DNA of 64,000 nt from the NCBI GenBank assembly GCA_947495125.1, contig CANLXL010000001.1, forward strand, positions 124,001 to 188,000. The letters are read 5' to 3'. The translations under genes were made by a program, and so were the position numbers. Shown here piece after piece: positions 1-64,000 of this stretch. Origin of the DNA: an uncultured Flaviramulus sp. (GTDB taxonomy: Bacteria; Bacteroidota; Bacteroidia; Flavobacteriales; Flavobacteriaceae). The notes beneath the pieces were generated by a model. The model saw only the letters and a list, made by a program, of their open reading frames with translations, ran no database searches and was not told the DNA's origin. Numbering within the stretch: position 1 is the stretch's first letter; every line of letters starts with the position of its first letter.

Positions 1-334
1 CTATCAGTTCAGCAGCTCTTCCATTAATAAAAACATCATCGATGCCATCTTCATTAATATCCTTAAATGTTGCCGATCCAAAAATTTGATCCTTCGCAGA
101 TACTTTCCATAACAAATCACCCGTCTTGCCATCAATAGCCACTACAGCAGAATCGCAAGATTGAAACTCTTTTCTACCTGCTCCTATAACAATATCCCCT
201 ACAGCATCATTATTTAAATCTGTAATTCTAGGCGAAGACAGTGTTCCTATTCCAGGTAATCTTTTTGCCCATGAACTTTTCTGAGGAAACATGTTTCCAT
301 AAAAAAAAAGTAGAGATATCAATAATAATCGCAT
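1..334 (-). CDS. FG-GAP/PQQ-like beta-propeller protein, N-terminal part (gene runs off the window)
   Basis: Only the first 111 codons are present; the gene continues past position 1. The ATG at 334 opens with a hydrophobic signal peptide (MRLLLISLLFF), so the product is exported. It then shows repeat-like blades: a stretch with TDLNNDAVGDIVIG and one with KDINEDGIDDVFING. These are the calcium-binding DxNxDGxxD pattern of FG-GAP/VCBS repeats. In between is VVAIDGKTGDLLWK, the PQQ-like blade signature. The family usually forms a periplasmic or outer-membrane beta-propeller without a known enzymatic role. It lies 35 bases downstream of the fucP stop on the same strand, so it may be the distal gene of that transcript. 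The start is chosen because the frame fits the signal peptide; no upstream in-frame alternative is visible. Confidence 0.75.
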   Translation of the reverse strand, partial: MRLLLISLLFFYGNMFPQKSSWAKRLPGIGTLSSPRITDLNNDAVGDIVIGAGRKEFQSCDSAVVAIDGKTGDLLWKVSAKDQIFGSATFKDINEDGIDDVFINGRAAELI

Positions 335-369
335 TAAACCTATTCTATAAATACTATTTATTAAAACAT

Positions 370-1701
370 TTATGCTTCATGCAAGATATCATCTGTGGCT
401 TCATGGCGTTTAAAAACTCTTAAGCCATACCAGGCGATATAAACAAAACAGAAAAGTGGTAATATAAAGGAAAAATTAACTTCGGCTACTCCCAATATTT
501 TGGTATCGGCAACACCGTTACCTCCTGCGTCGATGATCATTCCTTGTAGTTTTGGCATTAAAGCACCTCCTACGATAGCCATAATTAATCCGGCAGAGCC
601 AACTTTCGATTGTTCCTCTGTTAAATCACCCAAAGCAATTCCGTAAATGGTAGGGAACATTAAAGACATACAGAATGAAACCCCTACTAAACTATATAGA
701 CCAACTATGCTTTGAATAAAAATGGTTCCCAATACAAAAACAACAGCAAGCACTGCAAAATACATTAACAACTTTCCAGAACTCATAAATCGTAGCATAT
801 AGGTGCCAATGGCTCTTCCCAATGTAAATATTACGAAGGCAGCCATTTGATAATAACCTGCCGTAACGGCATCCATGCCTATAGCTTCCGCATATTGATA
901 TATATAGGTCCAGCACATAATCTGCGCACCCACATATAATATTTGAGCAAGAACACCAAGTACATATTTTTTATTTTTCGCCAAAGTTGCAAAGGTATCT
1001 CCAATACTAGGCATTCCTCCTTCATCTTTAGACTGAGGCATTTTACTAACTACGAATAGTACAAAGACCCCAATTAAAACTAACCCTAAAATAACATACG
1101 GGTTACGGATAACTAATAAATCGGAAGTCTTAATTAAAATCTTTGAAGCTTCGTCAAGTGCACTAAAATCAGCGATATCATCCGATTGCAAATTCTTTAA
1201 AACAAATTGCTGAGCTACGAACAAACCAGCAATTAAACCCACCGGATTAAAAGCTTGCGCCAAATTTAAACGTTGTGTCGCCGTCTCTTTAGCTCCCATA
1301 GCCAGAGCGTATGGATTGGCAGCGGTTTCTAAAAAGGCTAACCCAAAAGTCAGGATATACAATCCAATACAAAAAAATGCAAAACTCTCTGACTGTGCCG
1401 CCGGATAAAATAATAATGCGCCGGTAGCATATAATGCCAATCCTATTAATATTCCAACTTTATAAGAGTACTTTCTCATAAACATCGCAGCAGGTAGTGC
1501 CATACAAAAATAGCCTCCGTAAAATGCCATTTGCACCCAAGCTGCTTGAGAATTAGATAACTCTAGTACTTTCTTAAAGGCTTGAACCATTGGATCGGTA
1601 ACAGCATTTGCGAAACCCCATAAGGCAAAAAGTGAGGTTACTAAAATAAACGGTACTAAAACCTTTTTTGATACTACAGGAATTTTGGTTGGATTACTCA
1701 T
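370..1701 (-). CDS. fucP: L-fucose:proton symporter FucP (MFS sugar permease)
   Basis: A 443-residue polytopic membrane protein with about twelve hydrophobic segments. It matches the FucP branch of the major facilitator superfamily: FALWGFANAVTDP near residues 25-37, the LETAANPYA motif around 125 and RLNLAQAFNPVG around 143. FucP imports L-fucose with a proton through the inner membrane. Close relatives carry glucose or galactose, so the substrate is inferred mainly from context: two GH29 alpha-L-fucosidase genes lie directly upstream on the same strand after a 136-base gap. No fucose isomerase, fuculokinase or aldolase is visible, so fucose must be metabolised by genes elsewhere. Length is normal for the family. 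Confidence 0.85.
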   Translation of the reverse strand: MSNPTKIPVVSKKVLVPFILVTSLFALWGFANAVTDPMVQAFKKVLELSNSQAAWVQMAFYGGYFCMALPAAMFMRKYSYKVGILIGLALYATGALLFYPAAQSESFAFFCIGLYILTFGLAFLETAANPYALAMGAKETATQRLNLAQAFNPVGLIAGLFVAQQFVLKNLQSDDIADFSALDEASKILIKTSDLLVIRNPYVILGLVLIGVFVLFVVSKMPQSKDEGGMPSIGDTFATLAKNKKYVLGVLAQILYVGAQIMCWTYIYQYAEAIGMDAVTAGYYQMAAFVIFTLGRAIGTYMLRFMSSGKLLMYFAVLAVVFVLGTIFIQSIVGLYSLVGVSFCMSLMFPTIYGIALGDLTEEQSKVGSAGLIMAIVGGALMPKLQGMIIDAGGNGVADTKILGVAEVNFSFILPLFCFVYIAWYGLRVFKRHEATDDILHEA

Positions 1702-1837
1702 AATATAATTATCAATTTTCGGGTTTAAAGTACTAAACCACTGGGTTAATATTAATTTTTTTCGCTAAACAACTCATTTTGCTCTCCTTAAGCATACATA
1801 ATCATCATCAACACAAATTAGCTTTTCAATGTAATAC

Positions 1838-3931
1838 TTATTTCGTTATTATACCAATTTCGGCCATCGCCATTACCGGATTGTCGTCCGATACTTTTAG
1901 GGTTTTCATTTTAATATAGCGTCCTTTAACTTTAATAAAAGGTACAACTTGTTCTATTGGATTATTTTTAATATTTCCAAATTCTCCATTAGCAACATGC
2001 TTCCAAGTGGCATTGTTTACACTTACCAAAAACTCATAATGCGTAACTGTACCATGAGGTGAATGCCCTCGACCTGGCATTGGCATAAAAGTGAAGCCTT
2101 TTAAATCGTATTCTTTTCCAAGGTCTATAACAATCTCATCTGTCGAATTCTCGCTTTTACTAATAACCCATGCTGAATTTTTATTGCCATCAATAACTTT
2201 ACCGGCGTTTTCAATTTTACCCGAACTCACCTCAACCACTTTCCATTTCTTTTTACTCACATCATAATTGACTTTTAAAGCGTTAGTTTGCTCTTTATTC
2301 TCTGGATTATGCGCTATAATATTCAAGTTGATTGGTGCATCCGCAATAAATGGCTTATCATATTTAATTGAATTTGACGTAGGTGGTGTTCCATCAACAG
2401 TGTAATAAATTTCAATATTTTTATCGGCAACCGACATGGTGACTTCACCGTCTTTTGATCGTTTAACTTTTGGCTGTGTTAATAAGTTTGGGGCGCGATA
2501 GAGTTCAATATTTGAAATTGTTATAGCCGCTTTAGCCTTAATATTAACTCTTATTTTTGAGGCTTTAACCGTATCGAATCGTAAGATTCGCTTATCCCCA
2601 ATGGTGGTTTGAGAATCGATTGATAACCATGTTCCATCCACTTCTGCCTCAACGTCAAATGTTTTAACGCGCTGTCCCAGTGGGATATATTCTTCCAATA
2701 CTATTCTATTGACCTCTGTAGGCTCCTTAAATTCGAGTGTAACCGAAGCTTCTTTGGTCTCATCATCTGTAGCCCAATAAGTTTCATCGTTTCCATCATT
2801 AACATTGCCGGCTCCAAAGGTTGCGCTATTACCACGGGCATTGGTTGCAGTCACGATAAGGCCGTCTGCAATATTTTCTGAAAAATCTTTTGTGATCTGC
2901 GCTTTTAAAGCCATTAACTGCTCAACGTCTTTCTCGTGTACTAAGCCTCTATAGTCTACGGGTAAGTTTAACAATAACGAGGCATTTCTGCCGACAGATT
3001 GGTAATAAATATCTACAAGATGTTCCAACGATTTTACCTGAGAATCCTCTGCCGGATGATAATACCATCCCGGCCTAATAGATACATCACATTCTGCAGG
3101 GACCCAATGTGTTCCGTCTTCATGACCTGAGCGCAGTTCTTTATATTTTTGATAACCCGGATACACTTCATTTCGCTTAAGCAAACTCCAATTGGTTTCA
3201 TTAGCCCAGCCTTCTTCATTTCCTACCCAACGCACTCCGGGCCCTCCATCACCAAAAATAACGGCATTAGGTTGTAATTCTCTAACAATGCTAATAGCCT
3301 TATCCCATTGGTAATAGGTTTTATTATCAATTTTACGTGACTCATTGGCCCCTCCATAATAGCCGGATCCACCATTGGCACCATCGAACCACACCTCGAA
3401 AATATCACCATAATTGGTTAATAATTCTCGTAATTGGTTATGAAAATAAGTGACATATTCCGGTTTACCGTATTCTGCGTGATTTCTATCCCAAGGCGAT
3501 AAATATACACCCATTTTTAACCCAAACTCCTTACAGGCTTCCGACAAATCTTTTACAACATCTCCCTGACCATCTTTCCATGGGGAGTTTTTAACGGAAT
3601 GCTCTGTATATTTTGATGGCCATAAGCAAAAGCCATCATGATGTTTTGCTGTTAAAATTACCCCTTTCATCCCGGCTTCCTTCATGGTTTTAACCCATTG
3701 TCTCGTATCTAATTCTGATGGATTGAACTGACTTGGTTTTTCGCTTCCATCTCCCCATTCCTTATTGGTAAATGTATTCATATTAAAATGTACAAAACCA
3801 TAATATTCTATATCATGCCATGCTAACTGACGTTCAGAAGGAATCGGTCCATAAGGTTCCGGAGCTGGATTTTTTTGACAGGATTGTACTAATCCGATTA
3901 GTATTACAAGAACTAATGCTTTATATTTCAT
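1838..3931 (-). CDS. GH29 alpha-L-fucosidase lipoprotein with two discoidin domains
   Basis: An outer-membrane-type lipoprotein: starting at the ATG at 3931 gives MKYKALVLVILIGLVQSC, a clean lipobox with Cys18. An in-frame TTG at 3955, overlapping the stop of the upstream gene, would add eight residues but is less likely. The catalytic GH29 barrel spans roughly residues 30-345, with the KHHDGF motif and the nucleophile Asp183 in EVWFDGANG. The YLSPWDRN segment resembles the GH29-B group, which prefers alpha-1,3/1,4-linked fucose; that assignment is from memory. After the barrel come an F5/8C (discoidin) domain (about 350-480), a chitobiase-type Fn3-like domain (IYYTVDGTPPTS) and a second discoidin domain to the C terminus. 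The gene is probably cotranscribed with the GH29 gene upstream. Confidence 0.88.
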   Translation of the reverse strand: MKYKALVLVILIGLVQSCQKNPAPEPYGPIPSERQLAWHDIEYYGFVHFNMNTFTNKEWGDGSEKPSQFNPSELDTRQWVKTMKEAGMKGVILTAKHHDGFCLWPSKYTEHSVKNSPWKDGQGDVVKDLSEACKEFGLKMGVYLSPWDRNHAEYGKPEYVTYFHNQLRELLTNYGDIFEVWFDGANGGSGYYGGANESRKIDNKTYYQWDKAISIVRELQPNAVIFGDGGPGVRWVGNEEGWANETNWSLLKRNEVYPGYQKYKELRSGHEDGTHWVPAECDVSIRPGWYYHPAEDSQVKSLEHLVDIYYQSVGRNASLLLNLPVDYRGLVHEKDVEQLMALKAQITKDFSENIADGLIVTATNARGNSATFGAGNVNDGNDETYWATDDETKEASVTLEFKEPTEVNRIVLEEYIPLGQRVKTFDVEAEVDGTWLSIDSQTTIGDKRILRFDTVKASKIRVNIKAKAAITISNIELYRAPNLLTQPKVKRSKDGEVTMSVADKNIEIYYTVDGTPPTSNSIKYDKPFIADAPINLNIIAHNPENKEQTNALKVNYDVSKKKWKVVEVSSGKIENAGKVIDGNKNSAWVISKSENSTDEIVIDLGKEYDLKGFTFMPMPGRGHSPHGTVTHYEFLVSVNNATWKHVANGEFGNIKNNPIEQVVPFIKVKGRYIKMKTLKVSDDNPVMAMAEIGIITK

Positions 3932-3951
3932 TTGACTAATCTTTATATCGT

Positions 3952-5751
3952 TCAATTTTTATCAATTTGGAAGGTCCAGGCATCATGTGAAGGCAACTCG
4001 GAATACTTTACGGAAGACGTATTGATGATCATGGTATTGTTTTCATAGGTCCAACTCAAAGGTTTGTCCAGACCTAACATAGTAACCACAGCATTTTTCC
4101 CCGGATCAGGAATATTCAAAACTAACTGGTCTTCGGGCCATTCAAAACTAATAGCATAGAGTTTATTGTTATTTTGAGTATAACACAAATAGGTCTTTAG
4201 TGATGAATATACTCCTTTAATACCGTGTTTGGTTTTATTTTTATCTAAAAAGAACGATGTGGGCGGAATGACCTGTTTCTCAATTTTCTTGGAACTCCAT
4301 GATAATGCAATTGAAGCGTTCTGCTTTTTCTCTCTATATTTTATATTTATCGGATATACCTGACCCGATTTTAACTTGATATCCCCTTTGGTTGAGGAGC
4401 TTGTATTAGCACCCATAACTTCAGACTGAGAACCGGATGCCGTATAATTCTGGTTAATAACTTGTTTTCCATCAATAAAAACAACGGCTTCGTCATCGGC
4501 TTTAATTTCAAAAGTGTAATTACCTGATTCCGGAACATCGATAAACCCATGCCATTCTATGTTAAAAGCATCCTCTTTGATTCCTTTCATTGGTGAGTTT
4601 CTCACCCAGTTAAAGTTTATATTTTTATCGATGCGTTCTTTCTGAACTTCTTTTTCCTCTTCTTTTATGGTATAAGCTTCTGCACCGTAAATAGCATCAC
4701 CATTAATAGCCAACCAAGCTCCTAATTGTAATAATCGCTCTTGTTGAATTAGTGGTATTTGTCCGTCTGCTTTTGGACCAACATTCAAGATCATACCGCC
4801 TCCATTGGCTACCGTTTGGATAAAGCGTTGTATCAATTCCCGGGATGTCCCATACGCTTCCAGATCCTCATTTCTATTTAAACCAAATGATCTTCCTATA
4901 CCTCTAACTTCGGTCCAGGGTCTATTAGTCACTTTAATACCTGCACTATATTCCGGAGTTAAAAAGCCAACATCCAGTCCGCTACCCCATCTGTTATTTA
5001 CAATCGCATCATCGCCAACCAAATTATAATACCAATGAATTAATTCGGCGGCATGCCATTGTTTTGCGGAATTAAACCATTCACCATCGGCAAAAATAAG
5101 TTTAGGTTTATAGGTTCCTATTAGTTCTTTAAACTGGGGAATCATATAATTATCTACATAGTTTCCTATGCTATCGTGAGGATCGGTATACCATCTATGT
5201 AGTGGGTGATTCCACTCGGACAACGAATAATACAATCCCATTTTAAGATCGGCTTTTCTTATAGATTTCGTTAATTCTCCAACAATATCTCTTTTTGGCC
5301 CTACATCTACACTATTCCAGTTTCTATTGTATTTACTTGGCCAAAGTGCAAAACCATCATGGTGTTTTGAAACCAGCATAATGTATTTGGCTCCGGCTTT
5401 TTTGAATAAATCTGCCCATTCATCCGGATTGAATAATTCTGCTTTAAATAGGGGTGCAAAATCTTTATAGGTAAAATTTTGTCCGTACGTTTTTTTCATG
5501 AAATTGGTTCGCAACGTATCATTGACCTGCAATCCTCTTAAAAACCATTCGCCATAAGATTCTTTACTTCCATAAGCCGGCACAGAATATAAGCCCCAGT
5601 GGATAAAAATTCCCAACTTGGCATCTTTGAACCATTTAGGGTATGGTCTTTCCGTGATTTCTTTTTTGTAATCAACATGGCCAGTCTGTTGTGCAAAAGC
5701 CATATTTAGTACAACCAGCAGGGCACCAAAAAATATTAATTTTTTCGTCAT
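3952..5751 (-). CDS. GH29 alpha-L-fucosidase with inserted PA14 domain
   Basis: A 599-residue secreted fucosidase with a signal peptide ending near AFAQQ (residue 20). The catalytic domain shows GIFIHWGLYS, SKHHDGFALWPSKYN and the nucleophile Asp222 in LIFADGEW; this is GH29-A-like. Between the barrel (to about 365) and the small C-terminal beta-sandwich lies a PA14-type domain (about 385-510): WHGFIDVPESGNYTFEIKADD, followed by FIDGKQVI and SIALSWSS. PA14 domains usually bind glycans or shape access to the active site, so the insertion may steer the enzyme to branched N-glycans. It precedes the GH29 lipoprotein gene at 3931, with only 20 bases between stop and start. A TAnnTTTG box lies upstream at 5782-5789. 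Confidence 0.88.
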   Translation of the reverse strand: MTKKLIFFGALLVVLNMAFAQQTGHVDYKKEITERPYPKWFKDAKLGIFIHWGLYSVPAYGSKESYGEWFLRGLQVNDTLRTNFMKKTYGQNFTYKDFAPLFKAELFNPDEWADLFKKAGAKYIMLVSKHHDGFALWPSKYNRNWNSVDVGPKRDIVGELTKSIRKADLKMGLYYSLSEWNHPLHRWYTDPHDSIGNYVDNYMIPQFKELIGTYKPKLIFADGEWFNSAKQWHAAELIHWYYNLVGDDAIVNNRWGSGLDVGFLTPEYSAGIKVTNRPWTEVRGIGRSFGLNRNEDLEAYGTSRELIQRFIQTVANGGGMILNVGPKADGQIPLIQQERLLQLGAWLAINGDAIYGAEAYTIKEEEKEVQKERIDKNINFNWVRNSPMKGIKEDAFNIEWHGFIDVPESGNYTFEIKADDEAVVFIDGKQVINQNYTASGSQSEVMGANTSSSTKGDIKLKSGQVYPINIKYREKKQNASIALSWSSKKIEKQVIPPTSFFLDKNKTKHGIKGVYSSLKTYLCYTQNNNKLYAISFEWPEDQLVLNIPDPGKNAVVTMLGLDKPLSWTYENNTMIINTSSVKYSELPSHDAWTFQIDKN

Positions 5752-5781
5752 TTCTTTTTAATTAAAACATCTCAATTCCAG

Positions 5782-5789
5782 CAAATGTA
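5782..5789 (-). promoter_or_regulatory. Candidate -7 promoter box (TACATTTG)
   Basis: On the minus strand the sequence reads TACATTTG, matching the Bacteroidota -7 consensus TAnnTTTG. It lies about 31 bases upstream of the fucosidase ATG at 5751, in the 134-base gap that separates the fucosidase pair from the next gene. No well-spaced -33 TTTG box is visible, so this is tentative. Confidence 0.35.
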
Positions 5790-5885
5790 AGATTAAACCA
5801 TACGTATCGCCACTACAAAAAAGACCAACTTTAATATTATTTTTGCCATTACATCCCATAATCTGACACTATAAAGCAAAAATAT

Positions 5886-6725
5886 TTAGTCATTAATAAC
5901 AGCTTCTATTAAAACCGGTAGGTGATCTGAAGGGTATCTACAATCTTTTGAATCACTAAGAACACCATATTTTTTCACCTTAATATGATCTTTACTTGTA
6001 AAAATATAATCAATACGTGATGTCACAGGCCTCTCGAATTTAAACCCGTTCATAGTGCCTTCCGGACCAAAGGGTTTAGATTCACTGATTGCCCGGCTAT
6101 CATTCATAACTTTAGATAAATACTGAATGGGCTTACTTTCCGGTCTTAAATTCAAATCTCCTGTAACAAATACCGGGTAGTTCTTCTTGTTTAGCGAGGC
6201 TATCTTTTTAACAATCAATTTTGTGCTTTGCAGCCGCGCTTCCTTTCCTATATGATCAAAATGATTATTAAACACCCAAAAAAGCTGCTGATTATTAACA
6301 TCTTTGAACAAGGCATAAGTACAAATACGCTCCATTGAGGCATCCCAACCGACAGAAATTTTATTTGGAGTTTCAGACAACCAAAACGTTACATGCTCCA
6401 CAACTTTCAATGTCTTGGTATTATAAAAAATGGCGCTATACTCCCCTTTGGTTTTGCCGTCATCTCTTCCTACACCCACATATTTATAGTTAGATAAGAT
6501 ACTATCCAAATAGGTAACCTGATGATGCAGACCTTCCTGAATACCGAAAACATCCGGTTCATTAAATGCTATTTGATTGCTTAAAAAATCTTTTCTATTT
6601 GACCATTGATTCTCGCCATCATTAGGATTATCATATCGGATATTATACGTCATAATCCTATAGGTCTGTCCAAATAATCCTGCACAAAATAAACTTAAGC
6701 ACAGCGTTAAAACGATATTTTTCAT
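5886..6725 (-). CDS. Secreted endonuclease/exonuclease/phosphatase (EEP) family protein
   Basis: A 279-residue exported protein (signal peptide MKNIVLTLCLSLFCAGLFGQ). It shows the EEP (DNase I-like) signatures: RIMTYNIRYDNP near residue 23, the metal-binding Glu in VFGIQEG, FNNHFDHIG, VTGDLNLRPES and the C-terminal SDHLPV motif with Asp-His. All metal and catalytic positions I can identify are present, so it should be an active Mg-dependent phosphodiesterase or phosphatase. The family covers nucleases, sphingomyelinases and inositol phosphatases; the substrate cannot be read from sequence. Exported EEP proteins are common in Bacteroidota glycan loci. It follows the DUF4838 gene by 13 bases and is probably in the same transcript, so a role in removing a phosphodiester-linked substituent from glycans is conceivable but speculative. 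Confidence 0.8.
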   Translation of the reverse strand: MKNIVLTLCLSLFCAGLFGQTYRIMTYNIRYDNPNDGENQWSNRKDFLSNQIAFNEPDVFGIQEGLHHQVTYLDSILSNYKYVGVGRDDGKTKGEYSAIFYNTKTLKVVEHVTFWLSETPNKISVGWDASMERICTYALFKDVNNQQLFWVFNNHFDHIGKEARLQSTKLIVKKIASLNKKNYPVFVTGDLNLRPESKPIQYLSKVMNDSRAISESKPFGPEGTMNGFKFERPVTSRIDYIFTSKDHIKVKKYGVLSDSKDCRYPSDHLPVLIEAVIND

Positions 6726-6738
6726 AATCTTAAACGTA

Positions 6739-8949
6739 TTAGTTTATAATAACCTCATCTGCAAATATCCACGATGGCAACCCGGCACCATGATGCCAAT
6801 ACGGTGCTTTTTTCAAACTATTCGCACGGATCTTAATATATCGTGTTTGTAATGGTTTGACGTTCAAATCAAAATACTGAATGTCGTTCACCTTACTTTT
6901 CTTAACCAATGGGCTTTCGTTAGTAACCTGTCCAAGTAACTTAAAAGTTTTCCCGTCTAAAGAAGCATAATAGCTTACTTCCGTTGGAAAAAACACGATG
7001 TGGTTGGTTACCTGTAAAAATGCTGTAGACATAGAACTTATCTCTTTCTGCGCTCCCAAATCTATTATGGCCTCTAAATCGTTACCCTCAAAACCTAACC
7101 AATTAGAATAAAAATTGCTTCCTCCTAATGCGCCATCTGTTAATGCCTGTGGATCTTCGTTAGCATATTTCTTTGGTTTAGTTAATAAGGCTACCGTTTT
7201 GCCAATAGCCTTATTCGGTTTGTTGGCAACCGACAAGGCTTTTAAATACCCTTCATAATAATCATTAACCGTAAATCTCATTTCGTTCATTGCAGTAATA
7301 TTAGCACTTTCGCAGGTACTCATGAAATTTTCAAGCAGTGTTCCTACACGTGCTGAATCTGCCAAACTAAAATCTTCTGAAATGTTCTTTCTGCAGGCTT
7401 CTAAAACGGCATAATCGATACCAATTCTGGCTATTTTTACGCGCTTTAAGACATCGTTTTTTTCTGCAACAGCGCTTTCCGCTTGGTCAAAAAGCGAGGT
7501 ATATTTAGTTAATAAGTCCGGATTTAAATACGAATCAAACGCCTGAGAAGGGTCTCCATATAAGAACAGGAAAAAGTCTTTATCCTCTTTAATTTTTGAA
7601 TGGATAATATCAACATATTGTTTAATAAACAGCCCGGCTTCTTCATAATAACCATTGGTGAATTCGGTTAGCAATTCGTCAAAATCCCGATCCGGATTCC
7701 ATAACAGTTTCGCCATAATGTAAGAGCGTAATTCGAATAATTCACTAGGGTTATTACTATGCTGCTCAAAAATCCATTTGGCATTATTATTTTTAAAAAA
7801 TTCAATATTGGGTTTAAGCGTATGCAGGTTTGGAAATGGTGCCAAAAAATTAGTAAACTGTGTGGTATAGTCCCAAATGCGTATATTATCAGTAAGATCG
7901 TGCCATCCTTTCAAATCGTTTGCAAAATCGACACATTTATCTTCAATGGAGGCGCTACGATCGCATTCAATAGAACACAGCGTGATAAGAACGTTGTCGA
8001 GTGGTTTTGTTTTACAAGGCTTACGTGTATATTGATAGGCTAATGTAGAGATTGTTTTATCCGGAAAAGCCGCGGCAATTTTATTAACAAAACGAATCAT
8101 GGTTCCTGCATGACTGCCTTCCTCTTCATCAATTTTAGAACAGCTGTCGCAGGTACAATATTGCGTATTATCATTACTACTAACTGAAATCACAGATGAT
8201 TCAGGGTACCTATTGAACATGGCCTGAACTGAATCTTTTACAATATCTACAACAATGTCATTGGTTAAACACAACTGCGTTGGTAATCGCTTGTTTCCGC
8301 GTAAAGCGAAATACTCAGGATTAGATTTATAAAATTTCTCTTCCGGAATAAACCGATGAAAGGTATGTACCCTGCCTTGCGGCACGTAATATGGAAACGC
8401 TTCGTGGGTGACTTTAAGTTTATCGGCAAAATCATGATTGTCATAAAACAATCTGGAATGCACGGTGCGTGTTTTAATCTCCGGAGTATAGGAATAATTT
8501 ATAGGCAATTGAACAGAAATGGATGGTGAATTCGGAATGGTTTCAGCCCCCGGTGCGTACCATTTGCAATCTAAAAATTGTTCTAAAAACTGATAAACAG
8601 CATATCTGATAGCCTGGTCGGAACCACCACTTATGACTAGGTTTTTATCGTATTCCGTTATTGAAATTTTCTGAGGATCGGGGTTTTCTTCAGTTATATT
8701 ACCGATATAAATCATATGCTTGTTCGAGCCTTCAGATTTTTCATTAGTGACTTCTAATTTTGCATTACTTATTTTCTGAATGTAATTCTGAAGAATTTCA
8801 GCAGATTTTATCTGACTATCTGAGGCTCCTTCTTGGTAAACAATGACGAAATCAGACGCTCCATTTTCCACAATTTGAACCACATTGTCTCTAGAACAAG
8901 CACTCAAAAAGCAAATTAATACAACAAAAAAAACAGACTTAATATTCAT
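6739..8949 (-). CDS. DUF4838 (GH163-like) putative endo-beta-N-acetylglucosaminidase lipoprotein
   Basis: Using the ATG at 8949 gives MNIKSVFFVVLICFLSAC, a lipoprotein signal with Cys18; an ATG at 8982 would add 11 residues that do not fit a signal peptide. Residues about 35-145 form an alpha-glucuronidase-type N-terminal domain. The middle is a DUF4838 domain, recognised by SVSSNDNTQYCTCDSC (residues 255-270 from this start). The C terminus (about 590-736) is a discoidin-like domain ending in SWIFADEVII. As I recall it, DUF4838 proteins founded family GH163, endo-beta-GlcNAcases acting on complex N-glycans, but not every DUF4838 protein has been tested. The neighbouring PNGase F gene strongly supports an N-glycan substrate. 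The EEP gene follows within 13 bases. Confidence 0.75.
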   Translation of the reverse strand: MNIKSVFFVVLICFLSACSRDNVVQIVENGASDFVIVYQEGASDSQIKSAEILQNYIQKISNAKLEVTNEKSEGSNKHMIYIGNITEENPDPQKISITEYDKNLVISGGSDQAIRYAVYQFLEQFLDCKWYAPGAETIPNSPSISVQLPINYSYTPEIKTRTVHSRLFYDNHDFADKLKVTHEAFPYYVPQGRVHTFHRFIPEEKFYKSNPEYFALRGNKRLPTQLCLTNDIVVDIVKDSVQAMFNRYPESSVISVSSNDNTQYCTCDSCSKIDEEEGSHAGTMIRFVNKIAAAFPDKTISTLAYQYTRKPCKTKPLDNVLITLCSIECDRSASIEDKCVDFANDLKGWHDLTDNIRIWDYTTQFTNFLAPFPNLHTLKPNIEFFKNNNAKWIFEQHSNNPSELFELRSYIMAKLLWNPDRDFDELLTEFTNGYYEEAGLFIKQYVDIIHSKIKEDKDFFLFLYGDPSQAFDSYLNPDLLTKYTSLFDQAESAVAEKNDVLKRVKIARIGIDYAVLEACRKNISEDFSLADSARVGTLLENFMSTCESANITAMNEMRFTVNDYYEGYLKALSVANKPNKAIGKTVALLTKPKKYANEDPQALTDGALGGSNFYSNWLGFEGNDLEAIIDLGAQKEISSMSTAFLQVTNHIVFFPTEVSYYASLDGKTFKLLGQVTNESPLVKKSKVNDIQYFDLNVKPLQTRYIKIRANSLKKAPYWHHGAGLPSWIFADEVIIN

Positions 8950-9059
8950 CTCAAAACAATTTAAACTATTAAAAATTAACATGTTATAATGTATGAAATA
9001 TTTTTAAGCTATACCTGCCTAACAAAATAATTCACATATTGATAACAAAATCTGGCATT

Positions 9060-10103
9060 CTAATCTACAACTTCGGGTTTACTGATAGGTGAATCACTTT
9101 TAACCACAACAAATGTGGAAGTCGCGTAATATGCACCATTTTGCCCTGAAGACGTTCCGCCATCTGACGTCCAGTCTTCGTATTCATACTCAAAAGTAAA
9201 GGTGTTACCAGTGGTTGAGCTCAAGTTATTAATTCTTACCGGAACTGCCATTCCCGGACACCAACCTGCCCTATCCGGAATCCAATTACCGTTTTGAGGG
9301 TTCACGGGATTAGATCCACAACCAATAGGTTCCATCTTATGCGAAAATGCTGTTGTACCATTAATCTTAACATTGTGTGTTCGGAAACACCATTCAGCAC
9401 ATGGCCTTCCATCGCTATCTGCAGGCGTGGCATGCCCCCATCCCGATATTATGGTTCTTAAATGAGCACTTTCTGCATTATTGGGGATGGTTATTTCTTT
9501 ATTTAAATCGAATGCCGAAGCATCATCCCCATAAACCACACCGGAAGTTGACCACTCGTCGTAACCCAGTACCTTAGAAACAGCATAATATTTATAATCC
9601 GGATGACCTTCTATAAAGTCGAAATCGACTGTTAGCTCCCAGCCATCAGGGCCCCAGGTTTCAATTCTGGCGAACAGTTCGGTCGCTCCTTGTAACAAAG
9701 CCTTAAAATCTGTAACATCAATCTTAAAACCTCTGGCCACTTGTGAATTATCCACCCCATAAGGTGTTATATAACGTCCGATCTCATACCATTCTCCTGA
9801 ATCCGTATCTTTCACCTTGATATTTGCATACACATCCCAGGCATTACAGCCGCCACTCGGACATCTTAATTTAATATACATATTGATGGTTTCAATATTC
9901 GTATTATCATCATGCAAATTAAAGTTAGCGATCACTGTTTGGCTATGCCCACCCCCAAAAGCTATGCGTTGATTTTCAAAAGTTATAAAGTTAAACGTTT
10001 GCGGATCGCGTTCGGGTGCAGATGTTTCATTCTTACTACAGTTACTAAAAAGTAAACATATCAATATAACAACTAGACCTGTTCTTATATCACGTATTTC
10101 CAT
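9060..10103 (-). CDS. PNGase F: peptide-N4-(N-acetyl-beta-glucosaminyl)asparagine amidase
   Basis: This 347-residue protein matches Elizabethkingia (Flavobacterium) meningosepticum PNGase F along nearly its whole length, by my memory of that sequence. Landmarks are CPSGGCNAWDVYANI, IDVTDFKALL, ISGWGHATP, PCAEWCFRTH and DRAGWCPGMAVP. The amidase removes intact N-glycans from asparagine, turning it to aspartate. The catalytic Asp60, Glu118 and Glu206 of PNGase F correspond to Asp90, Glu148 and Glu237 here. The three disulfides also appear conserved (Cys81-86, Cys235-239, Cys262-282). The N terminus is a signal with a lipobox-like end (LLFSNC, Cys22), so it may be a surface lipoprotein rather than a freely secreted enzyme. 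It stands alone between gaps of 110 and 135 bases. PNGase F does not cut glycans with core alpha-1,3-fucose, which constrains the substrate. Confidence 0.93.
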   Translation of the reverse strand: MEIRDIRTGLVVILICLLFSNCSKNETSAPERDPQTFNFITFENQRIAFGGGHSQTVIANFNLHDDNTNIETINMYIKLRCPSGGCNAWDVYANIKVKDTDSGEWYEIGRYITPYGVDNSQVARGFKIDVTDFKALLQGATELFARIETWGPDGWELTVDFDFIEGHPDYKYYAVSKVLGYDEWSTSGVVYGDDASAFDLNKEITIPNNAESAHLRTIISGWGHATPADSDGRPCAEWCFRTHNVKINGTTAFSHKMEPIGCGSNPVNPQNGNWIPDRAGWCPGMAVPVRINNLSSTTGNTFTFEYEYEDWTSDGGTSSGQNGAYYATSTFVVVKSDSPISKPEVVD

Positions 10104-10238
10104 TCTAATTTTTTTTACATCATAAATTGAAGCATTAAATTATTAAAATAGAAAATATTTCGACTAATAACCACTCAAAGCAGACAGATACAGTTTGTAT
10201 TTTGAAAGCTAAAAAAGAGGGCCTATTTCTTTGACATT

Positions 10239-12509
10239 CTATTTTAAAATAATTTTTAAGTGTCCTGAATTCACTAAGTCGTCATGAGAAACAAAATAAC
10301 CTTTATGAGGTTTCCCGTTGCGCTGAATCTTGTGGATGTATTTCTTTATTTTTTTGTTATTATCTGAAGCATTAGAACTTATAACCAGTTTATCATTCTG
10401 ATAATATCTCGAATCTAAATGAATCGTTATTTTATCAAAAACCGGGCTTGTAATGGTATAGCTCGGTTCTGCCGGAGAACTGGGATAAATACCCATCATA
10501 CTATAAATTAACCATGCAGACATGGTGCCGGTATCATCATTCCCGGGCAAGCCATCGGGTGTGTTTTTAAAATATTCTTTGATCAATTGCGATACACGGT
10601 CCTGGGTTTTCCATTCATATCCTTTAGCATAATTATATAAAAAGGGATAGTTTATATCCGGCTCGTTAGCCATATCATATTGCCCGGTTTCAAAAACCTT
10701 ATCCAATTGTTTTACGAAATGCTTTTTTCCGCCCATAAGCTTCATAAGCCTTTTTATATCATGAGAAACCATAAATGTGTATTGCCATGAATTGCCTTCA
10801 ATAAACCCAAGGTTTTTCTCAAAATTGGCTCCTTTATTCGGGTTAAACGGTTCGTACCAAGAACCGTCATGATTTTTAGGCCTCAACAAATTAAATGTCG
10901 GATCGAATAAATTCCTATACGAGGTAGATCGTTTTTTAAATAGTTCAAAATCTTCCTCCTTTTTCAATGCTTTTGCCAATTGCGATATCGCAAAATCAGT
11001 GATATTGTATTCCTGAGTCGTCGATACTGACCCGCTCTTTGTTGTGGTCGTGGTTAAATAGCCTTTTTCTATATAATCTTCAATACCGGGACGCAAAGGA
11101 TTATTTTCTATTTGCATCGCACTTTTTCGCATAGCTTCATAGGCTTTTTCGATATCAAAATCTTTAATACCTCTTAAATACGTATCGGTTAATATAATTC
11201 CGGCAGGATCTCCTACCATGGTTGTTGTTTCCGTGGCGTTCAACTCCCATTTGGGTAACCATCCGCTTTCATCATATATATTAAGCATACTTTTGACCAT
11301 ATCGGATTGCTGCTTCGGATAGACTAAGGACATTAAGGCATGTAAATTCCTATAAGTATCCCAAAAAGAGAAGACTGTAAAACGTGTGCCATCGGTCTTT
11401 TTTGTTTCACGCTCTGCCATACTTGGGTATTCCCCATTATAATCATTCAGAGTATTAGGATGAATTAAAGTATGATATAAGGCGGTATAAAAAATGGTTT
11501 TATCATCTTTTGAACCGCCTTCTACTTCAATTTTTGAAAGTAAATTATTCCAGCTATTTGCTGTTTTGCTATAAATATCATTAAATGTTTGTGAGTCGAT
11601 TTCTTTTTCCAAATTTTCTCTGGCATTTTCAATACTTACATAAGAAACACCAATTTTTACTTCGACTGAAGTTGGTTCTTTAAAATGATAAGTAAAATAA
11701 CTGCCTATGCTGTCTCCAATAACTTCCTTTCGATATTGTTTATACAATCTGGTTTTTCCGTTGTATCCCATCCATTGCCCTTCCACACCAGTATTTTTCA
11801 AGGGTGTTTTCCATACACCAAACTCATCAGCGGGCTTACTGAATTTTGCAACAAAATACACAGGATATGATTCTTCAGGTTTATAATAACAAAATGAACC
11901 TACGGTTCTCATGCCTTCAATTTCTGTTGGCGATACGACCTTTACCGTGGCTCCTAACTCGTTGGTTAAACCCAGACCTAAATTTATTAAAATATTAGAT
12001 TGCCCTTTGGGAAAAGAATACCGGCTGACTCCCACTCTGGTTGAGGCGGTCATTTCTGCTTTAACATCGTACTTTTTAAGATTTATACTGTAATATCCTG
12101 CTTTAGAAACCTCATTGGTATATGTGGAGCCATATTTCAAATGATCCGTTTGAAGTTCTCCTGTTGTTGGCATGGTTAGAATAACACCTAGATCCGGGCA
12201 ACCGACACCACTTAAATTAACGTGGCTAAAACCTGTTAAAAAGGTATTCTCATTAACATAAGGATTGGATAACCAGCGACTATCTTTTTCCAAAGGTAAA
12301 TTTTGCGGTCCGGCAACATTAAAGGGAGAAACGCTAACCATGCCTCTGGGAGCGATAGCTCCGGGATTTGTAGCGCCATAATTAGAAGTACCAATAAACG
12401 GGTTTACATAATCTATTGGTTTCTCCTGAGAGAAGCTCATAGAAAATGAACCCAGAGCAATGATTAAACTATACTTTCTTAGAAACCGTAACAACATAAC
12501 ATCAAACAT
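10239..12509 (-). CDS. GH92 exo-alpha-mannosidase, secreted (divergent NDD/ANEP type)
   Basis: Up to 756 residues; the ATG at 12497 (four residues shorter) fits equally well. Signal peptide ends near SMSFSQ. GH92 hallmarks are IDYVNPFIGTSNYG (32-45), FSFWDTYRNLHAL (380-392), IEGNSWQYTF with the presumed acid Glu571, and GNDDTGTMSAW (656-666). GH92 enzymes are calcium-dependent inverting alpha-mannosidases that trim N-glycan mannose. This paralogue differs from the other three: it has ANEPDINYPFLYNY where two others have HGNEPSHH, NDD instead of NED, and TMS instead of QMS. It probably has a different linkage preference. It follows the GH29 gene by 16 bases and ends the GH92-GH123-GH29-GH92 run. 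Confidence 0.9.
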   Translation of the reverse strand: MFDVMLLRFLRKYSLIIALGSFSMSFSQEKPIDYVNPFIGTSNYGATNPGAIAPRGMVSVSPFNVAGPQNLPLEKDSRWLSNPYVNENTFLTGFSHVNLSGVGCPDLGVILTMPTTGELQTDHLKYGSTYTNEVSKAGYYSINLKKYDVKAEMTASTRVGVSRYSFPKGQSNILINLGLGLTNELGATVKVVSPTEIEGMRTVGSFCYYKPEESYPVYFVAKFSKPADEFGVWKTPLKNTGVEGQWMGYNGKTRLYKQYRKEVIGDSIGSYFTYHFKEPTSVEVKIGVSYVSIENARENLEKEIDSQTFNDIYSKTANSWNNLLSKIEVEGGSKDDKTIFYTALYHTLIHPNTLNDYNGEYPSMAERETKKTDGTRFTVFSFWDTYRNLHALMSLVYPKQQSDMVKSMLNIYDESGWLPKWELNATETTTMVGDPAGIILTDTYLRGIKDFDIEKAYEAMRKSAMQIENNPLRPGIEDYIEKGYLTTTTTKSGSVSTTQEYNITDFAISQLAKALKKEEDFELFKKRSTSYRNLFDPTFNLLRPKNHDGSWYEPFNPNKGANFEKNLGFIEGNSWQYTFMVSHDIKRLMKLMGGKKHFVKQLDKVFETGQYDMANEPDINYPFLYNYAKGYEWKTQDRVSQLIKEYFKNTPDGLPGNDDTGTMSAWLIYSMMGIYPSSPAEPSYTITSPVFDKITIHLDSRYYQNDKLVISSNASDNNKKIKKYIHKIQRNGKPHKGYFVSHDDLVNSGHLKIILK

Positions 12510-12525
12510 TAATTCTATTTTTTAA

Positions 12526-14019
12526 TTAGTTTACTCCTGATATTTTAAATACCCATGCATATTTGCTGGAAGGATTATTTTGCAGACTTTCGGGAATTAT
12601 AATTTTGAAGCCCTCTTCTGAAGATTTCCATTTTAAGTTTCTTTTAGATCCCAGCATCTTTATTTTTGCTCCTCTTTTAGGGGTTAACGATTTTATCGTG
12701 ATTTCTGAAGGTATTTTATTTTCACCTTCTTCGGCCAGGTAAGCTAAAAACACGCTGCCTTCCTTGTTTTGAGTCATACAAATATTGTTTTCCTTATAAG
12801 GAGCAATCGGTTTTGTACCATAAATAGCGGAACTGTTAATCTTCATCCAATCGCCATATTCTTCTAATAAATCGTAGGCTCCTTGTTGCCATTCACCTTC
12901 TGGACTTGGTGCTATATTAAGGAGTAAATTTCCACCTTTTGCAACAACATCGATAAGCATATGTACCCCTTGTCTGCCACTCATATACTTAGCATTTGGT
13001 GTATAAGACCATCCCCCACCGGAAATAATACAGGATTCCCATGGGTATGGCAATGTCTTTTCCGGAACTCTGTTTTCCGGTGTTAAATAATTTTGATTTT
13101 TACCATGCACAGCTCTATCTACAACAATTAATCCCGGTTGTTTTTTTCTAGCTTTAACTACCAACTCGTCCATTTTGATATCCTGGCTAATCATCATGTT
13201 TTTAATATAACCTGTCGGGCTCTCTCTTTGCTTGTCTTTATAAAAATGGTCTAACTCTTTTTGCGAGTTTTTAGCAACCCAACCGCCATCAAGCCATAAA
13301 ATGTCAACACTACCGTAATCCGTCATAAGTTCTAAAATCTGATTATGTGTAAAATCGACATACTTTTGCCACTTCTCGGGGTATACAGCAGGATCGTAAT
13401 TCACATTTCGTCCTAAAGGAGGAAAGTAAGGATCCCAGTAGTTTTTATGATTCCAATCGGGTTTAGAGAAATAAGCTCCAATCCACATATCTTCATTTCT
13501 AAAAGCATTAAAAATTTCTTTGGCTATGTTTGCTCTTGGATGACTGCTGAAGGCGCATTCGGAATCGGTAACTTTATAATCGGTGTATTTCGAATCGAAC
13601 ATCGAAAACCCGTCATGATGCTTGGTGGTAAATACCATATATTTCATACCCGCATTTTTTGCAGCTTCCGACCATTTTTCAGGATTAAATTTCACCGGAT
13701 TGAAGGTCTTTTTCAGGCCTTCATATTCTTTTTTATACTCGAAATAGTTTTGTGGGTTTTCTCCCTTTTTTCTTTCACACCAACCGTAATCTTCCGGACA
13801 AAGCGACCAGGATTCTACAATGCCCCATTGACTGTAGGTTCCCCAATGCATTAACAGGCCGAATTTTTTATCTTGCCATTCATCTAATTTTTCAAGTACT
13901 AAAGGGTCAGTTTCCGGAACATAACGTTCATCTTCATATATTGCTTGTGCTAACAAACTGTTTTGAGTTAAAACTAATACAACGATCAGTTTTAAAATTC
14001 TGGTATCAAAATACTTCAT
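12526..14019 (-). CDS. GH29 alpha-L-fucosidase, secreted
   Basis: A 497-residue protein with a signal peptide ending near SLLAQA (residue 26). The GH29 barrel shows KKFGLLMHWGTYSQWG, FTTKHHDGFSMFDSKYT and the nucleophile Asp244 in DILWLDGGW. A short C-terminal beta-sandwich follows from about residue 400. Unlike the other two fucosidases in the window it has no accessory domain. The aspartate context and single-domain plan suggest GH29-A, the broader-specificity group. It lies 12 bases after the GH123-like gene and 16 bases before a GH92 gene, so all are probably one transcript. Three GH29 enzymes with different architectures imply more than one fucose linkage in the substrate. Confidence 0.88.
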   Translation of the reverse strand: MKYFDTRILKLIVVLVLTQNSLLAQAIYEDERYVPETDPLVLEKLDEWQDKKFGLLMHWGTYSQWGIVESWSLCPEDYGWCERKKGENPQNYFEYKKEYEGLKKTFNPVKFNPEKWSEAAKNAGMKYMVFTTKHHDGFSMFDSKYTDYKVTDSECAFSSHPRANIAKEIFNAFRNEDMWIGAYFSKPDWNHKNYWDPYFPPLGRNVNYDPAVYPEKWQKYVDFTHNQILELMTDYGSVDILWLDGGWVAKNSQKELDHFYKDKQRESPTGYIKNMMISQDIKMDELVVKARKKQPGLIVVDRAVHGKNQNYLTPENRVPEKTLPYPWESCIISGGGWSYTPNAKYMSGRQGVHMLIDVVAKGGNLLLNIAPSPEGEWQQGAYDLLEEYGDWMKINSSAIYGTKPIAPYKENNICMTQNKEGSVFLAYLAEEGENKIPSEITIKSLTPKRGAKIKMLGSKRNLKWKSSEEGFKIIIPESLQNNPSSKYAWVFKISGVN

Positions 14020-14031
14020 AATTTGAAATGC

Positions 14032-15681
14032 TTATTTAATGTGGTTTATTAATTTCTTTTTAGTTTTTCTATAATCTTTAATAGATAGATTATAATCGGT
14101 ATAGCTTCTAAATTGGCGATTTATAAGCTTTTCATACTTTTTTGGTTTCTTTTGTTTTAAGATTTGTAGTAAGTCGTAGTCTTCACAACCCACGCGATGA
14201 GCTTCAAAACGAATCGATGACCAGGGTTCTTCTTTTCCCGGATAAATAATGTGAGTATCTCCGGCTGGCAAAAAATTGTTTGGCGCGGCACCCGGAGCAG
14301 GGTGATGTATCACACTTTGAGCGAAGGGATCACCATAGTATTGATTAAGTCCCCAATGCAAATAGCCTCCGGTGTTATAAAAAGCAGCACCCCAGCCAAA
14401 ATAAACCTGACGCAATCGTTCCATATCCAAAGTTCTGTTTAACCATTTACCACCTGGAATAAGGCAGGTATATACCAGTACTTTTTCTCCCAATTTTTCG
14501 CGTTCCCTGAAAAAAGACTCATTATCCTGAAAATCGTTTATTAATGGACACCAAATATCGATAGCCCCGGTCAGACCATCTCTATCATTGGTTGCTTCCA
14601 TAATTTTAACCTCAGGAAATATACGTTTAACTTGTTTCGAGATATCTTTATAGCAAGCCGCATTGACTGCAGTTGGTTCATCTGAAATATGTTGTAGCCA
14701 GCTGTGTTCTAAATCATTGTTCTTTACAAACTCATAGATCAGATGCATGATTGCAGCAATATCCTTTTTTCCATCCTCCTTATAATAACGTCGTTTTGTT
14801 AGAACAACTTTCAATTCCGGATCTCCCCAATCATCATTTTCACCGCGATACATGAGATGAGGCGCTTCAAAATACTTAAAACCCTGATCTCTAAAAACAT
14901 TGATAAAGCGTAGCATTTTTTCACTATCTAACTGAATTTCGCCGTTTTCAAATTTGAAAAGCTCATAAGGTAAGGTAATTGAGTTCTGACGCCCATGCGC
15001 CATGACTTTGGCATATTTCTTTAACATCATAAACCAAGGCTCCGTCCAGCGCTCCAGATCATGATGTTCTTCCATTCTCTTTAAATTGAACCAATTGGTA
15101 TAGAAGAATTGACTCTCTACCAGTTCAGGAAGTTTTACCGGATGAATCTTTATGGTAAAGGTAGCTTCAGCTTTAAACTGCTCTGCCACCACATTGATTT
15201 TTATCTTTTGAACGCCTTGTTCCTGAGTCATTGACGCTGGTATATCCAATCGTAATGCCGTATAGTTTGAAGTACTTTTTAACACGATGTCCTTAATCGG
15301 CTGAACGACTTCAAAGATTCTAAAAGGTGCGCGTCTGATAACGTGGGGGTTGGTCTTTCCTAAATACTGTTCCGTTCGACTATCGATTCCTGTATTCTGC
15401 TCTACCGGGACATCGATAAGTCTACTTAACACAGATTTTGGTAACTCCAAACCATCCTTCGTTACCGATACAGCGTACGTACTTGCTTCAGGCATTCTTA
15501 ATAGCACATGAACACTGGCTATGGCGCCTTGCGGATAGTCAGCCTTCCAATTTTTACCATAGTTTTCAAGGTTATTGACATCAGGATAGATAGGTTCCAA
15601 TGGATCCACAAGCCATATTTGCCCCGAAGTCAAACCGGATATTAACAACAAGAAAGCGGCAAATAAAGATTTTATATCCAT
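14032..15681 (-). CDS. GH123-like (DUF4091) glycoside hydrolase, putative beta-N-acetylgalactosaminidase
   Basis: A 549-residue exported protein (signal peptide MDIKSLFAAFLLLISGLTSG). Residues about 30-180 form an N-terminal beta-sandwich; from about 185 comes the DUF4091/GH123 catalytic domain with FYTNWFNLKRMEEHHD, WLQHISDEPTA, DIWCPLIND and YLHWGLNQYYGDPF. The adjacent Asp334-Glu335 in HISDEP match the Asp-Glu pair of substrate-assisted catalysis in GH123 N-acetylgalactosaminidases. Catalysis on a beta-linked N-acetylhexosaminide is therefore likely. If the substrate is GalNAc, invertebrate LacdiNAc antennae of N-glycans would be a natural target, but that is inference. The gene sits between a GH92 gene (10 bases upstream) and a GH29 gene (12 bases downstream). 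Confidence 0.75.
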   Translation of the reverse strand: MDIKSLFAAFLLLISGLTSGQIWLVDPLEPIYPDVNNLENYGKNWKADYPQGAIASVHVLLRMPEASTYAVSVTKDGLELPKSVLSRLIDVPVEQNTGIDSRTEQYLGKTNPHVIRRAPFRIFEVVQPIKDIVLKSTSNYTALRLDIPASMTQEQGVQKIKINVVAEQFKAEATFTIKIHPVKLPELVESQFFYTNWFNLKRMEEHHDLERWTEPWFMMLKKYAKVMAHGRQNSITLPYELFKFENGEIQLDSEKMLRFINVFRDQGFKYFEAPHLMYRGENDDWGDPELKVVLTKRRYYKEDGKKDIAAIMHLIYEFVKNNDLEHSWLQHISDEPTAVNAACYKDISKQVKRIFPEVKIMEATNDRDGLTGAIDIWCPLINDFQDNESFFREREKLGEKVLVYTCLIPGGKWLNRTLDMERLRQVYFGWGAAFYNTGGYLHWGLNQYYGDPFAQSVIHHPAPGAAPNNFLPAGDTHIIYPGKEEPWSSIRFEAHRVGCEDYDLLQILKQKKPKKYEKLINRQFRSYTDYNLSIKDYRKTKKKLINHIK

Positions 15682-15691
15682 TTAAAACTGG

Positions 15692-18004
15692 CTAGTTATT
15701 ACTTAACGAATAGGGTACATTTTCGGGTTTTGTTCCTCGTTCTTTATTAGGAACATCACTCATTTCAAATTTCAGCTGTCCCCCTTGCTTAATATCTTCA
15801 TAACGAATAAAATTATGATCCCAAGAGTTTCCATTTAGCTTTGCCGATTGAATGAAGTAGTTATCCTTAGTATTGTTTTTGGCAGAAATAACAAAAGTTT
15901 GTCCTCCATCTAAAGTCAGTGTTGCTTTCTTAAACAAAGGGCTTCCAATAACATACTCATCAATACTTGGTGTCACAGGGTAAAACCCTAGTGAACTAAA
16001 CACATACCAGGCGGATGTTTGCCCATTATCCTCATCACCACAATAGCCATCAGGTGCTGATGAATATAATTTTGTTAGTACGTCCCTAACCTTTTCCTGA
16101 GCTTTATAGGGCGCATTGGCATGATTGTATAAATAAATCATATGCTGAATGGGTTGATTACCATGAGCATAGTTACCCATATTAGCGATTTGCATTTCGC
16201 GTATTTCATGAATAGTAAATCCATAGTATGAGGCATCAAAACTTGGTGGCATGGAGAAAACCTCATCCAATTTCGATGTAAATTTTTCTTTACCTCCCAT
16301 TAAATCAATTAAGCCTTGTACATCGTGAAAAACAGACCAGGTATAATGCAAACTATTCCCTTCGGTAAAGGCATCTCCCCATTTTAAAGGGTTAAACGGT
16401 TCTTGAAACGTTCCGTCTTCATTTTTACCTCGCATTAAATTGTTCGTCCGGTCAAACAGTTTTTTATAATTATAAGATTGCTCATAATAGTGTTCTGCTA
16501 ATTCGGACTGTTTCGTTTTTTCAATCATTTTTGCGATGGTAAAATCTGCAAAAGCGTATTCTAAAGTACGCGCTGCATTTTCATGAATCCCAACATCATA
16601 AGGCACATAACCCAGCTCATTATAATAGTCTACACCTGCTCTTCCTACAGAATTCACAGGACGTCCGTCGTTAACCGTCGCATTTTTTAAAACGGCCTCT
16701 ACTAACACATCCACATCTTCGTCTCGCATATTTCCTTTTAAAAACGCATCAGCTATAATGGTTGCAGAATTAGACCCCACCATACAATCTCTATGCCCGG
16801 GGCTCGCCCATTCCGGTAACCAGCCAGACTCCTCGTAGGTATTCGCAAGGCCTTCCATAATATTGGTATTCAGTTCCGGATACATTAAATTGAAGAATGG
16901 AAATACCGCTCTAAAAGTATCCCAAAAGCCATTATCTGTGAACATATAACCCGGTAACACTTGGCCGTTATATGGGCTATAATGCATAATATTACCTTCT
17001 GAATCATATTCATAGAACTTTCTTGGGAACAGCAAAACACGATATAAACAGGAATAAAATGTTTTAATATTATCGATATTATCGTCTTCGATGGCAATGC
17101 GGCTCAATTCTTTCTCCCAGGCCTCCTTAGCCTTGGTTTTAGTTTGCATAAAGGTATCATTACCAATTTCTGTTTTTAAATTTAATGCCGCTTGCTCGGG
17201 GCTAATAAAAGAAGATGCTACTTTGACATGTACTGTTTCTCCTTTTTTCGTTTTAAAACCTATAATGGCACCAACATGCTCACCTTCATTCGTGGTAGAA
17301 TTTTTGACCAAATTCCAACCATCTCCCCAGGTATGATTCATTTCAAAATCTTTATCGAATTCAGCCACAAAATAATTATGAAAATTATCAGGAACCCCAC
17401 CACTATTATTTCTGCAATACCCAATAATTTTACGCTCTTCAGGAATGATTTTAACCATAGAGCCTTTATAAAATGCATCGAGCATGATGTATGATGAATC
17501 GGCTTCCGGAAAGGTAAATTTAAAATGTGCTGCCCGTTCTGTTGGAGAAACTTCAGCGGTAACATCGTAATCGGCCAAATAAACACTATAGTAATTAGGT
17601 TTTACCGTTTCCGCCTTATGAGAAAAGTGCGATACACGTTCTTCCTCTTTATACTTTAAATCACCAGTTACCGCCATTAACGAAAATGCTGCATAGTCAT
17701 TAATCCATGGACTGGGTTGATGTGTCTGTTTAATACCTCTTATGGTTTTATCGTCATACTTATAAGCCCAACCATCTCCCATTTTAGCGGTTTGAGGCGT
17801 CCAGAAGTTCATCGCCCAAGGCGTGGCAATCGCGGGATATGTGTTTCCATTGGACAGACTGAAATCTGAATCGGTTCCCATCAACGGATTCACATAATCT
17901 ACATACGAAACCTCCAATTGCGTAATAGCCGCCTTCTCTTCATTACACGAAAAGCAGCAAACTGCCAATATAATTATTAGACCTCTGTATAGTGTTTTTA
18001 TCAT
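15692..18004 (-). CDS. GH92 alpha-mannosidase lipoprotein (HGNQP/GDED type)
   Basis: A 770-residue lipoprotein (ILAVCCFSC, Cys20). GH92 features: VDYVNPLMGTDSDF (35-48), GFWDTFRAVFPF (359-370), TEGNSLHYTW with the presumed acid Glu548, and GDEDNGQTSAWY (656-667). It belongs to a distinct GH92 branch with NTYPAIATPWAMNFWTPQT near residue 54, longer than the equivalent loop in the other paralogues. Where two others read HGNEPSHH it has HGNQPIQH, so an acidic residue presumed to lie in or near the substrate site is replaced by Gln. This suggests altered specificity, for example on substituted mannose or another linkage. It starts 62 bases after the cytochrome-LRR gene, which may carry it on the same long transcript. 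Confidence 0.9.
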   Translation of the reverse strand: MIKTLYRGLIIILAVCCFSCNEEKAAITQLEVSYVDYVNPLMGTDSDFSLSNGNTYPAIATPWAMNFWTPQTAKMGDGWAYKYDDKTIRGIKQTHQPSPWINDYAAFSLMAVTGDLKYKEEERVSHFSHKAETVKPNYYSVYLADYDVTAEVSPTERAAHFKFTFPEADSSYIMLDAFYKGSMVKIIPEERKIIGYCRNNSGGVPDNFHNYFVAEFDKDFEMNHTWGDGWNLVKNSTTNEGEHVGAIIGFKTKKGETVHVKVASSFISPEQAALNLKTEIGNDTFMQTKTKAKEAWEKELSRIAIEDDNIDNIKTFYSCLYRVLLFPRKFYEYDSEGNIMHYSPYNGQVLPGYMFTDNGFWDTFRAVFPFFNLMYPELNTNIMEGLANTYEESGWLPEWASPGHRDCMVGSNSATIIADAFLKGNMRDEDVDVLVEAVLKNATVNDGRPVNSVGRAGVDYYNELGYVPYDVGIHENAARTLEYAFADFTIAKMIEKTKQSELAEHYYEQSYNYKKLFDRTNNLMRGKNEDGTFQEPFNPLKWGDAFTEGNSLHYTWSVFHDVQGLIDLMGGKEKFTSKLDEVFSMPPSFDASYYGFTIHEIREMQIANMGNYAHGNQPIQHMIYLYNHANAPYKAQEKVRDVLTKLYSSAPDGYCGDEDNGQTSAWYVFSSLGFYPVTPSIDEYVIGSPLFKKATLTLDGGQTFVISAKNNTKDNYFIQSAKLNGNSWDHNFIRYEDIKQGGQLKFEMSDVPNKERGTKPENVPYSLSNN

Positions 18005-18066
18005 GTTTTGTGTATTACTCTATTAAAATTTCTAATTAATCTCGACTAAAAACTAAAGTCTAAGTT

Positions 18067-20181
18067 CTATCTCACCAAAATTTCATCAACAAAAAGCCAG
18101 GAATCGTTGCCTGCTCCCTCATGCCATGACGGAAGTGTTTTGTAGTTTTGAACAACCACCTTTAAAAATTGGGTGTTTGTATCGGGAATATCAATCGTAT
18201 AGGTTTTGATCTCTGATCCATCTCCATACCTTCCTTTTCTGTTAATTTTTAATTCTCCAACTTTCTTAAATCCAGAATTGTTCGTTTTTGAAGCATATAC
18301 AGCCAGTTTTTTAGGATATAAAATCCACTGTGCCACATCCTCCAAACAATTTATAGAAACTTTACTGACTTGTTTTACGGACTCTAAATCTATGGTTGTT
18401 TCGATATCATCACCTAAAAATCCGACCCAGTTCCCATCTCTTAAAAACGTACTACCTTCTATTAAATCGAATAATTTATGAGCTCCGGGGTATTTTTCAT
18501 CGGGCTGTTTCGTAAAATCATATTTTGAAACTTCATGCTTTATCCTAACAAAATCCTTTTCTAATACCGGGCTCGGTAACCATCCTTTTTTATAGCTCCT
18601 GACTTTTAGGGTCACTGCTTTATCTAAAAATATCTTATCGCTATATTTTAAGGACGTTGAATCGGGATCAGTCCCGTCAATCGTATAATAAATATTCGCA
18701 TTTTTAATTTTAGATTTCAAGCCTACAGAAATGGTATCAACAAAAAGGTTTTTATCTGAATCAAAACTTGGCATTTCTAAATGGCTAATCTCAACAAAAT
18801 CATTATCTGCTCCTTTATAAATGGTTGTTCGGTATTTACTTTCAAGCATGGCTAACGATGCATCATCAACCTTTGTTTCCCAAGCATATACTTGCTCAGG
18901 AACCACATGCTCAAAAAAGCTATTTAGTCCTTTATCTGTAATTTCGGTATTATATAAGTTAAGTACTTTTAATGACTTAGATTGTTCAAAATTCTTTAAA
19001 GCCGCATCGGTAATCTTTGTATTGCTAAGTATGAGTTTTTTTAAATTTTTAAATACTTTTAAACCAGAGATCATGTCATCTGAAAGTGCCGTTTTACTTA
19101 AATCTAACTCAACCGTTTGTGTTCTTAACTTCTCAAGTTTTTTTAAGGCTTCTTTAGTGAGTTCCCCTTTAACGAATTTAACCCTCAATTCCGGTTCACC
19201 GGGGACAAGTTTTAATACACTAAACCCAATTTCCTTGGCAGCATTAATATCTTTTAGCGATGCGTGTTTTATTTCTACTTCTTCAAAAACCAGATACTTT
19301 TTAAGTAACTTATTGAGCGTGTCATTTTTAGGAAGATTTACTGTTTTCTCTTTGAAATCAGCATTATTATTGATCCAATATTCTATGAGCCAGATATCAT
19401 CCTTGGTTAACTGAGGTTTACCTTCCGGTGGCATGTGGTTTTCATCCGAGAGTGGTAATAAAAGGCTTTTAAACATGCTACTTTCCATGGCATTCCCTCT
19501 TTCAAGTACGGGTCCATTTTCCCCGCCTTTTAAAATACCATCGGGAGAATTTAAAGATAACTCGCCTTTTCTCTTTGTGGTATTATGACATTGAATACAT
19601 TTGGCATCCAATATTTTAAACACCACGTCTTCATAAATTTTAAGACTATCTATGTGTTCAATGACTTTTGCTTTTTCGGGTGTTTTCGCATAATGGGTTA
19701 GAAAATCGCTTCCATGGGTCAATACACTTCCATAATGCCCTGCGACACTAATGCATACGAGCGTTAATACAAAAAATGGTAAAAATATTTTGTTTATTCT
19801 TTTATCCTCACTTCGGCTGAATAAAAAGAGGCAAGTTATTAAGATTGCGGACGCTATACCTACCCATAAATGTATGTTCAAGGTATTGTCGTCATAACCT
19901 CCTTCGAAAGACAGGAAGTACCCCAGAATACATGCTAAAACGGCAAAGAAAGCTGAAAAAGCAAGTGCGTATTGCACAACCTGTTTCGGATAGTTACGAT
20001 TTAACCGTCCTACAATATCTATGAACAACGTTAAAATGAGCGCACCAATGGGCAAATGCAATATTAAAGGATGGAAACGTCCCAAAAACAAAACTCCTCG
20101 CGAAGCTTCGCTAATACTAAATATAACGATCGCCAGAATAACTAACGATACTATAACATTTTTAGCGTTTAATAATTTCAT
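18067..20181 (-). CDS. Mosaic membrane c-type cytochrome: DUF2231-like + haem + LRR + chitobiase-type Fn3 + discoidin
   Basis: A 704-residue multidomain protein. Residues 9-150 hold about five membrane helices with FHPLILHLPIGALIL, typical of DUF2231. Then a planctomycete-type cytochrome c domain carries one haem-binding CIQCH (195-199) and a possible axial Met in HMPPEGKPQL. Residues about 300-430 are LRRs (LKKLILSNTKITDAALKNF, LKVLNLYNTEITDKGL). These are followed by a chitobiase-type Fn3-like domain (IYYTIDGTDPDSTS) and a discoidin-like domain ending WHEGAGNDSWLFVDEILV. Topology places the haem, LRR and sugar-binding-type domains in the periplasm. It is the last gene of the PSCyt1/DUF1501 cassette, 10 bases after the discoidin lipoprotein. 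It could pass electrons from cassette enzymes to the membrane; no substrate is known. Confidence 0.8.
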   Translation of the reverse strand: MKLLNAKNVIVSLVILAIVIFSISEASRGVLFLGRFHPLILHLPIGALILTLFIDIVGRLNRNYPKQVVQYALAFSAFFAVLACILGYFLSFEGGYDDNTLNIHLWVGIASAILITCLFLFSRSEDKRINKIFLPFFVLTLVCISVAGHYGSVLTHGSDFLTHYAKTPEKAKVIEHIDSLKIYEDVVFKILDAKCIQCHNTTKRKGELSLNSPDGILKGGENGPVLERGNAMESSMFKSLLLPLSDENHMPPEGKPQLTKDDIWLIEYWINNNADFKEKTVNLPKNDTLNKLLKKYLVFEEVEIKHASLKDINAAKEIGFSVLKLVPGEPELRVKFVKGELTKEALKKLEKLRTQTVELDLSKTALSDDMISGLKVFKNLKKLILSNTKITDAALKNFEQSKSLKVLNLYNTEITDKGLNSFFEHVVPEQVYAWETKVDDASLAMLESKYRTTIYKGADNDFVEISHLEMPSFDSDKNLFVDTISVGLKSKIKNANIYYTIDGTDPDSTSLKYSDKIFLDKAVTLKVRSYKKGWLPSPVLEKDFVRIKHEVSKYDFTKQPDEKYPGAHKLFDLIEGSTFLRDGNWVGFLGDDIETTIDLESVKQVSKVSINCLEDVAQWILYPKKLAVYASKTNNSGFKKVGELKINRKGRYGDGSEIKTYTIDIPDTNTQFLKVVVQNYKTLPSWHEGAGNDSWLFVDEILVR

Positions 20182-20191
20182 ATATACGTAT

Positions 20192-20998
20192 TTATTTCAA
20201 TATCCATTCATCCATAAAAAGCCATGCTTTATTTCCTTTGCCTTCATGCCATTCCGGAATTGATTTTATATTATTCACTTCTACTTTAATAGCTTTTACG
20301 TGAGCATCAATATTTATATCTATAGTATTTAATGACGGACCAGACATGCTTTCCAAAGGATTTATCTTCTGTGTTTTACTACTGAAATCGGTACCGTTTC
20401 GAGATATAGAGACTGTGACATCTTCAGGTGGAAAAATCCATGAGCCGGGATCGCTCAAGTATCCGACACTTAATGATTGAACATAGGTTTCTTTTTTAAA
20501 ACGCATAGTTGCACTGGCAATAGTATCGAAACCCAGCCATTGTGGGTCTTTAAAATCTACTATAGCTTTTCGGTTATTATTTAATGTCAAATTTCCAACA
20601 CCTTTGTAAGATTGACTGGCTTGAGAATGCCATACGATCGTATCTATAACCAGTCCTTTTTTATGAAACGCCATTTGAACCACCTCACTGGCTTTCCAAT
20701 CCGGATGAAAGGCTCTGAACTTATATATCCTCGGTTTTGTAACCTTTATAGGCGTCGTATACCTCGAAGATTCTGTTGAAGGAGTTTCTCCATTTGAAGT
20801 ATAGTATATGATTGCCCCTTTGAGTTTCAAATCGGCTGAAAGTGTTGCTCCCGTTATTGAATCAATAAGTTGATTTGTGGCCTCCAATCGCGGTTGTACT
20901 ATCTGAATCTGATCTTGTTGCAAAAACACTTTTTCAGTATCCTCCTTACAATTAAGGCATACCAGCACCAAAACAATCATCATGACATTTAGCCTCAT
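20192..20998 (-). CDS. Lipoprotein with chitobiase-type Fn3-like and discoidin domains
   Basis: Starting at the ATG at 20998 gives MRLNVMMIVLVLVCLNC, a lipoprotein signal; an in-frame start at 21040 would add 14 polar residues. That ATG overlaps the TGA of the upstream NHL gene as ATGA, so the two are translationally coupled. The remaining 250 residues are a chitobiase-type Fn3-like module (AIIYYTSNGETPSTES) followed by an F5/8C-like module ending WHEGKGNKAWLFMDEWIL. There is no catalytic domain. The C-terminal module closely resembles that of the neighbouring cytochrome-LRR protein. It is probably a surface or periplasmic glycan-binding partner of the cassette; the ligand is unknown. Confidence 0.75.
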   Translation of the reverse strand: MRLNVMMIVLVLVCLNCKEDTEKVFLQQDQIQIVQPRLEATNQLIDSITGATLSADLKLKGAIIYYTSNGETPSTESSRYTTPIKVTKPRIYKFRAFHPDWKASEVVQMAFHKKGLVIDTIVWHSQASQSYKGVGNLTLNNNRKAIVDFKDPQWLGFDTIASATMRFKKETYVQSLSVGYLSDPGSWIFPPEDVTVSISRNGTDFSSKTQKINPLESMSGPSLNTIDINIDAHVKAIKVEVNNIKSIPEWHEGKGNKAWLFMDEWILK

Positions 20999-22038
20999 AC
21001 TCTTGTTAATTTTAAAGGATAAGTTTGGCCGGAATTCCATTGTGCCACATAGACACTTTCATCCTCGTCAATACAAACATCATGAGGGTATTGAAAAAGC
21101 CTGATGGTTTGATATAATTCATCCAAATTACTGTTGTTATACATTGGTGCCGTTGCTCCCGGGCAGGAAACCACATTATTATTTTCGTCCATAATCAATA
21201 AAAACCCGGAATCGCTATTTGGTGATTTCCTAGATTTTAATACCGCAAAATAAATGTGATTATTATGAATCACCGGTCTGCAAATTAGGGCTCCGGGGAC
21301 ATCAATAGAAGATAAATATTTGCCATCCAAACTAAAGCGTTTAAGCACATTCATTTCTCGCGCAGAAATTAACAGACAGGGATTGTTTTTATCTCTATTA
21401 TCATAGCAAATACCATGTGCATTTAAAAACTGGTCTTCATTTGTACCTCGTCCTCCAAAAATATTGAGTAACTCCCCTTTATGATTGTAATGGGTAATAT
21501 ATTGATTTCCATAACCATCAGCCACGTAAAAATCACCATTTTCTAAAACGGTGGTTTCCGTTGGTTTAAAAGCGTCTTTGCTTGCATATTTACCTGTTTC
21601 GGAAGGATAATCTACTTCAAAAATTACTTTACCGTCAATAGTTGTTTTTATAATCTGATGTCTTTCGTAATCGCAAATCAATAAAAAATCTTCGCCATTT
21701 TCCTTAACTAAGGTTAAGCCATGTCCTCCGGGAAACTGTGTTCCCCAGGTTTCCAACAACTTTCCTGATTTATCATAAATAATGATATTATTCTTGGTAT
21801 GATTGGTAAGCATTAAGATACGTCCTTTGGAGTCCTGAACCATTTCATGACAATCTTTTACAGGTGTTTTTAAAGGATCTAAATTTCCCCAATTCATGTC
21901 GACCTTATACTTATGGGAGTTGTGCCCAATAATGACATCCTTACTTTTATTGAAAGCAAAAGCATCGCTATACATGGGAGATAGTAAAATTCCCAATGAC
22001 GCACATGACGATTGTTTTAAAAACTTCCTACGACTCAT
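20995..22038 (-). CDS. Tat-exported NHL-repeat beta-propeller protein
   Basis: A 347-residue protein with a twin-arginine signal: MSRRKFLKQSSCASLGILL. Export by Tat suggests folding or cofactor loading before translocation. The body consists of NHL-type blades, for example MVQDSKGRILMLTNHTKN, PGGHGLTLVKENGEDF, LENGDFYVADGYGNQYITHY, DQFLNAHGICYDNRD and YPHDVCIDEDESVYVAQW, so a six-bladed propeller is likely. NHL and peptidylglycine-lyase-like propellers can bind ligands or catalyse reactions with a metal, and His residues at blade starts (GGHG, NAHG, YPHD) recall the metal site of that group. It lies 2 bases after the DUF1501 gene and overlaps the following lipoprotein gene by 4 bases. A role inside the DUF1501/DUF1549 cassette is clear from context, but its reaction is not. 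Confidence 0.78.
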   Translation of the reverse strand: MSRRKFLKQSSCASLGILLSPMYSDAFAFNKSKDVIIGHNSHKYKVDMNWGNLDPLKTPVKDCHEMVQDSKGRILMLTNHTKNNIIIYDKSGKLLETWGTQFPGGHGLTLVKENGEDFLLICDYERHQIIKTTIDGKVIFEVDYPSETGKYASKDAFKPTETTVLENGDFYVADGYGNQYITHYNHKGELLNIFGGRGTNEDQFLNAHGICYDNRDKNNPCLLISAREMNVLKRFSLDGKYLSSIDVPGALICRPVIHNNHIYFAVLKSRKSPNSDSGFLLIMDENNNVVSCPGATAPMYNNSNLDELYQTIRLFQYPHDVCIDEDESVYVAQWNSGQTYPLKLTRV

Positions 22039-22040
22039 AA

Positions 22041-23498
22041 TTACACCAATATATCGTTAACGACATGCCCTGAAACATCGGTTAGCCTAAAGCGTCTACC
22101 TTGATGCTTGTAGGTAAACTTGGTGTGGTCTATGCCCATTTGATGCATTAAAGTAGCTTGTAAATCATGTACATGCATGGGATCTTTAACAATGTTATAT
22201 CCAAAATCGTCAGTCTGTCCGTAAGTGAATCCAGGCTTTACACCACCTCCGGCCATAAACATGGTAAAGCACTTTGGATGATGGTCACGCCCATAAGTCT
22301 TATCGGTCAATACCCCTTGGCTGTAATTTGTTCTTCCGAACTCTCCACCCCAGATTACCAAAGTATCATCCAACAAACCTCTTTGTTTTAAGTCTAAAAT
22401 TAAGGCTGCTGTAGCCTGGTCAATGTCTTTTGCCTGTTTCTCTATTTGATTAGGTAAATCGAAATGCTGATCCCATCCCATATGATACAGTTGAATGAAT
22501 CTTACGTCCTTTTCAGCCAAACGTCTTGCTAGCAAGCAATTTGCAGCATAAGTACCCGGAGTTCTGGAATTTGCGCCATACATTTTAATAATATGTTCGG
22601 GCTCTTCTTCGATATTCATTGTTGTCGGTACCGATGTTTGCATACGGTATGCCATTTCATATTGTGCAATTCTACTATTAATTTCAGGATCACCAAATTC
22701 CTGTTCTTGTTTATGATTTAACTCACTGATGTAATCCAGCATTTTTCGTCTTTCACCACGAGTCATACCTTCCGGATCTTTTAAATATAAAACCGGATCT
22801 TTACCGGATCTAAACTGAACACCTTGGTGCAAAGAGCTTAAAAATCCATTCCCCCATAAACGCGAATATAGCGGTTGAGAAAACGGTCGTCCCGTTCCTC
22901 TGGACAGTAACACGGTAAATGAAGGTAGGTTCTCATTAAGACTTCCCAAACCATAACTCATCCATGACCCAATACTTGGCCTGCCTGTTTGTTGCGATCC
23001 TGTTTGAAAAAAAGTAATTGCAGGGTCATGATTAATCGCCTCGGTGTGCATGGATTTTATAAAGCACAACTCATCAACTATTTTTGCTGTATATGGCATT
23101 AATTCACTTACCCAGGCACGCGATTCGCCATACTGTTTAAACTTAAAATTACCACCCACTAAAGGAAAACGGTCCTGACCGGATGTCATACCGGTTAAAC
23201 GCTGTCCGTTTCTTACGGAATCCGGGAGATCCTGACCTCTCATTTTATTAAGCAGTGGTTTATAATCGAAAAGGTCTAATTGTGAAGGGCCTCCACTTTG
23301 AAACAGATAGATAACACGCTTCGCTTTGGGAGCGAAGTGCGGTAAATTTAACCCGATAGCATCCAGTTGTTCCTTTCCCGACATATTAGAAAAAGGGTCT
23401 AGTAAGGACGCCGCGGCGAGTCCTCCAACACCTAATCCTAATTTCTTTAAAAAATGTCTTCTATTATTATTGATAAAATGTTTGCTTAGTTCTTCCAT
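22041..23498 (-). CDS. Tat-exported DUF1501 protein (alkaline-phosphatase/sulfatase-like fold)
   Basis: A 485-residue protein with a Tat signal, NNRRHFLKKLGLGVGG, followed by AAASLL. The rest is a DUF1501 domain: VIYLFQSGGPSQLDLFDYKP (63-82), MHTEAINHDPAITFFQTG, RFIQLYHMGWDQHFDLP, VIWGGEFGRT and GRDHHPKCFTMFMAGGG. DUF1501 belongs to the alkaline phosphatase/sulfatase-like superfamily, and the conserved Asp/His residues (WDQH, EFGR, GRDHH) look like a metal site. The family has no settled activity that I know of. It almost always accompanies a DUF1549/DUF1553 protein in Planctomycetes, Verrucomicrobia and some Bacteroidota, as it does here (4 bases after that gene). The start is supported by the Tat motif position. 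Confidence 0.85.
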   Translation of the reverse strand: MEELSKHFINNNRRHFLKKLGLGVGGLAAASLLDPFSNMSGKEQLDAIGLNLPHFAPKAKRVIYLFQSGGPSQLDLFDYKPLLNKMRGQDLPDSVRNGQRLTGMTSGQDRFPLVGGNFKFKQYGESRAWVSELMPYTAKIVDELCFIKSMHTEAINHDPAITFFQTGSQQTGRPSIGSWMSYGLGSLNENLPSFTVLLSRGTGRPFSQPLYSRLWGNGFLSSLHQGVQFRSGKDPVLYLKDPEGMTRGERRKMLDYISELNHKQEQEFGDPEINSRIAQYEMAYRMQTSVPTTMNIEEEPEHIIKMYGANSRTPGTYAANCLLARRLAEKDVRFIQLYHMGWDQHFDLPNQIEKQAKDIDQATAALILDLKQRGLLDDTLVIWGGEFGRTNYSQGVLTDKTYGRDHHPKCFTMFMAGGGVKPGFTYGQTDDFGYNIVKDPMHVHDLQATLMHQMGIDHTKFTYKHQGRRFRLTDVSGHVVNDILV

Positions 23499-23502
23499 GA
23501 TC

Positions 23503-25887
23503 TTATCCTTTAACTATGGCTTCGTCAAGATTAAATATTAAACTCGTTAAAATGGTGAATGCATAGGTGTCCTTATCGGAAGTGACCATGATGTCATCAC
23601 CCTCTTTTTCATCAGATTTTGGTATTGCTTTTGCAACTTCAAAATCTTGCTTTGAAGATTCCAAATAGTCTAACAATCTGTTAGTTTCATCTTCATTAGG
23701 GTCGCGGGAGGTTATTTTTTTAAAAATGCTTTTTACTCTGTCGGTGTCATTCATCGCTTGATCGCTCAACACATTCTCGGCTAAATACTTGGAAGCCTCT
23801 AAAAGTTGTGGATCGTTAAGCATCACCAGGGCCTGCAAAGGTGTACTTGTTTTTTGACGTTTAACGGAACAAAGATCTCTTGTTGCTGCGTCAAAAGTTA
23901 TCATAGATGGCGGTGGTACGGTACGCTTCCAGAACGTATATAAACTTCGCCTGTATTTACTTTCTCCGGTATCCATGATATATTTTGTAAGACCTTGCCC
24001 TGATGTTGTTTCTGCCCATAATCCTTCCGGTTGATAGGGTTTAACACTAGGCCCACCTATTTTATCTACCAATAGCCCACTTACTGCCAACGCATTATCT
24101 CTGATCATTTCGGCAGTTAACTTATTTCTCGAGCTACGCGCCAATAATAAATTATCGGGATCCATTTCCAATAATTTTGAAGACACTTTTGCGGTTTGCT
24201 GATAGGTACTGGACATAACCATCATTTTTATCATGGCCTTTGTATCCCAGTTTTTCTCTCTAAAGGTCACAGCCAACCAATCCAACAACTCCGGATGTGA
24301 AGGTAAAGCGCCTTGATTCCCAAAGTCATCAACGGTAGACACAATACCGGTACCATATATTTGTTGCCAAATTCTGTTAATCGCCACTCTGGCCGTTAAT
24401 GCGTTATTCTCATCAAATAACCAATTCACCAATCCGAGCCTGTTTTTTTCAAAGTTATCTCCGAATGCTAAAACAGCATCCGGCGTACCCAAATCAACCT
24501 CATCGGTCGGTGCATCATAAACACCTCTGTTCAAAATGAAAGTCTTCCGCTCGGGAGCATCATCTTTCATCACCATAAGGTTCACTTCTTTAATAGAATC
24601 GGGCATATTAATAAATGCCAAACTCTCTTCGATCTCTTTGGGTGTAATTTTTATATTGGGTTGTGGAATTTCATCGTATCCAATTTGTCCCTTTTCTTTT
24701 ACCTTGTTGAAAAAGCTATAAAAGCTATAAAATTCATGCTGTGAAATGGGATCATATTTATGGTCATGGCATCGTGCACACTCCATAGTCAACCCCAATA
24801 ATGCCGTGGCCGTAGTATTGGTACGATCCATAACATATTCCACGCGGTATTCTTCATCAATCACGCCACCTTCCTGGGTGATTTTATGGTTTCTGTTAAA
24901 TCCTGTCGCCACTATTTGTTCCAAGGTTGGCTCCGGGAGAAGGTCTCCTGCCAGTTGCCATTTTATAAATTCATCATAGGGTAAATTCTTATTATATGCA
25001 TTTATAACCCAATCGCGCCAAGGCCACATGACACGTTCCAAATCATCCTGGTAACCATGGGTATCGGCATAACGTGCAACATCTAGCCAATCTGAAGCCA
25101 TACGTTCACCATAGGCTTTGGAGGCTAGCAGGTTGTCAACCACATTTTCAAACGCATTTTCACCGGTATCCAATAAAAACGCATCAATCTGTTCTGCAGT
25201 AGGAGGTAAACCTGTGATATCAAAAGCAACACGTCGTATTAACTTTTCCTTCGTGGCTTTTGGAGATGGTTTTAATCCTTTGTCTTCTAAACGCTTTAAA
25301 ATAAAATAATCAATCCCATTCGCTGCCCAATCGGAATCTGCAACCTTAGGTATTTCAGGTTTTACCGGAGGGATAAAGGCCCAATGATCTTTCCATACGG
25401 CACCTTGTTCTATCCATTTTTCGAGTACCTTTTTCTCATAATCCGACAAGGTCAGGTTTGAAGCGATCGGAGGCATCACTTTTTCAGGGTCAGGATTATT
25501 AATTTTAGATATTAACGCACTGGATTCCACATCACCAGGAACTATAGCATAGCGATCCAAATGCTCTCCAATGGCAGCATAAGCACCTTCTTTAGTATCT
25601 AATCTTAAACCGCCTTCACGCGTTCCTTCGTCCGGACCATGACACAAATAACAACGGTCTGATAAGATCGGCTTGACATGAAAAATGTAGTCTATAGTTT
25701 CGGGAACTTTGACATCCGACTTTCCTGAACTTGAACTATGCCCAACATTAGATGACGTGTCATTTAAAGACAAATAGTCATCACTGCTTTTACTTAATTT
25801 ATGCTTAATTAGTAATACTAAAACAAAAGGTACTACAAAGTATAATATTAAGGTATAAGCCTTTTTATTTCGTTTTGGTTTATTCAT
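23503..25887 (-). CDS. PSD1-type protein: planctomycete cytochrome c + DUF1549 + DUF1553
   Basis: A 794-residue protein with one N-terminal membrane anchor (about residues 11-28) and the rest periplasmic. It has a planctomycete-type cytochrome c domain with CYLCHGPDEGTREGG, where the haem motif is CYLCH at 79-83, and VMPPIASNLTL as possible axial-ligand region. Then follow DUF1549 (about 185-400, with ADTHGYQDD, EGGVIDEEYR and CARCHDHKYDPIS) and DUF1553 (about 500-760, with RVAINRIWQQIYG, KLTAEMIRDNAL, RRSLYTFWKR and PLQALVMLNDPQ). DUF1549 contains a second CxxCH (CARCHD), so a second haem is possible. This architecture is known as PSD1; its reaction is not established. It heads the five-gene cassette, after a 130-base gap from the GH20 gene. 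Confidence 0.87.
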   Translation of the reverse strand: MNKPKRNKKAYTLILYFVVPFVLVLLIKHKLSKSSDDYLSLNDTSSNVGHSSSSGKSDVKVPETIDYIFHVKPILSDRCYLCHGPDEGTREGGLRLDTKEGAYAAIGEHLDRYAIVPGDVESSALISKINNPDPEKVMPPIASNLTLSDYEKKVLEKWIEQGAVWKDHWAFIPPVKPEIPKVADSDWAANGIDYFILKRLEDKGLKPSPKATKEKLIRRVAFDITGLPPTAEQIDAFLLDTGENAFENVVDNLLASKAYGERMASDWLDVARYADTHGYQDDLERVMWPWRDWVINAYNKNLPYDEFIKWQLAGDLLPEPTLEQIVATGFNRNHKITQEGGVIDEEYRVEYVMDRTNTTATALLGLTMECARCHDHKYDPISQHEFYSFYSFFNKVKEKGQIGYDEIPQPNIKITPKEIEESLAFINMPDSIKEVNLMVMKDDAPERKTFILNRGVYDAPTDEVDLGTPDAVLAFGDNFEKNRLGLVNWLFDENNALTARVAINRIWQQIYGTGIVSTVDDFGNQGALPSHPELLDWLAVTFREKNWDTKAMIKMMVMSSTYQQTAKVSSKLLEMDPDNLLLARSSRNKLTAEMIRDNALAVSGLLVDKIGGPSVKPYQPEGLWAETTSGQGLTKYIMDTGESKYRRSLYTFWKRTVPPPSMITFDAATRDLCSVKRQKTSTPLQALVMLNDPQLLEASKYLAENVLSDQAMNDTDRVKSIFKKITSRDPNEDETNRLLDYLESSKQDFEVAKAIPKSDEKEGDDIMVTSDKDTYAFTILTSLIFNLDEAIVKG

Positions 25888-26017
25888 CCATTTTATAATT
25901 AATATTATTTTCTAAAATTAAAGATTTTTTATCACAAAATAGTTTAAATTATTTCAGTGAAAAATAACACACGAACACCTCAAGACAAGAACCTTACCAC
26001 GAAAAAAAATGCATTAT

Positions 26018-28342
26018 TTATTGCAGAATAACTTCATCAATAAATAACCATGTACCACTTCCATTTGGTGCTTTTTTAAGATTTTTAGCTATTACTTTGA
26101 CATGTGTTGCACTTTGTTCATTAAAAGTAATGATAAAATCTTTAAGCTCTATGTTCGAGTTAACCTTGAAAGGTCTCTTAATATGACCAACACTGGAGAA
26201 CGTTTTCCCATCATTAGATAATAGCACTTCAATTTCGATAGGAAAATATATTCCCGGACCTTGATTTTCCATCGATCCTACGTTGACCTGACTAATTTTA
26301 GTTGGTGCTTTCAAATCAATCACCAGCTCCATATCATCATCCAACCAGGCCTGCCACTGCCCATCATGGAAGTTTTTGGTTCCTCTAATGATGTTATTCA
26401 TCGTATTGGTACCGGCACCTTTATAGCTATCACTATACATGGTGACATAATTCACATTTTTCCCAACACCTTTGTGGTAATTAAAGGTTTTTTCAAAGAC
26501 TTTTCCCGTGGGTTTATTATCCTTGAATACTGAAGCTTTTATCGTTGATGTTTCGGTGACTTCAATAGGTTTTGTATAGGATATTGCGTTAGCATCTAAG
26601 GCATCTTCGTTCAAAGTATAACGAATATCCGACTCTGGAAATTCATTTTTAAGCGAAAGTAAAATGGTATTGGTATTATCGCTAACCTCAGCATCAGCCG
26701 TTATGGTATATGCACTTTTAGCGTAATTTATACCCTGATAATCATAACGTTCAAATAAGGCAACCATACGCGAAGAAAAACCATCCCAACCTCTATCTGA
26801 TTTTGGACTCCACAGCGCTTCCGAAAGTGCTGCCAGTCGTGGAAAAATCATATATTCTGAATGTGATGTCGTAGGTACGTATTCCGACCATAGGTTCGCC
26901 TGACCGCCTAAAACATGACTGGCCTGATCTTCAGTCATAGAATCCACAACCGGGTCGAACTGATATACTTTACTTACCGGAGAATATCCACCCCAAGCCA
27001 AGGGCTCTGAATTCATTGGTCCCTGATAATGATCAAAATAGCAGTGTGTTCCGGGCGTCATGACGACGTCGTGACCTTCGGCTGAAGCTTCCAGTCCACC
27101 TTTCACACCACGCCAACTCATTACGGTTGCCCCGGGAGCTAGCCCGCCTTCCAGTATTTCATCCCAACCTATTAGAATTCTGCCTTTGGAACTTATAAAA
27201 CGTTCCATACGCTTGATGAAATAACTTTGTAATTCCTCAGGAGATTTTAATTTTTCGTTTTTTATTCTGGCTTGACAATGTTTACAGGTTTTCCAGTTCG
27301 TCTTTGTAGCTTCATCACCTCCAACATGGATATACTTTGAAGGAAAGAGTTCCATAACTTCATTGAGAACATCCTCTAAAAATTCGAAAGTTGATTCTTT
27401 ACCTGCACAGTAGATATCGGTGATTGGCCATAATCCTCCCGATGGCACAGCTACCGGTTTTGCCAAACATGATAATTCGGGATAGGATGCGATGGCGCTA
27501 GTGACATGGGCCGGCATTTCGATTTCCGGTACCACGGTAACACCTCTGGTTTCTGCATAAGCAACAATCTCTTTGATCTCGTCCTGCGTATAAAATCCCC
27601 CATAAGTAGCTTCCTCATCAACGGTTGGTGTATAACGACCATCCCAAGGCTTTTCTTCCTGGTCTACTCTAAATGCACCAACTTCCGTTAGCTTTGGGTA
27701 TTTTTTTATTTCGATTCGCCAACCCTGGTCATCCACCAAATGCAGATGCAGGGTATTCATTTTTAAATAGGCCAAACGATCAATGGTTTTCAGAATGTAT
27801 CCCTTTTCAAAAAAGTGGCGTGAAACATCCAGCATTAAACCCCGCCATTTAAACCTGGGAGCATCTTCAATGCTTACAACTGGAATTTCCCATATAACAC
27901 CTTCAACCTGTTCTTTACGCTCTATGTCTGCCGGTAATAGCTGGCGAATGGTTTCAACAGCATATAAAAACCCGGAGTAGCTATTGGCTTCGATTGCAAT
28001 ACTATTACGGTCTGAATTTACAGTATACGCCTCATTTTTTAGATCGGTATTCGTTTTAAAGCTAATATAATTGGAAGTCGGTAGGTCCTCTACAATATCA
28101 AGATCCCAATTAGCAACGGTTTTGAACCTTTGCAACAAAATTTCAGACACTTGTAACTGACTATCATCACTAATATGAAACGCAGTGTTCTCATCAAACA
28201 CAAAGCTACCTTCCCCTAAAGATAGTGCTATAGGTTTTGGAATAACCTGAATATCGGCTTCGGTAAATACCGTTGCAGTTTCCGTTTTACAACTAATGGC
28301 GGTCATTAAGATGATCACAAAAGTGCCTAGATTTTTTAGCAT
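26018..28342 (-). CDS. GH20 beta-N-acetylhexosaminidase lipoprotein
   Basis: A 774-residue lipoprotein (MTAISC, Cys18). An N-terminal GH20b-type domain (about 30-155) precedes the catalytic barrel, with RGLMLDVSRHFF, LHLHLVDDQGWRIEIKKYP and HVGGDEATKTNW. The substrate-assisted catalytic pair is Asp343-Glu344. After the barrel come a chitobiase-type Fn3-like domain (IRYTLNEDALDAN, about 570-630) and a discoidin-like C-terminal domain ending in GSGTWLFIDEVIL. The enzyme should remove terminal beta-linked GlcNAc or GalNAc from N-glycan antennae. It lies 2 bases after a GH92 gene, so the two are coupled. A second GH20 of the same plan is at 58610-60949. Confidence 0.92.
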   Translation of the reverse strand: MLKNLGTFVIILMTAISCKTETATVFTEADIQVIPKPIALSLGEGSFVFDENTAFHISDDSQLQVSEILLQRFKTVANWDLDIVEDLPTSNYISFKTNTDLKNEAYTVNSDRNSIAIEANSYSGFLYAVETIRQLLPADIERKEQVEGVIWEIPVVSIEDAPRFKWRGLMLDVSRHFFEKGYILKTIDRLAYLKMNTLHLHLVDDQGWRIEIKKYPKLTEVGAFRVDQEEKPWDGRYTPTVDEEATYGGFYTQDEIKEIVAYAETRGVTVVPEIEMPAHVTSAIASYPELSCLAKPVAVPSGGLWPITDIYCAGKESTFEFLEDVLNEVMELFPSKYIHVGGDEATKTNWKTCKHCQARIKNEKLKSPEELQSYFIKRMERFISSKGRILIGWDEILEGGLAPGATVMSWRGVKGGLEASAEGHDVVMTPGTHCYFDHYQGPMNSEPLAWGGYSPVSKVYQFDPVVDSMTEDQASHVLGGQANLWSEYVPTTSHSEYMIFPRLAALSEALWSPKSDRGWDGFSSRMVALFERYDYQGINYAKSAYTITADAEVSDNTNTILLSLKNEFPESDIRYTLNEDALDANAISYTKPIEVTETSTIKASVFKDNKPTGKVFEKTFNYHKGVGKNVNYVTMYSDSYKGAGTNTMNNIIRGTKNFHDGQWQAWLDDDMELVIDLKAPTKISQVNVGSMENQGPGIYFPIEIEVLLSNDGKTFSSVGHIKRPFKVNSNIELKDFIITFNEQSATHVKVIAKNLKKAPNGSGTWLFIDEVILQ

Positions 28343-28344
28343 AA

Positions 28345-30585
28345 TTACTTATATATTTTTGATGACTTTATTGATTTCGTATTAACACTCTTATTCGGTT
28401 CACTTCCCATTTTAAAAACGATTGAACCGCCATTCATAATGTCTTTATGAGTTATGAAATTCTCAGCAAGCTCCTTACCATTCAAAACTACAGATTGAAT
28501 ATACTTGTTTTCATTTGAATTGTTTATGGTTTCAATGTTAAATTGTTTTCCATTTTCCAAGTTAATCGTGGCCTTATTAAACATAGGAGATCCAAAAGTA
28601 TACGCACCCTGGGCTGGATTCACCGGGTAAAAACCTAAGCTACTTAACACATACCATGATGACATTTGTCCGCAGTCTTCATTACCGCAATGCCCATCGG
28701 GTGTATTCTTATATTGTGAATTCAATATTTGCCGAATTCTATTTTGAGTTTTCCAGGGTTTACCTATAAAATTGTATAAATATCCCACATGGTGACTTGG
28801 CTCGTTTCCATGAGCATATTGGCCAATCATTCCTGTACTGAAAATGGGTAACTTATCTCCGGGAAGCGGATCGAACGTAAACATAGAATCCAGTTTTTTC
28901 TCAAACCTTTCCGTTCCTCCAACGGCTTCGATCAACCCTTCTATATTTTGCGGAACCGACCAAAAGTAGTGCCACGCATTACTTTCGCAAAAATAAGGTG
29001 AATAGGCTTTCGGAACGAAGTCCTCTATGAATGATCCATCTGCCAATTTCGGACGCATAAATGTGCTCACCGAGTCGTAAACATTTCTCCAGTTTTCAGA
29101 ACGTTTAAAGAAATAATTATAATCTTCATCTTTACCCAAATCTTTAGCAAACTGCGCCACACACCAATCGTTATAGGCGTACTCTAGCACTTTTGAAACC
29201 GACCAATTCTCATGAGCTTCATCTACCGGAATGTATCCCAATTTTTTGTAAACATCAATTTGCCGGTCATCATCCATAGCACTTGCTTTACATGCTTGAT
29301 AGGCTAAGTTAGCATCAAAACCTTCAATACCTTTAAAATAGGCATCAACCACCACGGGAACTGCGTGATACCCAATCATCATATTTGTTTCATTACCTTG
29401 CATCGACCATACCGGTAATAGGCCTGTTTCCTTATAATGTGCTAATAAAGAATTGATCATATCGGAAACACGATCAGGATGTACAATCGTATATAAAGGA
29501 TGGGCAGCCCGATAGGTATCCCATAGTGAAAAGGTATCGTAACGATCGAAGCCTTCTGCTTTCATGATTGTATCGTTGGCCCCCTTATAGTTACCATTAT
29601 GATCACTTAACAACGTAGGTGCTAGCATAGATTGATATAGCATCGTGTAGAATATGGTCTTCTTATCTATATCGCTGGTCTCAATAGCTATTTTTTGCAA
29701 TTGCTTTTCCCAAATACTGTCCGCCAGATGTCTGTACGTTCCAAAATTGAAATCTGTTGTTTCTTTTTTCAATGATTTATATGCGCCTTCAATATTTGCG
29801 GTTGACACTCCGGTTTTTATGACAATCGATTCATGATCTTCGGTAGTATAATTAAGGCTTACTTTAGTGTTTTTTCCTGAAGTTGAATTAGAAACTAACG
29901 TGTCATTATTATAAAGTTGATAGGATTTGAATGGCTTAGATACTTGTATCACAAAATAGATGCGTTGATCTCTAGCCCAACCTGCTGACTTTCTATACCC
30001 TTCAATCGTGGTTTCGTTAACAACTTTAATATGTGTGTCGGTTGGACTATCCCAATTCAGAGCATAGCCTAAATCGATATGAATTTGTGATACTGAATCT
30101 TTTGGGAAGGTGTATTTATGAATTCCGGTACGTGCCGTAGCAGTAAGCTCTGCTTTAATACCATAGTCCAATAAATCAACCGAATAATACCCCGGTAAAG
30201 CAGTTTCTTGATCATGTGAAAAACTCGAAAAAGGTTTAAAATTATTGGCTTCTATTCTTTTATTAAATCTACTATTGGTAGGCATAACCAAAATATCATA
30301 CAAATCTCCGGCACCTGTTCCGGTTAAATGGGTATGTGAAAACCCAGAAATAATGGAATCCTGATAATAATAACCCGCAATTCTATCCCACCCCGGAATA
30401 CCAATATCCGGACTTAACTGCACCATCCCAAAAGGTATGGTTGCTCCCGGGTATGTATTACCGGGTCCATCGGTCCCCACAAAGGGATTTACAAAATGAG
30501 TTAGTTTTACAGGGTTGTCCTTATCCTGAACACAATTAAAAAAAAGTGTCGTCAATGCGATAATAAGAAGCCCTTGTTTTTTCAT
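28345..30585 (-). CDS. GH92 alpha-mannosidase lipoprotein (HGNEPSHH/NED type)
   Basis: A 746-residue lipoprotein (TTLFFNC, Cys18). GH92 landmarks: HFVNPFVGTDGPGNTYPGA (30-48), LWDTYRAAHPLY (354-365), CESNAWHYFW with presumed acid Glu535, HGNEPSHH (592-599) and GNEDCGQMSSWY (634-645). This is the classical GH92 motif set associated with N-glycan-trimming alpha-mannosidases. One small oddity is CESN where the paralogues have EGN, so the Gly after the acid is Ser. It starts 45 bases after the GH18 gene and ends 2 bases before the GH20 gene, giving an operon order that mirrors stepwise removal of mannose and GlcNAc. Confidence 0.92.
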   Translation of the reverse strand: MKKQGLLIIALTTLFFNCVQDKDNPVKLTHFVNPFVGTDGPGNTYPGATIPFGMVQLSPDIGIPGWDRIAGYYYQDSIISGFSHTHLTGTGAGDLYDILVMPTNSRFNKRIEANNFKPFSSFSHDQETALPGYYSVDLLDYGIKAELTATARTGIHKYTFPKDSVSQIHIDLGYALNWDSPTDTHIKVVNETTIEGYRKSAGWARDQRIYFVIQVSKPFKSYQLYNNDTLVSNSTSGKNTKVSLNYTTEDHESIVIKTGVSTANIEGAYKSLKKETTDFNFGTYRHLADSIWEKQLQKIAIETSDIDKKTIFYTMLYQSMLAPTLLSDHNGNYKGANDTIMKAEGFDRYDTFSLWDTYRAAHPLYTIVHPDRVSDMINSLLAHYKETGLLPVWSMQGNETNMMIGYHAVPVVVDAYFKGIEGFDANLAYQACKASAMDDDRQIDVYKKLGYIPVDEAHENWSVSKVLEYAYNDWCVAQFAKDLGKDEDYNYFFKRSENWRNVYDSVSTFMRPKLADGSFIEDFVPKAYSPYFCESNAWHYFWSVPQNIEGLIEAVGGTERFEKKLDSMFTFDPLPGDKLPIFSTGMIGQYAHGNEPSHHVGYLYNFIGKPWKTQNRIRQILNSQYKNTPDGHCGNEDCGQMSSWYVLSSLGFYPVNPAQGAYTFGSPMFNKATINLENGKQFNIETINNSNENKYIQSVVLNGKELAENFITHKDIMNGGSIVFKMGSEPNKSVNTKSIKSSKIYK

Positions 30586-30630
30586 AATTATTTGCCTTAT
30601 TTATTTTTTATGCTTCGGTATAATACATTT

Positions 30631-31791
30631 TTATTCGGATTCCTCATTCATATTGCTAAAAAGAGCATTTAGTAGCTTCTGGTCTTTATCCAGACTATAC
30701 TCCCAGAACATAGCACCTCCCAAACCTTTTTCTTTGATAAATTCAGTTTTTAACCGGAGTTCTTTAGGTGTTTCCCATGAAATAAAAATACTGTCTGTTT
30801 TATTCCATAAATAAGAGGATTTTGCCGACTCATCATATAATTTCTCGTACTTACCCGATTTCAACTTATCTACAATATCCCAATATGGAACAATAACTCC
30901 CGTTGACATTGCCGATTGATACAACCCATCATTGCCAGGTGTTACTTTATCCCACTGTCTGCCATAAAACGGAATTCCCATAATTAGTTTATTGGCAGGG
31001 ACACCGGCTTCGATATGACGTTTAATAGCCTCTTCGCCGCTGTTACCCAAAAACTTTTCTTGATCTGAAGGGTATAAATTGGCATGATGTCCTGTTTGAA
31101 AGAACCATCCGTGATAATAATCGTAACACATCACATTAATGAAATCAAGATGTTTCTGTGCTTCAGCCAAATCGGTATGATCTATATAAGCCTGATCCGC
31201 ACCAGTTGCTATGGTTAATAAATAGTGCTTGTTATCTATTTTACCCTGACTATCCAATTGATTACGTATTTCAGCAAGTAATTGTGTGAAATTCTCCTTA
31301 TCCGACGGTCGGAAAGCATTATCTTCCGCGCGCTGTCCGGGGTATTCCCAATCCAAATCAACACCATCAAACCCATGTTTTTTCATAAGTAGTATACAGC
31401 TGGTCGCAAACTTTTTCCTTGCAGAGTCGAAGGCCGCTATATGCGAGAACTTATCCGACCAAACCCATCCTCCTACAGAGTACAACACCTTTAAATCTGG
31501 GTTCGTTTTTTTTAGAGACATTAAGGTGGCTATTTTGGTAGAATCTATCTCAAGCTCAAACTGAACCCCTCCATCGACAATATTTGCAAAGGCATAGTTT
31601 ATATGAGTCAGTTTTGTTGCATCCACCTTGGCAGGGTCGAAATCTTCGTACCCCGCAACGTAGCCAATAATATTATTCCCCGAGATTGAACTCTCTTCTT
31701 TTTCTACAGTTTTAGTACAGGCGAGAATTATTGCTACGACTACAATGCTCACCATTATTAAACTATGATTCATTTTCGGATTAATCTTCAT
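30631..31791 (-). CDS. GH18 lipoprotein (chitinase-like or endo-beta-N-acetylglucosaminidase)
   Basis: A 386-residue lipoprotein (ATG at 31791; an in-frame ATG at 31773 is also possible), with lipobox IILAC, Cys25. The GH18 barrel is complete: NIIGYVAGYEDFDP, LTHINYAFANI, LYSVGGW (104-110) and DGVDLDWEYPG with the DxxDxDxE motif at 142-149 and catalytic Glu149. Later come NVMCYDYYHGW and GGAMFWEYSLD, typical of GH18 exo/endo-chitinases. GH18 includes both chitinases and ENGases that cut the chitobiose core of N-glycans. The motifs look more chitinase-like, while the neighbours (CBM9-like protein, GH130, GH92, GH20) favour an N-glycan core role. The substrate stays open. Confidence 0.85.
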   Translation of the reverse strand: MKINPKMNHSLIMVSIVVVAIILACTKTVEKEESSISGNNIIGYVAGYEDFDPAKVDATKLTHINYAFANIVDGGVQFELEIDSTKIATLMSLKKTNPDLKVLYSVGGWVWSDKFSHIAAFDSARKKFATSCILLMKKHGFDGVDLDWEYPGQRAEDNAFRPSDKENFTQLLAEIRNQLDSQGKIDNKHYLLTIATGADQAYIDHTDLAEAQKHLDFINVMCYDYYHGWFFQTGHHANLYPSDQEKFLGNSGEEAIKRHIEAGVPANKLIMGIPFYGRQWDKVTPGNDGLYQSAMSTGVIVPYWDIVDKLKSGKYEKLYDESAKSSYLWNKTDSIFISWETPKELRLKTEFIKEKGLGGAMFWEYSLDKDQKLLNALFSNMNEESE

Positions 31792-31833
31792 ACTTATTTA
31801 TTTAAGTTATTACCCGATGTAAACTTCATTCAT

Positions 31834-32907
31834 TTATCTTGCTGAAAATTTACCATCTTCCCTAATTATTAATTGCTTTCCCGAAAAAGGGCTTTTTACA
31901 AAAATATTGTAGCCCAGACTATGATTCTCTATAGTAGGTACAATAGATTTGCCTTCAATTTTGAATTCATCTCCTTTAACCAAATCCAGTGCTGTTGCCC
32001 ACGTCTTATGCTTTGCCCGATATGCTCTTTGATTCCTATAAATTTCAAAAAGCTTCCATTTTATTTTCTCGTCATTCGGAATGACGAAATCGACATTCGC
32101 ACCAACCGGTTTTGACGAAAAAAACACATAGCCCCATTTTTCAGGTTCATGCATATTAATCACTCCTTGTGGGGACCATACCCAATTATATTCAGGGAGG
32201 TACTTCCCTTTAACGTCTTTTTTCCTCGAGTATTTGCCATCCGCAATGCTGTGTTCCCAATTCACCCTTGAAAAATTAACTCTCCAAAACTTATCGGCAG
32301 GCACATTTTTTTTATGGTATTCTACCTTATAGGCCTCCCAGGGAATAGCTAGTTCCAATACCCATCCTTTATCAATATCACTGGGGTTGTTTAAAGTTCC
32401 GTTAACAGTAACTGCCGATTTTAATCCGGTAATGTCCCAACTGTTTATGACTGGTGCAGACTCCCGGTATGGTTTTGTAATGAATAGATCCCAGGCCGTA
32501 TTAAGCGCATTCAATTCTAATTCATAATAGTTATGTGTATCTCCATCGGGGTCAATAAACACCTCAAAATCATTGTTATAAAAAATAATAGCATCGCGTT
32601 TTTCTATATCTGCCCAAACATGTGGTTCTTCTATATTTGCCAAAATATAAAAATAGGTATCATCCCATAACATTTTAACCTGGGTTCGAAATAAAGGCTT
32701 CTTATCCCCTTCGATATCAATGAAATCTTCACTCCAGGCTGAATGCTTCCACACTTCTTCGTCAGCTACCCCATCAATTTGGATAGGTTCTGATGCTTTA
32801 TGAGCTACATAGCGCTGATACATATTATCAGATTGTGCACCACCCATACTTGTATAACATCCTATTAAAACCAGCAGGATGATAAACTTCGAATCTATGT
32901 GACACAT
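31834..32907 (-). CDS. CBM9-like carbohydrate-binding protein (exported)
   Basis: The ATG at 32907 gives a signal-like N terminus (MCHIDSKFIILLVLIGC), possibly a lipoprotein at Cys17; an in-frame start at 32940 would overlap the GH130 gene and lacks a signal. The stop of the GH130 gene is at 32909, so the genes abut. The body is a family 9-like carbohydrate-binding/DOMON-type module: IQIDGVADEEVWKHSAWSEDF, LWDDTYFYILANIEEPHVWA, NDFEVFIDPDGDTHNYYELE and LELAIPWEAY. Such stand-alone CBM9-like proteins are frequent in Bacteroidota glycan loci; some bind reducing ends of glycans. No catalytic residues can be assigned. An additional roughly 100-residue C-terminal stretch is of unknown function. 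Confidence 0.75.
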   Translation of the reverse strand: MCHIDSKFIILLVLIGCYTSMGGAQSDNMYQRYVAHKASEPIQIDGVADEEVWKHSAWSEDFIDIEGDKKPLFRTQVKMLWDDTYFYILANIEEPHVWADIEKRDAIIFYNNDFEVFIDPDGDTHNYYELELNALNTAWDLFITKPYRESAPVINSWDITGLKSAVTVNGTLNNPSDIDKGWVLELAIPWEAYKVEYHKKNVPADKFWRVNFSRVNWEHSIADGKYSRKKDVKGKYLPEYNWVWSPQGVINMHEPEKWGYVFFSSKPVGANVDFVIPNDEKIKWKLFEIYRNQRAYRAKHKTWATALDLVKGDEFKIEGKSIVPTIENHSLGYNIFVKSPFSGKQLIIREDGKFSAR

Positions 32908-32908
32908 A

Positions 32909-33874
32909 TTACAAACTATTATCCTTAGTATATTGAACAACCTTGCTTAATTTACCAAAAGCCATGGCGACCACAGTATCTGCAGCACCATAATAAATGG
33001 CCAACTTATCTTCTTCTATATCATGTAAGGCCGCACATGGAAATACCACATTGGGCACATCACCAGCCATTTCATAGCTCTTTGCCGGACCTAACAGATA
33101 CGGTTGGGTTCTGTACTTGACCTTATCGGGTTCATTTTCGTCAAGAATCGCTGCACCCATGGCATATCTGAATCCGTTACATGTATTGATTACGCCATGA
33201 TATATCATTAACCAACCCTCTTCAGTCAAAATAGGTATGGGACCTGCTCCAATTTTTGTGCATTGCCAGGCACTATCTTCGAAAGCTGAAGCCTTCATAA
33301 CACAGCGATGTTCCCCCCAATACTTCATATCCGGACTATAGCTGATGTAGATATCTCCAAAAGGCGTATGCCCGTTATCACTCGGACGACTTAGCATCGC
33401 ATATTTCCCATTGATTTTTTGAGGAAATAAAACCCCATTTCTATTAAACGGCAAAAAGGCGTTTTCACATTGAAAAAATTCTTTAAAATCGTAAGTATAT
33501 CCGATACCAATGGTGGGGCCATGGTAGCCATTACACCAAGTTATCCAATAACGGTCTTCAATAAAAACAACCCTGGGGTCGTACTTATAATCGGACTCGA
33601 TCATTTGGGTGTTTCCGGCTTTCATTTCAATGGGGTCGTGATTGATGTCCCAATGGAGACCATCTTTACTAAATCCGGCGAAAATATTCATTTGTACTGC
33701 TTTATTGTCGCATCTGAAAACGCCGGCATATCCATCTTCAAAAGGGACTACCGCACTATTAAATATACTGTTGGATGATGGAATATCATATCGATTAATA
33801 ATGGGATTTTCGCTATAGCGCCAAACAACGTCTTGACAACCTTCGGGCTTTTCCTGCCATGGAATTGAACTCAT
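32909..33874 (-). CDS. GH130 phosphorylase, probably beta-1,4-mannosyl-N-acetylglucosamine phosphorylase
   Basis: A 321-residue protein without a signal peptide, hence cytosolic. It is a five-bladed GH130 protein: [60 protein letters not shown] and [20 protein letters not shown]. Asp99 in KYDPRV corresponds to the proton donor (Asp104) of the human-gut UhgbMP enzyme as I recall it. That group (GH130_2, with BT1033) phosphorolyses Man-beta-1,4-GlcNAc, the N-glycan core disaccharide, to mannose-1-phosphate and GlcNAc. The gene lies 8 bases after the symporter gene, which fits import of the disaccharide followed by intracellular phosphorolysis. Confidence 0.88.
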
Positions 33875-33882
33875 TTATTTTA

Positions 33883-35760
33883 TTAATTTTTATATTTTCT
33901 TACTTTATCTAACCAGGTGAATTTTAAAACTATTGAAGTGATAGCAAAAACCAGTAGTGCCCACAAGGCTTTCGGATAATCCCGTATCATAAAATATATA
34001 GGAAGAACGATCATACTGGATTGCCATATGACTCCAATAACGCAATTAATCATGTCTTTTATAAAATCGTTGTTTTTTTCAAACGATTCATCTTCAATTT
34101 TAAGGACTTTATAAACGGGGTTCCACCAGCCCCATGGCCTTACGTTACTGTAAAAACTCTTTAAAGTTTCCATGCTTGTAGCCGGGGTCAACCAAGTTCC
34201 TAAGAATGATCCTAAAACAGATACAAAGAAAATGATTGGAAACACGTATATCGCAGGTATTTGAGCCAGATCATACAACCAGGTTCCGACCTCGAAATTT
34301 GCCTTATTCTGATCGAGTAAGAACTGAAGGGTTGCGATGATTAATCCGGACGTCATTCCCCAGAAATAACCCCATCCGTTAAAACGCCACCAAACCCATT
34401 TTAAAAAGTTCGCTGCGACATAACCACCATAAAGTGCACTGGTTATCCATAGCGTCAGTGAGTTTATAGAATCAGCGAAAAAGCCCATGATAACACCGAC
34501 AATTACGATTGCAAAGGACGCTAAATGACTTGCCTTTATATAGTGCTTAGCAGGTGCCTCCGGCTTAAAATATTTTTTGTAGATATCGTTGACAATATAT
34601 GCAGGTCCGGAATTCACAAATGCTGAAAATGTAGACATAAATGCTGCCAAAAGTCCTGCAAGTAAAAGTCCCTTTATGCCAACTGGCACATGATTATTAA
34701 TAACTTTAGGTAGAACAACTTCTAGCTCTTCCCAACTCAGCCCGCTTGATGCTGCCATTTCCGGAGCAATAAACACCAGACCAAGAATCACAATACCTCC
34801 AATAAGCAAATAGCGTGGAATAAAAAGCACCAGATTGGTAAACCCACTCATATAAGCAGCTTCTTTCACCGATCTTGTCGATAAAATACGTTGCATATCA
34901 TAACTAGGTGTAGGCCCTGCTATACTTGCAAAAAAGCCTTTAAAAAGTGACATTCCAATAAACGCACCAAACATTTTGTAACCTTGGGTATCAATCAAAT
35001 CGTTAAACGCTTCATATTTTCCAGTCCAGGACCCTTCAAGTTCCCACCCAAACATAATATTACCCCATTCCGCTGAGAGCACATTATTGATCTCAATATC
35101 GGTCACGGTAACAAAGGCATAGGCTGCAATCAAAATACCGGCAATCACCATGATGCCATATTGTAATACTTCGGTGGCAACGACTGAAAACATACCGCCT
35201 TTAATGGTATAGATCGTTGTTAAAAATATGATGATCAAGGCATAACTTTGGTCTGATGTCAAAACCACACTTTGCCCCATCATTAAGGTTAAATCCCATG
35301 GAAGTATGATGGTCATGAATTTACCAACACCTTCAAAAAAATACGCTATAAATCCAATGGAAGCTACAATAGCAAAAATGGCTACAATCAAGTGAGAAGA
35401 TCTTCCTGCTTTATCATCACCAAAACGTGTTAAAATCCATTCAGAACCCGTCATTATATTTGAGCGTCTTATCCAGGCCGCTAAAAAGATCATGATAAAA
35501 ATCTGATTCCAAATAGGCCATATCCACATAAACATAAAACTCTTTACGCCATACAAAAAGAGTATCCCAACCATCCACGCTGTTCCGGAAATATCGAACA
35601 TTCCGGATCCATTACTTAAGCCCAGATAATACCATTTAATACTTTTTCCGCCAAGGAAATAAGAATCTAACCCTTTTGAAGCTCTTTTAGAAATCCAGAT
35701 CCCTACACCCAGTGTTAGAACGACATAGATAACTATTATGGAAACATCTATAATATTCAT
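33883..35760 (-). CDS. Sodium/solute symporter (SSS family), probable N-glycan sugar importer
   Basis: The preferred start is the ATG at 35760 (MNIIDVSIIVIYVVLTLGVG). It overlaps the stop of the upstream GH92 gene as TAATG, a sign of translational coupling; a start at 35790 would add ten charged residues. The 625-residue product has about 14 membrane segments and SSS features: SKRASKGLDSYFLGGKSIKW, DISGTAWMVG, FMSTFSAFVNSGPAYIVNDIY. Position between GH92 and GH130 suggests it imports mannose, GlcNAc or Man-beta-1,4-GlcNAc across the inner membrane; the substrate is not readable from sequence. Gene order GH92, transporter, GH130 is typical of a glycan import and phosphorolysis unit. Confidence 0.85.
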   Translation of the reverse strand: MNIIDVSIIVIYVVLTLGVGIWISKRASKGLDSYFLGGKSIKWYYLGLSNGSGMFDISGTAWMVGILFLYGVKSFMFMWIWPIWNQIFIMIFLAAWIRRSNIMTGSEWILTRFGDDKAGRSSHLIVAIFAIVASIGFIAYFFEGVGKFMTIILPWDLTLMMGQSVVLTSDQSYALIIIFLTTIYTIKGGMFSVVATEVLQYGIMVIAGILIAAYAFVTVTDIEINNVLSAEWGNIMFGWELEGSWTGKYEAFNDLIDTQGYKMFGAFIGMSLFKGFFASIAGPTPSYDMQRILSTRSVKEAAYMSGFTNLVLFIPRYLLIGGIVILGLVFIAPEMAASSGLSWEELEVVLPKVINNHVPVGIKGLLLAGLLAAFMSTFSAFVNSGPAYIVNDIYKKYFKPEAPAKHYIKASHLASFAIVIVGVIMGFFADSINSLTLWITSALYGGYVAANFLKWVWWRFNGWGYFWGMTSGLIIATLQFLLDQNKANFEVGTWLYDLAQIPAIYVFPIIFFVSVLGSFLGTWLTPATSMETLKSFYSNVRPWGWWNPVYKVLKIEDESFEKNNDFIKDMINCVIGVIWQSSMIVLPIYFMIRDYPKALWALLVFAITSIVLKFTWLDKVRKYKN

Positions 35761-38021
35761 TATTCTTTTATGTTTTTGGTTACACCCCAATCCTTGTTTG
35801 GCTCAGGTCCCATAACAAAATGTAATGTTCCTCCTTGCAAAATGTCTTGATGCGATATGCTTGTTTTATTAAATACTTTATTATTAAGTATCGCCGATTG
35901 TATATATATATTTTTATCTGAAACATTCTCAGCTTCAATAATAAACGTTTTTCCTTCTGAAACGGATAGCGTTGTTTTTTCAAATATAGGGCTTCCAATT
36001 TCATAATTTCCGGATGCAGGATTCAAAGGATATAACCCTATAGAACTTAAAGCATACCACGCACTCATTTGTCCACAATCTTCATTTCCACTCAAACCGT
36101 TTGGTGTTGTATTATATTGTGTATCTAAAATATGGCGCACCCAATATTGAGTACGCCAAGGTTGGTTAGCATGATTAAAAAGGTAAGCGATATGATGACT
36201 AGGCTCGTTACCATGAGCATATTGACCAATAAGCCCGGAAATATCAGCTGAAATATTATCTCCTGTAATTTCTGAACTCTCGGTAAATAATTGTTCTAAG
36301 CGACCTGCAAATATATTGTCGCCCCCATGTAAACTAATAAAATCTTCAACATCCTGCGGTACAAACCAGCTATGTTGCCATGCGTTGCCTTCGGTATAAT
36401 CTGTTTGTTCTCTATGATTAGAATGTTTAGGGTCGAAAGGTTCATTCCACAATTTGCCGTCAACAGATTTTCCACGCATAAACCCGGTTTCCTTATCAAA
36501 CAAATGTCTGTAGGCTTTTGAACGGTTTAAGAAAAACTCATAATCATCCTGTTTCCCTAAAGCTTTTGCCATTTGAGCTACACACCAGTCATCATAAGCA
36601 TATTCCAATGTAATCGTTACCGACTCATCCAGTAAACTATAAGGAATATAACCATATTTTTTGTAATGATTCAGTCCGCGTTCATCCTGCATCATCGTGT
36701 TTTTCATAGCTTCAAAAGCCTTTTCAGCATCAAAACCACGAATCCCTTTTATATAGGCCTCTGCAATTACGGGGATCGAATGGTATCCCGTCATCGTATT
36801 CGTTTCGTTTGCATAAAGCGTCCAAACCGGTAATATTTTCCTGGTTTCATAATAGGCCAGCATTGAGTTAACAATATCCGACACCTTATCGGGAGCAGTA
36901 AGGGTCAGCAATGGGTGTTCAGCTCTAAACGTATCCCAAAGTGACAATGTAGAATAAGCTGTATAATTTGAAGCTGTGGCAATCTCATCATTCTCTTTTC
37001 TAAACTCCCCGTTCTCATCACTATAAGTCACCGGAGCCAGTTGTGCATGGTACATCGCCGTATAAAACATAGTTTTTAATGAATCAACAGGGGTTTCAAC
37101 CTCTATTTTTGTCAGGGCATTTTGCCATACGTGCTCCGCTTTTTCTTTTATATTCTTGAAATCAAAACTATCTTCCGCTAAATTATCTTTCGCGTTTTCG
37201 ATACTTACAGATGACAAAGCCACTTTCACAAATAATGCTTCCGAGCTAGTATTATCAAAAAATAACTGAGTCGCCGTTTCTCCTTTAGCTTTATCTTCAA
37301 CCAATTTACCATCAACAAACACCTTATGCTTTATGATTGGCTTTGAAAATTTAGCAACAAAAAACACCTTTTGGTTTTTGGCCCACCCTTTACTATAGCG
37401 GTAGCCACTTAATGTATATTCATCTTCAATATTCAGTGATGTATCGACTGCCAAATCCCAATTTATGGCAAACCCTAAATCTACAACTACTGATTGTTGG
37501 TCGCCTTCTTTAAACAGATACTTATGATATGCCGTTCGTTTTGATGTTGTTAGTTCGACATTTACATCATGATCTTCCAAATACAGCTGATAATAGCCCG
37601 GAGATGATTTCTCATTATCATGACTATACTTAGACTTGTAGGCCAGAGAATCTCTTGGCTGTGCTGTAGCAGACAAATCAACATCTTTATTAACCGGCAT
37701 AAAAAGTATGTCTGCTAAATCACCGATTCCAGTTCCGCTTAGACTTAAATGACTAAAACCAACAACAATGGAGTCTGAATAATGATATCCGGAACACCAA
37801 TCCCACTTACTAATACCATTAATAGGGCTCACCTGCAGCATCCCAAAAGGAACTGTTGCTCCGGGATATGTGTGCCCATGGCCTCCAGTTCCAATGAATG
37901 GATCAACATAGGAAATGTTATCAATAGTTTTAGACGTTTCTCCTTCCGGAATCTGCTTATCATTCTTGCAAGAATTAAATCCTAAAGACATAATTATTGC
38001 CAATACTAAATATCTCATCAT
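35760..38021 (-). CDS. GH92 alpha-mannosidase lipoprotein (HGNEPSHH/NED type)
   Basis: The ATG at 38021 gives MMRYLVLAIIMSLGFNSC, a lipoprotein signal with Cys18; the longer start at 38054 adds eleven polar residues. From this start the protein has 753 residues. GH92 motifs: YVDPFIGTGGHGHTYPGA, LSLWDTFRAEHPLL, TEGNAWQHSW with the presumed acid Glu544, HGNEPSHH and GNEDCGQMSAWY (645-656). It is the first gene of the minus-strand locus after a roughly 500-base region without genes. It is coupled to the downstream symporter by a TAATG overlap. Together with the closely similar paralogue at 28345 it forms the classical GH92 pair of the locus. Confidence 0.92.
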   Translation of the reverse strand: MMRYLVLAIIMSLGFNSCKNDKQIPEGETSKTIDNISYVDPFIGTGGHGHTYPGATVPFGMLQVSPINGISKWDWCSGYHYSDSIVVGFSHLSLSGTGIGDLADILFMPVNKDVDLSATAQPRDSLAYKSKYSHDNEKSSPGYYQLYLEDHDVNVELTTSKRTAYHKYLFKEGDQQSVVVDLGFAINWDLAVDTSLNIEDEYTLSGYRYSKGWAKNQKVFFVAKFSKPIIKHKVFVDGKLVEDKAKGETATQLFFDNTSSEALFVKVALSSVSIENAKDNLAEDSFDFKNIKEKAEHVWQNALTKIEVETPVDSLKTMFYTAMYHAQLAPVTYSDENGEFRKENDEIATASNYTAYSTLSLWDTFRAEHPLLTLTAPDKVSDIVNSMLAYYETRKILPVWTLYANETNTMTGYHSIPVIAEAYIKGIRGFDAEKAFEAMKNTMMQDERGLNHYKKYGYIPYSLLDESVTITLEYAYDDWCVAQMAKALGKQDDYEFFLNRSKAYRHLFDKETGFMRGKSVDGKLWNEPFDPKHSNHREQTDYTEGNAWQHSWFVPQDVEDFISLHGGDNIFAGRLEQLFTESSEITGDNISADISGLIGQYAHGNEPSHHIAYLFNHANQPWRTQYWVRHILDTQYNTTPNGLSGNEDCGQMSAWYALSSIGLYPLNPASGNYEIGSPIFEKTTLSVSEGKTFIIEAENVSDKNIYIQSAILNNKVFNKTSISHQDILQGGTLHFVMGPEPNKDWGVTKNIKE

Positions 38022-38480
38022 TTTTGGCTGGTTAGAATCTATAAAAAATAGCAATAAATATCTTTTTTTTTAATAGATAAAAAAACTTATTTAGACCAAT
38101 AACAATAATGAAAAGCTGAACAACAAAAACCAACACAAACACTCTGGATTATAAACCATCTTATACTTAATGTTAAAAAATAATGTTTTTTTTTTAAAAT
38201 TCTCTTAATTCAGCTCCATATCATCATACACCGAGCCAATCCAAAACCCCCAAAAACCCTTTAAAATAAGAGTTTAAAAGATTTTAAATAGTGCCGATCG
38301 TAAAAAATACGACAAGAAGTTTTCTCACAAAACAGATATAAAAAATATCATGGTGCTAAATATTTCTTATGTAAAGCAAAAATAGTATCAGTCAAAGTTG
38401 GATTATATGTAGTACATGAAAAAAAATGATTCTACATTTACACCTTCATTGAAGGTTATATTTGAATTAGTCATTTTAGT
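38022..38480. other. Gene-free leader region upstream of the 38-kb glycan locus
   Basis: About 460 very AT-rich bases without a plausible coding frame. It must hold the promoter of the minus-strand glycan locus, which starts with the GH92 gene at 38021. I do not see a clear TAnnTTTG box at the right distance. An inverted repeat TCGTA-N5-TACGA lies at 38298-38312, about 280 bases from the first gene; a regulatory role is possible but unproven. Confidence 0.5.
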
Positions 38481-38516
38481 AAAAAAAAAGGTTGAAATTT
38501 TATTTCAGCCTTTTTT
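38481..38516 (-). terminator. Rho-independent terminator after the LacI-type gene
   Basis: Read on the minus strand, the sequence AAAAAGGCTGAAA, a short AT loop and TTTCAACCTTTTT form a 13-base stem with one wobble pair, followed by a run of T. It lies 22 bases after the stop of the regulator gene. Because both flanks are A/T runs it could also work in the opposite direction. Confidence 0.8.
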
Positions 38517-38538
38517 ATTTTTGTAAAGTTAAAGCCAT

Positions 38539-39588
38539 TTAACTATCCAGATAGGTCGAAACATTTTCGGAATTAATTATATCTATTGGGAGGTGTTTCA
38601 CACTAGGAATATCTCTATTAAACAAAAAATGCTCTATTAAAAAGACTAATCCCAAATAGGCTTGTCTTTTAGGATTTTGATGTATTAAAAAATTAATAGT
38701 TCCGGATTTTAAATACCGAACATTTTCAGACAACAAATCATAACCTACAATGCATCTTTCCGGATTATTCTCCCTTAATAAAGCTGCTAATAGATGAATC
38801 TTAGAGTTGGTCACAAAAGCTCCGGAAATTTCGGGATGTGTATCAATAAAATATTTTACGGTTTTTTTTAGATTATCGGAGTTCCTATGCTTTAATTTAT
38901 AAGTATCAATCTGAAAATCATCACCTTCCAAATCATTAAAATAGGCTCTAAATCCTTTTTCTTTTTCCTGCATGTGTGTTGCATTCTTAAACACCTCATC
39001 GATATGAATCACCGCAATTACAGCATTCTTTTTTAACGACTTATGAATTAATTGTGCACCAACCCTACCACTCTGAAAAAGATCCTGCCCAACGAAGCCC
39101 TGAGTTTCAATCTTCTCAATATTACTATTAAACAAAAAATAAGACACCCCAAGCGCTTCACATTTTTCAATAAATACTAAAGATTCCTTTTGAAACAAGG
39201 GCACCAATAAAATACCATCCGGGCTCTCCCTTAAAACACCTGCGCTTTGCCTTTCAAAGCTTCGCTTATCAAAAGGATTAAAGAACACCTTTTCTATACT
39301 TACACCAAAATGCAAAAATTCTTGAATAGCCTCCTCTATGCCATCTATACAAGGCTCCCAATACTTATCCTTCTCAGGATCCGGAAGTAAAACATGAATG
39401 CGATAGATTTTATTGTTCTTTAAATTCCTTGCAATAGGATTTGGCTGATAATCTATCTCTTTAAGCAACTTGCTGACTCTATCGAAAGCATTCTTAGATA
39501 CCTTGCCCCGATTATGAATTACCCTATCTACAGTACCTTTTGAAACTCCTGCTAATTGAGCAATATCTTTTATGGTGTACTTTTTCAT
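38539..39588 (-). CDS. LacI-family transcriptional regulator of the sugar-utilisation operon
   Basis: The ATG at 39588 (MKKYTIKDIAQLAGVSKGTVDRV) is the natural LacI start; an upstream in-frame start at 39639 would add a hydrophobic stretch unlike the family. From here the protein has 349 residues: an N-terminal LacI helix-turn-helix (about 4-50) and a periplasmic-binding-protein-type sensor domain (about 60-340, with PDGILLVPLF, FVGQDLFQSGRVGAQLI and CIVGYDLLSENVRYL). It is divergent from the plus-strand operon for nucleotidyltransferase, NahK-like kinase, transporter, NagB fusion and Acs. A perfect 20-bp palindrome lies between them and is the likely operator. The ligand is probably a sugar or sugar phosphate such as GlcNAc-related metabolites; this is inference. 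Confidence 0.87.
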   Translation of the reverse strand: MKKYTIKDIAQLAGVSKGTVDRVIHNRGKVSKNAFDRVSKLLKEIDYQPNPIARNLKNNKIYRIHVLLPDPEKDKYWEPCIDGIEEAIQEFLHFGVSIEKVFFNPFDKRSFERQSAGVLRESPDGILLVPLFQKESLVFIEKCEALGVSYFLFNSNIEKIETQGFVGQDLFQSGRVGAQLIHKSLKKNAVIAVIHIDEVFKNATHMQEKEKGFRAYFNDLEGDDFQIDTYKLKHRNSDNLKKTVKYFIDTHPEISGAFVTNSKIHLLAALLRENNPERCIVGYDLLSENVRYLKSGTINFLIHQNPKRQAYLGLVFLIEHFLFNRDIPSVKHLPIDIINSENVSTYLDS

Positions 39589-39594
39589 CGAAAA

Positions 39595-39602
39595 CAAATA
39601 TA
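39595..39602 (-). promoter_or_regulatory. Candidate -7 box for the LacI-type gene (TATATTTG)
   Basis: The minus strand reads TATATTTG, a match to TAnnTTTG, immediately before the ATG at 39588. If used, the transcript would be nearly leaderless. No good -33 box is visible at the usual spacing, so this is a weak call. Confidence 0.25.
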
Positions 39603-39623
39603 TAAAAGTTTTAAACAACTTAT

Positions 39624-39643
39624 AAATGTGCTCGAGCACATTT
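39624..39643. promoter_or_regulatory. Perfect 20-bp palindrome, likely LacI-family operator
   Basis: AAATGTGCTCGAGCACATTT is its own reverse complement over all 20 bases, centred on CG as in typical LacI-family operators. It lies 36 bases upstream of the LacI-type ATG and about 37 bases upstream of the -7 box of the divergent operon. It could serve both autoregulation and control of the operon. I see no second copy in the window. Confidence 0.75.
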
Positions 39644-39679
39644 TTTATATATTTTATTTTTTTATGAACAAATAATCTG

Positions 39680-39687
39680 TAAATTTG
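39680..39687 (+). promoter_or_regulatory. Candidate -7 promoter box of the hexosamine operon (TAAATTTG)
   Basis: TAAATTTG matches the Bacteroidota -7 consensus TAnnTTTG. It lies 75 bases before the nucleotidyltransferase ATG. The spot 19 bases further upstream is a T-rich stretch (TTTT rather than TTTG), a weak -33 element. The palindromic operator lies just upstream. Confidence 0.5.
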
Positions 39688-39761
39688 TTCCTTATATTAA
39701 TAACTTACATGTTTTTTATAAAAACTAATACTTAAAAAAAATAAACTGACAATATATTAGA

Positions 39762-40664
39762 ATGGGAAAACCGACACTTGTAATTTTAGCAGCTGGCATG
39801 GGAAGTCGTTACGGAGGTCTTAAACAAATGGACACATTTACACCAGAAGGCGATACTATTATTGATTTTTCTATTTATGACGCTCTGCAAGCGGGCTTTG
39901 GAAAATTTGTATTTATTATACGAAAGAGTTTTGAAAAAGAGTTTAAACAAGCATTTAGTAAAAAACTAGAAGGCAAAGCCGATGTTGATTATGTATTTCA
40001 AGAACTAGACCAGGTTCCCGAGCAATATATCAATCCGGAAAGAACCAAACCATGGGGCACCGGGCATGCGCTTTTAATGGCCAAAAATGCTGTTTCGGAA
40101 AATTTTGCAATTATTAATGCTGACGATTTTTATGGCAAAGAAGCTTTTGAAGTTATGGCAAAATCCTTATCGGAAAAAGACAGTACTTCATATAACTTTT
40201 GTACCATGGCCTATTTATTAAAGAATACAGTTTCCGACTACGGCTTCGTTTCCAGAGGAGAGTGTCAAGTTGATGAAAAAGGCTATTTAGTGGATGTTAC
40301 CGAACGTACTCATATTGAAAAGAAAGATGGTCAATTGATGCGGAAAGACGAACATGGTGATTTTATTCCAATTGACGAGAACACCATCGTATCTATGAAT
40401 TTTTGGGGGTTTACACCTAAATGCTTTGAATTTGGCAGTCGTTTATTTGAAGAGTTCCTTGAAACTAACAAAGAAAATCTTAAGGCCGAGTTTTATATTC
40501 CATCTGTAGTGAATGAAATATTAAAGTCGGGAATTGCAAATGTAGAAGTGCTCAAATCTAATGCGAAGTGGTTTGGTGTGACTTACAAAGAGGATAAAGA
40601 TATTGTTCAAAAAGCTATTGGAAAGCTAAAAGCAAATAACGTTTATCCCAAAAACCTCTGGTAA
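39762..40664 (+). CDS. Sugar-1-phosphate nucleotidyltransferase
   Basis: A 300-residue cytosolic GT-A-fold protein. The N terminus has the nucleotide-binding signature LVILAAGMGSRYGGLKQM (residues 6-23). IINADDFYG around 119 is the metal-binding Asp region, followed by NFCTMAYLLKNTVSDYGFVSRG and MNFWGFTPKCFEF. The family makes NDP-sugars from a sugar-1-phosphate and NTP. The next gene, one base after this stop, encodes a NahK-like kinase that makes HexNAc-1-phosphate, so the pair probably converts salvaged GlcNAc or GalNAc (or mannose-1-phosphate released by GH130) to a nucleotide sugar. Which sugar and nucleotide cannot be told from sequence. First gene of the LacI-controlled operon. Confidence 0.82.
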   Translation: MGKPTLVILAAGMGSRYGGLKQMDTFTPEGDTIIDFSIYDALQAGFGKFVFIIRKSFEKEFKQAFSKKLEGKADVDYVFQELDQVPEQYINPERTKPWGTGHALLMAKNAVSENFAIINADDFYGKEAFEVMAKSLSEKDSTSYNFCTMAYLLKNTVSDYGFVSRGECQVDEKGYLVDVTERTHIEKKDGQLMRKDEHGDFIPIDENTIVSMNFWGFTPKCFEFGSRLFEEFLETNKENLKAEFYIPSVVNEILKSGIANVEVLKSNAKWFGVTYKEDKDIVQKAIGKLKANNVYPKNLW

Positions 40665-40665
40665 A

Positions 40666-41745
40666 ATGCTCGCAGAAAAGCTAAAATATATTTTCAATAA
40701 ATTTGATCATCAGAATGTGTTTGATTCCTACGAGGAACTCGCCACTGGACATATTAACGACACCTACCTCATAAAGACCAAAGAGCGTCCACATTATGTC
40801 CTGCAACGCATAAATCATGGTGTTTTTAAAGACGTTCCCGGTCTCATCAACAATAAAATTAGTGTTAGTCGTCACATCCGTAAAAAGTTAGCGCATTTAT
40901 CTGAACACGAATTGAAGCGTCGTGTACTTTCTTTTGTAGATACAAAGGCAGGAAACACCTATTATAAAGGAAAGGAAGGAGACTATTGGAACATGATGTT
41001 CTTTATAGACGACAGTATAACGTTTGAAACGGTTAACAGTCAAGAGATTGCTTATGAAGGTGGAAAATTGTTTGGTGATTTTTTGAATTTAACCAGTGAT
41101 TTTGATGCCTCAGAATTAGTGGATGTCATTCCTAAATTTCACGATATGTCTTTTCGCTATTCGCAATTTGAGGATGCGCTTAAGTCTGCATCCCAAGAAA
41201 AGATTGAACAGGCCAAAGACTACATCAATCTGGTGGAAGACATGAGAGTCGAAATGCATATCCTTGAAAACCTGAAAAATTCCGGCGAGTTAAAAACCCG
41301 TGTTACGCATAATGATACGAAAATATCCAATGCCCTTTTTGATTTAAACCATAAAGGACTTTGTGTGATCGATACCGATACGGTTATGCCCGGTATTATA
41401 CATTTTGACTTTGGTGATGCTATTAGAACCATATGCAATACGGCAGTAGAAGATGAAACAAATTTAGATTTGGTTACCTTTAACCTTAATTATTATAAAG
41501 CTTATGTTAGAGGTTTTTTAGAAACTGCCGGAGATTCTTTATCACCTATTGAGTTAAAATATTTACCTCTGGGGGCAAAATCTACCATATTCATCATGGC
41601 ACTGCGTTTTTTAACGGATTTTTTAAATGGTAATATTTATTATAAAGTAGATTATCCGGAACATAATTTTGATCGTGCCAAAAACCAATTTAAATTGATA
41701 GAAAGTTTTTCAGAGAAAATGAATGCATTAAAAGAAGCTATTTAA
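40666..41745 (+). CDS. NahK-like N-acetylhexosamine 1-kinase (phosphotransferase family)
   Basis: A 359-residue aminoglycoside-phosphotransferase-fold protein. LATGHINDTYLI (26-35) is the ATP-binding region, and HYVLQRINHGVFKDVPGLINN (43-63) matches NahK of the bifidobacterial lacto-N-biose pathway as I remember it. The catalytic loop is THNDTKISN with Asp217, and the metal-binding DTD follows at 236-238. NahK phosphorylates GlcNAc or GalNAc at the anomeric position. Here it would capture GlcNAc released from N-glycans and by GH130 phosphorolysis. The ATG lies one base after the TAA of the nucleotidyltransferase gene, so expression is coupled. Confidence 0.8.
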   Translation: MLAEKLKYIFNKFDHQNVFDSYEELATGHINDTYLIKTKERPHYVLQRINHGVFKDVPGLINNKISVSRHIRKKLAHLSEHELKRRVLSFVDTKAGNTYYKGKEGDYWNMMFFIDDSITFETVNSQEIAYEGGKLFGDFLNLTSDFDASELVDVIPKFHDMSFRYSQFEDALKSASQEKIEQAKDYINLVEDMRVEMHILENLKNSGELKTRVTHNDTKISNALFDLNHKGLCVIDTDTVMPGIIHFDFGDAIRTICNTAVEDETNLDLVTFNLNYYKAYVRGFLETAGDSLSPIELKYLPLGAKSTIFIMALRFLTDFLNGNIYYKVDYPEHNFDRAKNQFKLIESFSEKMNALKEAI

Positions 41746-41782
41746 CAGAATAAATATATAATATTAACGAAAACTAAAACCT

Positions 41783-43597
41783 ATGGTAGATTTATCAACT
41801 TTTGATTACACACTAATAATTTTATTTTTTTCCATTACGCTATTTATAGGTATTTGGGTTTCAAAGAAATCTGGCAAAAACTCCGGAGAGTTTTTCTTAT
41901 CAGGTCGCAGTATGCCTTGGTGGTTATTAGGATTATCTATGGTAGCTACCACCTTTTCAACAGATACACCCAACTTGGTTACGGATATCGTAAGAACCAG
42001 TGGTGTATCCGGAAACTGGTCATGGTGGGCCTTCTTAATAACAGGTCTGTTAACCGTATTTGTATATGCCAAACTATGGCGAAAATCTAATGTAAAAACC
42101 GATTTGGAGTTTTACGAGTTACGTTACGGAGGGAAACCTGCAAAGTTCTTAAGAAAGTTTCGAGCGATCTATTTAGGTATCATTTTTAATGTTATAACCA
42201 TGTCTGCGGTAACTTTGGCTGCTATTAAGATTGGAGGTATTATGCTAGGTTTGGAGCCTTGGGAAACCGTTATAAGCGCAGGTTTAATAACTGTTGTTTT
42301 TAGTGCCTTAGGAGGCTTCAAGGGAGTTGTTTACACCGATTTTGTTTTATTCTTTGTAGCCATGGGAGGTGCCATAGGTGCCGCATACTATTTAGTAAAT
42401 ATCCCAGAAGTTGGTGGTATAGAAGCTTTAATGGCCAACGAAAATGTTGTAAATAAACTTTCAATATTACCAGATTTTAGCGATACTAATGCGTTGATTA
42501 CTTTATTAATAATTCCATTGGCTGTACAATGGTGGAGCTCTTGGTATCCGGGTGCAGAACCTGGCGGTGGCGGTTATATTGCACAACGTATGTTGGCTGC
42601 GAAAGATGAAAACCATGCTATTGGAGCCACGCTCTTTTTCAACATTATGCATTATGCATTACGTCCATGGCCATGGATTTTAGTTGCTTTGGCTTCATTA
42701 GTGGTATTCCCGGATATTGCAAGTATACAAGAAGCATTTCCTAACATTGCTGAAGACAAATTAGGTCATGATTTGGCTTATTCAGCCATGCTTACTAAAT
42801 TACCAAGTGGATTACTTGGTCTTGTATTGGCGTCTTTAATTGCTGCTTATATGTCTACCATTTCAACCCAATTGAATTGGGGTTCTTCTTATATCGTTTT
42901 CGATTTTTATAAAGAACAAATCAATCCGGAAGCTTCAGAAAAACGTCTGGTTGCCGTAGGAAGAATTTCAACCGTAGTACTTATGGTATTTAGTGCTTTA
43001 TTAGCATTGCTCTTACAAAACGCATTTCAGTTGTTTAGTTTATTATTAGTATTTGGGGCAGGTACAGGTCTTATCTTTATTCTACGTTGGTTTTGGTGGC
43101 GTATTAATGCATGGAGTGAAATTACAGCCATGTTTGCTTCTGGAATTGTGTCGTTAGTATTTGCTATACCATCTGTTGACACCTTTCTGTTTGATGCCTC
43201 TACCGGGGTTTTTCCCGGATGGGCGAAATTTCTTCTAGTTGTTTTTATTACAAGTGCCGTTTGGATTATATCGACCTTTATAACCAAACCGGAGAGCAAA
43301 GAGGTATTACAAAGTTTCTATAAGAAGACACAACCAGGTGGCCCGGGTTGGACAAAAGTTATTGACGATGCAAAAGCCGATGGTGTAGAAATTGTTGACA
43401 GCAAAGAAGGCTGGAGTGTCCCATCAGGGATCATTGCAATGTTGATTGGATGTACATTAATTTATAGTGCGATGTTTGCAACGGGTTATTGGATTTATGG
43501 AGATTATAATTTGGCGTTGACGCTAACGGTAACAGCGGTCATATCAGCCTTCCTACTCATCAAAATGTGGAAAAAAATTAAAGCTATTATTTTATAA
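41783..43597 (+). CDS. Sodium/solute symporter (SSS family), probable hexosamine or sugar importer
   Basis: A 604-residue membrane protein with about 14 helices. SSS features: VSKKSGKNSGEFFLSGRSMPWWLLGLS at the N terminus, ATTFSTDTPNLVTDIVR, and the sodium-site region YMSTISTQLNWGSSYIVFDFY. It is only distantly similar to the other SSS protein in the window (33883-35760), so they likely carry different substrates. Operon position between the NahK-like kinase and the NagB fusion suggests GlcNAc, another amino sugar or a small glycan. It follows the kinase by 37 bases. Confidence 0.83.
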   Translation: MVDLSTFDYTLIILFFSITLFIGIWVSKKSGKNSGEFFLSGRSMPWWLLGLSMVATTFSTDTPNLVTDIVRTSGVSGNWSWWAFLITGLLTVFVYAKLWRKSNVKTDLEFYELRYGGKPAKFLRKFRAIYLGIIFNVITMSAVTLAAIKIGGIMLGLEPWETVISAGLITVVFSALGGFKGVVYTDFVLFFVAMGGAIGAAYYLVNIPEVGGIEALMANENVVNKLSILPDFSDTNALITLLIIPLAVQWWSSWYPGAEPGGGGYIAQRMLAAKDENHAIGATLFFNIMHYALRPWPWILVALASLVVFPDIASIQEAFPNIAEDKLGHDLAYSAMLTKLPSGLLGLVLASLIAAYMSTISTQLNWGSSYIVFDFYKEQINPEASEKRLVAVGRISTVVLMVFSALLALLLQNAFQLFSLLLVFGAGTGLIFILRWFWWRINAWSEITAMFASGIVSLVFAIPSVDTFLFDASTGVFPGWAKFLLVVFITSAVWIISTFITKPESKEVLQSFYKKTQPGGPGWTKVIDDAKADGVEIVDSKEGWSVPSGIIAMLIGCTLIYSAMFATGYWIYGDYNLALTLTVTAVISAFLLIKMWKKIKAIIL

Positions 43598-43622
43598 AAC
43601 GTAAAACTAAATAAATAACGTC

Positions 43623-45551
43623 ATGTTAAAAAGTAAGACAGATAAAGCAACAGGGTTTGAAAAAAGGTTCGAAAACGTAGGCACCGTAATATTCGAAGAT
43701 TCTGTAGCAGCATCTAAAGCTGTAGCACAGGAAATTGCAGAACTTATAAAAACAAAGCAAGAGGATAACCAATCTTGTGTTTTAGGATTAGCTACGGGAT
43801 CTACACCAAAGGGTTTATATGCCGAATTAGTGCGTTTGCATAAAGAGGAAGGATTGAGTTTTAAGAATGTGGTATCATTTAACCTAGACGAATATTACCC
43901 CATGGAACCGGATTCTATACATAGTTACGTACGGTTTATGAAAGAATTACTCTTTGATCAGGTGGACATTCTACCGGAAAACTACCATATCCCTGATGGC
44001 ACCTTAACCAAGGAAGAGATTGCCGCATATTGTCGCGATTATGAGACTAAAATTAAAGCCTTAGGAGGTATTGATCTACAAATTCTTGGCATTGGTGGTA
44101 ATGGTCATATTGGATTTAACGAATCTGGCTCTTTACAAAATTCAAAAACACGTCTTGTCGCTTTAGATCATATTACCAGAGTTGCTGCGAGTAAAGATTT
44201 TGGAGGTTTAGACAAAACACCAAGAACAGCCATTACTTTAGGAGTTAAAAAAATAATGGAAGCCAAAAAAGTAATTTTAATGGCTTGGGGTGAAGGAAAA
44301 TCAAATATTATTGGAGCCTCTGTTGAAGGTGAAGTTACCAATCAGGTTCCGGCCTCTTTTCTACAAGAGCATAATAATGCAGTTTTTGTAATCGATAAAG
44401 CGGCATCTTCAAAATTAACCAGAATAAATACACCATGGCTCGTTGAAAAAGTAGTTTGGACAGATAAACTTGTAAGGAAAGCAGTTTTAGGTTTAGCTCT
44501 TCATTTAAAGAAGCCTATTTTAATGCTTACTGATGCCGATTATATTGAAAATGGTATGAGTGATTTGTTAACAGACTCCGGACCAGCATACGATATTAAC
44601 ATCAGTATCTTCAATAAAATTCAACATACCATTACAGGATGGCCGGGAGGAAAACCTAATGCCGATGACAGCAACAGACCTGAACGTGCAGAACCGATAA
44701 AAAAACGTGTGCTTATTTTTAGTCCGCATCCCGATGATGATATTATTAGTATGGGGGGTACTTTTATAAGATTGCAAGAACAGGGACACGAAGTACATGT
44801 CGCCTATCAGACTTCGGGAAATATAGCTGTAGCTGATGATGAAGCTCTGCGTTTTGCAAGCTTCGTTTGCGACTACAATGAAAAATTCGGTATTGAGAGT
44901 AAAGAAGCCGAAAATATCTATGAAAAAGCATCGGTTTTTCTTAAAAACAAGAAAGATAGTGAAGTGGATAGTCCTGAGGTAAGATATATTAAGGGACTTA
45001 TAAGAAAAGGTGAAGCTCGAGCTACAAGTCACTTTGTAGGGTTACCCGATAGTCAAATTCATTTCATGGAATTACCGTTTTACGAAACCGGAACTATTGA
45101 AAAGAATCCGGTTGGAGAAGATGACATCAAAATCACCATGGATCTTATTGAAAAAATCAAACCACATCAAATCTATGCGGCCGGCGATCTGGCAGATCCA
45201 CATGGTACCCATAAAGTATGTCTGGATGCGATTTTCGAATCTGTAAAACGCCTGAAACCTAAAGCATTCATGAAGGATTGCTGGGTTTGGTTATACAGAG
45301 GTGCCTGGCAAGAATGGGGCATTGATGAAATTGAAATGGCAGTACCTATGGGACCTGATCAAGTTTTACAAAAAAGAAAAGGAATCTTTAAGCATCAATC
45401 TCAAAAAGATGGTGTTGTATTTCAGGGTAGTGATAGTAGAGAGTTTTGGCAGCGTGCGGAAGACAGAAATAAAGAAACAGCAGATCTATACGATCAATTA
45501 GGAATGGCACATTATGCTGCGATGGAAGCATTTGTACGTTGGGAGTACTAA
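43623..45551 (+). CDS. nagB: Glucosamine-6-phosphate deaminase fused to a PIG-L (LmbE) deacetylase-like domain
   Basis: A 642-residue cytosolic fusion. Residues about 15-280 are NagB: GLATGSTPKGLY (55-66), FNLDEYYPM with the catalytic Asp/Glu (88-90), and GIGGNGHIGFNESG (157-169). It converts glucosamine-6-phosphate to fructose-6-phosphate and ammonia. Residues about 360-600 are a PIG-L domain with the zinc motif PHPDDD (368-373) and DPHGTHK near 533. PIG-L enzymes remove N-acetyl groups from GlcNAc-containing substrates. The fusion is known in Bacteroidota, but the substrate of the second domain is not established to my knowledge. No separate nagA is in the window, so self-supply of glucosamine-6-phosphate is an attractive hypothesis. 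Confidence 0.88.
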   Translation: MLKSKTDKATGFEKRFENVGTVIFEDSVAASKAVAQEIAELIKTKQEDNQSCVLGLATGSTPKGLYAELVRLHKEEGLSFKNVVSFNLDEYYPMEPDSIHSYVRFMKELLFDQVDILPENYHIPDGTLTKEEIAAYCRDYETKIKALGGIDLQILGIGGNGHIGFNESGSLQNSKTRLVALDHITRVAASKDFGGLDKTPRTAITLGVKKIMEAKKVILMAWGEGKSNIIGASVEGEVTNQVPASFLQEHNNAVFVIDKAASSKLTRINTPWLVEKVVWTDKLVRKAVLGLALHLKKPILMLTDADYIENGMSDLLTDSGPAYDINISIFNKIQHTITGWPGGKPNADDSNRPERAEPIKKRVLIFSPHPDDDIISMGGTFIRLQEQGHEVHVAYQTSGNIAVADDEALRFASFVCDYNEKFGIESKEAENIYEKASVFLKNKKDSEVDSPEVRYIKGLIRKGEARATSHFVGLPDSQIHFMELPFYETGTIEKNPVGEDDIKITMDLIEKIKPHQIYAAGDLADPHGTHKVCLDAIFESVKRLKPKAFMKDCWVWLYRGAWQEWGIDEIEMAVPMGPDQVLQKRKGIFKHQSQKDGVVFQGSDSREFWQRAEDRNKETADLYDQLGMAHYAAMEAFVRWEY

Positions 45552-45610
45552 TTTTTATTACCTTGCTTATCTAATTCTAATTAAACAAAATCTATTTCAA
45601 ACACTAAATC

Positions 45611-47518
45611 ATGAGTAATTATCACATAAAACACTTAGAGGAATATTATCAAGTTTATAGAAAATCGGTTAGAGAACCTGAAAATTTTTGGGAAGAAGTG
45701 GCCGAAGAACATTTTATGTGGCAAAAAAAATGGGACAATGTACTAAGTTGGGATTTCAGTAAACCGGAAATAAAATGGTTTGAAGGCGCCCAACTCAATA
45801 TAACGGAAAATTGTATTGACAGGCATTTATCCACTCGTGGCGATAAAACGGCCATTCTTTTTGAACCCAATGACCCTAAAGACCCTGCAGAACATATTAC
45901 ATATAGTCAGTTACATGAGCGTGTGTGCAGGTTTGCAAATGTCTTAAAAGATCAAGGTATTAAAAAAGGTGACCGTGTTTGTATTTATCTTCCTATGATT
46001 CCTGAGTTGGCTATTTCGGTTTTGGCCTGTGCCAGAATTGGAGCCATTCATTCTGTGGTATTTGCGGGCTTTTCAGCCACGGCCTTATCAACAAGAATTA
46101 ATGATTCCGACTGTAAAATGGTAATTACCAGTGATGGCTCTTACCGCGGTGCTAAAACCATAGATTTAAAAGGTATTGTAGATGAAGCCCTAGAAAGCTG
46201 TCCGGATGTGAACATCGTTTTAGTAGCCAAACGAATTCAATCTGATATCGCTATGAAAGACGGTCGTGATAAGTGGTTACAACCTCTTTTAGATGCGGCT
46301 TCAGTAGACTGTGAAGCGGAAGTAATGAATGCAGAAGACCCACTTTTCATTTTGTATACCTCGGGTTCTACAGGTCAACCCAAAGGCATGGTACATACCA
46401 CTGCCGGTTATATGGTTTACACGGCATACACCTTTAAAAATGTATTTCAATACCGGGAAAATGATGTATACTGGTGTACAGCGGATATCGGGTGGATTAC
46501 GGGACATAGCTATATCGTTTATGGCCCTTTAGCCAATGGAGCCACCTCCGTCATGTTTGAAGGCGTTCCCAGTTATCCTGATTATGGTCGTTTTTGGGAA
46601 GTTGTTGAAAAACATAAGGTGAACCAGTTTTACACGGCGCCGACAGCTATAAGAGCTTTAGCCAAACAAGGGTTAGAATTGGTTGAAAAATACGATTTGT
46701 CTTCACTTAAGGTACTAGGTTCTGTTGGAGAACCCATTAACGAAGAAGCATGGCACTGGTACAACGATAATATAGGAAAAAAGAATAGTCCTATCGTTGA
46801 TACCTGGTGGCAAACCGAAACAGGAGGCATCATGATTACACCAATACCTTATGTTACACCAACCAAACCAACATATGCAAGCTTACCGTTTATTGGGATT
46901 CAGCCCGCTTTAATGGATGAAAATGGTAAAGAATTAAAAGGAAATCAGATTGATGGAAGGTTGTGTATCAAATTCCCTTGGCCTTCAATGGCCAGAACCA
47001 TTTGGGGCAACCATCAACGCTACAAAGACACTTATTTCTCTGCCTACGAAAATAAATATTTCACCGGTGACGGGGCTTTAAGAGATGAAGTTGGTTATTA
47101 TAGAATTACGGGTCGTGTGGACGACGTTATTATTGTTTCAGGGCATAACCTTGGAACAGCACCTATTGAAGATGCTGTTAATGAACACCCAGCAGTTGCG
47201 GAGTCGGCGATCGTAGGCTTCCCTCACGACGTAAAAGGAAATGCTTTATATGGTTATGTGATTTTAAAAGATACAGGAGAATCCAGAGATCAAAATAACG
47301 TACGCAAAGAGATCAATCAGATTATCACAGAACATATTGGACCAATCGCTAAGTTGGATAAAATTCAATTTACGAGCGGATTACCAAAAACACGTTCAGG
47401 AAAAATCATGCGTCGTATTCTACGTAAGATAGCAAGTAATGACACTTCTAATTTAGGGGATACTAGCACATTACTAAACCCCGAAGTTGTTCAGGAAATT
47501 ATGGATAATGTGCTTTGA
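45611..47518 (+). CDS. acs: Acetyl-CoA synthetase (acetate--CoA ligase)
   Basis: A 635-residue cytosolic enzyme of the ANL superfamily. LYTSGSTGQPKGMVHTTAGY is the phosphate-binding loop (about 249-268). WCTADIGWITGHSYIVYGPL, DTWWQTETGGIM, YFTGDGA, RVDDVIIVSGHNLGT and KTRSGKIMRR follow in the usual order. The lysine in SGK (about 598) is the catalytic residue controlled by acetylation in other Acs proteins. It makes acetyl-CoA from acetate. As the last gene of the hexosamine operon, 59 bases after the NagB fusion, it probably recovers acetate released from N-acetyl sugars. The mRNA ends at the hairpin at 47553-47588. Confidence 0.95.
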   Translation: MSNYHIKHLEEYYQVYRKSVREPENFWEEVAEEHFMWQKKWDNVLSWDFSKPEIKWFEGAQLNITENCIDRHLSTRGDKTAILFEPNDPKDPAEHITYSQLHERVCRFANVLKDQGIKKGDRVCIYLPMIPELAISVLACARIGAIHSVVFAGFSATALSTRINDSDCKMVITSDGSYRGAKTIDLKGIVDEALESCPDVNIVLVAKRIQSDIAMKDGRDKWLQPLLDAASVDCEAEVMNAEDPLFILYTSGSTGQPKGMVHTTAGYMVYTAYTFKNVFQYRENDVYWCTADIGWITGHSYIVYGPLANGATSVMFEGVPSYPDYGRFWEVVEKHKVNQFYTAPTAIRALAKQGLELVEKYDLSSLKVLGSVGEPINEEAWHWYNDNIGKKNSPIVDTWWQTETGGIMITPIPYVTPTKPTYASLPFIGIQPALMDENGKELKGNQIDGRLCIKFPWPSMARTIWGNHQRYKDTYFSAYENKYFTGDGALRDEVGYYRITGRVDDVIIVSGHNLGTAPIEDAVNEHPAVAESAIVGFPHDVKGNALYGYVILKDTGESRDQNNVRKEINQIITEHIGPIAKLDKIQFTSGLPKTRSGKIMRRILRKIASNDTSNLGDTSTLLNPEVVQEIMDNVL

Positions 47519-47552
47519 TTTTCTCAAATAAAAAATTTAAGTAACATTTAAA

Positions 47553-47588
47553 AAAAAGGGCTGTCATAAAATTATGACAGCCCTTTTT
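47553..47588. terminator. Bidirectional rho-independent terminator between acs and manA
   Basis: AAAAAGGGCTGTCATAA and TTATGACAGCCCTTTTT form a perfect 17-base stem with a tiny AT loop. A and T runs on both sides allow it to work for both convergent genes. It begins 35 bases after the acs stop and ends 33 bases before the manA stop. Confidence 0.92.
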
Positions 47589-47620
47589 AAGTTTTTTTTA
47601 TTTACTTATACAGTTAATTT

Positions 47621-48823
47621 CTAAGGTGCGGTTGCTTTGTATAAAATAGCTGAAGACGATGATGAGATATTATAATGACTCCCCGATTCTAAAAAAGCAC
47701 ATTCTCCTTTATTAAGCGTAAGTGTTTTCCCACCTTCCTCAATGATTGCCTCACCTTCAATCACGATTAAAATTTGGGCTGTTTTTGATTTTGATTGGTA
47801 GTTATCTGATTTTGAGATATCAATTTTACTCAGTTCAAAATCCGGTGCAGGTGTAGCATAAATGCGTTCCATGCCATCTTCCTGCAATGCTCCTGACATC
47901 ACATTGGGAATGGTTTCCTCAAAAGCAACATGTTTAAGGAGTTCAGGAACATCAACATGCTTTGGTGTTAGCCCGCCACGTAAAACATTATCTGAATTCG
48001 CCATTAACTCCATATTTTGCCCTTCAAGATAGGCGTGAGGAATACCCGCATCCTGGAAAACAGCTTCACCTTTATTTACCTTTACAATGTTGAAAAAGTA
48101 TATCGAATAAATACCTCTATCCAACACATTCTTATCTGAAGCAGAATCCACGGCTTTTGCCGCCCAAAAATCCGGACTCGACTTTTCCAATTTCCCAGAT
48201 AAATATAATGGCATAATACGATCGACTAATGGTTTCAATATTTGGTTACATTCTTCTTCCGTTTGCTCCATAACTTGTTTATACAATCCGTAGTACCCTT
48301 CATCCTTAAAAACAGAGATTAAATTCTCAAATTCGGGAGTTTCCTTTAGTCTTTCAGATAATTGTGCCTTAGGTAAAAAACCGTGCAATAACCAAAACTC
48401 ACTCAAGGCTACCATAATTTCAGGTTTATGGTTATCATCTTTATAATTCCTATGTGATGCCGTTAGAGGAATGCCTTGTTCGTTTTCATATTTAAAACCT
48501 TTTTCGGCTTCAATTTTCGTGGGATGTACCTGTATGGATAGCATATCGTGCACATCCAACACCTTAAATAAGAATGGTAATCTTCCAAATTTCTTCATTA
48601 TGTCTGTACCCAAACGCTCTAAAGGGTTCGCCTCTAAATAAGTATTCAATTTTAATTCTCCTTCTGCGGTCATGATTGTTGAAGGCGCATTAGCATGAGC
48701 ACCTAACCAATATTCGGCACATTTACTCGTATTATTTTTTATACCCAATAGCTCAGGAATATAGTCCGTACCTCCCCAGGCATAGTTTTGAATTTTTCCC
48801 TTAAGTGCAAATAATTTTGACAT
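47621..48823 (-). CDS. manA: Mannose-6-phosphate isomerase, class I
   Basis: A 400-residue cytosolic cupin enzyme that interconverts mannose-6-phosphate and fructose-6-phosphate. The N terminus reads LKGKIQNYAWGGTDYIPELL. Zinc-site regions are LSIQVHPTK (about 107-115) and AGIPHAYLEGQNMELMANSDNVLRGGLTPKHVD, typical for class I. It feeds mannose from the GH92 enzymes into glycolysis once a kinase has phosphorylated it; no such kinase is in the window. The gene is convergent with acs and stands alone. A candidate TAnnTTTG box lies 47-54 bases upstream. Confidence 0.94.
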   Translation of the reverse strand: MSKLFALKGKIQNYAWGGTDYIPELLGIKNNTSKCAEYWLGAHANAPSTIMTAEGELKLNTYLEANPLERLGTDIMKKFGRLPFLFKVLDVHDMLSIQVHPTKIEAEKGFKYENEQGIPLTASHRNYKDDNHKPEIMVALSEFWLLHGFLPKAQLSERLKETPEFENLISVFKDEGYYGLYKQVMEQTEEECNQILKPLVDRIMPLYLSGKLEKSSPDFWAAKAVDSASDKNVLDRGIYSIYFFNIVKVNKGEAVFQDAGIPHAYLEGQNMELMANSDNVLRGGLTPKHVDVPELLKHVAFEETIPNVMSGALQEDGMERIYATPAPDFELSKIDISKSDNYQSKSKTAQILIVIEGEAIIEEGGKTLTLNKGECAFLESGSHYNISSSSSAILYKATAP

Positions 48824-48869
48824 CGTTTTTATTAATTATTATAATATATGGTTATGACTTGTCTAAGCG

Positions 48870-48877
48870 CAAAGGTA
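48870..48877 (-). promoter_or_regulatory. Candidate -7 promoter box of manA (TACCTTTG)
   Basis: The minus strand reads TACCTTTG, matching TAnnTTTG, 47 bases before the manA ATG. No clear -33 element is seen. Confidence 0.4.
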
Positions 48878-49071
48878 AAATAAAACGCTTTAGTTTTTAT
48901 GAAGATGAAAGATCATTTGTAATCAAAGTTCTAACAATACTTCCAGCATGTTTTATAGTTAATCAAATAAGAACATGAGTTCGAAAATATAATCATTCTA
49001 AGACTAAAAACACTAAATTTAGCATTCGGAAACTTCTTTAAATCAAAAGTATTCTCTTGAATCAAATTCGC

Positions 49072-50658
49072 ATGGTACAATCGTATAAAAAGCAAACTCA
49101 ATTAAAAGAAACCTATGATGTCATACTTATTGGGTCGGGTATGGGTTGTTTAACTGCCGGGGCTTTACTTGCCAAAGAGGGCAAAGCCGTACTTATTTTA
49201 GAAAAGCATTATACAGCGGGTGGGTTTACACATGTTTTTAAAAGGAAAGGCTACGAGTGGGATGTCGGGATACATTATATTGGAGAGGTACAACGACCAA
49301 ATAGTCCAATGAAAAAGTTATTTGATTATGTCTCTAATAGCCAACTAAAATGGGCCGATATGGGTGAGGTTTACGATCGCATAATCATTGGTAACAAAAC
49401 ATATGATTTCGTAAAGGGTGTTGAAAATTTCAAAAATCAGTTAGTAAAATATTTTCCTAAAGAAGAAGAGGCTATAGAAGCCTATATCTCTCATGTTATT
49501 GCCGCAAATAAAGCCAATGCCAAGTTCTATGCTTCGAAAGCCATTCCGGTTTTTCTCAATAAGATTATAGGCCGGAATATGCGTAAAAAATATTTAAGCT
49601 ACTCAGATAAAACCACTTATGACATTATTAGCTCATTAACCAAAAATGAAGCATTAATTAAAGTATTAACCGGACAATATGGCGATTATGGACTAGCACC
49701 AAAGCAGAGTAGTTTTGTAATGCACGCTGCTGTTGTTAAGCATTATTTTCATGGAGGTAGTTTTCCTATTGGTGGGTCTTCTCAAATTGTGAATACAATA
49801 AGTCCTGTAATCTCTAAAGCTGGTGGAGTGGTCATTATTAGTGCCGAGGTTAAGGAAGTTATCATCGAAAACAATAAAGCCAAAGGTGTTTTAATGGCCG
49901 ATGGTAAATCGTTTTATTCAGATATTATCATTAGCGGAACCGGTGTTATCAATACGTTCAAAAAACTACTCCCTCAATCTGTCGCTAAAAGACATGGTTT
50001 ACTAGAAAAACTTCAAAAAGTTCAACCTTCGGTATCTCATGCCAGCCTCTACATTGGTTTAAAGGGCTCTCCAGAAGCACTTAAACTTCATAAAACCAAC
50101 CTCTGGATTTATCCGGAAAAAGGGGATCATGACACACTGGTTTCAAATTATATAAAAGATATTAATGCGCCATTCCCGGTTGTATACATTTCATTTCCTT
50201 CTGCAAAAGATCCCGATTGGTCGAATCGCTATCCGGATAGAAGTACCATCGATATTATCACATTGCTTCCTTTCGATCTTTTTGCCAAATGGGAAGGTTC
50301 TAGATGGATGAAACGTGGAGATTCTTATGAGGATTTAAAAGAACAGATTGCACAACGTTTGTTTTCAGAATTATTCAAACAATTACCTCATTTAAAAAGT
50401 GCTGTAGACCATTACGAACTTTCTTCCCCCCTAACAACTCAACATTTCGTGAATTATGATAAGGGGGAGATTTATGGTATAGACCATACGCCCCAGAGGT
50501 TTAGGCAAAAATTTCTGCAACCCCGAACGCCTATAAAAGGGCTTTATCTTACCGGGCAGGATATTGTAACCGCGGGTATTGGAGGTGCACTGTTTTCCGG
50601 GTTGATTACGGCTTCAGCCATAACTGGTATTAATTTTATGAAGAAGATCTATAAGTAG
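49072..50658 (+). CDS. FAD-dependent oxidoreductase, phytoene desaturase / RetSat-like
   Basis: The first ATG is at 49072; an in-frame TTG at 49057 would add five residues. The protein (528 residues) has an N-terminal dinucleotide-binding fold YDVILIGSGMGCLTAGALLAKEGKAVLILEKH, then YTAGGFTHVFKRKGYEWDVGIHYIG. A C-terminal FAD-contact region reads GLYLTGQDIVTAGIGGALFSG. It belongs to the carotenoid desaturase/isomerase and retinol saturase-like superfamily of NAD(P)/FAD oxidoreductases. The substrate may be a carotenoid or other polyene lipid, but cannot be assigned. It stands alone and is not obviously linked to the glycan genes. Confidence 0.78.
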   Translation: MVQSYKKQTQLKETYDVILIGSGMGCLTAGALLAKEGKAVLILEKHYTAGGFTHVFKRKGYEWDVGIHYIGEVQRPNSPMKKLFDYVSNSQLKWADMGEVYDRIIIGNKTYDFVKGVENFKNQLVKYFPKEEEAIEAYISHVIAANKANAKFYASKAIPVFLNKIIGRNMRKKYLSYSDKTTYDIISSLTKNEALIKVLTGQYGDYGLAPKQSSFVMHAAVVKHYFHGGSFPIGGSSQIVNTISPVISKAGGVVIISAEVKEVIIENNKAKGVLMADGKSFYSDIIISGTGVINTFKKLLPQSVAKRHGLLEKLQKVQPSVSHASLYIGLKGSPEALKLHKTNLWIYPEKGDHDTLVSNYIKDINAPFPVVYISFPSAKDPDWSNRYPDRSTIDIITLLPFDLFAKWEGSRWMKRGDSYEDLKEQIAQRLFSELFKQLPHLKSAVDHYELSSPLTTQHFVNYDKGEIYGIDHTPQRFRQKFLQPRTPIKGLYLTGQDIVTAGIGGALFSGLITASAITGINFMKKIYK

Positions 50659-50775
50659 AGTATCATAAACGATTATTATGTATAATTAAGCTTTTTGGTT
50701 TTCTTAGGACAAAACCATAAATTTGACTATTTGCAAAGTCCAAAGCACCTACGCATTTATCTTACTTCCAAATAC

Positions 50776-51216
50776 TTAACTGGAATGATCGGTTATAATA
50801 AGCCATTTATTTTTATGCTTTTTCATTACCACGGAAAACCACGCTTTTAATGGATTCTCACGGTTTTCAAACTTAAGGTTAAACCTTCCGGTAACAAAAA
50901 AAAGATCATTTGTCAACCTTCTAAAATTAAAATCATCAAAGTTAAGTTTGCCCATTTTCCCTTTAGGAAAGTATTTTTTATAATTAGCCAGAATATTTTC
51001 ATATCCAAAAGTGACCCCACCTTTTGAAACAGTTTGAATGGGGTCTGTTTTGGAATAGGCATTCATATAACATTCAATATCATTATTATTCCAACATTTT
51101 TCTTGTTCCTTAAAATTATCAAGTATTCCTTGTTGATCTAATTTATCTAAACTATTCTGAGCGCTTAGGCTTAAAGCTAACAAACTTACAAAAAGCATCA
51201 ATCTATATTCTTTCAT
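50776..51216 (-). CDS. Exported SnoaL/NTF2-like (DUF4440-type) protein
   Basis: A 146-residue protein with a signal peptide (MKEYRLMLFVSLLALSLSAQ). The mature part has the NTF2-like cone-fold pattern: CWNNNDIECYMNAYSKTDPI, TFGYENILANYKKYFP, FFVTGRFNLKF and KHKNKWLIITDHSS. These proteins include enzymes and small-ligand binders; no function can be assigned here. It lies 66 bases after the serine hydrolase gene on the same strand and may be cotranscribed with it. Confidence 0.72.
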   Translation of the reverse strand: MKEYRLMLFVSLLALSLSAQNSLDKLDQQGILDNFKEQEKCWNNNDIECYMNAYSKTDPIQTVSKGGVTFGYENILANYKKYFPKGKMGKLNFDDFNFRRLTNDLFFVTGRFNLKFENRENPLKAWFSVVMKKHKNKWLIITDHSS

Positions 51217-51282
51217 TTTTATATGGTTAAAGGTTAGACATTTATCATTTATTTTTTAAATATTCATTGTATTTATAATTAT

Positions 51283-53187
51283 TTAATAATTCCAAAACTG
51301 TAAACCAACGAACCCGTTATGGAGCATGAATATGTTTAAATACAAAATCGCATAACAAACAAGACTGTATATTAATTTATGTTTAAGAGGCTTTCTCTTA
51401 TATACCCTTTTAAAAAGGTTTATAAAAAAAAGTAAAGATATTAGGGGTAACAGTATGCTTAATAAAAAGAAACTTATGGTTTTAGAATTTATGGCGCCCA
51501 GAGCTATGAGCTCGAATGGATTGTTAGGAATAGCTACGCGAATCATGATACATAAAGCGACAGATATCGTAATTATTAGAGAATTCAATAAAGAAAATCT
51601 TACCTTTTTCTTTATAATGGCCAGAACGATACTCTTAATTAGAATTATTAATGAGCTTAAGAACAAAATGGCAATACTTCCAAAGAGAGAGGTTTTCTTA
51701 AAATAGTGTATAAATGGAGTGGTTCTTTTAAAATAAACCATTGCATTTCCAGAATCCCAAACGACCAATTGTTCATCGTTGTCATCCAACATCAATCCGG
51801 CGGATGCCATATTTCTTTGTTTCACAAATTCCTTGTCGACACGATTAAGGGCTATTCGTTTTTTGTCAGATCCTTTAAAGGCTTTATACTTCCTCTGCTT
51901 TAAGCCTCCATCAAAATAGATCGTATCATTTTCGACCTTTAGATTACCAGCATATCGCATTTTATCAAAAAATAATAGTATTTCGTTTCTAGAAGTTACG
52001 GTTTCGTAAAAACCTTCAAATGGTATCGCTATGCTTGAAGACGTATATTCTCTTATCTTATCAAACTTAAAGTCTTGTAATAAAAAAGCATTTAGTAAGC
52101 GTCTTACTTCCGGTATTGGATAACTACAGTTTGTTGCCACATAATAACCAATATTTTCATCTCTATTATACATGAAGAACGCTTGATTCCAGGCCACACC
52201 ATTATGTCCAAAAAGCCTTATATCTCTCAAACCCGGTTTATTTCCCAATCCATATCGGCCATCCAATTTTAATTTGGAGTCATAGCCTGTTTCTCCATTT
52301 TCCATTCTATCAATTGCACTCGTTTTTACAATCGAAGAGTCATTTTCATTGAGCGTTAAATAAAAATTTAAGTATTTTAACATGTCTTTAGAAGATGTTA
52401 TTACAAATGAAGCCGGACGTTGCATAAAATTTTTACCAACACCGCCATTATTGAAAAACGGCACACTTTCTTGTTTCACAAAATCATAGCCATAAGGCAT
52501 TGCCAAACTATCAAACTTAGTTGTAAAACCTTCAAGCTTTGTTTGATTCATCTTCAAGGGGGTTAATATATTTTGCCTTATATATTCTTCAAATGGAAGC
52601 CCCGATAGCCTTTCAATGATATAACCTGCCATGGTATAATTCAAATTTGAATATGAAAACATGATTCCCGGTTTCCATCGACTGTGCAATGCGTTTGGAT
52701 AGGTATTCAATAACGTTTCTAATGGTAATATCTCGTTATCTTTACCAATAAAGTTATTGTATCGTGTATCGTCAAAACCCGTAGTGTGTTCTAAAAGCAT
52801 TTCCAAAGTTATTGGCTTTGAATCCTTCCAAGGATTTTGGAAATTAATTTCCGGAATAATTTCTTTAATTGGGTCTTTTAAAGAAACCTTCCTATCTTCG
52901 ACCAATTTTAAAACGGCTAAAGCTATAAAGTTTTTACTAACCGATGCTGTATATAACAAGGAGTTCTCGGACATCGGAATTCCGTTTTCAATATTGGCCA
53001 TACCAAATCCGCCCGACCAAAAAAGCGATTTTTTTTCGTCAATAATAGCCAATGATATTCCCGGGATATCTTCTTTAAGAATAATAGCGTTTATAGAGTC
53101 TTTAACTTTATCAAACGACAAATGTTGAGAAGAACTTTGACTTTGATAGAGCATGAAAAAAAATATAAAAACGTATTTGATCTTCAT
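51283..53187 (-). CDS. Class C beta-lactamase-family serine hydrolase with C-terminal membrane helices
   Basis: A 634-residue exported protein (signal peptide ending near SSSQH). Residues about 25-380 are a beta-lactamase-fold serine hydrolase: ASVSKNF gives the SxxK motif with Ser82 and Lys85, the YxN motif is YSN in FSYSNLNYTMAGYI, and LFGHNGVAW takes the place of the KTG-like element. A beta-rich domain (about 390-470) follows, then about four to five hydrophobic helices (from about 480). Such proteins are usually peptidases or esterases of cell-wall or D-amino-acid substrates rather than antibiotic-degrading enzymes. The substrate is unknown. Confidence 0.8.
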   Translation of the reverse strand: MKIKYVFIFFFMLYQSQSSSQHLSFDKVKDSINAIILKEDIPGISLAIIDEKKSLFWSGGFGMANIENGIPMSENSLLYTASVSKNFIALAVLKLVEDRKVSLKDPIKEIIPEINFQNPWKDSKPITLEMLLEHTTGFDDTRYNNFIGKDNEILPLETLLNTYPNALHSRWKPGIMFSYSNLNYTMAGYIIERLSGLPFEEYIRQNILTPLKMNQTKLEGFTTKFDSLAMPYGYDFVKQESVPFFNNGGVGKNFMQRPASFVITSSKDMLKYLNFYLTLNENDSSIVKTSAIDRMENGETGYDSKLKLDGRYGLGNKPGLRDIRLFGHNGVAWNQAFFMYNRDENIGYYVATNCSYPIPEVRRLLNAFLLQDFKFDKIREYTSSSIAIPFEGFYETVTSRNEILLFFDKMRYAGNLKVENDTIYFDGGLKQRKYKAFKGSDKKRIALNRVDKEFVKQRNMASAGLMLDDNDEQLVVWDSGNAMVYFKRTTPFIHYFKKTSLFGSIAILFLSSLIILIKSIVLAIIKKKVRFSLLNSLIITISVALCIMIRVAIPNNPFELIALGAINSKTISFFLLSILLPLISLLFFINLFKRVYKRKPLKHKLIYSLVCYAILYLNIFMLHNGFVGLQFWNY

Positions 53188-53473
53188 GTTTTACAGGACT
53201 TTTTGTGTTCGTATATTATTTTTTGATTGATTCTTATTAACCGGTTTTCATGGTATTGCCCTACTTCTTTGTCATATAATCTCATTAAATTTTGTTAAGA
53301 ATCGCTACTTATTTTCAACTTTAAGGCATTTCATAAAGTCTTATCCACAGCAAAGTGGTCGACTATAGAATTTAATTATAGATACTCATTTTAGGTTCTA
53401 CAATAAAACCTTAAAAGTATACGGTATTAGGTAGAAGGAATAGTAAAAAAGAGACAGTAAATGTTAAACTATG

Positions 53474-54298
53474 TTAAGACAAAAAAATATTTCTTTGTAT
53501 GGCTCTGTCTATGCCAAAATAATCCTTGGGTGTCATTCCTGTAAACTGCTTAACTTCCTTAATAAAGTGCGCCTGATCGTAGAATCCATGATCTATGGCG
53601 ATTGTAGATAACTTCTGAGGGTTACTGTTTTCAGGGATTTTTAAGGCATTAAACATTCTAACAATCCGACAGTACTTTTTTGGAGTTAAGCCTAATTTGG
53701 ATAAAAACTTTCTTTCTACGGTTTTTTTTGAAATGCTTAAAGATTTTGATAGTTGTTCTATATTTATATCGCCCTTGTGCGTCATTATAGCGTGTACAAA
53801 CAAATCAAATACTTCATCTCTTTCTTTACCTAATTGATAAAGCTTCTTTAAGAAAAAGGCTTCGATTAAATCTAACTGGTTTTTTTCATATTTGCAATTG
53901 AACAATTGGTCTTCCAAATCAAGTATTTCAGAACCAAAGATATCTTGTGGTAAGGTAGATTGATTTATGGTTTCGTTTAAATCTATTTTTGTAAATGGAT
54001 ATAGTCCAAAAGGTTTGAATCTTACAGACAACAATACTTCGCCATCTAGATTTATCATTTGGGGTCGCGTTTTAAGACCGCACAAATGACTTTTAACGGT
54101 GCATAAATTTTTACCGCTTTTTTTATCCTTTCTTTTAATATGATTTGCGGTAAAAACTAATTCAACCGTATTATCAGGCACAATTAGAAAAGGGCTTTTA
54201 TTCTTTGATAAAATAAAACTATAGCTCTCTTTCCAAATGCAGTCTATATAATTATCTAGACCACTTTTAAGTTGAATCTCTCTGTATTGACTTCCCAT
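53474..54298 (-). CDS. AraC-family transcriptional regulator
   Basis: A 274-residue cytosolic protein. The N-terminal 150 residues resemble the DUF6597-type domain often found before AraC helices (LIVPDNTVELVFT, LSVRFKPFGLYPF). The C-terminal part is an AraC/XylS double helix-turn-helix: INIEQLSKSLSISKKTVERKFLSKLGLTPKKYCRI and LSTIAIDHGFYDQAHFIKEVKQFTGMTPKDY. The ligand and targets are unknown. It is a solitary gene upstream (on the same strand) of the serine hydrolase, with a 286-base gap that holds no gene. Confidence 0.85.
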   Translation of the reverse strand: MGSQYREIQLKSGLDNYIDCIWKESYSFILSKNKSPFLIVPDNTVELVFTANHIKRKDKKSGKNLCTVKSHLCGLKTRPQMINLDGEVLLSVRFKPFGLYPFTKIDLNETINQSTLPQDIFGSEILDLEDQLFNCKYEKNQLDLIEAFFLKKLYQLGKERDEVFDLFVHAIMTHKGDINIEQLSKSLSISKKTVERKFLSKLGLTPKKYCRIVRMFNALKIPENSNPQKLSTIAIDHGFYDQAHFIKEVKQFTGMTPKDYFGIDRAIQRNIFLS

Positions 54299-54543
54299 GC
54301 TCTCTTAAAGTATGTCTTGGTAGGACGGCTTACCAGTTCTGTGGTTACATAAATTTTTGTTAAATATTGATTTCCGGTAAAGGCTTTTCATAAATTTTAT
54401 AGCCTAAAATAAGGTATAAAAATTATCCGGAGTAAGACATGGGGAGTTATTTAAATTCTAAATTCCAAAACTACACAGGAAAATACCAGCTCTATTCGTT
54501 CAAAAGTTTCTGAAGGAGTTCACGCATTAGTCATAATATTAAA

Positions 54544-54580
54544 CAAAAAAAGACCCAAATACAAAATGTACTTGAGTCTT
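54544..54580 (-). terminator. Rho-independent terminator after tRNA-fMet
   Basis: On the minus strand AAGACTCAAGTA and TATTTGGGTCTT pair over 12 bases (two G-U wobbles) around a short loop, followed by seven T. It starts 7 bases beyond the 3' end of the tRNA. Confidence 0.82.
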
Positions 54581-54586
54581 GTTTAG

Positions 54587-54659
<73 letters not shown>

Positions 54660-54730
54660 ATATATATTTTAAGTAACATTGTTACTTTCAGTTCTAAATT
54701 CCAAATCAAGTACTGCAGTGTAGGTACCCT

Positions 54731-54773
54731 GTCCCGCACTTGATACGGGATACTGCTCTATCCCGCGATATAT
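54731..54773. repeat. Copy B of the tRNA 5' fragment with nested inverted repeats
   Basis: Positions 54751-54773 repeat the 23 bases of copy A exactly. The bases just before it hold TCCCG...CGGGA (54732-54736 with 54746-54750), and CGGGATA (54746-54752) can also pair with TATCCCG (54759-54765), so two hairpins compete. It lies upstream of the tRNA in its direction of transcription. No gene is in the 54660-54888 gap. Confidence 0.8.
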
Positions 54774-54888
54774 TTTCCTAATAATTTACTTAGCTGTTAA
54801 CTTTTGGTTCATAAAATACCAATCAAATTATTTCGGACTGCAAATATACAATCCTTTTTAACTTTAGCAAGCATAAAAATGAAAAAAA

Positions 54889-55074
54889 TCATTGCTCAAT
54901 GCTATCTGCCTGAAAATCTATTAATTCTGAATTTACAAACTTAACTTTAACCTGTATGGGGTTACAACAAACTTCACAATCTTCAATATAAGCTTGCTTC
55001 GTCATGGAATTATCAAGGAGCATAGAGATATATTTCCAACAATAAGGACATGTAAAATAGTGTTCTAACATCAT
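54889..55074 (-). CDS. CPXCG-motif cysteine-rich small protein
   Basis: The ATG at 55074 (or 55071) gives MMLEHYFTCPYCWKYISMLLD; the upstream start at 55101 would add a run of hydrophobic residues overlapping a terminator. The 61-residue product has CPYC near residue 9 and CEVCCNPI near 33, a likely four-cysteine zinc knuckle. It is a widespread small protein in Bacteroidota and Proteobacteria without known function. It is preceded on the same strand by the LRR gene, but a terminator lies between them, so it is probably transcribed separately. Confidence 0.8.
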   Translation of the reverse strand: MMLEHYFTCPYCWKYISMLLDNSMTKQAYIEDCEVCCNPIQVKVKFVNSELIDFQADSIEQ

Positions 55075-55083
55075 CCATAAAAA

Positions 55084-55116
55084 TAAAAAAATAAGCCGCA
55101 TTAAATATAATGCAGC
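55084..55116 (-). terminator. Rho-independent terminator after the LRR gene
   Basis: On the minus strand GCTGCATTA and TAATGCGGC pair over nine bases (one U-G wobble) around a four-base loop, followed by TTATTTTTTTA. It begins 35 bases after the LRR stop. Confidence 0.8.
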
Positions 55117-55150
55117 CTATTAAACCAATACTAACAAATTTATGTATAAA

Positions 55151-55975
55151 CTATTCTTTTTCAATATCCAATATTGCTGTAGCGCTATCCATTTGTAATT
55201 CCATCAAACTTGGGGGATTCTTACCGGAAATACTTATATATTCTTTATTTAAATTATTATCACTAACCATAATGGTATTTAATTTTCGCAAATTGATAAG
55301 TTCCATTGGTAAATCTCCGGATAACTGATTCGTTGACAATAACAACTCTTCCAATTGTGTTAACTGCGCTATTTCCACCGGAATTTCTCCTTCAAGCTTA
55401 TTATCCATTAAACTCAATTTTTTTAACTTAGATAACGCATAAATTTGATTTGGAATCTGACCTGTTAAAAAATTACTTCCTAACAATAACTCCTCTAAAT
55501 TCGTAAGACTCATCAATTCCATTGGAATCTCTCCTGTGAATTTATTACTATACAAGGTTAACACCTCCAGATTTTTTAATGCGCCTAATTCTGAAGGAAT
55601 GTTACCTTCAAATCGATTCATAAACAATTCCAATGATGTTAATGCTTGTAAATTTTTTATTGAATTTGGGATATTACCTGTTAATTTATTAAATCCAAAG
55701 TTGATTTTTCTCAGATTAACAAGGTTTCCGATTTCTTGCGGTAACTGGCCTTGCAAGTTGTTAAACTGTAAACTAATTTCAACAACTTTATTATCTTCTA
55801 CTTTAACGCCATACCAAGTATCTATTGGAGTTTCAAGGTTCCAGGAGGAATTCCATTCACTACCATTGGTGGCTTTATAAAGTGCTACTAAAGCTTCTTT
55901 TTCGTTTGTAGAAATACTTGCAAATGAATATGCAGTAACGAAAAAGCATATAACTATAAGTTTTAAGGTCTTCAT
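55151..55975 (-). CDS. Exported leucine-rich-repeat protein (plant-type LRRs)
   Basis: A 274-residue protein with a signal peptide (MKTLKLIVICFFVTAYSFA). An N-terminal cap (EKEALVALYKATNGSEWNSSWNLETPIDTWYGVKV) resembles plant LRR N-terminal domains. It is followed by about seven repeats of the 24-residue type, such as NLRKINFGFNKLTGNIPNSI and LEVLTLYSNKFTGEIPMELM. There is no C-terminal type IX sorting domain and no membrane anchor, so it should be periplasmic or secreted. Binding partner unknown. This kind of LRR differs from the shorter repeats in the cytochrome protein at 18067-20181. Confidence 0.85.
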   Translation of the reverse strand: MKTLKLIVICFFVTAYSFASISTNEKEALVALYKATNGSEWNSSWNLETPIDTWYGVKVEDNKVVEISLQFNNLQGQLPQEIGNLVNLRKINFGFNKLTGNIPNSIKNLQALTSLELFMNRFEGNIPSELGALKNLEVLTLYSNKFTGEIPMELMSLTNLEELLLGSNFLTGQIPNQIYALSKLKKLSLMDNKLEGEIPVEIAQLTQLEELLLSTNQLSGDLPMELINLRKLNTIMVSDNNLNKEYISISGKNPPSLMELQMDSATAILDIEKE

Positions 55976-56068
55976 GTCGAATAAATTTGGGATTAATTCT
56001 CCTACGAAAATAGGTCAAAAGCAGATTAAAATCTATTTTATTCGACGAAATACACAAAATTTTAACAT

Positions 56069-57982
56069 TTACGAATCGATGAACTGCTCAATTTCCAGTT
56101 GAATATCCTCCCATTTTTGCATAAAGTCTTGTAAATCCGATTTCTTTTTTTGATAATTATCAAAAAAATTCGGTTCAGAAGTCACATCTGCATAGTTAAT
56201 TTCGAGCTCTAAATCAATGGCTTTAATTTCTTTTTCTAATTGATTAATTTGAGACTCCACATTACTCAGCTTATTATGCAATGATTTTATTTTTTTCTGA
56301 TCCTCGTAAGATTGTTGCTTTTTTACTTTCGGAGTGCCTTTAACCACAGTTCTCTTTTCAACCTCTCTGAGGCTTTCAACCTTTCTTTGATCCAAATAAT
56401 ATTCGATATCGCCTATATAATGCTTTATTTTGTGATCTTTAAATTCGTATACATTGTTGGTTAGCCCTTGAAGAAAATCACGATCATGAGACACTAAAAT
56501 CAAAGTGCCTTCAAATCTTTTTAATGCTTCTTTCAAAACATTTTTCGATTTGATGTCCAAATGATTCGTAGGCTCATCCATGATCAAAACGTTAAAAGGT
56601 TGCAACATGAGTTTGGCCAATGCCAAACGGTTTCGTTCTCCACCGGATAACACGCGTACATATTTATCAACCTCTTCTCCTCGAAATAAAAACGATCCCA
56701 GAATATCCCTTACTTTACTCCTATTGGTTTCATTAGCCGCGTCAATCATAGTATCTAAAACCGTTTTATTACCATCTAAGTACTCTGCTTGATTTTGAGC
56801 AAAATACCCTATTTGAACATTATGTCCCAGTTTCAAATGACCATCAAACTTAATATCACCAACAATGATCTTTGCCAAAGTCGATTTTCCTTGTCCGTTT
56901 TGCCCAACAAATGCGGTTTTACTATCTCGCTCAACAAGCAAATCAATACGCTTTAAAACCTGATTATCACCATAACTCTTAGATACTTTATCAGCTTCAA
57001 CAACAACTTTACCCGGTGTCACAGATACCGGAAAATTAAGCGTCATCACACTATTATCGTCTTCGTCTACTTCAATACGATCAATTTTATCGAGTTTTTT
57101 AATCAGTGATTGCGCCATGGTGGCCTTTGAAGCTTTTGCTCTAAATTTCTCTATAAGCTTTTCGGTCTGTTCTATTTGTTTTTGCTGGTTCTTTTGGGAT
57201 GCCAATTGCTGTGTTCTAAGCTCTTCCCTTAACACTAAATATTTGGTATAAGGTTTTGGGTAATCATAAATTCTGCCTAAGGAGATTTCAATGGTTCTAT
57301 TCGTCACATTATCTAAGAACATTTTATCGTGAGATACAATAACCACCGCGCCTGTATACTGTTTTAAAAATCCCTCTAACCAGATAATAGATTCTATATC
57401 CAAATGGTTTGTTGGCTCATCCAACAACAGGATGTCATTGTTTTGCAGAAGCAATTTAGCCAACTCAATACGCATACGCCAACCTCCGGAAAATGTATCT
57501 GTAAGCTTATTGAAATCTGAACGTTTAAAACCTAAGCCCTGAAGTATCTTCTCGGTATCACCCTGATAATTATAGCCTCCTAAAATTTCGTATTGATGCT
57601 GAAGCTCATTAATATCAATCATCAATTGGTTGTAACTTTCACTTTCATAGTCCGTTCTTTCGGCCAATTGTGTATTAACGGTTTCCATTTGAGCTTCCAA
57701 TTGCTTAATTTCAGTAAAAGCTTCGTAGGACTCTTCCAATACCGTTCTTCCAAATATAAAGTCTATATCTTGCTTTAAAAATCCAATTTTCAGCTCTTTA
57801 TCTGAAGCAATCTGACCCGAATCGGGTTCCATCTCTTTTGATAAAATTTTGAGCATTGTAGATTTACCGGCTCCATTTTTCCCTATTAGGCCTACTCTAT
57901 CTCCTTGACCCAATTTAAAAGTAATATCTTCAAATAGATACTCTCCCTGAAATGAAATCGATAAATTGTGAATGTTCATCAT
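56069..57982 (-). CDS. ABC-F family ATPase (ribosome-associated type)
   Basis: A 637-residue soluble protein with two ABC domains and no membrane part. Domain 1 has LIGKNGAGKSTML, FSGGWRMRIELAKLL and LLLDEPTNHLDIESI. Domain 2 has FVGQNGQGKSTLAKI, LSGGERNRLALAKL and LIMDEPTNHLDIKSK. The linker between them (about 250-310) is rich in Lys/Gln, and a coiled-coil C-terminal tail (about 540-635) is present as in Uup-type members. ABC-F proteins act on the ribosome, resolving stalled translation or conferring antibiotic protection. This looks like the housekeeping Uup/YheS-like kind rather than a resistance determinant. ATG at 57982 or 57979. Confidence 0.9.
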   Translation of the reverse strand: MMNIHNLSISFQGEYLFEDITFKLGQGDRVGLIGKNGAGKSTMLKILSKEMEPDSGQIASDKELKIGFLKQDIDFIFGRTVLEESYEAFTEIKQLEAQMETVNTQLAERTDYESESYNQLMIDINELQHQYEILGGYNYQGDTEKILQGLGFKRSDFNKLTDTFSGGWRMRIELAKLLLQNNDILLLDEPTNHLDIESIIWLEGFLKQYTGAVVIVSHDKMFLDNVTNRTIEISLGRIYDYPKPYTKYLVLREELRTQQLASQKNQQKQIEQTEKLIEKFRAKASKATMAQSLIKKLDKIDRIEVDEDDNSVMTLNFPVSVTPGKVVVEADKVSKSYGDNQVLKRIDLLVERDSKTAFVGQNGQGKSTLAKIIVGDIKFDGHLKLGHNVQIGYFAQNQAEYLDGNKTVLDTMIDAANETNRSKVRDILGSFLFRGEEVDKYVRVLSGGERNRLALAKLMLQPFNVLIMDEPTNHLDIKSKNVLKEALKRFEGTLILVSHDRDFLQGLTNNVYEFKDHKIKHYIGDIEYYLDQRKVESLREVEKRTVVKGTPKVKKQQSYEDQKKIKSLHNKLSNVESQINQLEKEIKAIDLELEINYADVTSEPNFFDNYQKKKSDLQDFMQKWEDIQLEIEQFIDS

Positions 57983-58024
57983 AAAAATGTAACTTATTCT
58001 ACAGAGCGTTTAACATTAAAATCT

Positions 58025-58032
58025 TATTTTTG
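58025..58032 (+). promoter_or_regulatory. Candidate -7 promoter box of the DUF983 gene (TATTTTTG)
   Basis: TATTTTTG matches TAnnTTTG 37 bases before the ATG at 58069. It argues against the in-frame TTG at 58030, which lies inside the box. No clear -33 element is visible. Confidence 0.4.
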
Positions 58033-58068
58033 CTCTATAAATTGCGCATGCAAAAATACATAATTATT

Positions 58069-58455
58069 ATGTTTAAAAAAGGGTATAAATTATATAGCAT
58101 TTTAACAGGGTCTTGCCCTAAATGTCATCAAGAGTCTATGTTTAAAAACAAGAACCCTTATGTGCTCTCTGAAGCTCTAAGTATGAACGAAAATTGTTCG
58201 CACTGCGGAACAAAATACAAAATTGAGCCTTCATTTTTTTATGGATCAATGTATGTTAGCTACCCCGTTGGTATCGCATTTGCCACCGCCGCATTTGTAA
58301 TTTCTTTTTTTGTTTTTAATGCGAGTATAAATGCCATATTCATCTCCATTGTTTCAACCTTGATTGTATTTATGCCCGTTATTTTGAGGCTTTCAAGAAA
58401 TATTTGGATTAACTTTTTTATGCATTACGATAAAACACTCGTTAAGAATAAGTAA
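58069..58455 (+). CDS. DUF983 small membrane protein with two zinc-knuckle CxxC motifs
   Basis: Start at the ATG 58069 (MFKKGYKLYSILTGSCPKC); further upstream in-frame starts (ATG 58048, TTG 58030) lie at or inside the promoter box. The 128-residue product has CPKC and CSHC, a likely zinc-binding pair, followed by two membrane helices (AFATAAFVISFFVF and FISIVSTLIVFMPVIL). DUF983 proteins are common in Bacteroidota and Alphaproteobacteria and their function is unknown. It is divergent from the ABC-F gene. Confidence 0.82.
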   Translation: MFKKGYKLYSILTGSCPKCHQESMFKNKNPYVLSEALSMNENCSHCGTKYKIEPSFFYGSMYVSYPVGIAFATAAFVISFFVFNASINAIFISIVSTLIVFMPVILRLSRNIWINFFMHYDKTLVKNK

Positions 58456-58609
58456 TAGCAACCCATCGCTATTACTATTATATTTACTTATTGTAATACA
58501 ATTTTTGCTTCCTTCTAATAAAACCTCTCTTTTTATATGAAATATGTATCTGTTTAATGACTGATTTCATATCTTTAAGCTCCTAATTTGCTTTCAAAAC
58601 GTCATTACA

Positions 58610-60949
58610 ATGAATCTCAAAAACGCTAGAGGGATTTTAGTCCTTTTATTTATTCTTTTCATAACAACAATTAAAGCCCAAGACCATTCTGAAATAAAGA
58701 TCATTCCAAAGCCGGCACATTTAAAAGTGTATCAGGGGGAATTCGATCTAAATTCGAAAACCGTACTATATTTTGGAGGTACTACTTTTGATTCTGAAAA
58801 TCTTGGTCGTCGATTTATAGATGAAATAAAAGCTGAAACAGGTATTGAAATACAAATTTCTAAGGCAAAACCGTCTTCAGGAGGTATTCACATTTCGAGA
58901 TCAAAAAAACTAAAAAATGAGGCCTATGTTTTGGATGTTAGTCCGAATTCAATTCAAATAAAGGCAAGTCATTCATCGGGCGTTTATTATGCTTTACAAA
59001 CGCTTAAACAATTAATTCCCATTAAAGAAAGGACTAATAATAATAGCTTTAAAATTCCTTCCGTAAACATTAGTGATAGACCTGAGTTCGGCTGGCGCGG
59101 TTATATGCTCGATGTTTCCAGACATTTTTTTGACAAGGACAAAATAAAAGAGGTTTTAGACTTTATGGCGGGGCTAAAATTAAATCGTTTTCATTGGCAT
59201 TTGGCCGATGACCAAGGATGGCGTTTAGAAATTAAAAAATATCCAAGACTTACTTCTATCGGTGCATGGCGTGTCAATTATGTGAATCATGATGAAACAG
59301 TAAATAATTGGTGGGGGCAGCCCGTACAAAAGGACGGAGAAAAAGCAACCTATGGTGGTTTTTATACACAAGAAGACATCAAAGATATTATTGCTTATGC
59401 TAAAGCACGCTATATAGAGATCTTACCTGAAATTGATGTTCCTGGTCATTCTCAGGAAATTTTAGCCTCGTATCCAAAGGTATCCTGTGATGATGGTGAA
59501 TATAAAGTAGCTACCGGAGGTGTCTTTAAAAATAACGCCCTCTGTGCCTCAAAGGATGAAACCTATGAGTTCTTAGAAGATGTACTGGGTGAAGTTATGG
59601 GTTTATTCCCTTTTGAATACATTCATATTGGAGGGGATGAGTGTAACAAAGAAGGTTGGAAAAACCATGATTTATGTCAGACTCTTATTAAGGATAAAGG
59701 TTTAAAAGATGAGCATGGACTTCAAAGCTACTTTATCAAAAGAATTGAAAAAATGATCAATGCTAAAGGTAAAAATCTGGTAGGATGGGATGAAATCTTA
59801 GAAGGTGGGCTGGCTCCAAATGCTACGGTGATGTCATGGCGTGGAGAAAAAGGAGGCATAAAAGCAGCCAAAGCAAGACATGATGTGATCATGACTCCGA
59901 ATTTTGCTAATTATTTAGATTTGAAACAGGGGCAATCAGAATTTGAGCCTAATTTAGGATACTCTGAAGCTTTATTATCAACCTGTTACAACTATTCGGT
60001 AATTCCTGATGATCTCACAGAAGAGGAAGCACAACACGTTTTGGGAACTCAAGGGAATTTATGGACAGAATCCATCTCGGATTGGGAGAAATTAACCTAT
60101 ATGACCTTTCCACGTTTGTTTGCGGTTGCAGAAAACGGCTGGACTCCAGAAGAGAATCAAAATTTTGAGGACTTTATGAACAGACTAGCACCTCAATTGG
60201 AGCGCTTAAAAGTTGACCATGTGCGCTTCGCCAACAGCGTATATAATCCCTGGATATCTCAAAAAGGGAATGGTAATACGATAGAAGTTTCTTTGAGTTC
60301 TGAATTACCTAACGCCGATATCAGGTATACCTTAGATGGAACTGACCCCAAGCCGTCCGCTAAGGCCTATGCCAAGCCTTTTACGATAAATAAAACCACG
60401 ACCATAAAATCGGCCATTTTTGAAAACGGAAAAAGGTTAGGCAACATCAATAGTATCACATACCCGATACATAAAGCTGCCGGGGCAAAGGTTATTTATC
60501 ACACAGACCATAGTAAAAGATATGAAGCTGCCGGTGATCCTGCTTTGACCGACCTGAACTATGGCACATTAGCTGCGGCAATAACAAAATCGCACTGGCA
60601 AGGTTTTAACGATGATGTAGATATAGAATTGATTTTAGATAAACCAACCGATATAGAATCTGTTAGCATTGCATCGCTTAAAAAGAGCATAAACGGTATT
60701 TATCCACCACGACATATTGAGGTTTACGGGTCTGTAGATGGGGTTACTTACAAAAAACTAGGAGACTCAGATTTTATTAAAACGAGTCTGGTTCAAGGTA
60801 GAAATAGAATTATTACGGATATTCCATGTGAAGCAAGGCATATCAAAAAACTAAGAATAAAAGCTTATATCATTAATCCTATTCCTGAAGGACATCATAA
60901 AGCAGGAGAAAAAAGTGTGCTCTTAATGGATGAGATTATTGTATACTAG
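58610..60949 (+). CDS. GH20 beta-N-acetylhexosaminidase, secreted, with chitobiase-type and discoidin domains
   Basis: A 779-residue exported enzyme (signal peptide ending TTIKAQ). The GH20b-type N-terminal domain (about 25-155) precedes the barrel with RGYMLDVSRHFFD, FHWHLADDQGWRLEIKKYPRL and HIGGDECNKEGW. The catalytic pair is Asp343-Glu344. C-terminal modules are a chitobiase-type Fn3-like domain (IRYTLDGTDPKPS) and a discoidin-like domain ending VLLMDEIIV. It is a paralogue of the GH20 lipoprotein at 26018 but lacks a lipobox, so it may be periplasmic or released. It sits alone, about 20 kb from the hexosamine operon, as a housekeeping or dispersed glycan gene. Confidence 0.92.
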   Translation: MNLKNARGILVLLFILFITTIKAQDHSEIKIIPKPAHLKVYQGEFDLNSKTVLYFGGTTFDSENLGRRFIDEIKAETGIEIQISKAKPSSGGIHISRSKKLKNEAYVLDVSPNSIQIKASHSSGVYYALQTLKQLIPIKERTNNNSFKIPSVNISDRPEFGWRGYMLDVSRHFFDKDKIKEVLDFMAGLKLNRFHWHLADDQGWRLEIKKYPRLTSIGAWRVNYVNHDETVNNWWGQPVQKDGEKATYGGFYTQEDIKDIIAYAKARYIEILPEIDVPGHSQEILASYPKVSCDDGEYKVATGGVFKNNALCASKDETYEFLEDVLGEVMGLFPFEYIHIGGDECNKEGWKNHDLCQTLIKDKGLKDEHGLQSYFIKRIEKMINAKGKNLVGWDEILEGGLAPNATVMSWRGEKGGIKAAKARHDVIMTPNFANYLDLKQGQSEFEPNLGYSEALLSTCYNYSVIPDDLTEEEAQHVLGTQGNLWTESISDWEKLTYMTFPRLFAVAENGWTPEENQNFEDFMNRLAPQLERLKVDHVRFANSVYNPWISQKGNGNTIEVSLSSELPNADIRYTLDGTDPKPSAKAYAKPFTINKTTTIKSAIFENGKRLGNINSITYPIHKAAGAKVIYHTDHSKRYEAAGDPALTDLNYGTLAAAITKSHWQGFNDDVDIELILDKPTDIESVSIASLKKSINGIYPPRHIEVYGSVDGVTYKKLGDSDFIKTSLVQGRNRIITDIPCEARHIKKLRIKAYIINPIPEGHHKAGEKSVLLMDEIIVY

Positions 60950-60999
60950 TAAAAGCTCTTGCCGTGTTCTTTAATTTTGTTTCGACAAGATCCAGTGAG

Positions 61000-62043
61000 T
61001 TACTTACTAAATCGAGAAATATCAATCTCTTTTTCCAGTGGTATCCCGTATTCAATAGCATCGAATAGTTTCTTGGCCACATAAGGTCCAATCATAACAC
61101 CTCGGGTTCCTAAACCATTTAAAACGTGCATATGATTATATTTCGGATGATGACCAACCAAAGGGCGCCTATCTTTAACGGTAGGTCGAACTCCTGCAAC
61201 TTGATGTATGACTTCAAATTGGCAACTTATAAGCTTTTTAAGTTTACCTAGTAACTCTTCCTTACCCCTATTTGTTATGGCGTTGGTAGTATCATCCCAA
61301 ACATAAGTGGCTCCTACGATATACAAATCGTTTTCTAAGGGAATTAGAAATACTCCGGCTTTTAATACGAAATCTATTCTCAGATCAGGGGCATGTATGG
61401 TGAGCAATTCTCCTTTGGTTGGCACCAAAGGCAATGCATTAAAATATGGGTTTTTAATCACTCCGAAACCTTCGGCGAACACAATATGCTTTGCATGAAC
61501 ATTCTTATATTGAACGCTTTTAGCACCAATCTGCAGATCATTATAAGTAAAATCTTCATCAAAAAAGGACGATTTGTGTATAAGATGCTCTCGATAGTTC
61601 TTAATTAAGCATTTGACATCTATCCTTCCCGTTTGAAGCACTTCTCCATATCCGAAAGGCGCATCAACGTATTGATTTTCATTTTTAATAATACCTGTTG
61701 ACAGGTAGTTCGAGAGCCCTGGTTTATCCGATGCTGCAAACCAATCATTTTGCTCTTCTAAGGAAGCAAATTTGCGGCGTACCGGAATCTTATAATCAAA
61801 TTTTACATCTAATGTACCTTCAATCTGCTTATACATTGGTAATGCAACTTCCAATTGTGCCTCACTTTTCCAAACTGATGTAAACCGCTTTAAAACCACA
61901 GGGTTATAAAGCCCTCCGGCGACGGTTGAAGACTGCTGCGACTTATTATCGAAAACCACAAAGGTTTTCTTATTTGTTCTTAGTTGTTCGCAAAAACTTA
62001 TTCCGGCTAAGCCAATTCCAATAATAATGTAATCTACCTGCAT
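61000..62043 (-). CDS. FAD-dependent oxidoreductase (DadA/ThiO-like)
   Basis: A 347-residue cytosolic flavoprotein. The N terminus holds the dinucleotide fold DYIIIGIGLAGISFCEQL, then GGLYNPVVLKRF. Near the C terminus GVRPTVKDRRPLVGHHP and LNGLGTRGVMIGPYVAKKL match the glycine oxidase/D-amino acid dehydrogenase superfamily. Substrate unknown; the family oxidises amino acids such as glycine or D-amino acids. It is convergent with the GH20 gene, with 50 bases between the stops. It appears to be an ordinary chromosomal gene next to the gld cluster. Confidence 0.8.
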   Translation of the reverse strand: MQVDYIIIGIGLAGISFCEQLRTNKKTFVVFDNKSQQSSTVAGGLYNPVVLKRFTSVWKSEAQLEVALPMYKQIEGTLDVKFDYKIPVRRKFASLEEQNDWFAASDKPGLSNYLSTGIIKNENQYVDAPFGYGEVLQTGRIDVKCLIKNYREHLIHKSSFFDEDFTYNDLQIGAKSVQYKNVHAKHIVFAEGFGVIKNPYFNALPLVPTKGELLTIHAPDLRIDFVLKAGVFLIPLENDLYIVGATYVWDDTTNAITNRGKEELLGKLKKLISCQFEVIHQVAGVRPTVKDRRPLVGHHPKYNHMHVLNGLGTRGVMIGPYVAKKLFDAIEYGIPLEKEIDISRFSK

Positions 62044-62136
62044 ATTGTGGCGAAGATACTGAGAAATTAATATTAAACCCTTCTATCGATCCTTCAGAGG
62101 CCTTTTCTTTAAGGGAAGGTTTTTAATATCTTAATA

Positions 62137-62167
62137 AAATATAAAATGCCCACTTTTCAGTGGGCAT
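62137..62167 (-). terminator. Rho-independent terminator after gldN
   Basis: ATGCCCACT and AGTGGGCAT form a perfect nine-base stem around four bases (62146-62167). On the minus strand it is followed by a T-rich tract. It lies 28 bases after the gldN stop and ends the gldKLMN transcript. Confidence 0.88.
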
Positions 62168-62194
62168 CCTGTATATTTTAACTTAATATGTGAA

Positions 62195-63091
62195 TTAATA
62201 GGTCCACATATCCAGTTCGAAATCTCTAATCTTATCTTTGATTCTATCAGACTCCAATAACTGCATCAATGCGTTTTCAGATACATACTCATTAATCTGT
62301 CTGTCTCCTTGTACATTTTCCTCTTTAAAAATGTAACCGTGAAAACGTCTGGAGTTTAAAATATGATCGAAAGAAAAAGGAATGGCACTGTTCTCATTAT
62401 TAAATGATTTAGCCTCATGCAATACCTCTCTTGCATCCGGGAAGAATACCCAAAATAATGGTACTAAATCCGGTTCATCTGAATCTAAAGTATATACATC
62501 AGGAGCAACAGGGGCAATAGCCAATAATCGATATTTCATTTCAGCCTGACGCTTGTCAAAATACCAAAGTCCTTTAATATGATATTCCATGATATCAGCA
62601 GCGGTAATCTCCTCTTTGTTAATGTACTCCGCAGATAATTCTTCACCCGCGTTCAATTGTTCAATACCCAATTCGGTAGTATCAACTTTCACTAAGGCAT
62701 CTTCAATATCTTTTAAAGTTCTTTTTGATGTAAAATAAGAATCGTCATAAATGTTTTTTATTCTACCGTTCTTGATGTTCTTCATTAGTACGTCATATAA
62801 CGAGCGTCTATCCTTACCAATATTATTGGTATCAATTGGGTAATAAAGCGGAAAATTAGAACGTTCATCAAGAACAATTTTTTCCCATGTCATTTTCGAA
62901 TAAAGGACATCTCTGTCGTCAACATAACCATATTCTAACGGTTTATCATTATCGACGATCTTCTGCTCATCTGTTCTCACCCCAATTTCCTCAGGGCTCT
63001 TAGCATTTAATATATTTGCTTGTGCAAACGCGGTCGATACTGCAAAAACTGTAGTAACGGTTAATAAAACACTTTTTAAATTCATTTTCAT
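62195..63091 (-). CDS. gldN: Gliding motility / type IX secretion protein GldN
   Basis: A 298-residue protein with a signal peptide (MKMNLKSVLLTVTTVFAVSTAFAQ). Recognised as GldN by YVDDRDVLYSKMTWEKIVLDERSNFPLYYP, SLYDVLMKNIKNGRI, GLWYFDKRQAEMKYRLLAI and PLFWVFFPDAREVLH. GldN forms the periplasmic ring of the type IX secretion system with GldK. It is the last gene of the gldKLMN order, 47 bases after gldM, and is followed by a strong terminator. It shows the organism has gliding/T9SS machinery typical of Flavobacteriia. Confidence 0.95.
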   Translation of the reverse strand: MKMNLKSVLLTVTTVFAVSTAFAQANILNAKSPEEIGVRTDEQKIVDNDKPLEYGYVDDRDVLYSKMTWEKIVLDERSNFPLYYPIDTNNIGKDRRSLYDVLMKNIKNGRIKNIYDDSYFTSKRTLKDIEDALVKVDTTELGIEQLNAGEELSAEYINKEEITAADIMEYHIKGLWYFDKRQAEMKYRLLAIAPVAPDVYTLDSDEPDLVPLFWVFFPDAREVLHEAKSFNNENSAIPFSFDHILNSRRFHGYIFKEENVQGDRQINEYVSENALMQLLESDRIKDKIRDFELDMWTY

Positions 63092-63138
63092 CCTATTTTT
63101 ACTTTATTTTCTAAAGATCTTACTAAAATTCAAATATC

Positions 63139-64000
63139 TTAGTTTGAAAGCTCAATAAGTACCGGGGACACCTTTTTCAGTATTACACTTACACCACCAG
63201 CTTTTGCTTCAATTTCAAAAATTTGAACGCTAGCCCCTCTTTTTGCTTTAGCCAATGCTTTTTGTGCTCTACTATCTAACTTGTTACCCTTAACAGTCAT
63301 TGTTGGCTGTCCTGGAACTTTAAATTTAAAGCCTGTAACGCGTAACGGTAATTCAAAATCAAAATCATCAAACTTCGCTCCAATCGTCGAAATTTTAAGG
63401 CTGTTACGTTGCATTTTAACATTTCCGTCTTCGCCTCTTATCGTTCCTGTTGGTTTTGGTAAATCCTTAATTCTGAATTTTGCATTATCGCTAACTTTTT
63501 GTCCATCGGGTAAGGTTCCTGTAACATTGATAGTTACTTCTCTACCTTTTATTTGAGTCGCATCCATAATATAGCTGCTCCCTTTAGTTCTCTTTAAACC
63601 TTGAGCGCTGGCAACTACTTTATTATCTGAAACTCCGGCAAAAGAAATGGTCATAGGGTTTTTAACACCTCTATATACTACATTCATTTTATCGGCCGAA
63701 ATCGTTGCTGCATTTGGTTTTGGTACCGTTGCAAATGATGACTTAACCGGCACTGGAGTTTCTACACCATCCTCTAAGAAAAATAAATTTCCTTCAATTT
63801 TATGCTCTCCGGCGGCACCAGCGTTAATCTTTAACTTTACTTTACCATCTTCAATAGTATATTGATTCTCGGTAAGTTTTCTACCATCTAAAGTTAACTC
63901 TACTCTGTTTGGTTTTGTAGAAGCATCTTTACGTCCTAAAACAATCTGTCCATCAAATTGTTCACCATTAAAATAAGCGGACTTTGAGGTTTCCATTAGG
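63139..64000 (-). CDS. gldM: Gliding motility / type IX secretion motor protein GldM, C-terminal part
   Basis: The frame is open to the window end (position 64000), so the N-terminal transmembrane helix and first domains lie outside. The visible 287 codons show the beta-rich periplasmic GldM domains: YFNGEQFDGQIVLGRKDAST, VPKPNAATISADKMNVVYRGV, IKDLPKPTGTIRGEDG and VTGFKFKVPGQPTMTVKGN. GldM, with GldL, forms the proton-driven motor that powers T9SS and gliding. The methionine at 63996 is internal, not a start. gldN follows after 47 bases. Confidence 0.93.
   Translation of the reverse strand, partial: LMETSKSAYFNGEQFDGQIVLGRKDASTKPNRVELTLDGRKLTENQYTIEDGKVKLKINAGAAGEHKIEGNLFFLEDGVETPVPVKSSFATVPKPNAATISADKMNVVYRGVKNPMTISFAGVSDNKVVASAQGLKRTKGSSYIMDATQIKGREVTINVTGTLPDGQKVSDNAKFRIKDLPKPTGTIRGEDGNVKMQRNSLKISTIGAKFDDFDFELPLRVTGFKFKVPGQPTMTVKGNKLDSRAQKALAKAKRGASVQIFEIEAKAGGVSVILKKVSPVLIELSN

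Follow-up and report, generated by a model that had tools for sequence, protein, structure and literature searches.

A DUF2231–haem c protein encoded with PSD1 and DUF1501 in a flavobacterial glycan locus

The protein and its locus

The window (the whole stretch of 64,000 nucleotides that we analysed, from an uncultured Flaviramulus sp.) encodes a protein, here termed P0001, that consists of five parts: a DUF2231 membrane domain, a PSCyt1 haem c domain, leucine-rich repeats (LRRs), an Fn3_assoc module, and a discoidin-like end (Table 1). The reading frame is unbroken, and the plus-strand frame of the same stretch has many stops. Four Pfam models match above their cut-offs: DUF2231 (E = 6e-9; 36.5 versus 26.4 bits), PSCyt1 (PF07635; E = 1.7e-10; 41.8 versus 22 bits), CHB_HEX_C_1 (aa 482-539, E = 7e-12), and Fn3_assoc (aa 487-543, E = 8.8e-13). 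The LRR models fall below the Pfam cut-offs (E = 3.6e-5 for LRR_4, 1.7e-4 for LRR_8, and 0.0022 for LRR_6), with a best score of 24.3 bits where 27 are needed (LRR_4), and the discoidin model PF00754 has no match in P0001 up to E = 1.

We assigned the LRRs and the discoidin-like end from their predicted folds, and the latter also from its similarity to BT0459, a GH20 enzyme of solved structure (6q63). The predicted model of aa 313-463 matches LRR proteins (VIA-align, Z up to 14.1), and aa 577-704 match the C-terminus of BT0459 (Z = 15.3, rmsd 2.1, 125 residues aligned). The sequence of aa 485-703 also matches the C-terminus of BT0459 (E = 1.1e-20), and CBM32 chains are among the Foldseek matches listed for this end. 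(The full-length AlphaFold2 model was built from 13 sequences and has a pLDDT of 64.1. It is serviceable for the transmembrane helices, the LRRs, and the discoidin-like end but poor at PSCyt1, with blocks of about 37-63, and at aa 458-587, which are below 50. The VIA-align rows listed cover mainly aa 306-461, plus the top match at the C-terminus, and hardly reach DUF2231 and PSCyt1; that they contain no haem-b bundle is uninformative.) A signature, WHxGAGxxSWLFVDE, lies close to the C-terminal end. Pfam finds no GH20 catalytic domain in P0001.

A sequence-only reading of this DNA had described a membrane part, a haem c motif, LRRs, and Fn3-like and discoidin-like modules within one protein. 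The uninterrupted 704-residue frame, the Pfam matches, and the two folds that structure prediction recovered all bear this out. It had also stated that the last two modules are those of the GH20 enzymes, and P0001 is indeed 27% identical to the GH20 enzyme at 26018-28342 over aa 476-703. A second GH20 enzyme (58610-60949) has an Fn3_assoc module and no PF00754 match, and its C-terminal part is 29% identical to aa 482-703 of P0001. Also, a DUF4838 protein (6739-8982) has the C-terminal signature WHHGAGLPSWIFADE, which is near-identical in P0001 and in the 282-residue protein described below.

P0001 is the last of five genes on the same strand, in the order PSD1 protein, DUF1501, NHL, 282-residue Fn3-discoidin protein, P0001. 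Successive genes are separated by 4 bp and 2 bp, then overlap by 46 bp (NHL and the 282-residue protein), and are again separated by 10 bp. The PSD1 protein has a hydrophobic N-terminus, which we read as a membrane anchor, and the N-terminus of the 282-residue protein looks, by eye, like that of a lipoprotein. We read the surrounding locus as one for degrading N-glycans, sugar chains of the animal type, because of the established activities of the families that it encodes: GH92, GH20, GH18, GH123, GH130, PNGase F-like, and fucosidase-like. In a divergent operon (39762-41745), NTP_transferase and APH-type kinase genes adjoin, as they do in N-acetylhexosamine kinase pathways. Another protein (43623-45551) combines glucosamine-6-phosphate isomerase and PIG-L deacetylase domains.

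Table 1. Features of P0001 and of its locus, in window coordinates
Feature	Coordinates	Strand	Evidence
P0001, 704 aa, DUF2231-PSCyt1-LRR-Fn3_assoc-discoidin	18067..20181	minus	ORF and Pfam; whole architecture in 20 other loci
DUF2231 membrane domain, aa 36-154, four TM helices	19720..20076	minus	Pfam, AlphaFold2 model, alignment
PSCyt1 haem c domain, aa 195-254, CIQCH at 195-199, putative distal Met250	19420..19599	minus	Pfam, alignment
Leucine-rich repeats, aa 313-459	18805..19245	minus	Pfam matches below cut-off, predicted fold
Fn3_assoc / CHB_HEX_C, aa 482-543	18553..18738	minus	Pfam
Discoidin/CBM32-like end, aa 577-704, nearest solved relative BT0459 C-terminus	18070..18453	minus	Sequence, fold
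282-aa partner, CHB_HEX_C and discoidin-like module as in P0001	20192..21040	minus	Pfam, sequence comparison
NHL beta-propeller, twin-arginine-like start RRKFLK	20995..22038	minus	Pfam, motif
DUF1501 protein, twin-arginine signal	22041..23498	minus	Pfam, motif
PSCyt1-PSCyt2-PSD1 protein, CXXCH at aa 79 and 370	23503..25887	minus	Pfam, motif
Glycan locus around P0001: GH92 (four), GH20, GH18, GH123, GH130, PNGase F-like, fucosidase-like (three), DUF4838, SSF and MFS transporters	370..38054	minus	Pfam

Relatives and their gene surroundings

Of 14 related loci found in a genome scan, five have the whole architecture (67, 51, 50, 50, and 48% identity to P0001), seven have the DUF2231-PSCyt1-LRR core alone or shortened, and two have the C-terminal module only. 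In the source genome itself, the core stands alone four times and is part of a larger fusion twice. Across the family, the core was matched (E ≤ 1e-30) in 34 of 149 genomes, at 83 or more places (here and in the phylum search below, places per genome are lower bounds). We read the DNA around 76 places outside the source genome, together with the loci from the genome scan and the source genome. The 92 DUF2231 proteins comprise 56 that are core-only, 20 with the core and the Fn3/discoidin half, 10 fusions to PSCyt2-PSD1, 5 other long proteins (of which L029 was domain-checked by Pfam), and 1 partial sequence; these tallies omit L025 and L026, which have the C-terminal module only, and L024 and L130, which are without the DUF2231 part.

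The domain order had been called an unusual mosaic, and one alternative is that two genes were joined during assembly. The two halves are found apart as well, as the 56 core-only proteins and as separate small Fn3-discoidin proteins, but the joined architecture is conserved in 20 other loci (in Aestuariivivens, two Aureibaculum, Lacinutrix, Aquimarina, and 15 further loci), which rules out an artefact. Nor is the mosaic a one-off, since DUF2231-PSCyt1-LRR is the core of a conserved PSD1-DUF1501 cluster.

Specifically, 73 of 76 core loci have a same-strand DUF1501 gene no more than 2.5 kb upstream, and 72 of 76 have a PSD1 gene (PSCyt1-PSCyt2-DUF1553) no more than 5.5 kb upstream. The exceptions are L069 and L087, which have neither gene upstream (L087 has 9.2 kb of upstream sequence, with no DUF1501 in it), L079, which has no PSD1, and L023, which begins at a contig end. 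In ten natural fusions, the order is DUF2231-PSCyt1-PSCyt2-PSD1, and DUF1501 is the next gene in all ten. Unfused PSD1 proteins contain two CXXCH motifs each (75 of 76), and the fusions contain two in total: the first falls in the PSCyt1 region, the second further on, where the sequence matches the PSD1 profile. From these sequences, a single PSCyt1 seems to serve DUF2231 as well as PSD1. Because this one PSCyt1 sits between DUF2231 and PSCyt2-PSD1, the fusions suggest an order of electron carriers.

The core and DUF1501 also occur in the same genomes. (We counted close DUF1501 proteins and left the distant ones out.) In the family sample of 149 genomes, 34 have the core, 30 have a close DUF1501 (E ≤ 1e-40), and 30 have both; the four genomes with only the core have the 945-residue fused type (three) or a 1,328-residue type (one). 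In the phylum sample (296 genomes, E ≤ 1e-30), 37 have the core, 38 have a close DUF1501, and 37 have both, so that none has the core alone, and the exception with DUF1501 but no core (G420) is a weak partial match. This phylum overlap comes from two tables that share the same genome draw as far as listed, and three genomes (G000, G001, and G032) are common to the two samples.

The converse association is looser. The core lies within 3.5 kb at 65 of the close DUF1501 places listed (at least 83) and is missing at 18, so the membrane partner is dispensable beside some PSD1-DUF1501 pairs. We read 16 of these 18 places and found no DUF2231 gene near them; PSD1 was present in 15 of the 16. The remaining two are tandem pairs next to the fused form (L127 and L128). 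At L127:9182-17757, two PSD1-DUF1501 pairs stand in tandem, the first with a fused membrane part.

Between DUF1501 and the core, 23 of 76 loci have an NHL gene and 12 of 76 have a small Fn3-discoidin gene, and 16 further intervening genes include 11 xylose-isomerase-like TIM barrels and 4 Mala_s_1-like genes. A twin-arginine-like motif is present in the first 45 residues of 83 of 86 DUF1501 proteins and 30 of 33 NHL proteins. We considered the NHL protein as a lactonase and rejected this, as nothing speaks for it but a weak match to SGL (E = 0.063). The genes downstream of the core vary, and the flanking genes do not fix a single reaction. Seven loci have a 476-residue gene downstream of the core (L091, L094, L098, L099, L100, L104, and L123), and these are probably the 7 of 46 downstream genes scanned that match the sodium:sulfate symporter family. 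In six of these seven loci, the core is preceded by an uncharacterised gene, in most cases for a TIM barrel. Judging from these genes, an acidic product is perhaps taken up at the symporter loci.

In the source genome, DUF2231-PSCyt1 is also fused to PSD3/PSD5/PSD4/PSCyt3/PSD2 (L029:8762-12754), and DUF1552 adjoins at 12757-14106. At this locus, the second planctomycete-type system thus shares the membrane part of the first.

Turning to the C-terminal half, 20 loci have the core with Fn3/discoidin and 56 have the core only (the window copy is outside the 20). When these labels are placed on a tree of the 76 cores (made by a quick method, with L023 left out), four changes are needed, at least three of them forced by well-supported branches, so gain or loss of the half has happened repeatedly. 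For example, L018 (Snuella) is without it and yet is nested in the main long-form clade. L097, L103, L110, and L116, which make up one of three groups of the long form, lack the WHxGAG-type end, and L069, L077, and L084 deviate from it. When 43 modules are placed on a tree, the small Fn3-discoidin neighbours fall into a single group (97) and the P0001-type modules split over two groups, so the sharing of modules within the locus looks old and not like a recent copy.

Glycan genes of the types in the window occur within about 9-10 kb of 10 of the 20 long-form loci (9 if we exclude L074, which has a DUF4838 gene alone) versus 1 of 56 core-only loci, and the small Fn3-discoidin neighbour is found at 12 of 20 versus 0 of 56; as the loci are related, Fisher tests on these counts overstate independence and their p-values are indicative only. 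L018, which lies inside the long-form clade, is the only core-only locus where a glycosidase was counted. The glycan genes occur in two of the three long-form groups, and a fused-form locus (L133) carries two GH92 genes. The other half of the long-form loci have no window-type glycan gene nearby (about 9-10 kb), where the count covers genes similar to the glycosidases of the window or to its PNGase, DUF4838, and Exo_endo_phos genes and misses other families. Indeed, among 56 neighbours (230-900 aa) from the ten long-form loci without window-type genes, there are four sulfatases and one GH1.

Haem, histidines, and topology

The CXXCH motif and Met250 are invariant in 77 of 77 sequences. Class I-type cytochromes c are marked by CXXCH with a distal methionine, so Met250 is inferred from the alignment to be the distal haem ligand. 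Covalent attachment of haem to P0001, which the sequence-only reading had proposed, is well supported by these residues as a prediction. The source genome has two Cytochrom_C_asm genes, for haem c assembly.

The membrane domain has five histidines (His37, 42, 104, 149, and 156) at the periplasmic ends of its helices, with His156 just past the Pfam match. In the DUF2231 proteins that are linked to CXXCH, His37 and His42 are conserved in 91 of 91 and the other three in 92 of 92. DUF2231 (PF09990) proteins without CXXCH share the four-helix domain and the first three histidines (His37 in 26 of 26, His42 in 25, and His104 in 23; 26 usable sequences from 29 loci). In contrast to P0001, which also has a fused haem c domain, they mostly lack His149 (6 of 26) and His156 (2 of 26), so we view the haem-linked branch as having two extra histidines. 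The natural reading of these sequences is that the histidine cluster would hold haem b or a metal.

If so, P0001 would act in the manner of haem b membrane anchors such as cytochrome b561 and CtaA. The likeness would be one of role; as to homology, hhalign gives a suggestive but weak link of DUF2231 to cytochrome b561 or CtaA (P = 0.011 or 0.0032, probability 3.7 or 10.0%), where three controls gave P = 0.063, 0.077, and 0.76. Pfam matches to cytochrome b561 (7 of 41 DUF2231 members, best E = 3.2e-4) and to CtaA (5 of 41, best 0.0029) were dropped as evidence because unrelated membrane families score alike (for example, AA_permease_2 at 8.6e-5). Searches of PDB sequences with the profiles of DUF2231, PSD1, and DUF1501 returned nothing beyond cytochrome fragments and apparent chance matches.

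The loops TM1/2 and TM3/4 average 3.2 K+R versus 0.7-0.8 D+E, while the loop TM2/3 averages 0.6 versus 2.5 and the segment after TM4 averages 2.8 versus 4.6 (means of 92 sequences). By the positive-inside rule, loops TM1/2 and TM3/4 are therefore predicted to be cytoplasmic, and the five histidines and every soluble domain are predicted to be at or beyond the periplasmic face of the inner membrane. This bears on the earlier suggestion that P0001 connects substrate recognition with electron transfer. The connection is plausible and fits the context of the locus, but a ligand at the cell surface is unlikely because the haem, LRR, Fn3, and discoidin parts are all predicted to be periplasmic on the inner membrane. 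The end of P0001 shares the discoidin-like fold of the C-terminal region of BT0459 and of CBM32; unlike them, it comes without a catalytic domain, is predicted to be periplasmic, and is joined to a haem membrane protein. Binding of glycans by the Fn3/discoidin half is suggested only by this resemblance.

A proposed role for P0001

We propose, with a probability of about 0.6, that P0001 is an inner-membrane, periplasm-facing subunit for electron transfer and docking in a PSD1-DUF1501 redox module. Its role as an electron carrier is suggested by CXXCH with the distal methionine and by the PSD1 fusions. Electrons would pass between the haem(s) of PSD1, the haem of PSCyt1, and the histidine cluster of DUF2231 (with haem b or a metal), and between this cluster and the quinone pool or respiratory chain. 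The direction would most likely be outward from the oxidation of a periplasmic glycan-derived substrate. The LRRs may hold partner proteins, and the Fn3/discoidin half, which occurs mainly in glycan loci, may hold glycan products or sister proteins with the same module. The enzyme of the module is most likely PSD1, given its two CXXCH motifs and long invariant blocks. No solved structure of a relative reveals the reaction of any partner, so the evidence for a redox role of PSD1 is its pair of CXXCH motifs; the predicted structure of PSD1 (pLDDT 49.6) was left out of the fold comparison.

The same architecture would also suit electrons that move the other way, from the quinol pool via DUF2231 and PSCyt1 to PSD1, which would then attack glycans as a haem enzyme of the peroxidase or oxygenase kind. 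Matches to the CCP_MauG di-haem peroxidase family in 4 of 46 genes directly downstream of the core are consistent with this, as is the available text of He et al. (PMC5615132), in which epilimnion (surface-layer) genomes are richer in these cytochrome genes, a trend tied to oxygen. However, nothing we found assigns an oxygen or peroxide site, and respiratory oxidation fits an oxic distribution equally, so we consider the opposite direction unlikely, if worth keeping in mind. Five invariant histidines clustered at the periplasmic membrane face, with the LRRs as a possible docking surface, might instead belong to a factor that assembles PSD1 or DUF1501 or delivers haem, copper, or another metal to them, and that carries no electrons. 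The invariant CXXCH and methionine and the in-line place of PSCyt1 in the fusions favour electron transfer, and such a factor seems to us quite improbable. Finally, binding-type modules and a haem within a single membrane protein could make a glycan or redox sensor that regulates the locus. But the predicted cytoplasmic loops are all short, there is no Pfam signalling domain, and the constant partners are PSD1 and DUF1501, so it would be surprising if P0001 were a sensor.

Beyond the role of P0001 as an electron-transfer and docking subunit, we can offer a broader idea, which is speculative and, on balance, doubtful. The PSD1-DUF1501-DUF2231/PSCyt1 set might oxidise glycans directly and form a class of periplasmic respiratory enzymes, wired to the membrane, that has gone unrecognised. 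In that case, the DUF2231 linked to PSCyt1 would be a membrane cytochrome or metal protein of a new kind, with a cofactor, through which sugar oxidation is coupled to the quinone pool; the discoidin form would be tuned to N-glycan loci.

These genes resemble the PSCyt/PSD proteins of He et al. (2017, PMC5615132), which combine PSCyt and PSD domains and have two constant neighbour families of unknown function. Those are from Verrucomicrobia, whereas ours are from Bacteroidota. Here, the neighbours are DUF1501 with the PSCyt2 type and, at one locus, DUF1552 with the PSCyt3 type, and we infer from the available text of that paper that these are the same two families. Like P0001, the proteins of He et al. 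have fused carbohydrate-binding modules, from which the available text suggests a carbohydrate role for PSCyt genes; this agrees with the glycan locus here. DUF2231, a membrane partner, and LRRs, which are part of the P0001 system, are unmentioned in that available text. In the portions available of other papers, PSD1 and PSCyt2 domains occur 41 times each in Rhodopirellula baltica (an expression study, PMC2754498), DUF1501 is only an amplicon match in a Planctomycetes screen (PMC4982196), and DUF2231 is mentioned (PMC12828279). In the literature searched, which covers neither most subscription journals nor preprints, we found no DUF2231 membrane partner of PSD1-DUF1501. The domain families themselves were already known.

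In the available text, He et al. (PMC5615132) write that no function is known for such conserved architectures and gene arrangements. PSD/PSCyt proteins are numerous, and the study of P0001 adds a near-constant membrane partner to them. Together with the order of carriers suggested by the fusions and the definable substrate class of the locus (N-glycans, judging by its glycosidase families), this partner makes the question of their function testable in a culturable flavobacterium.
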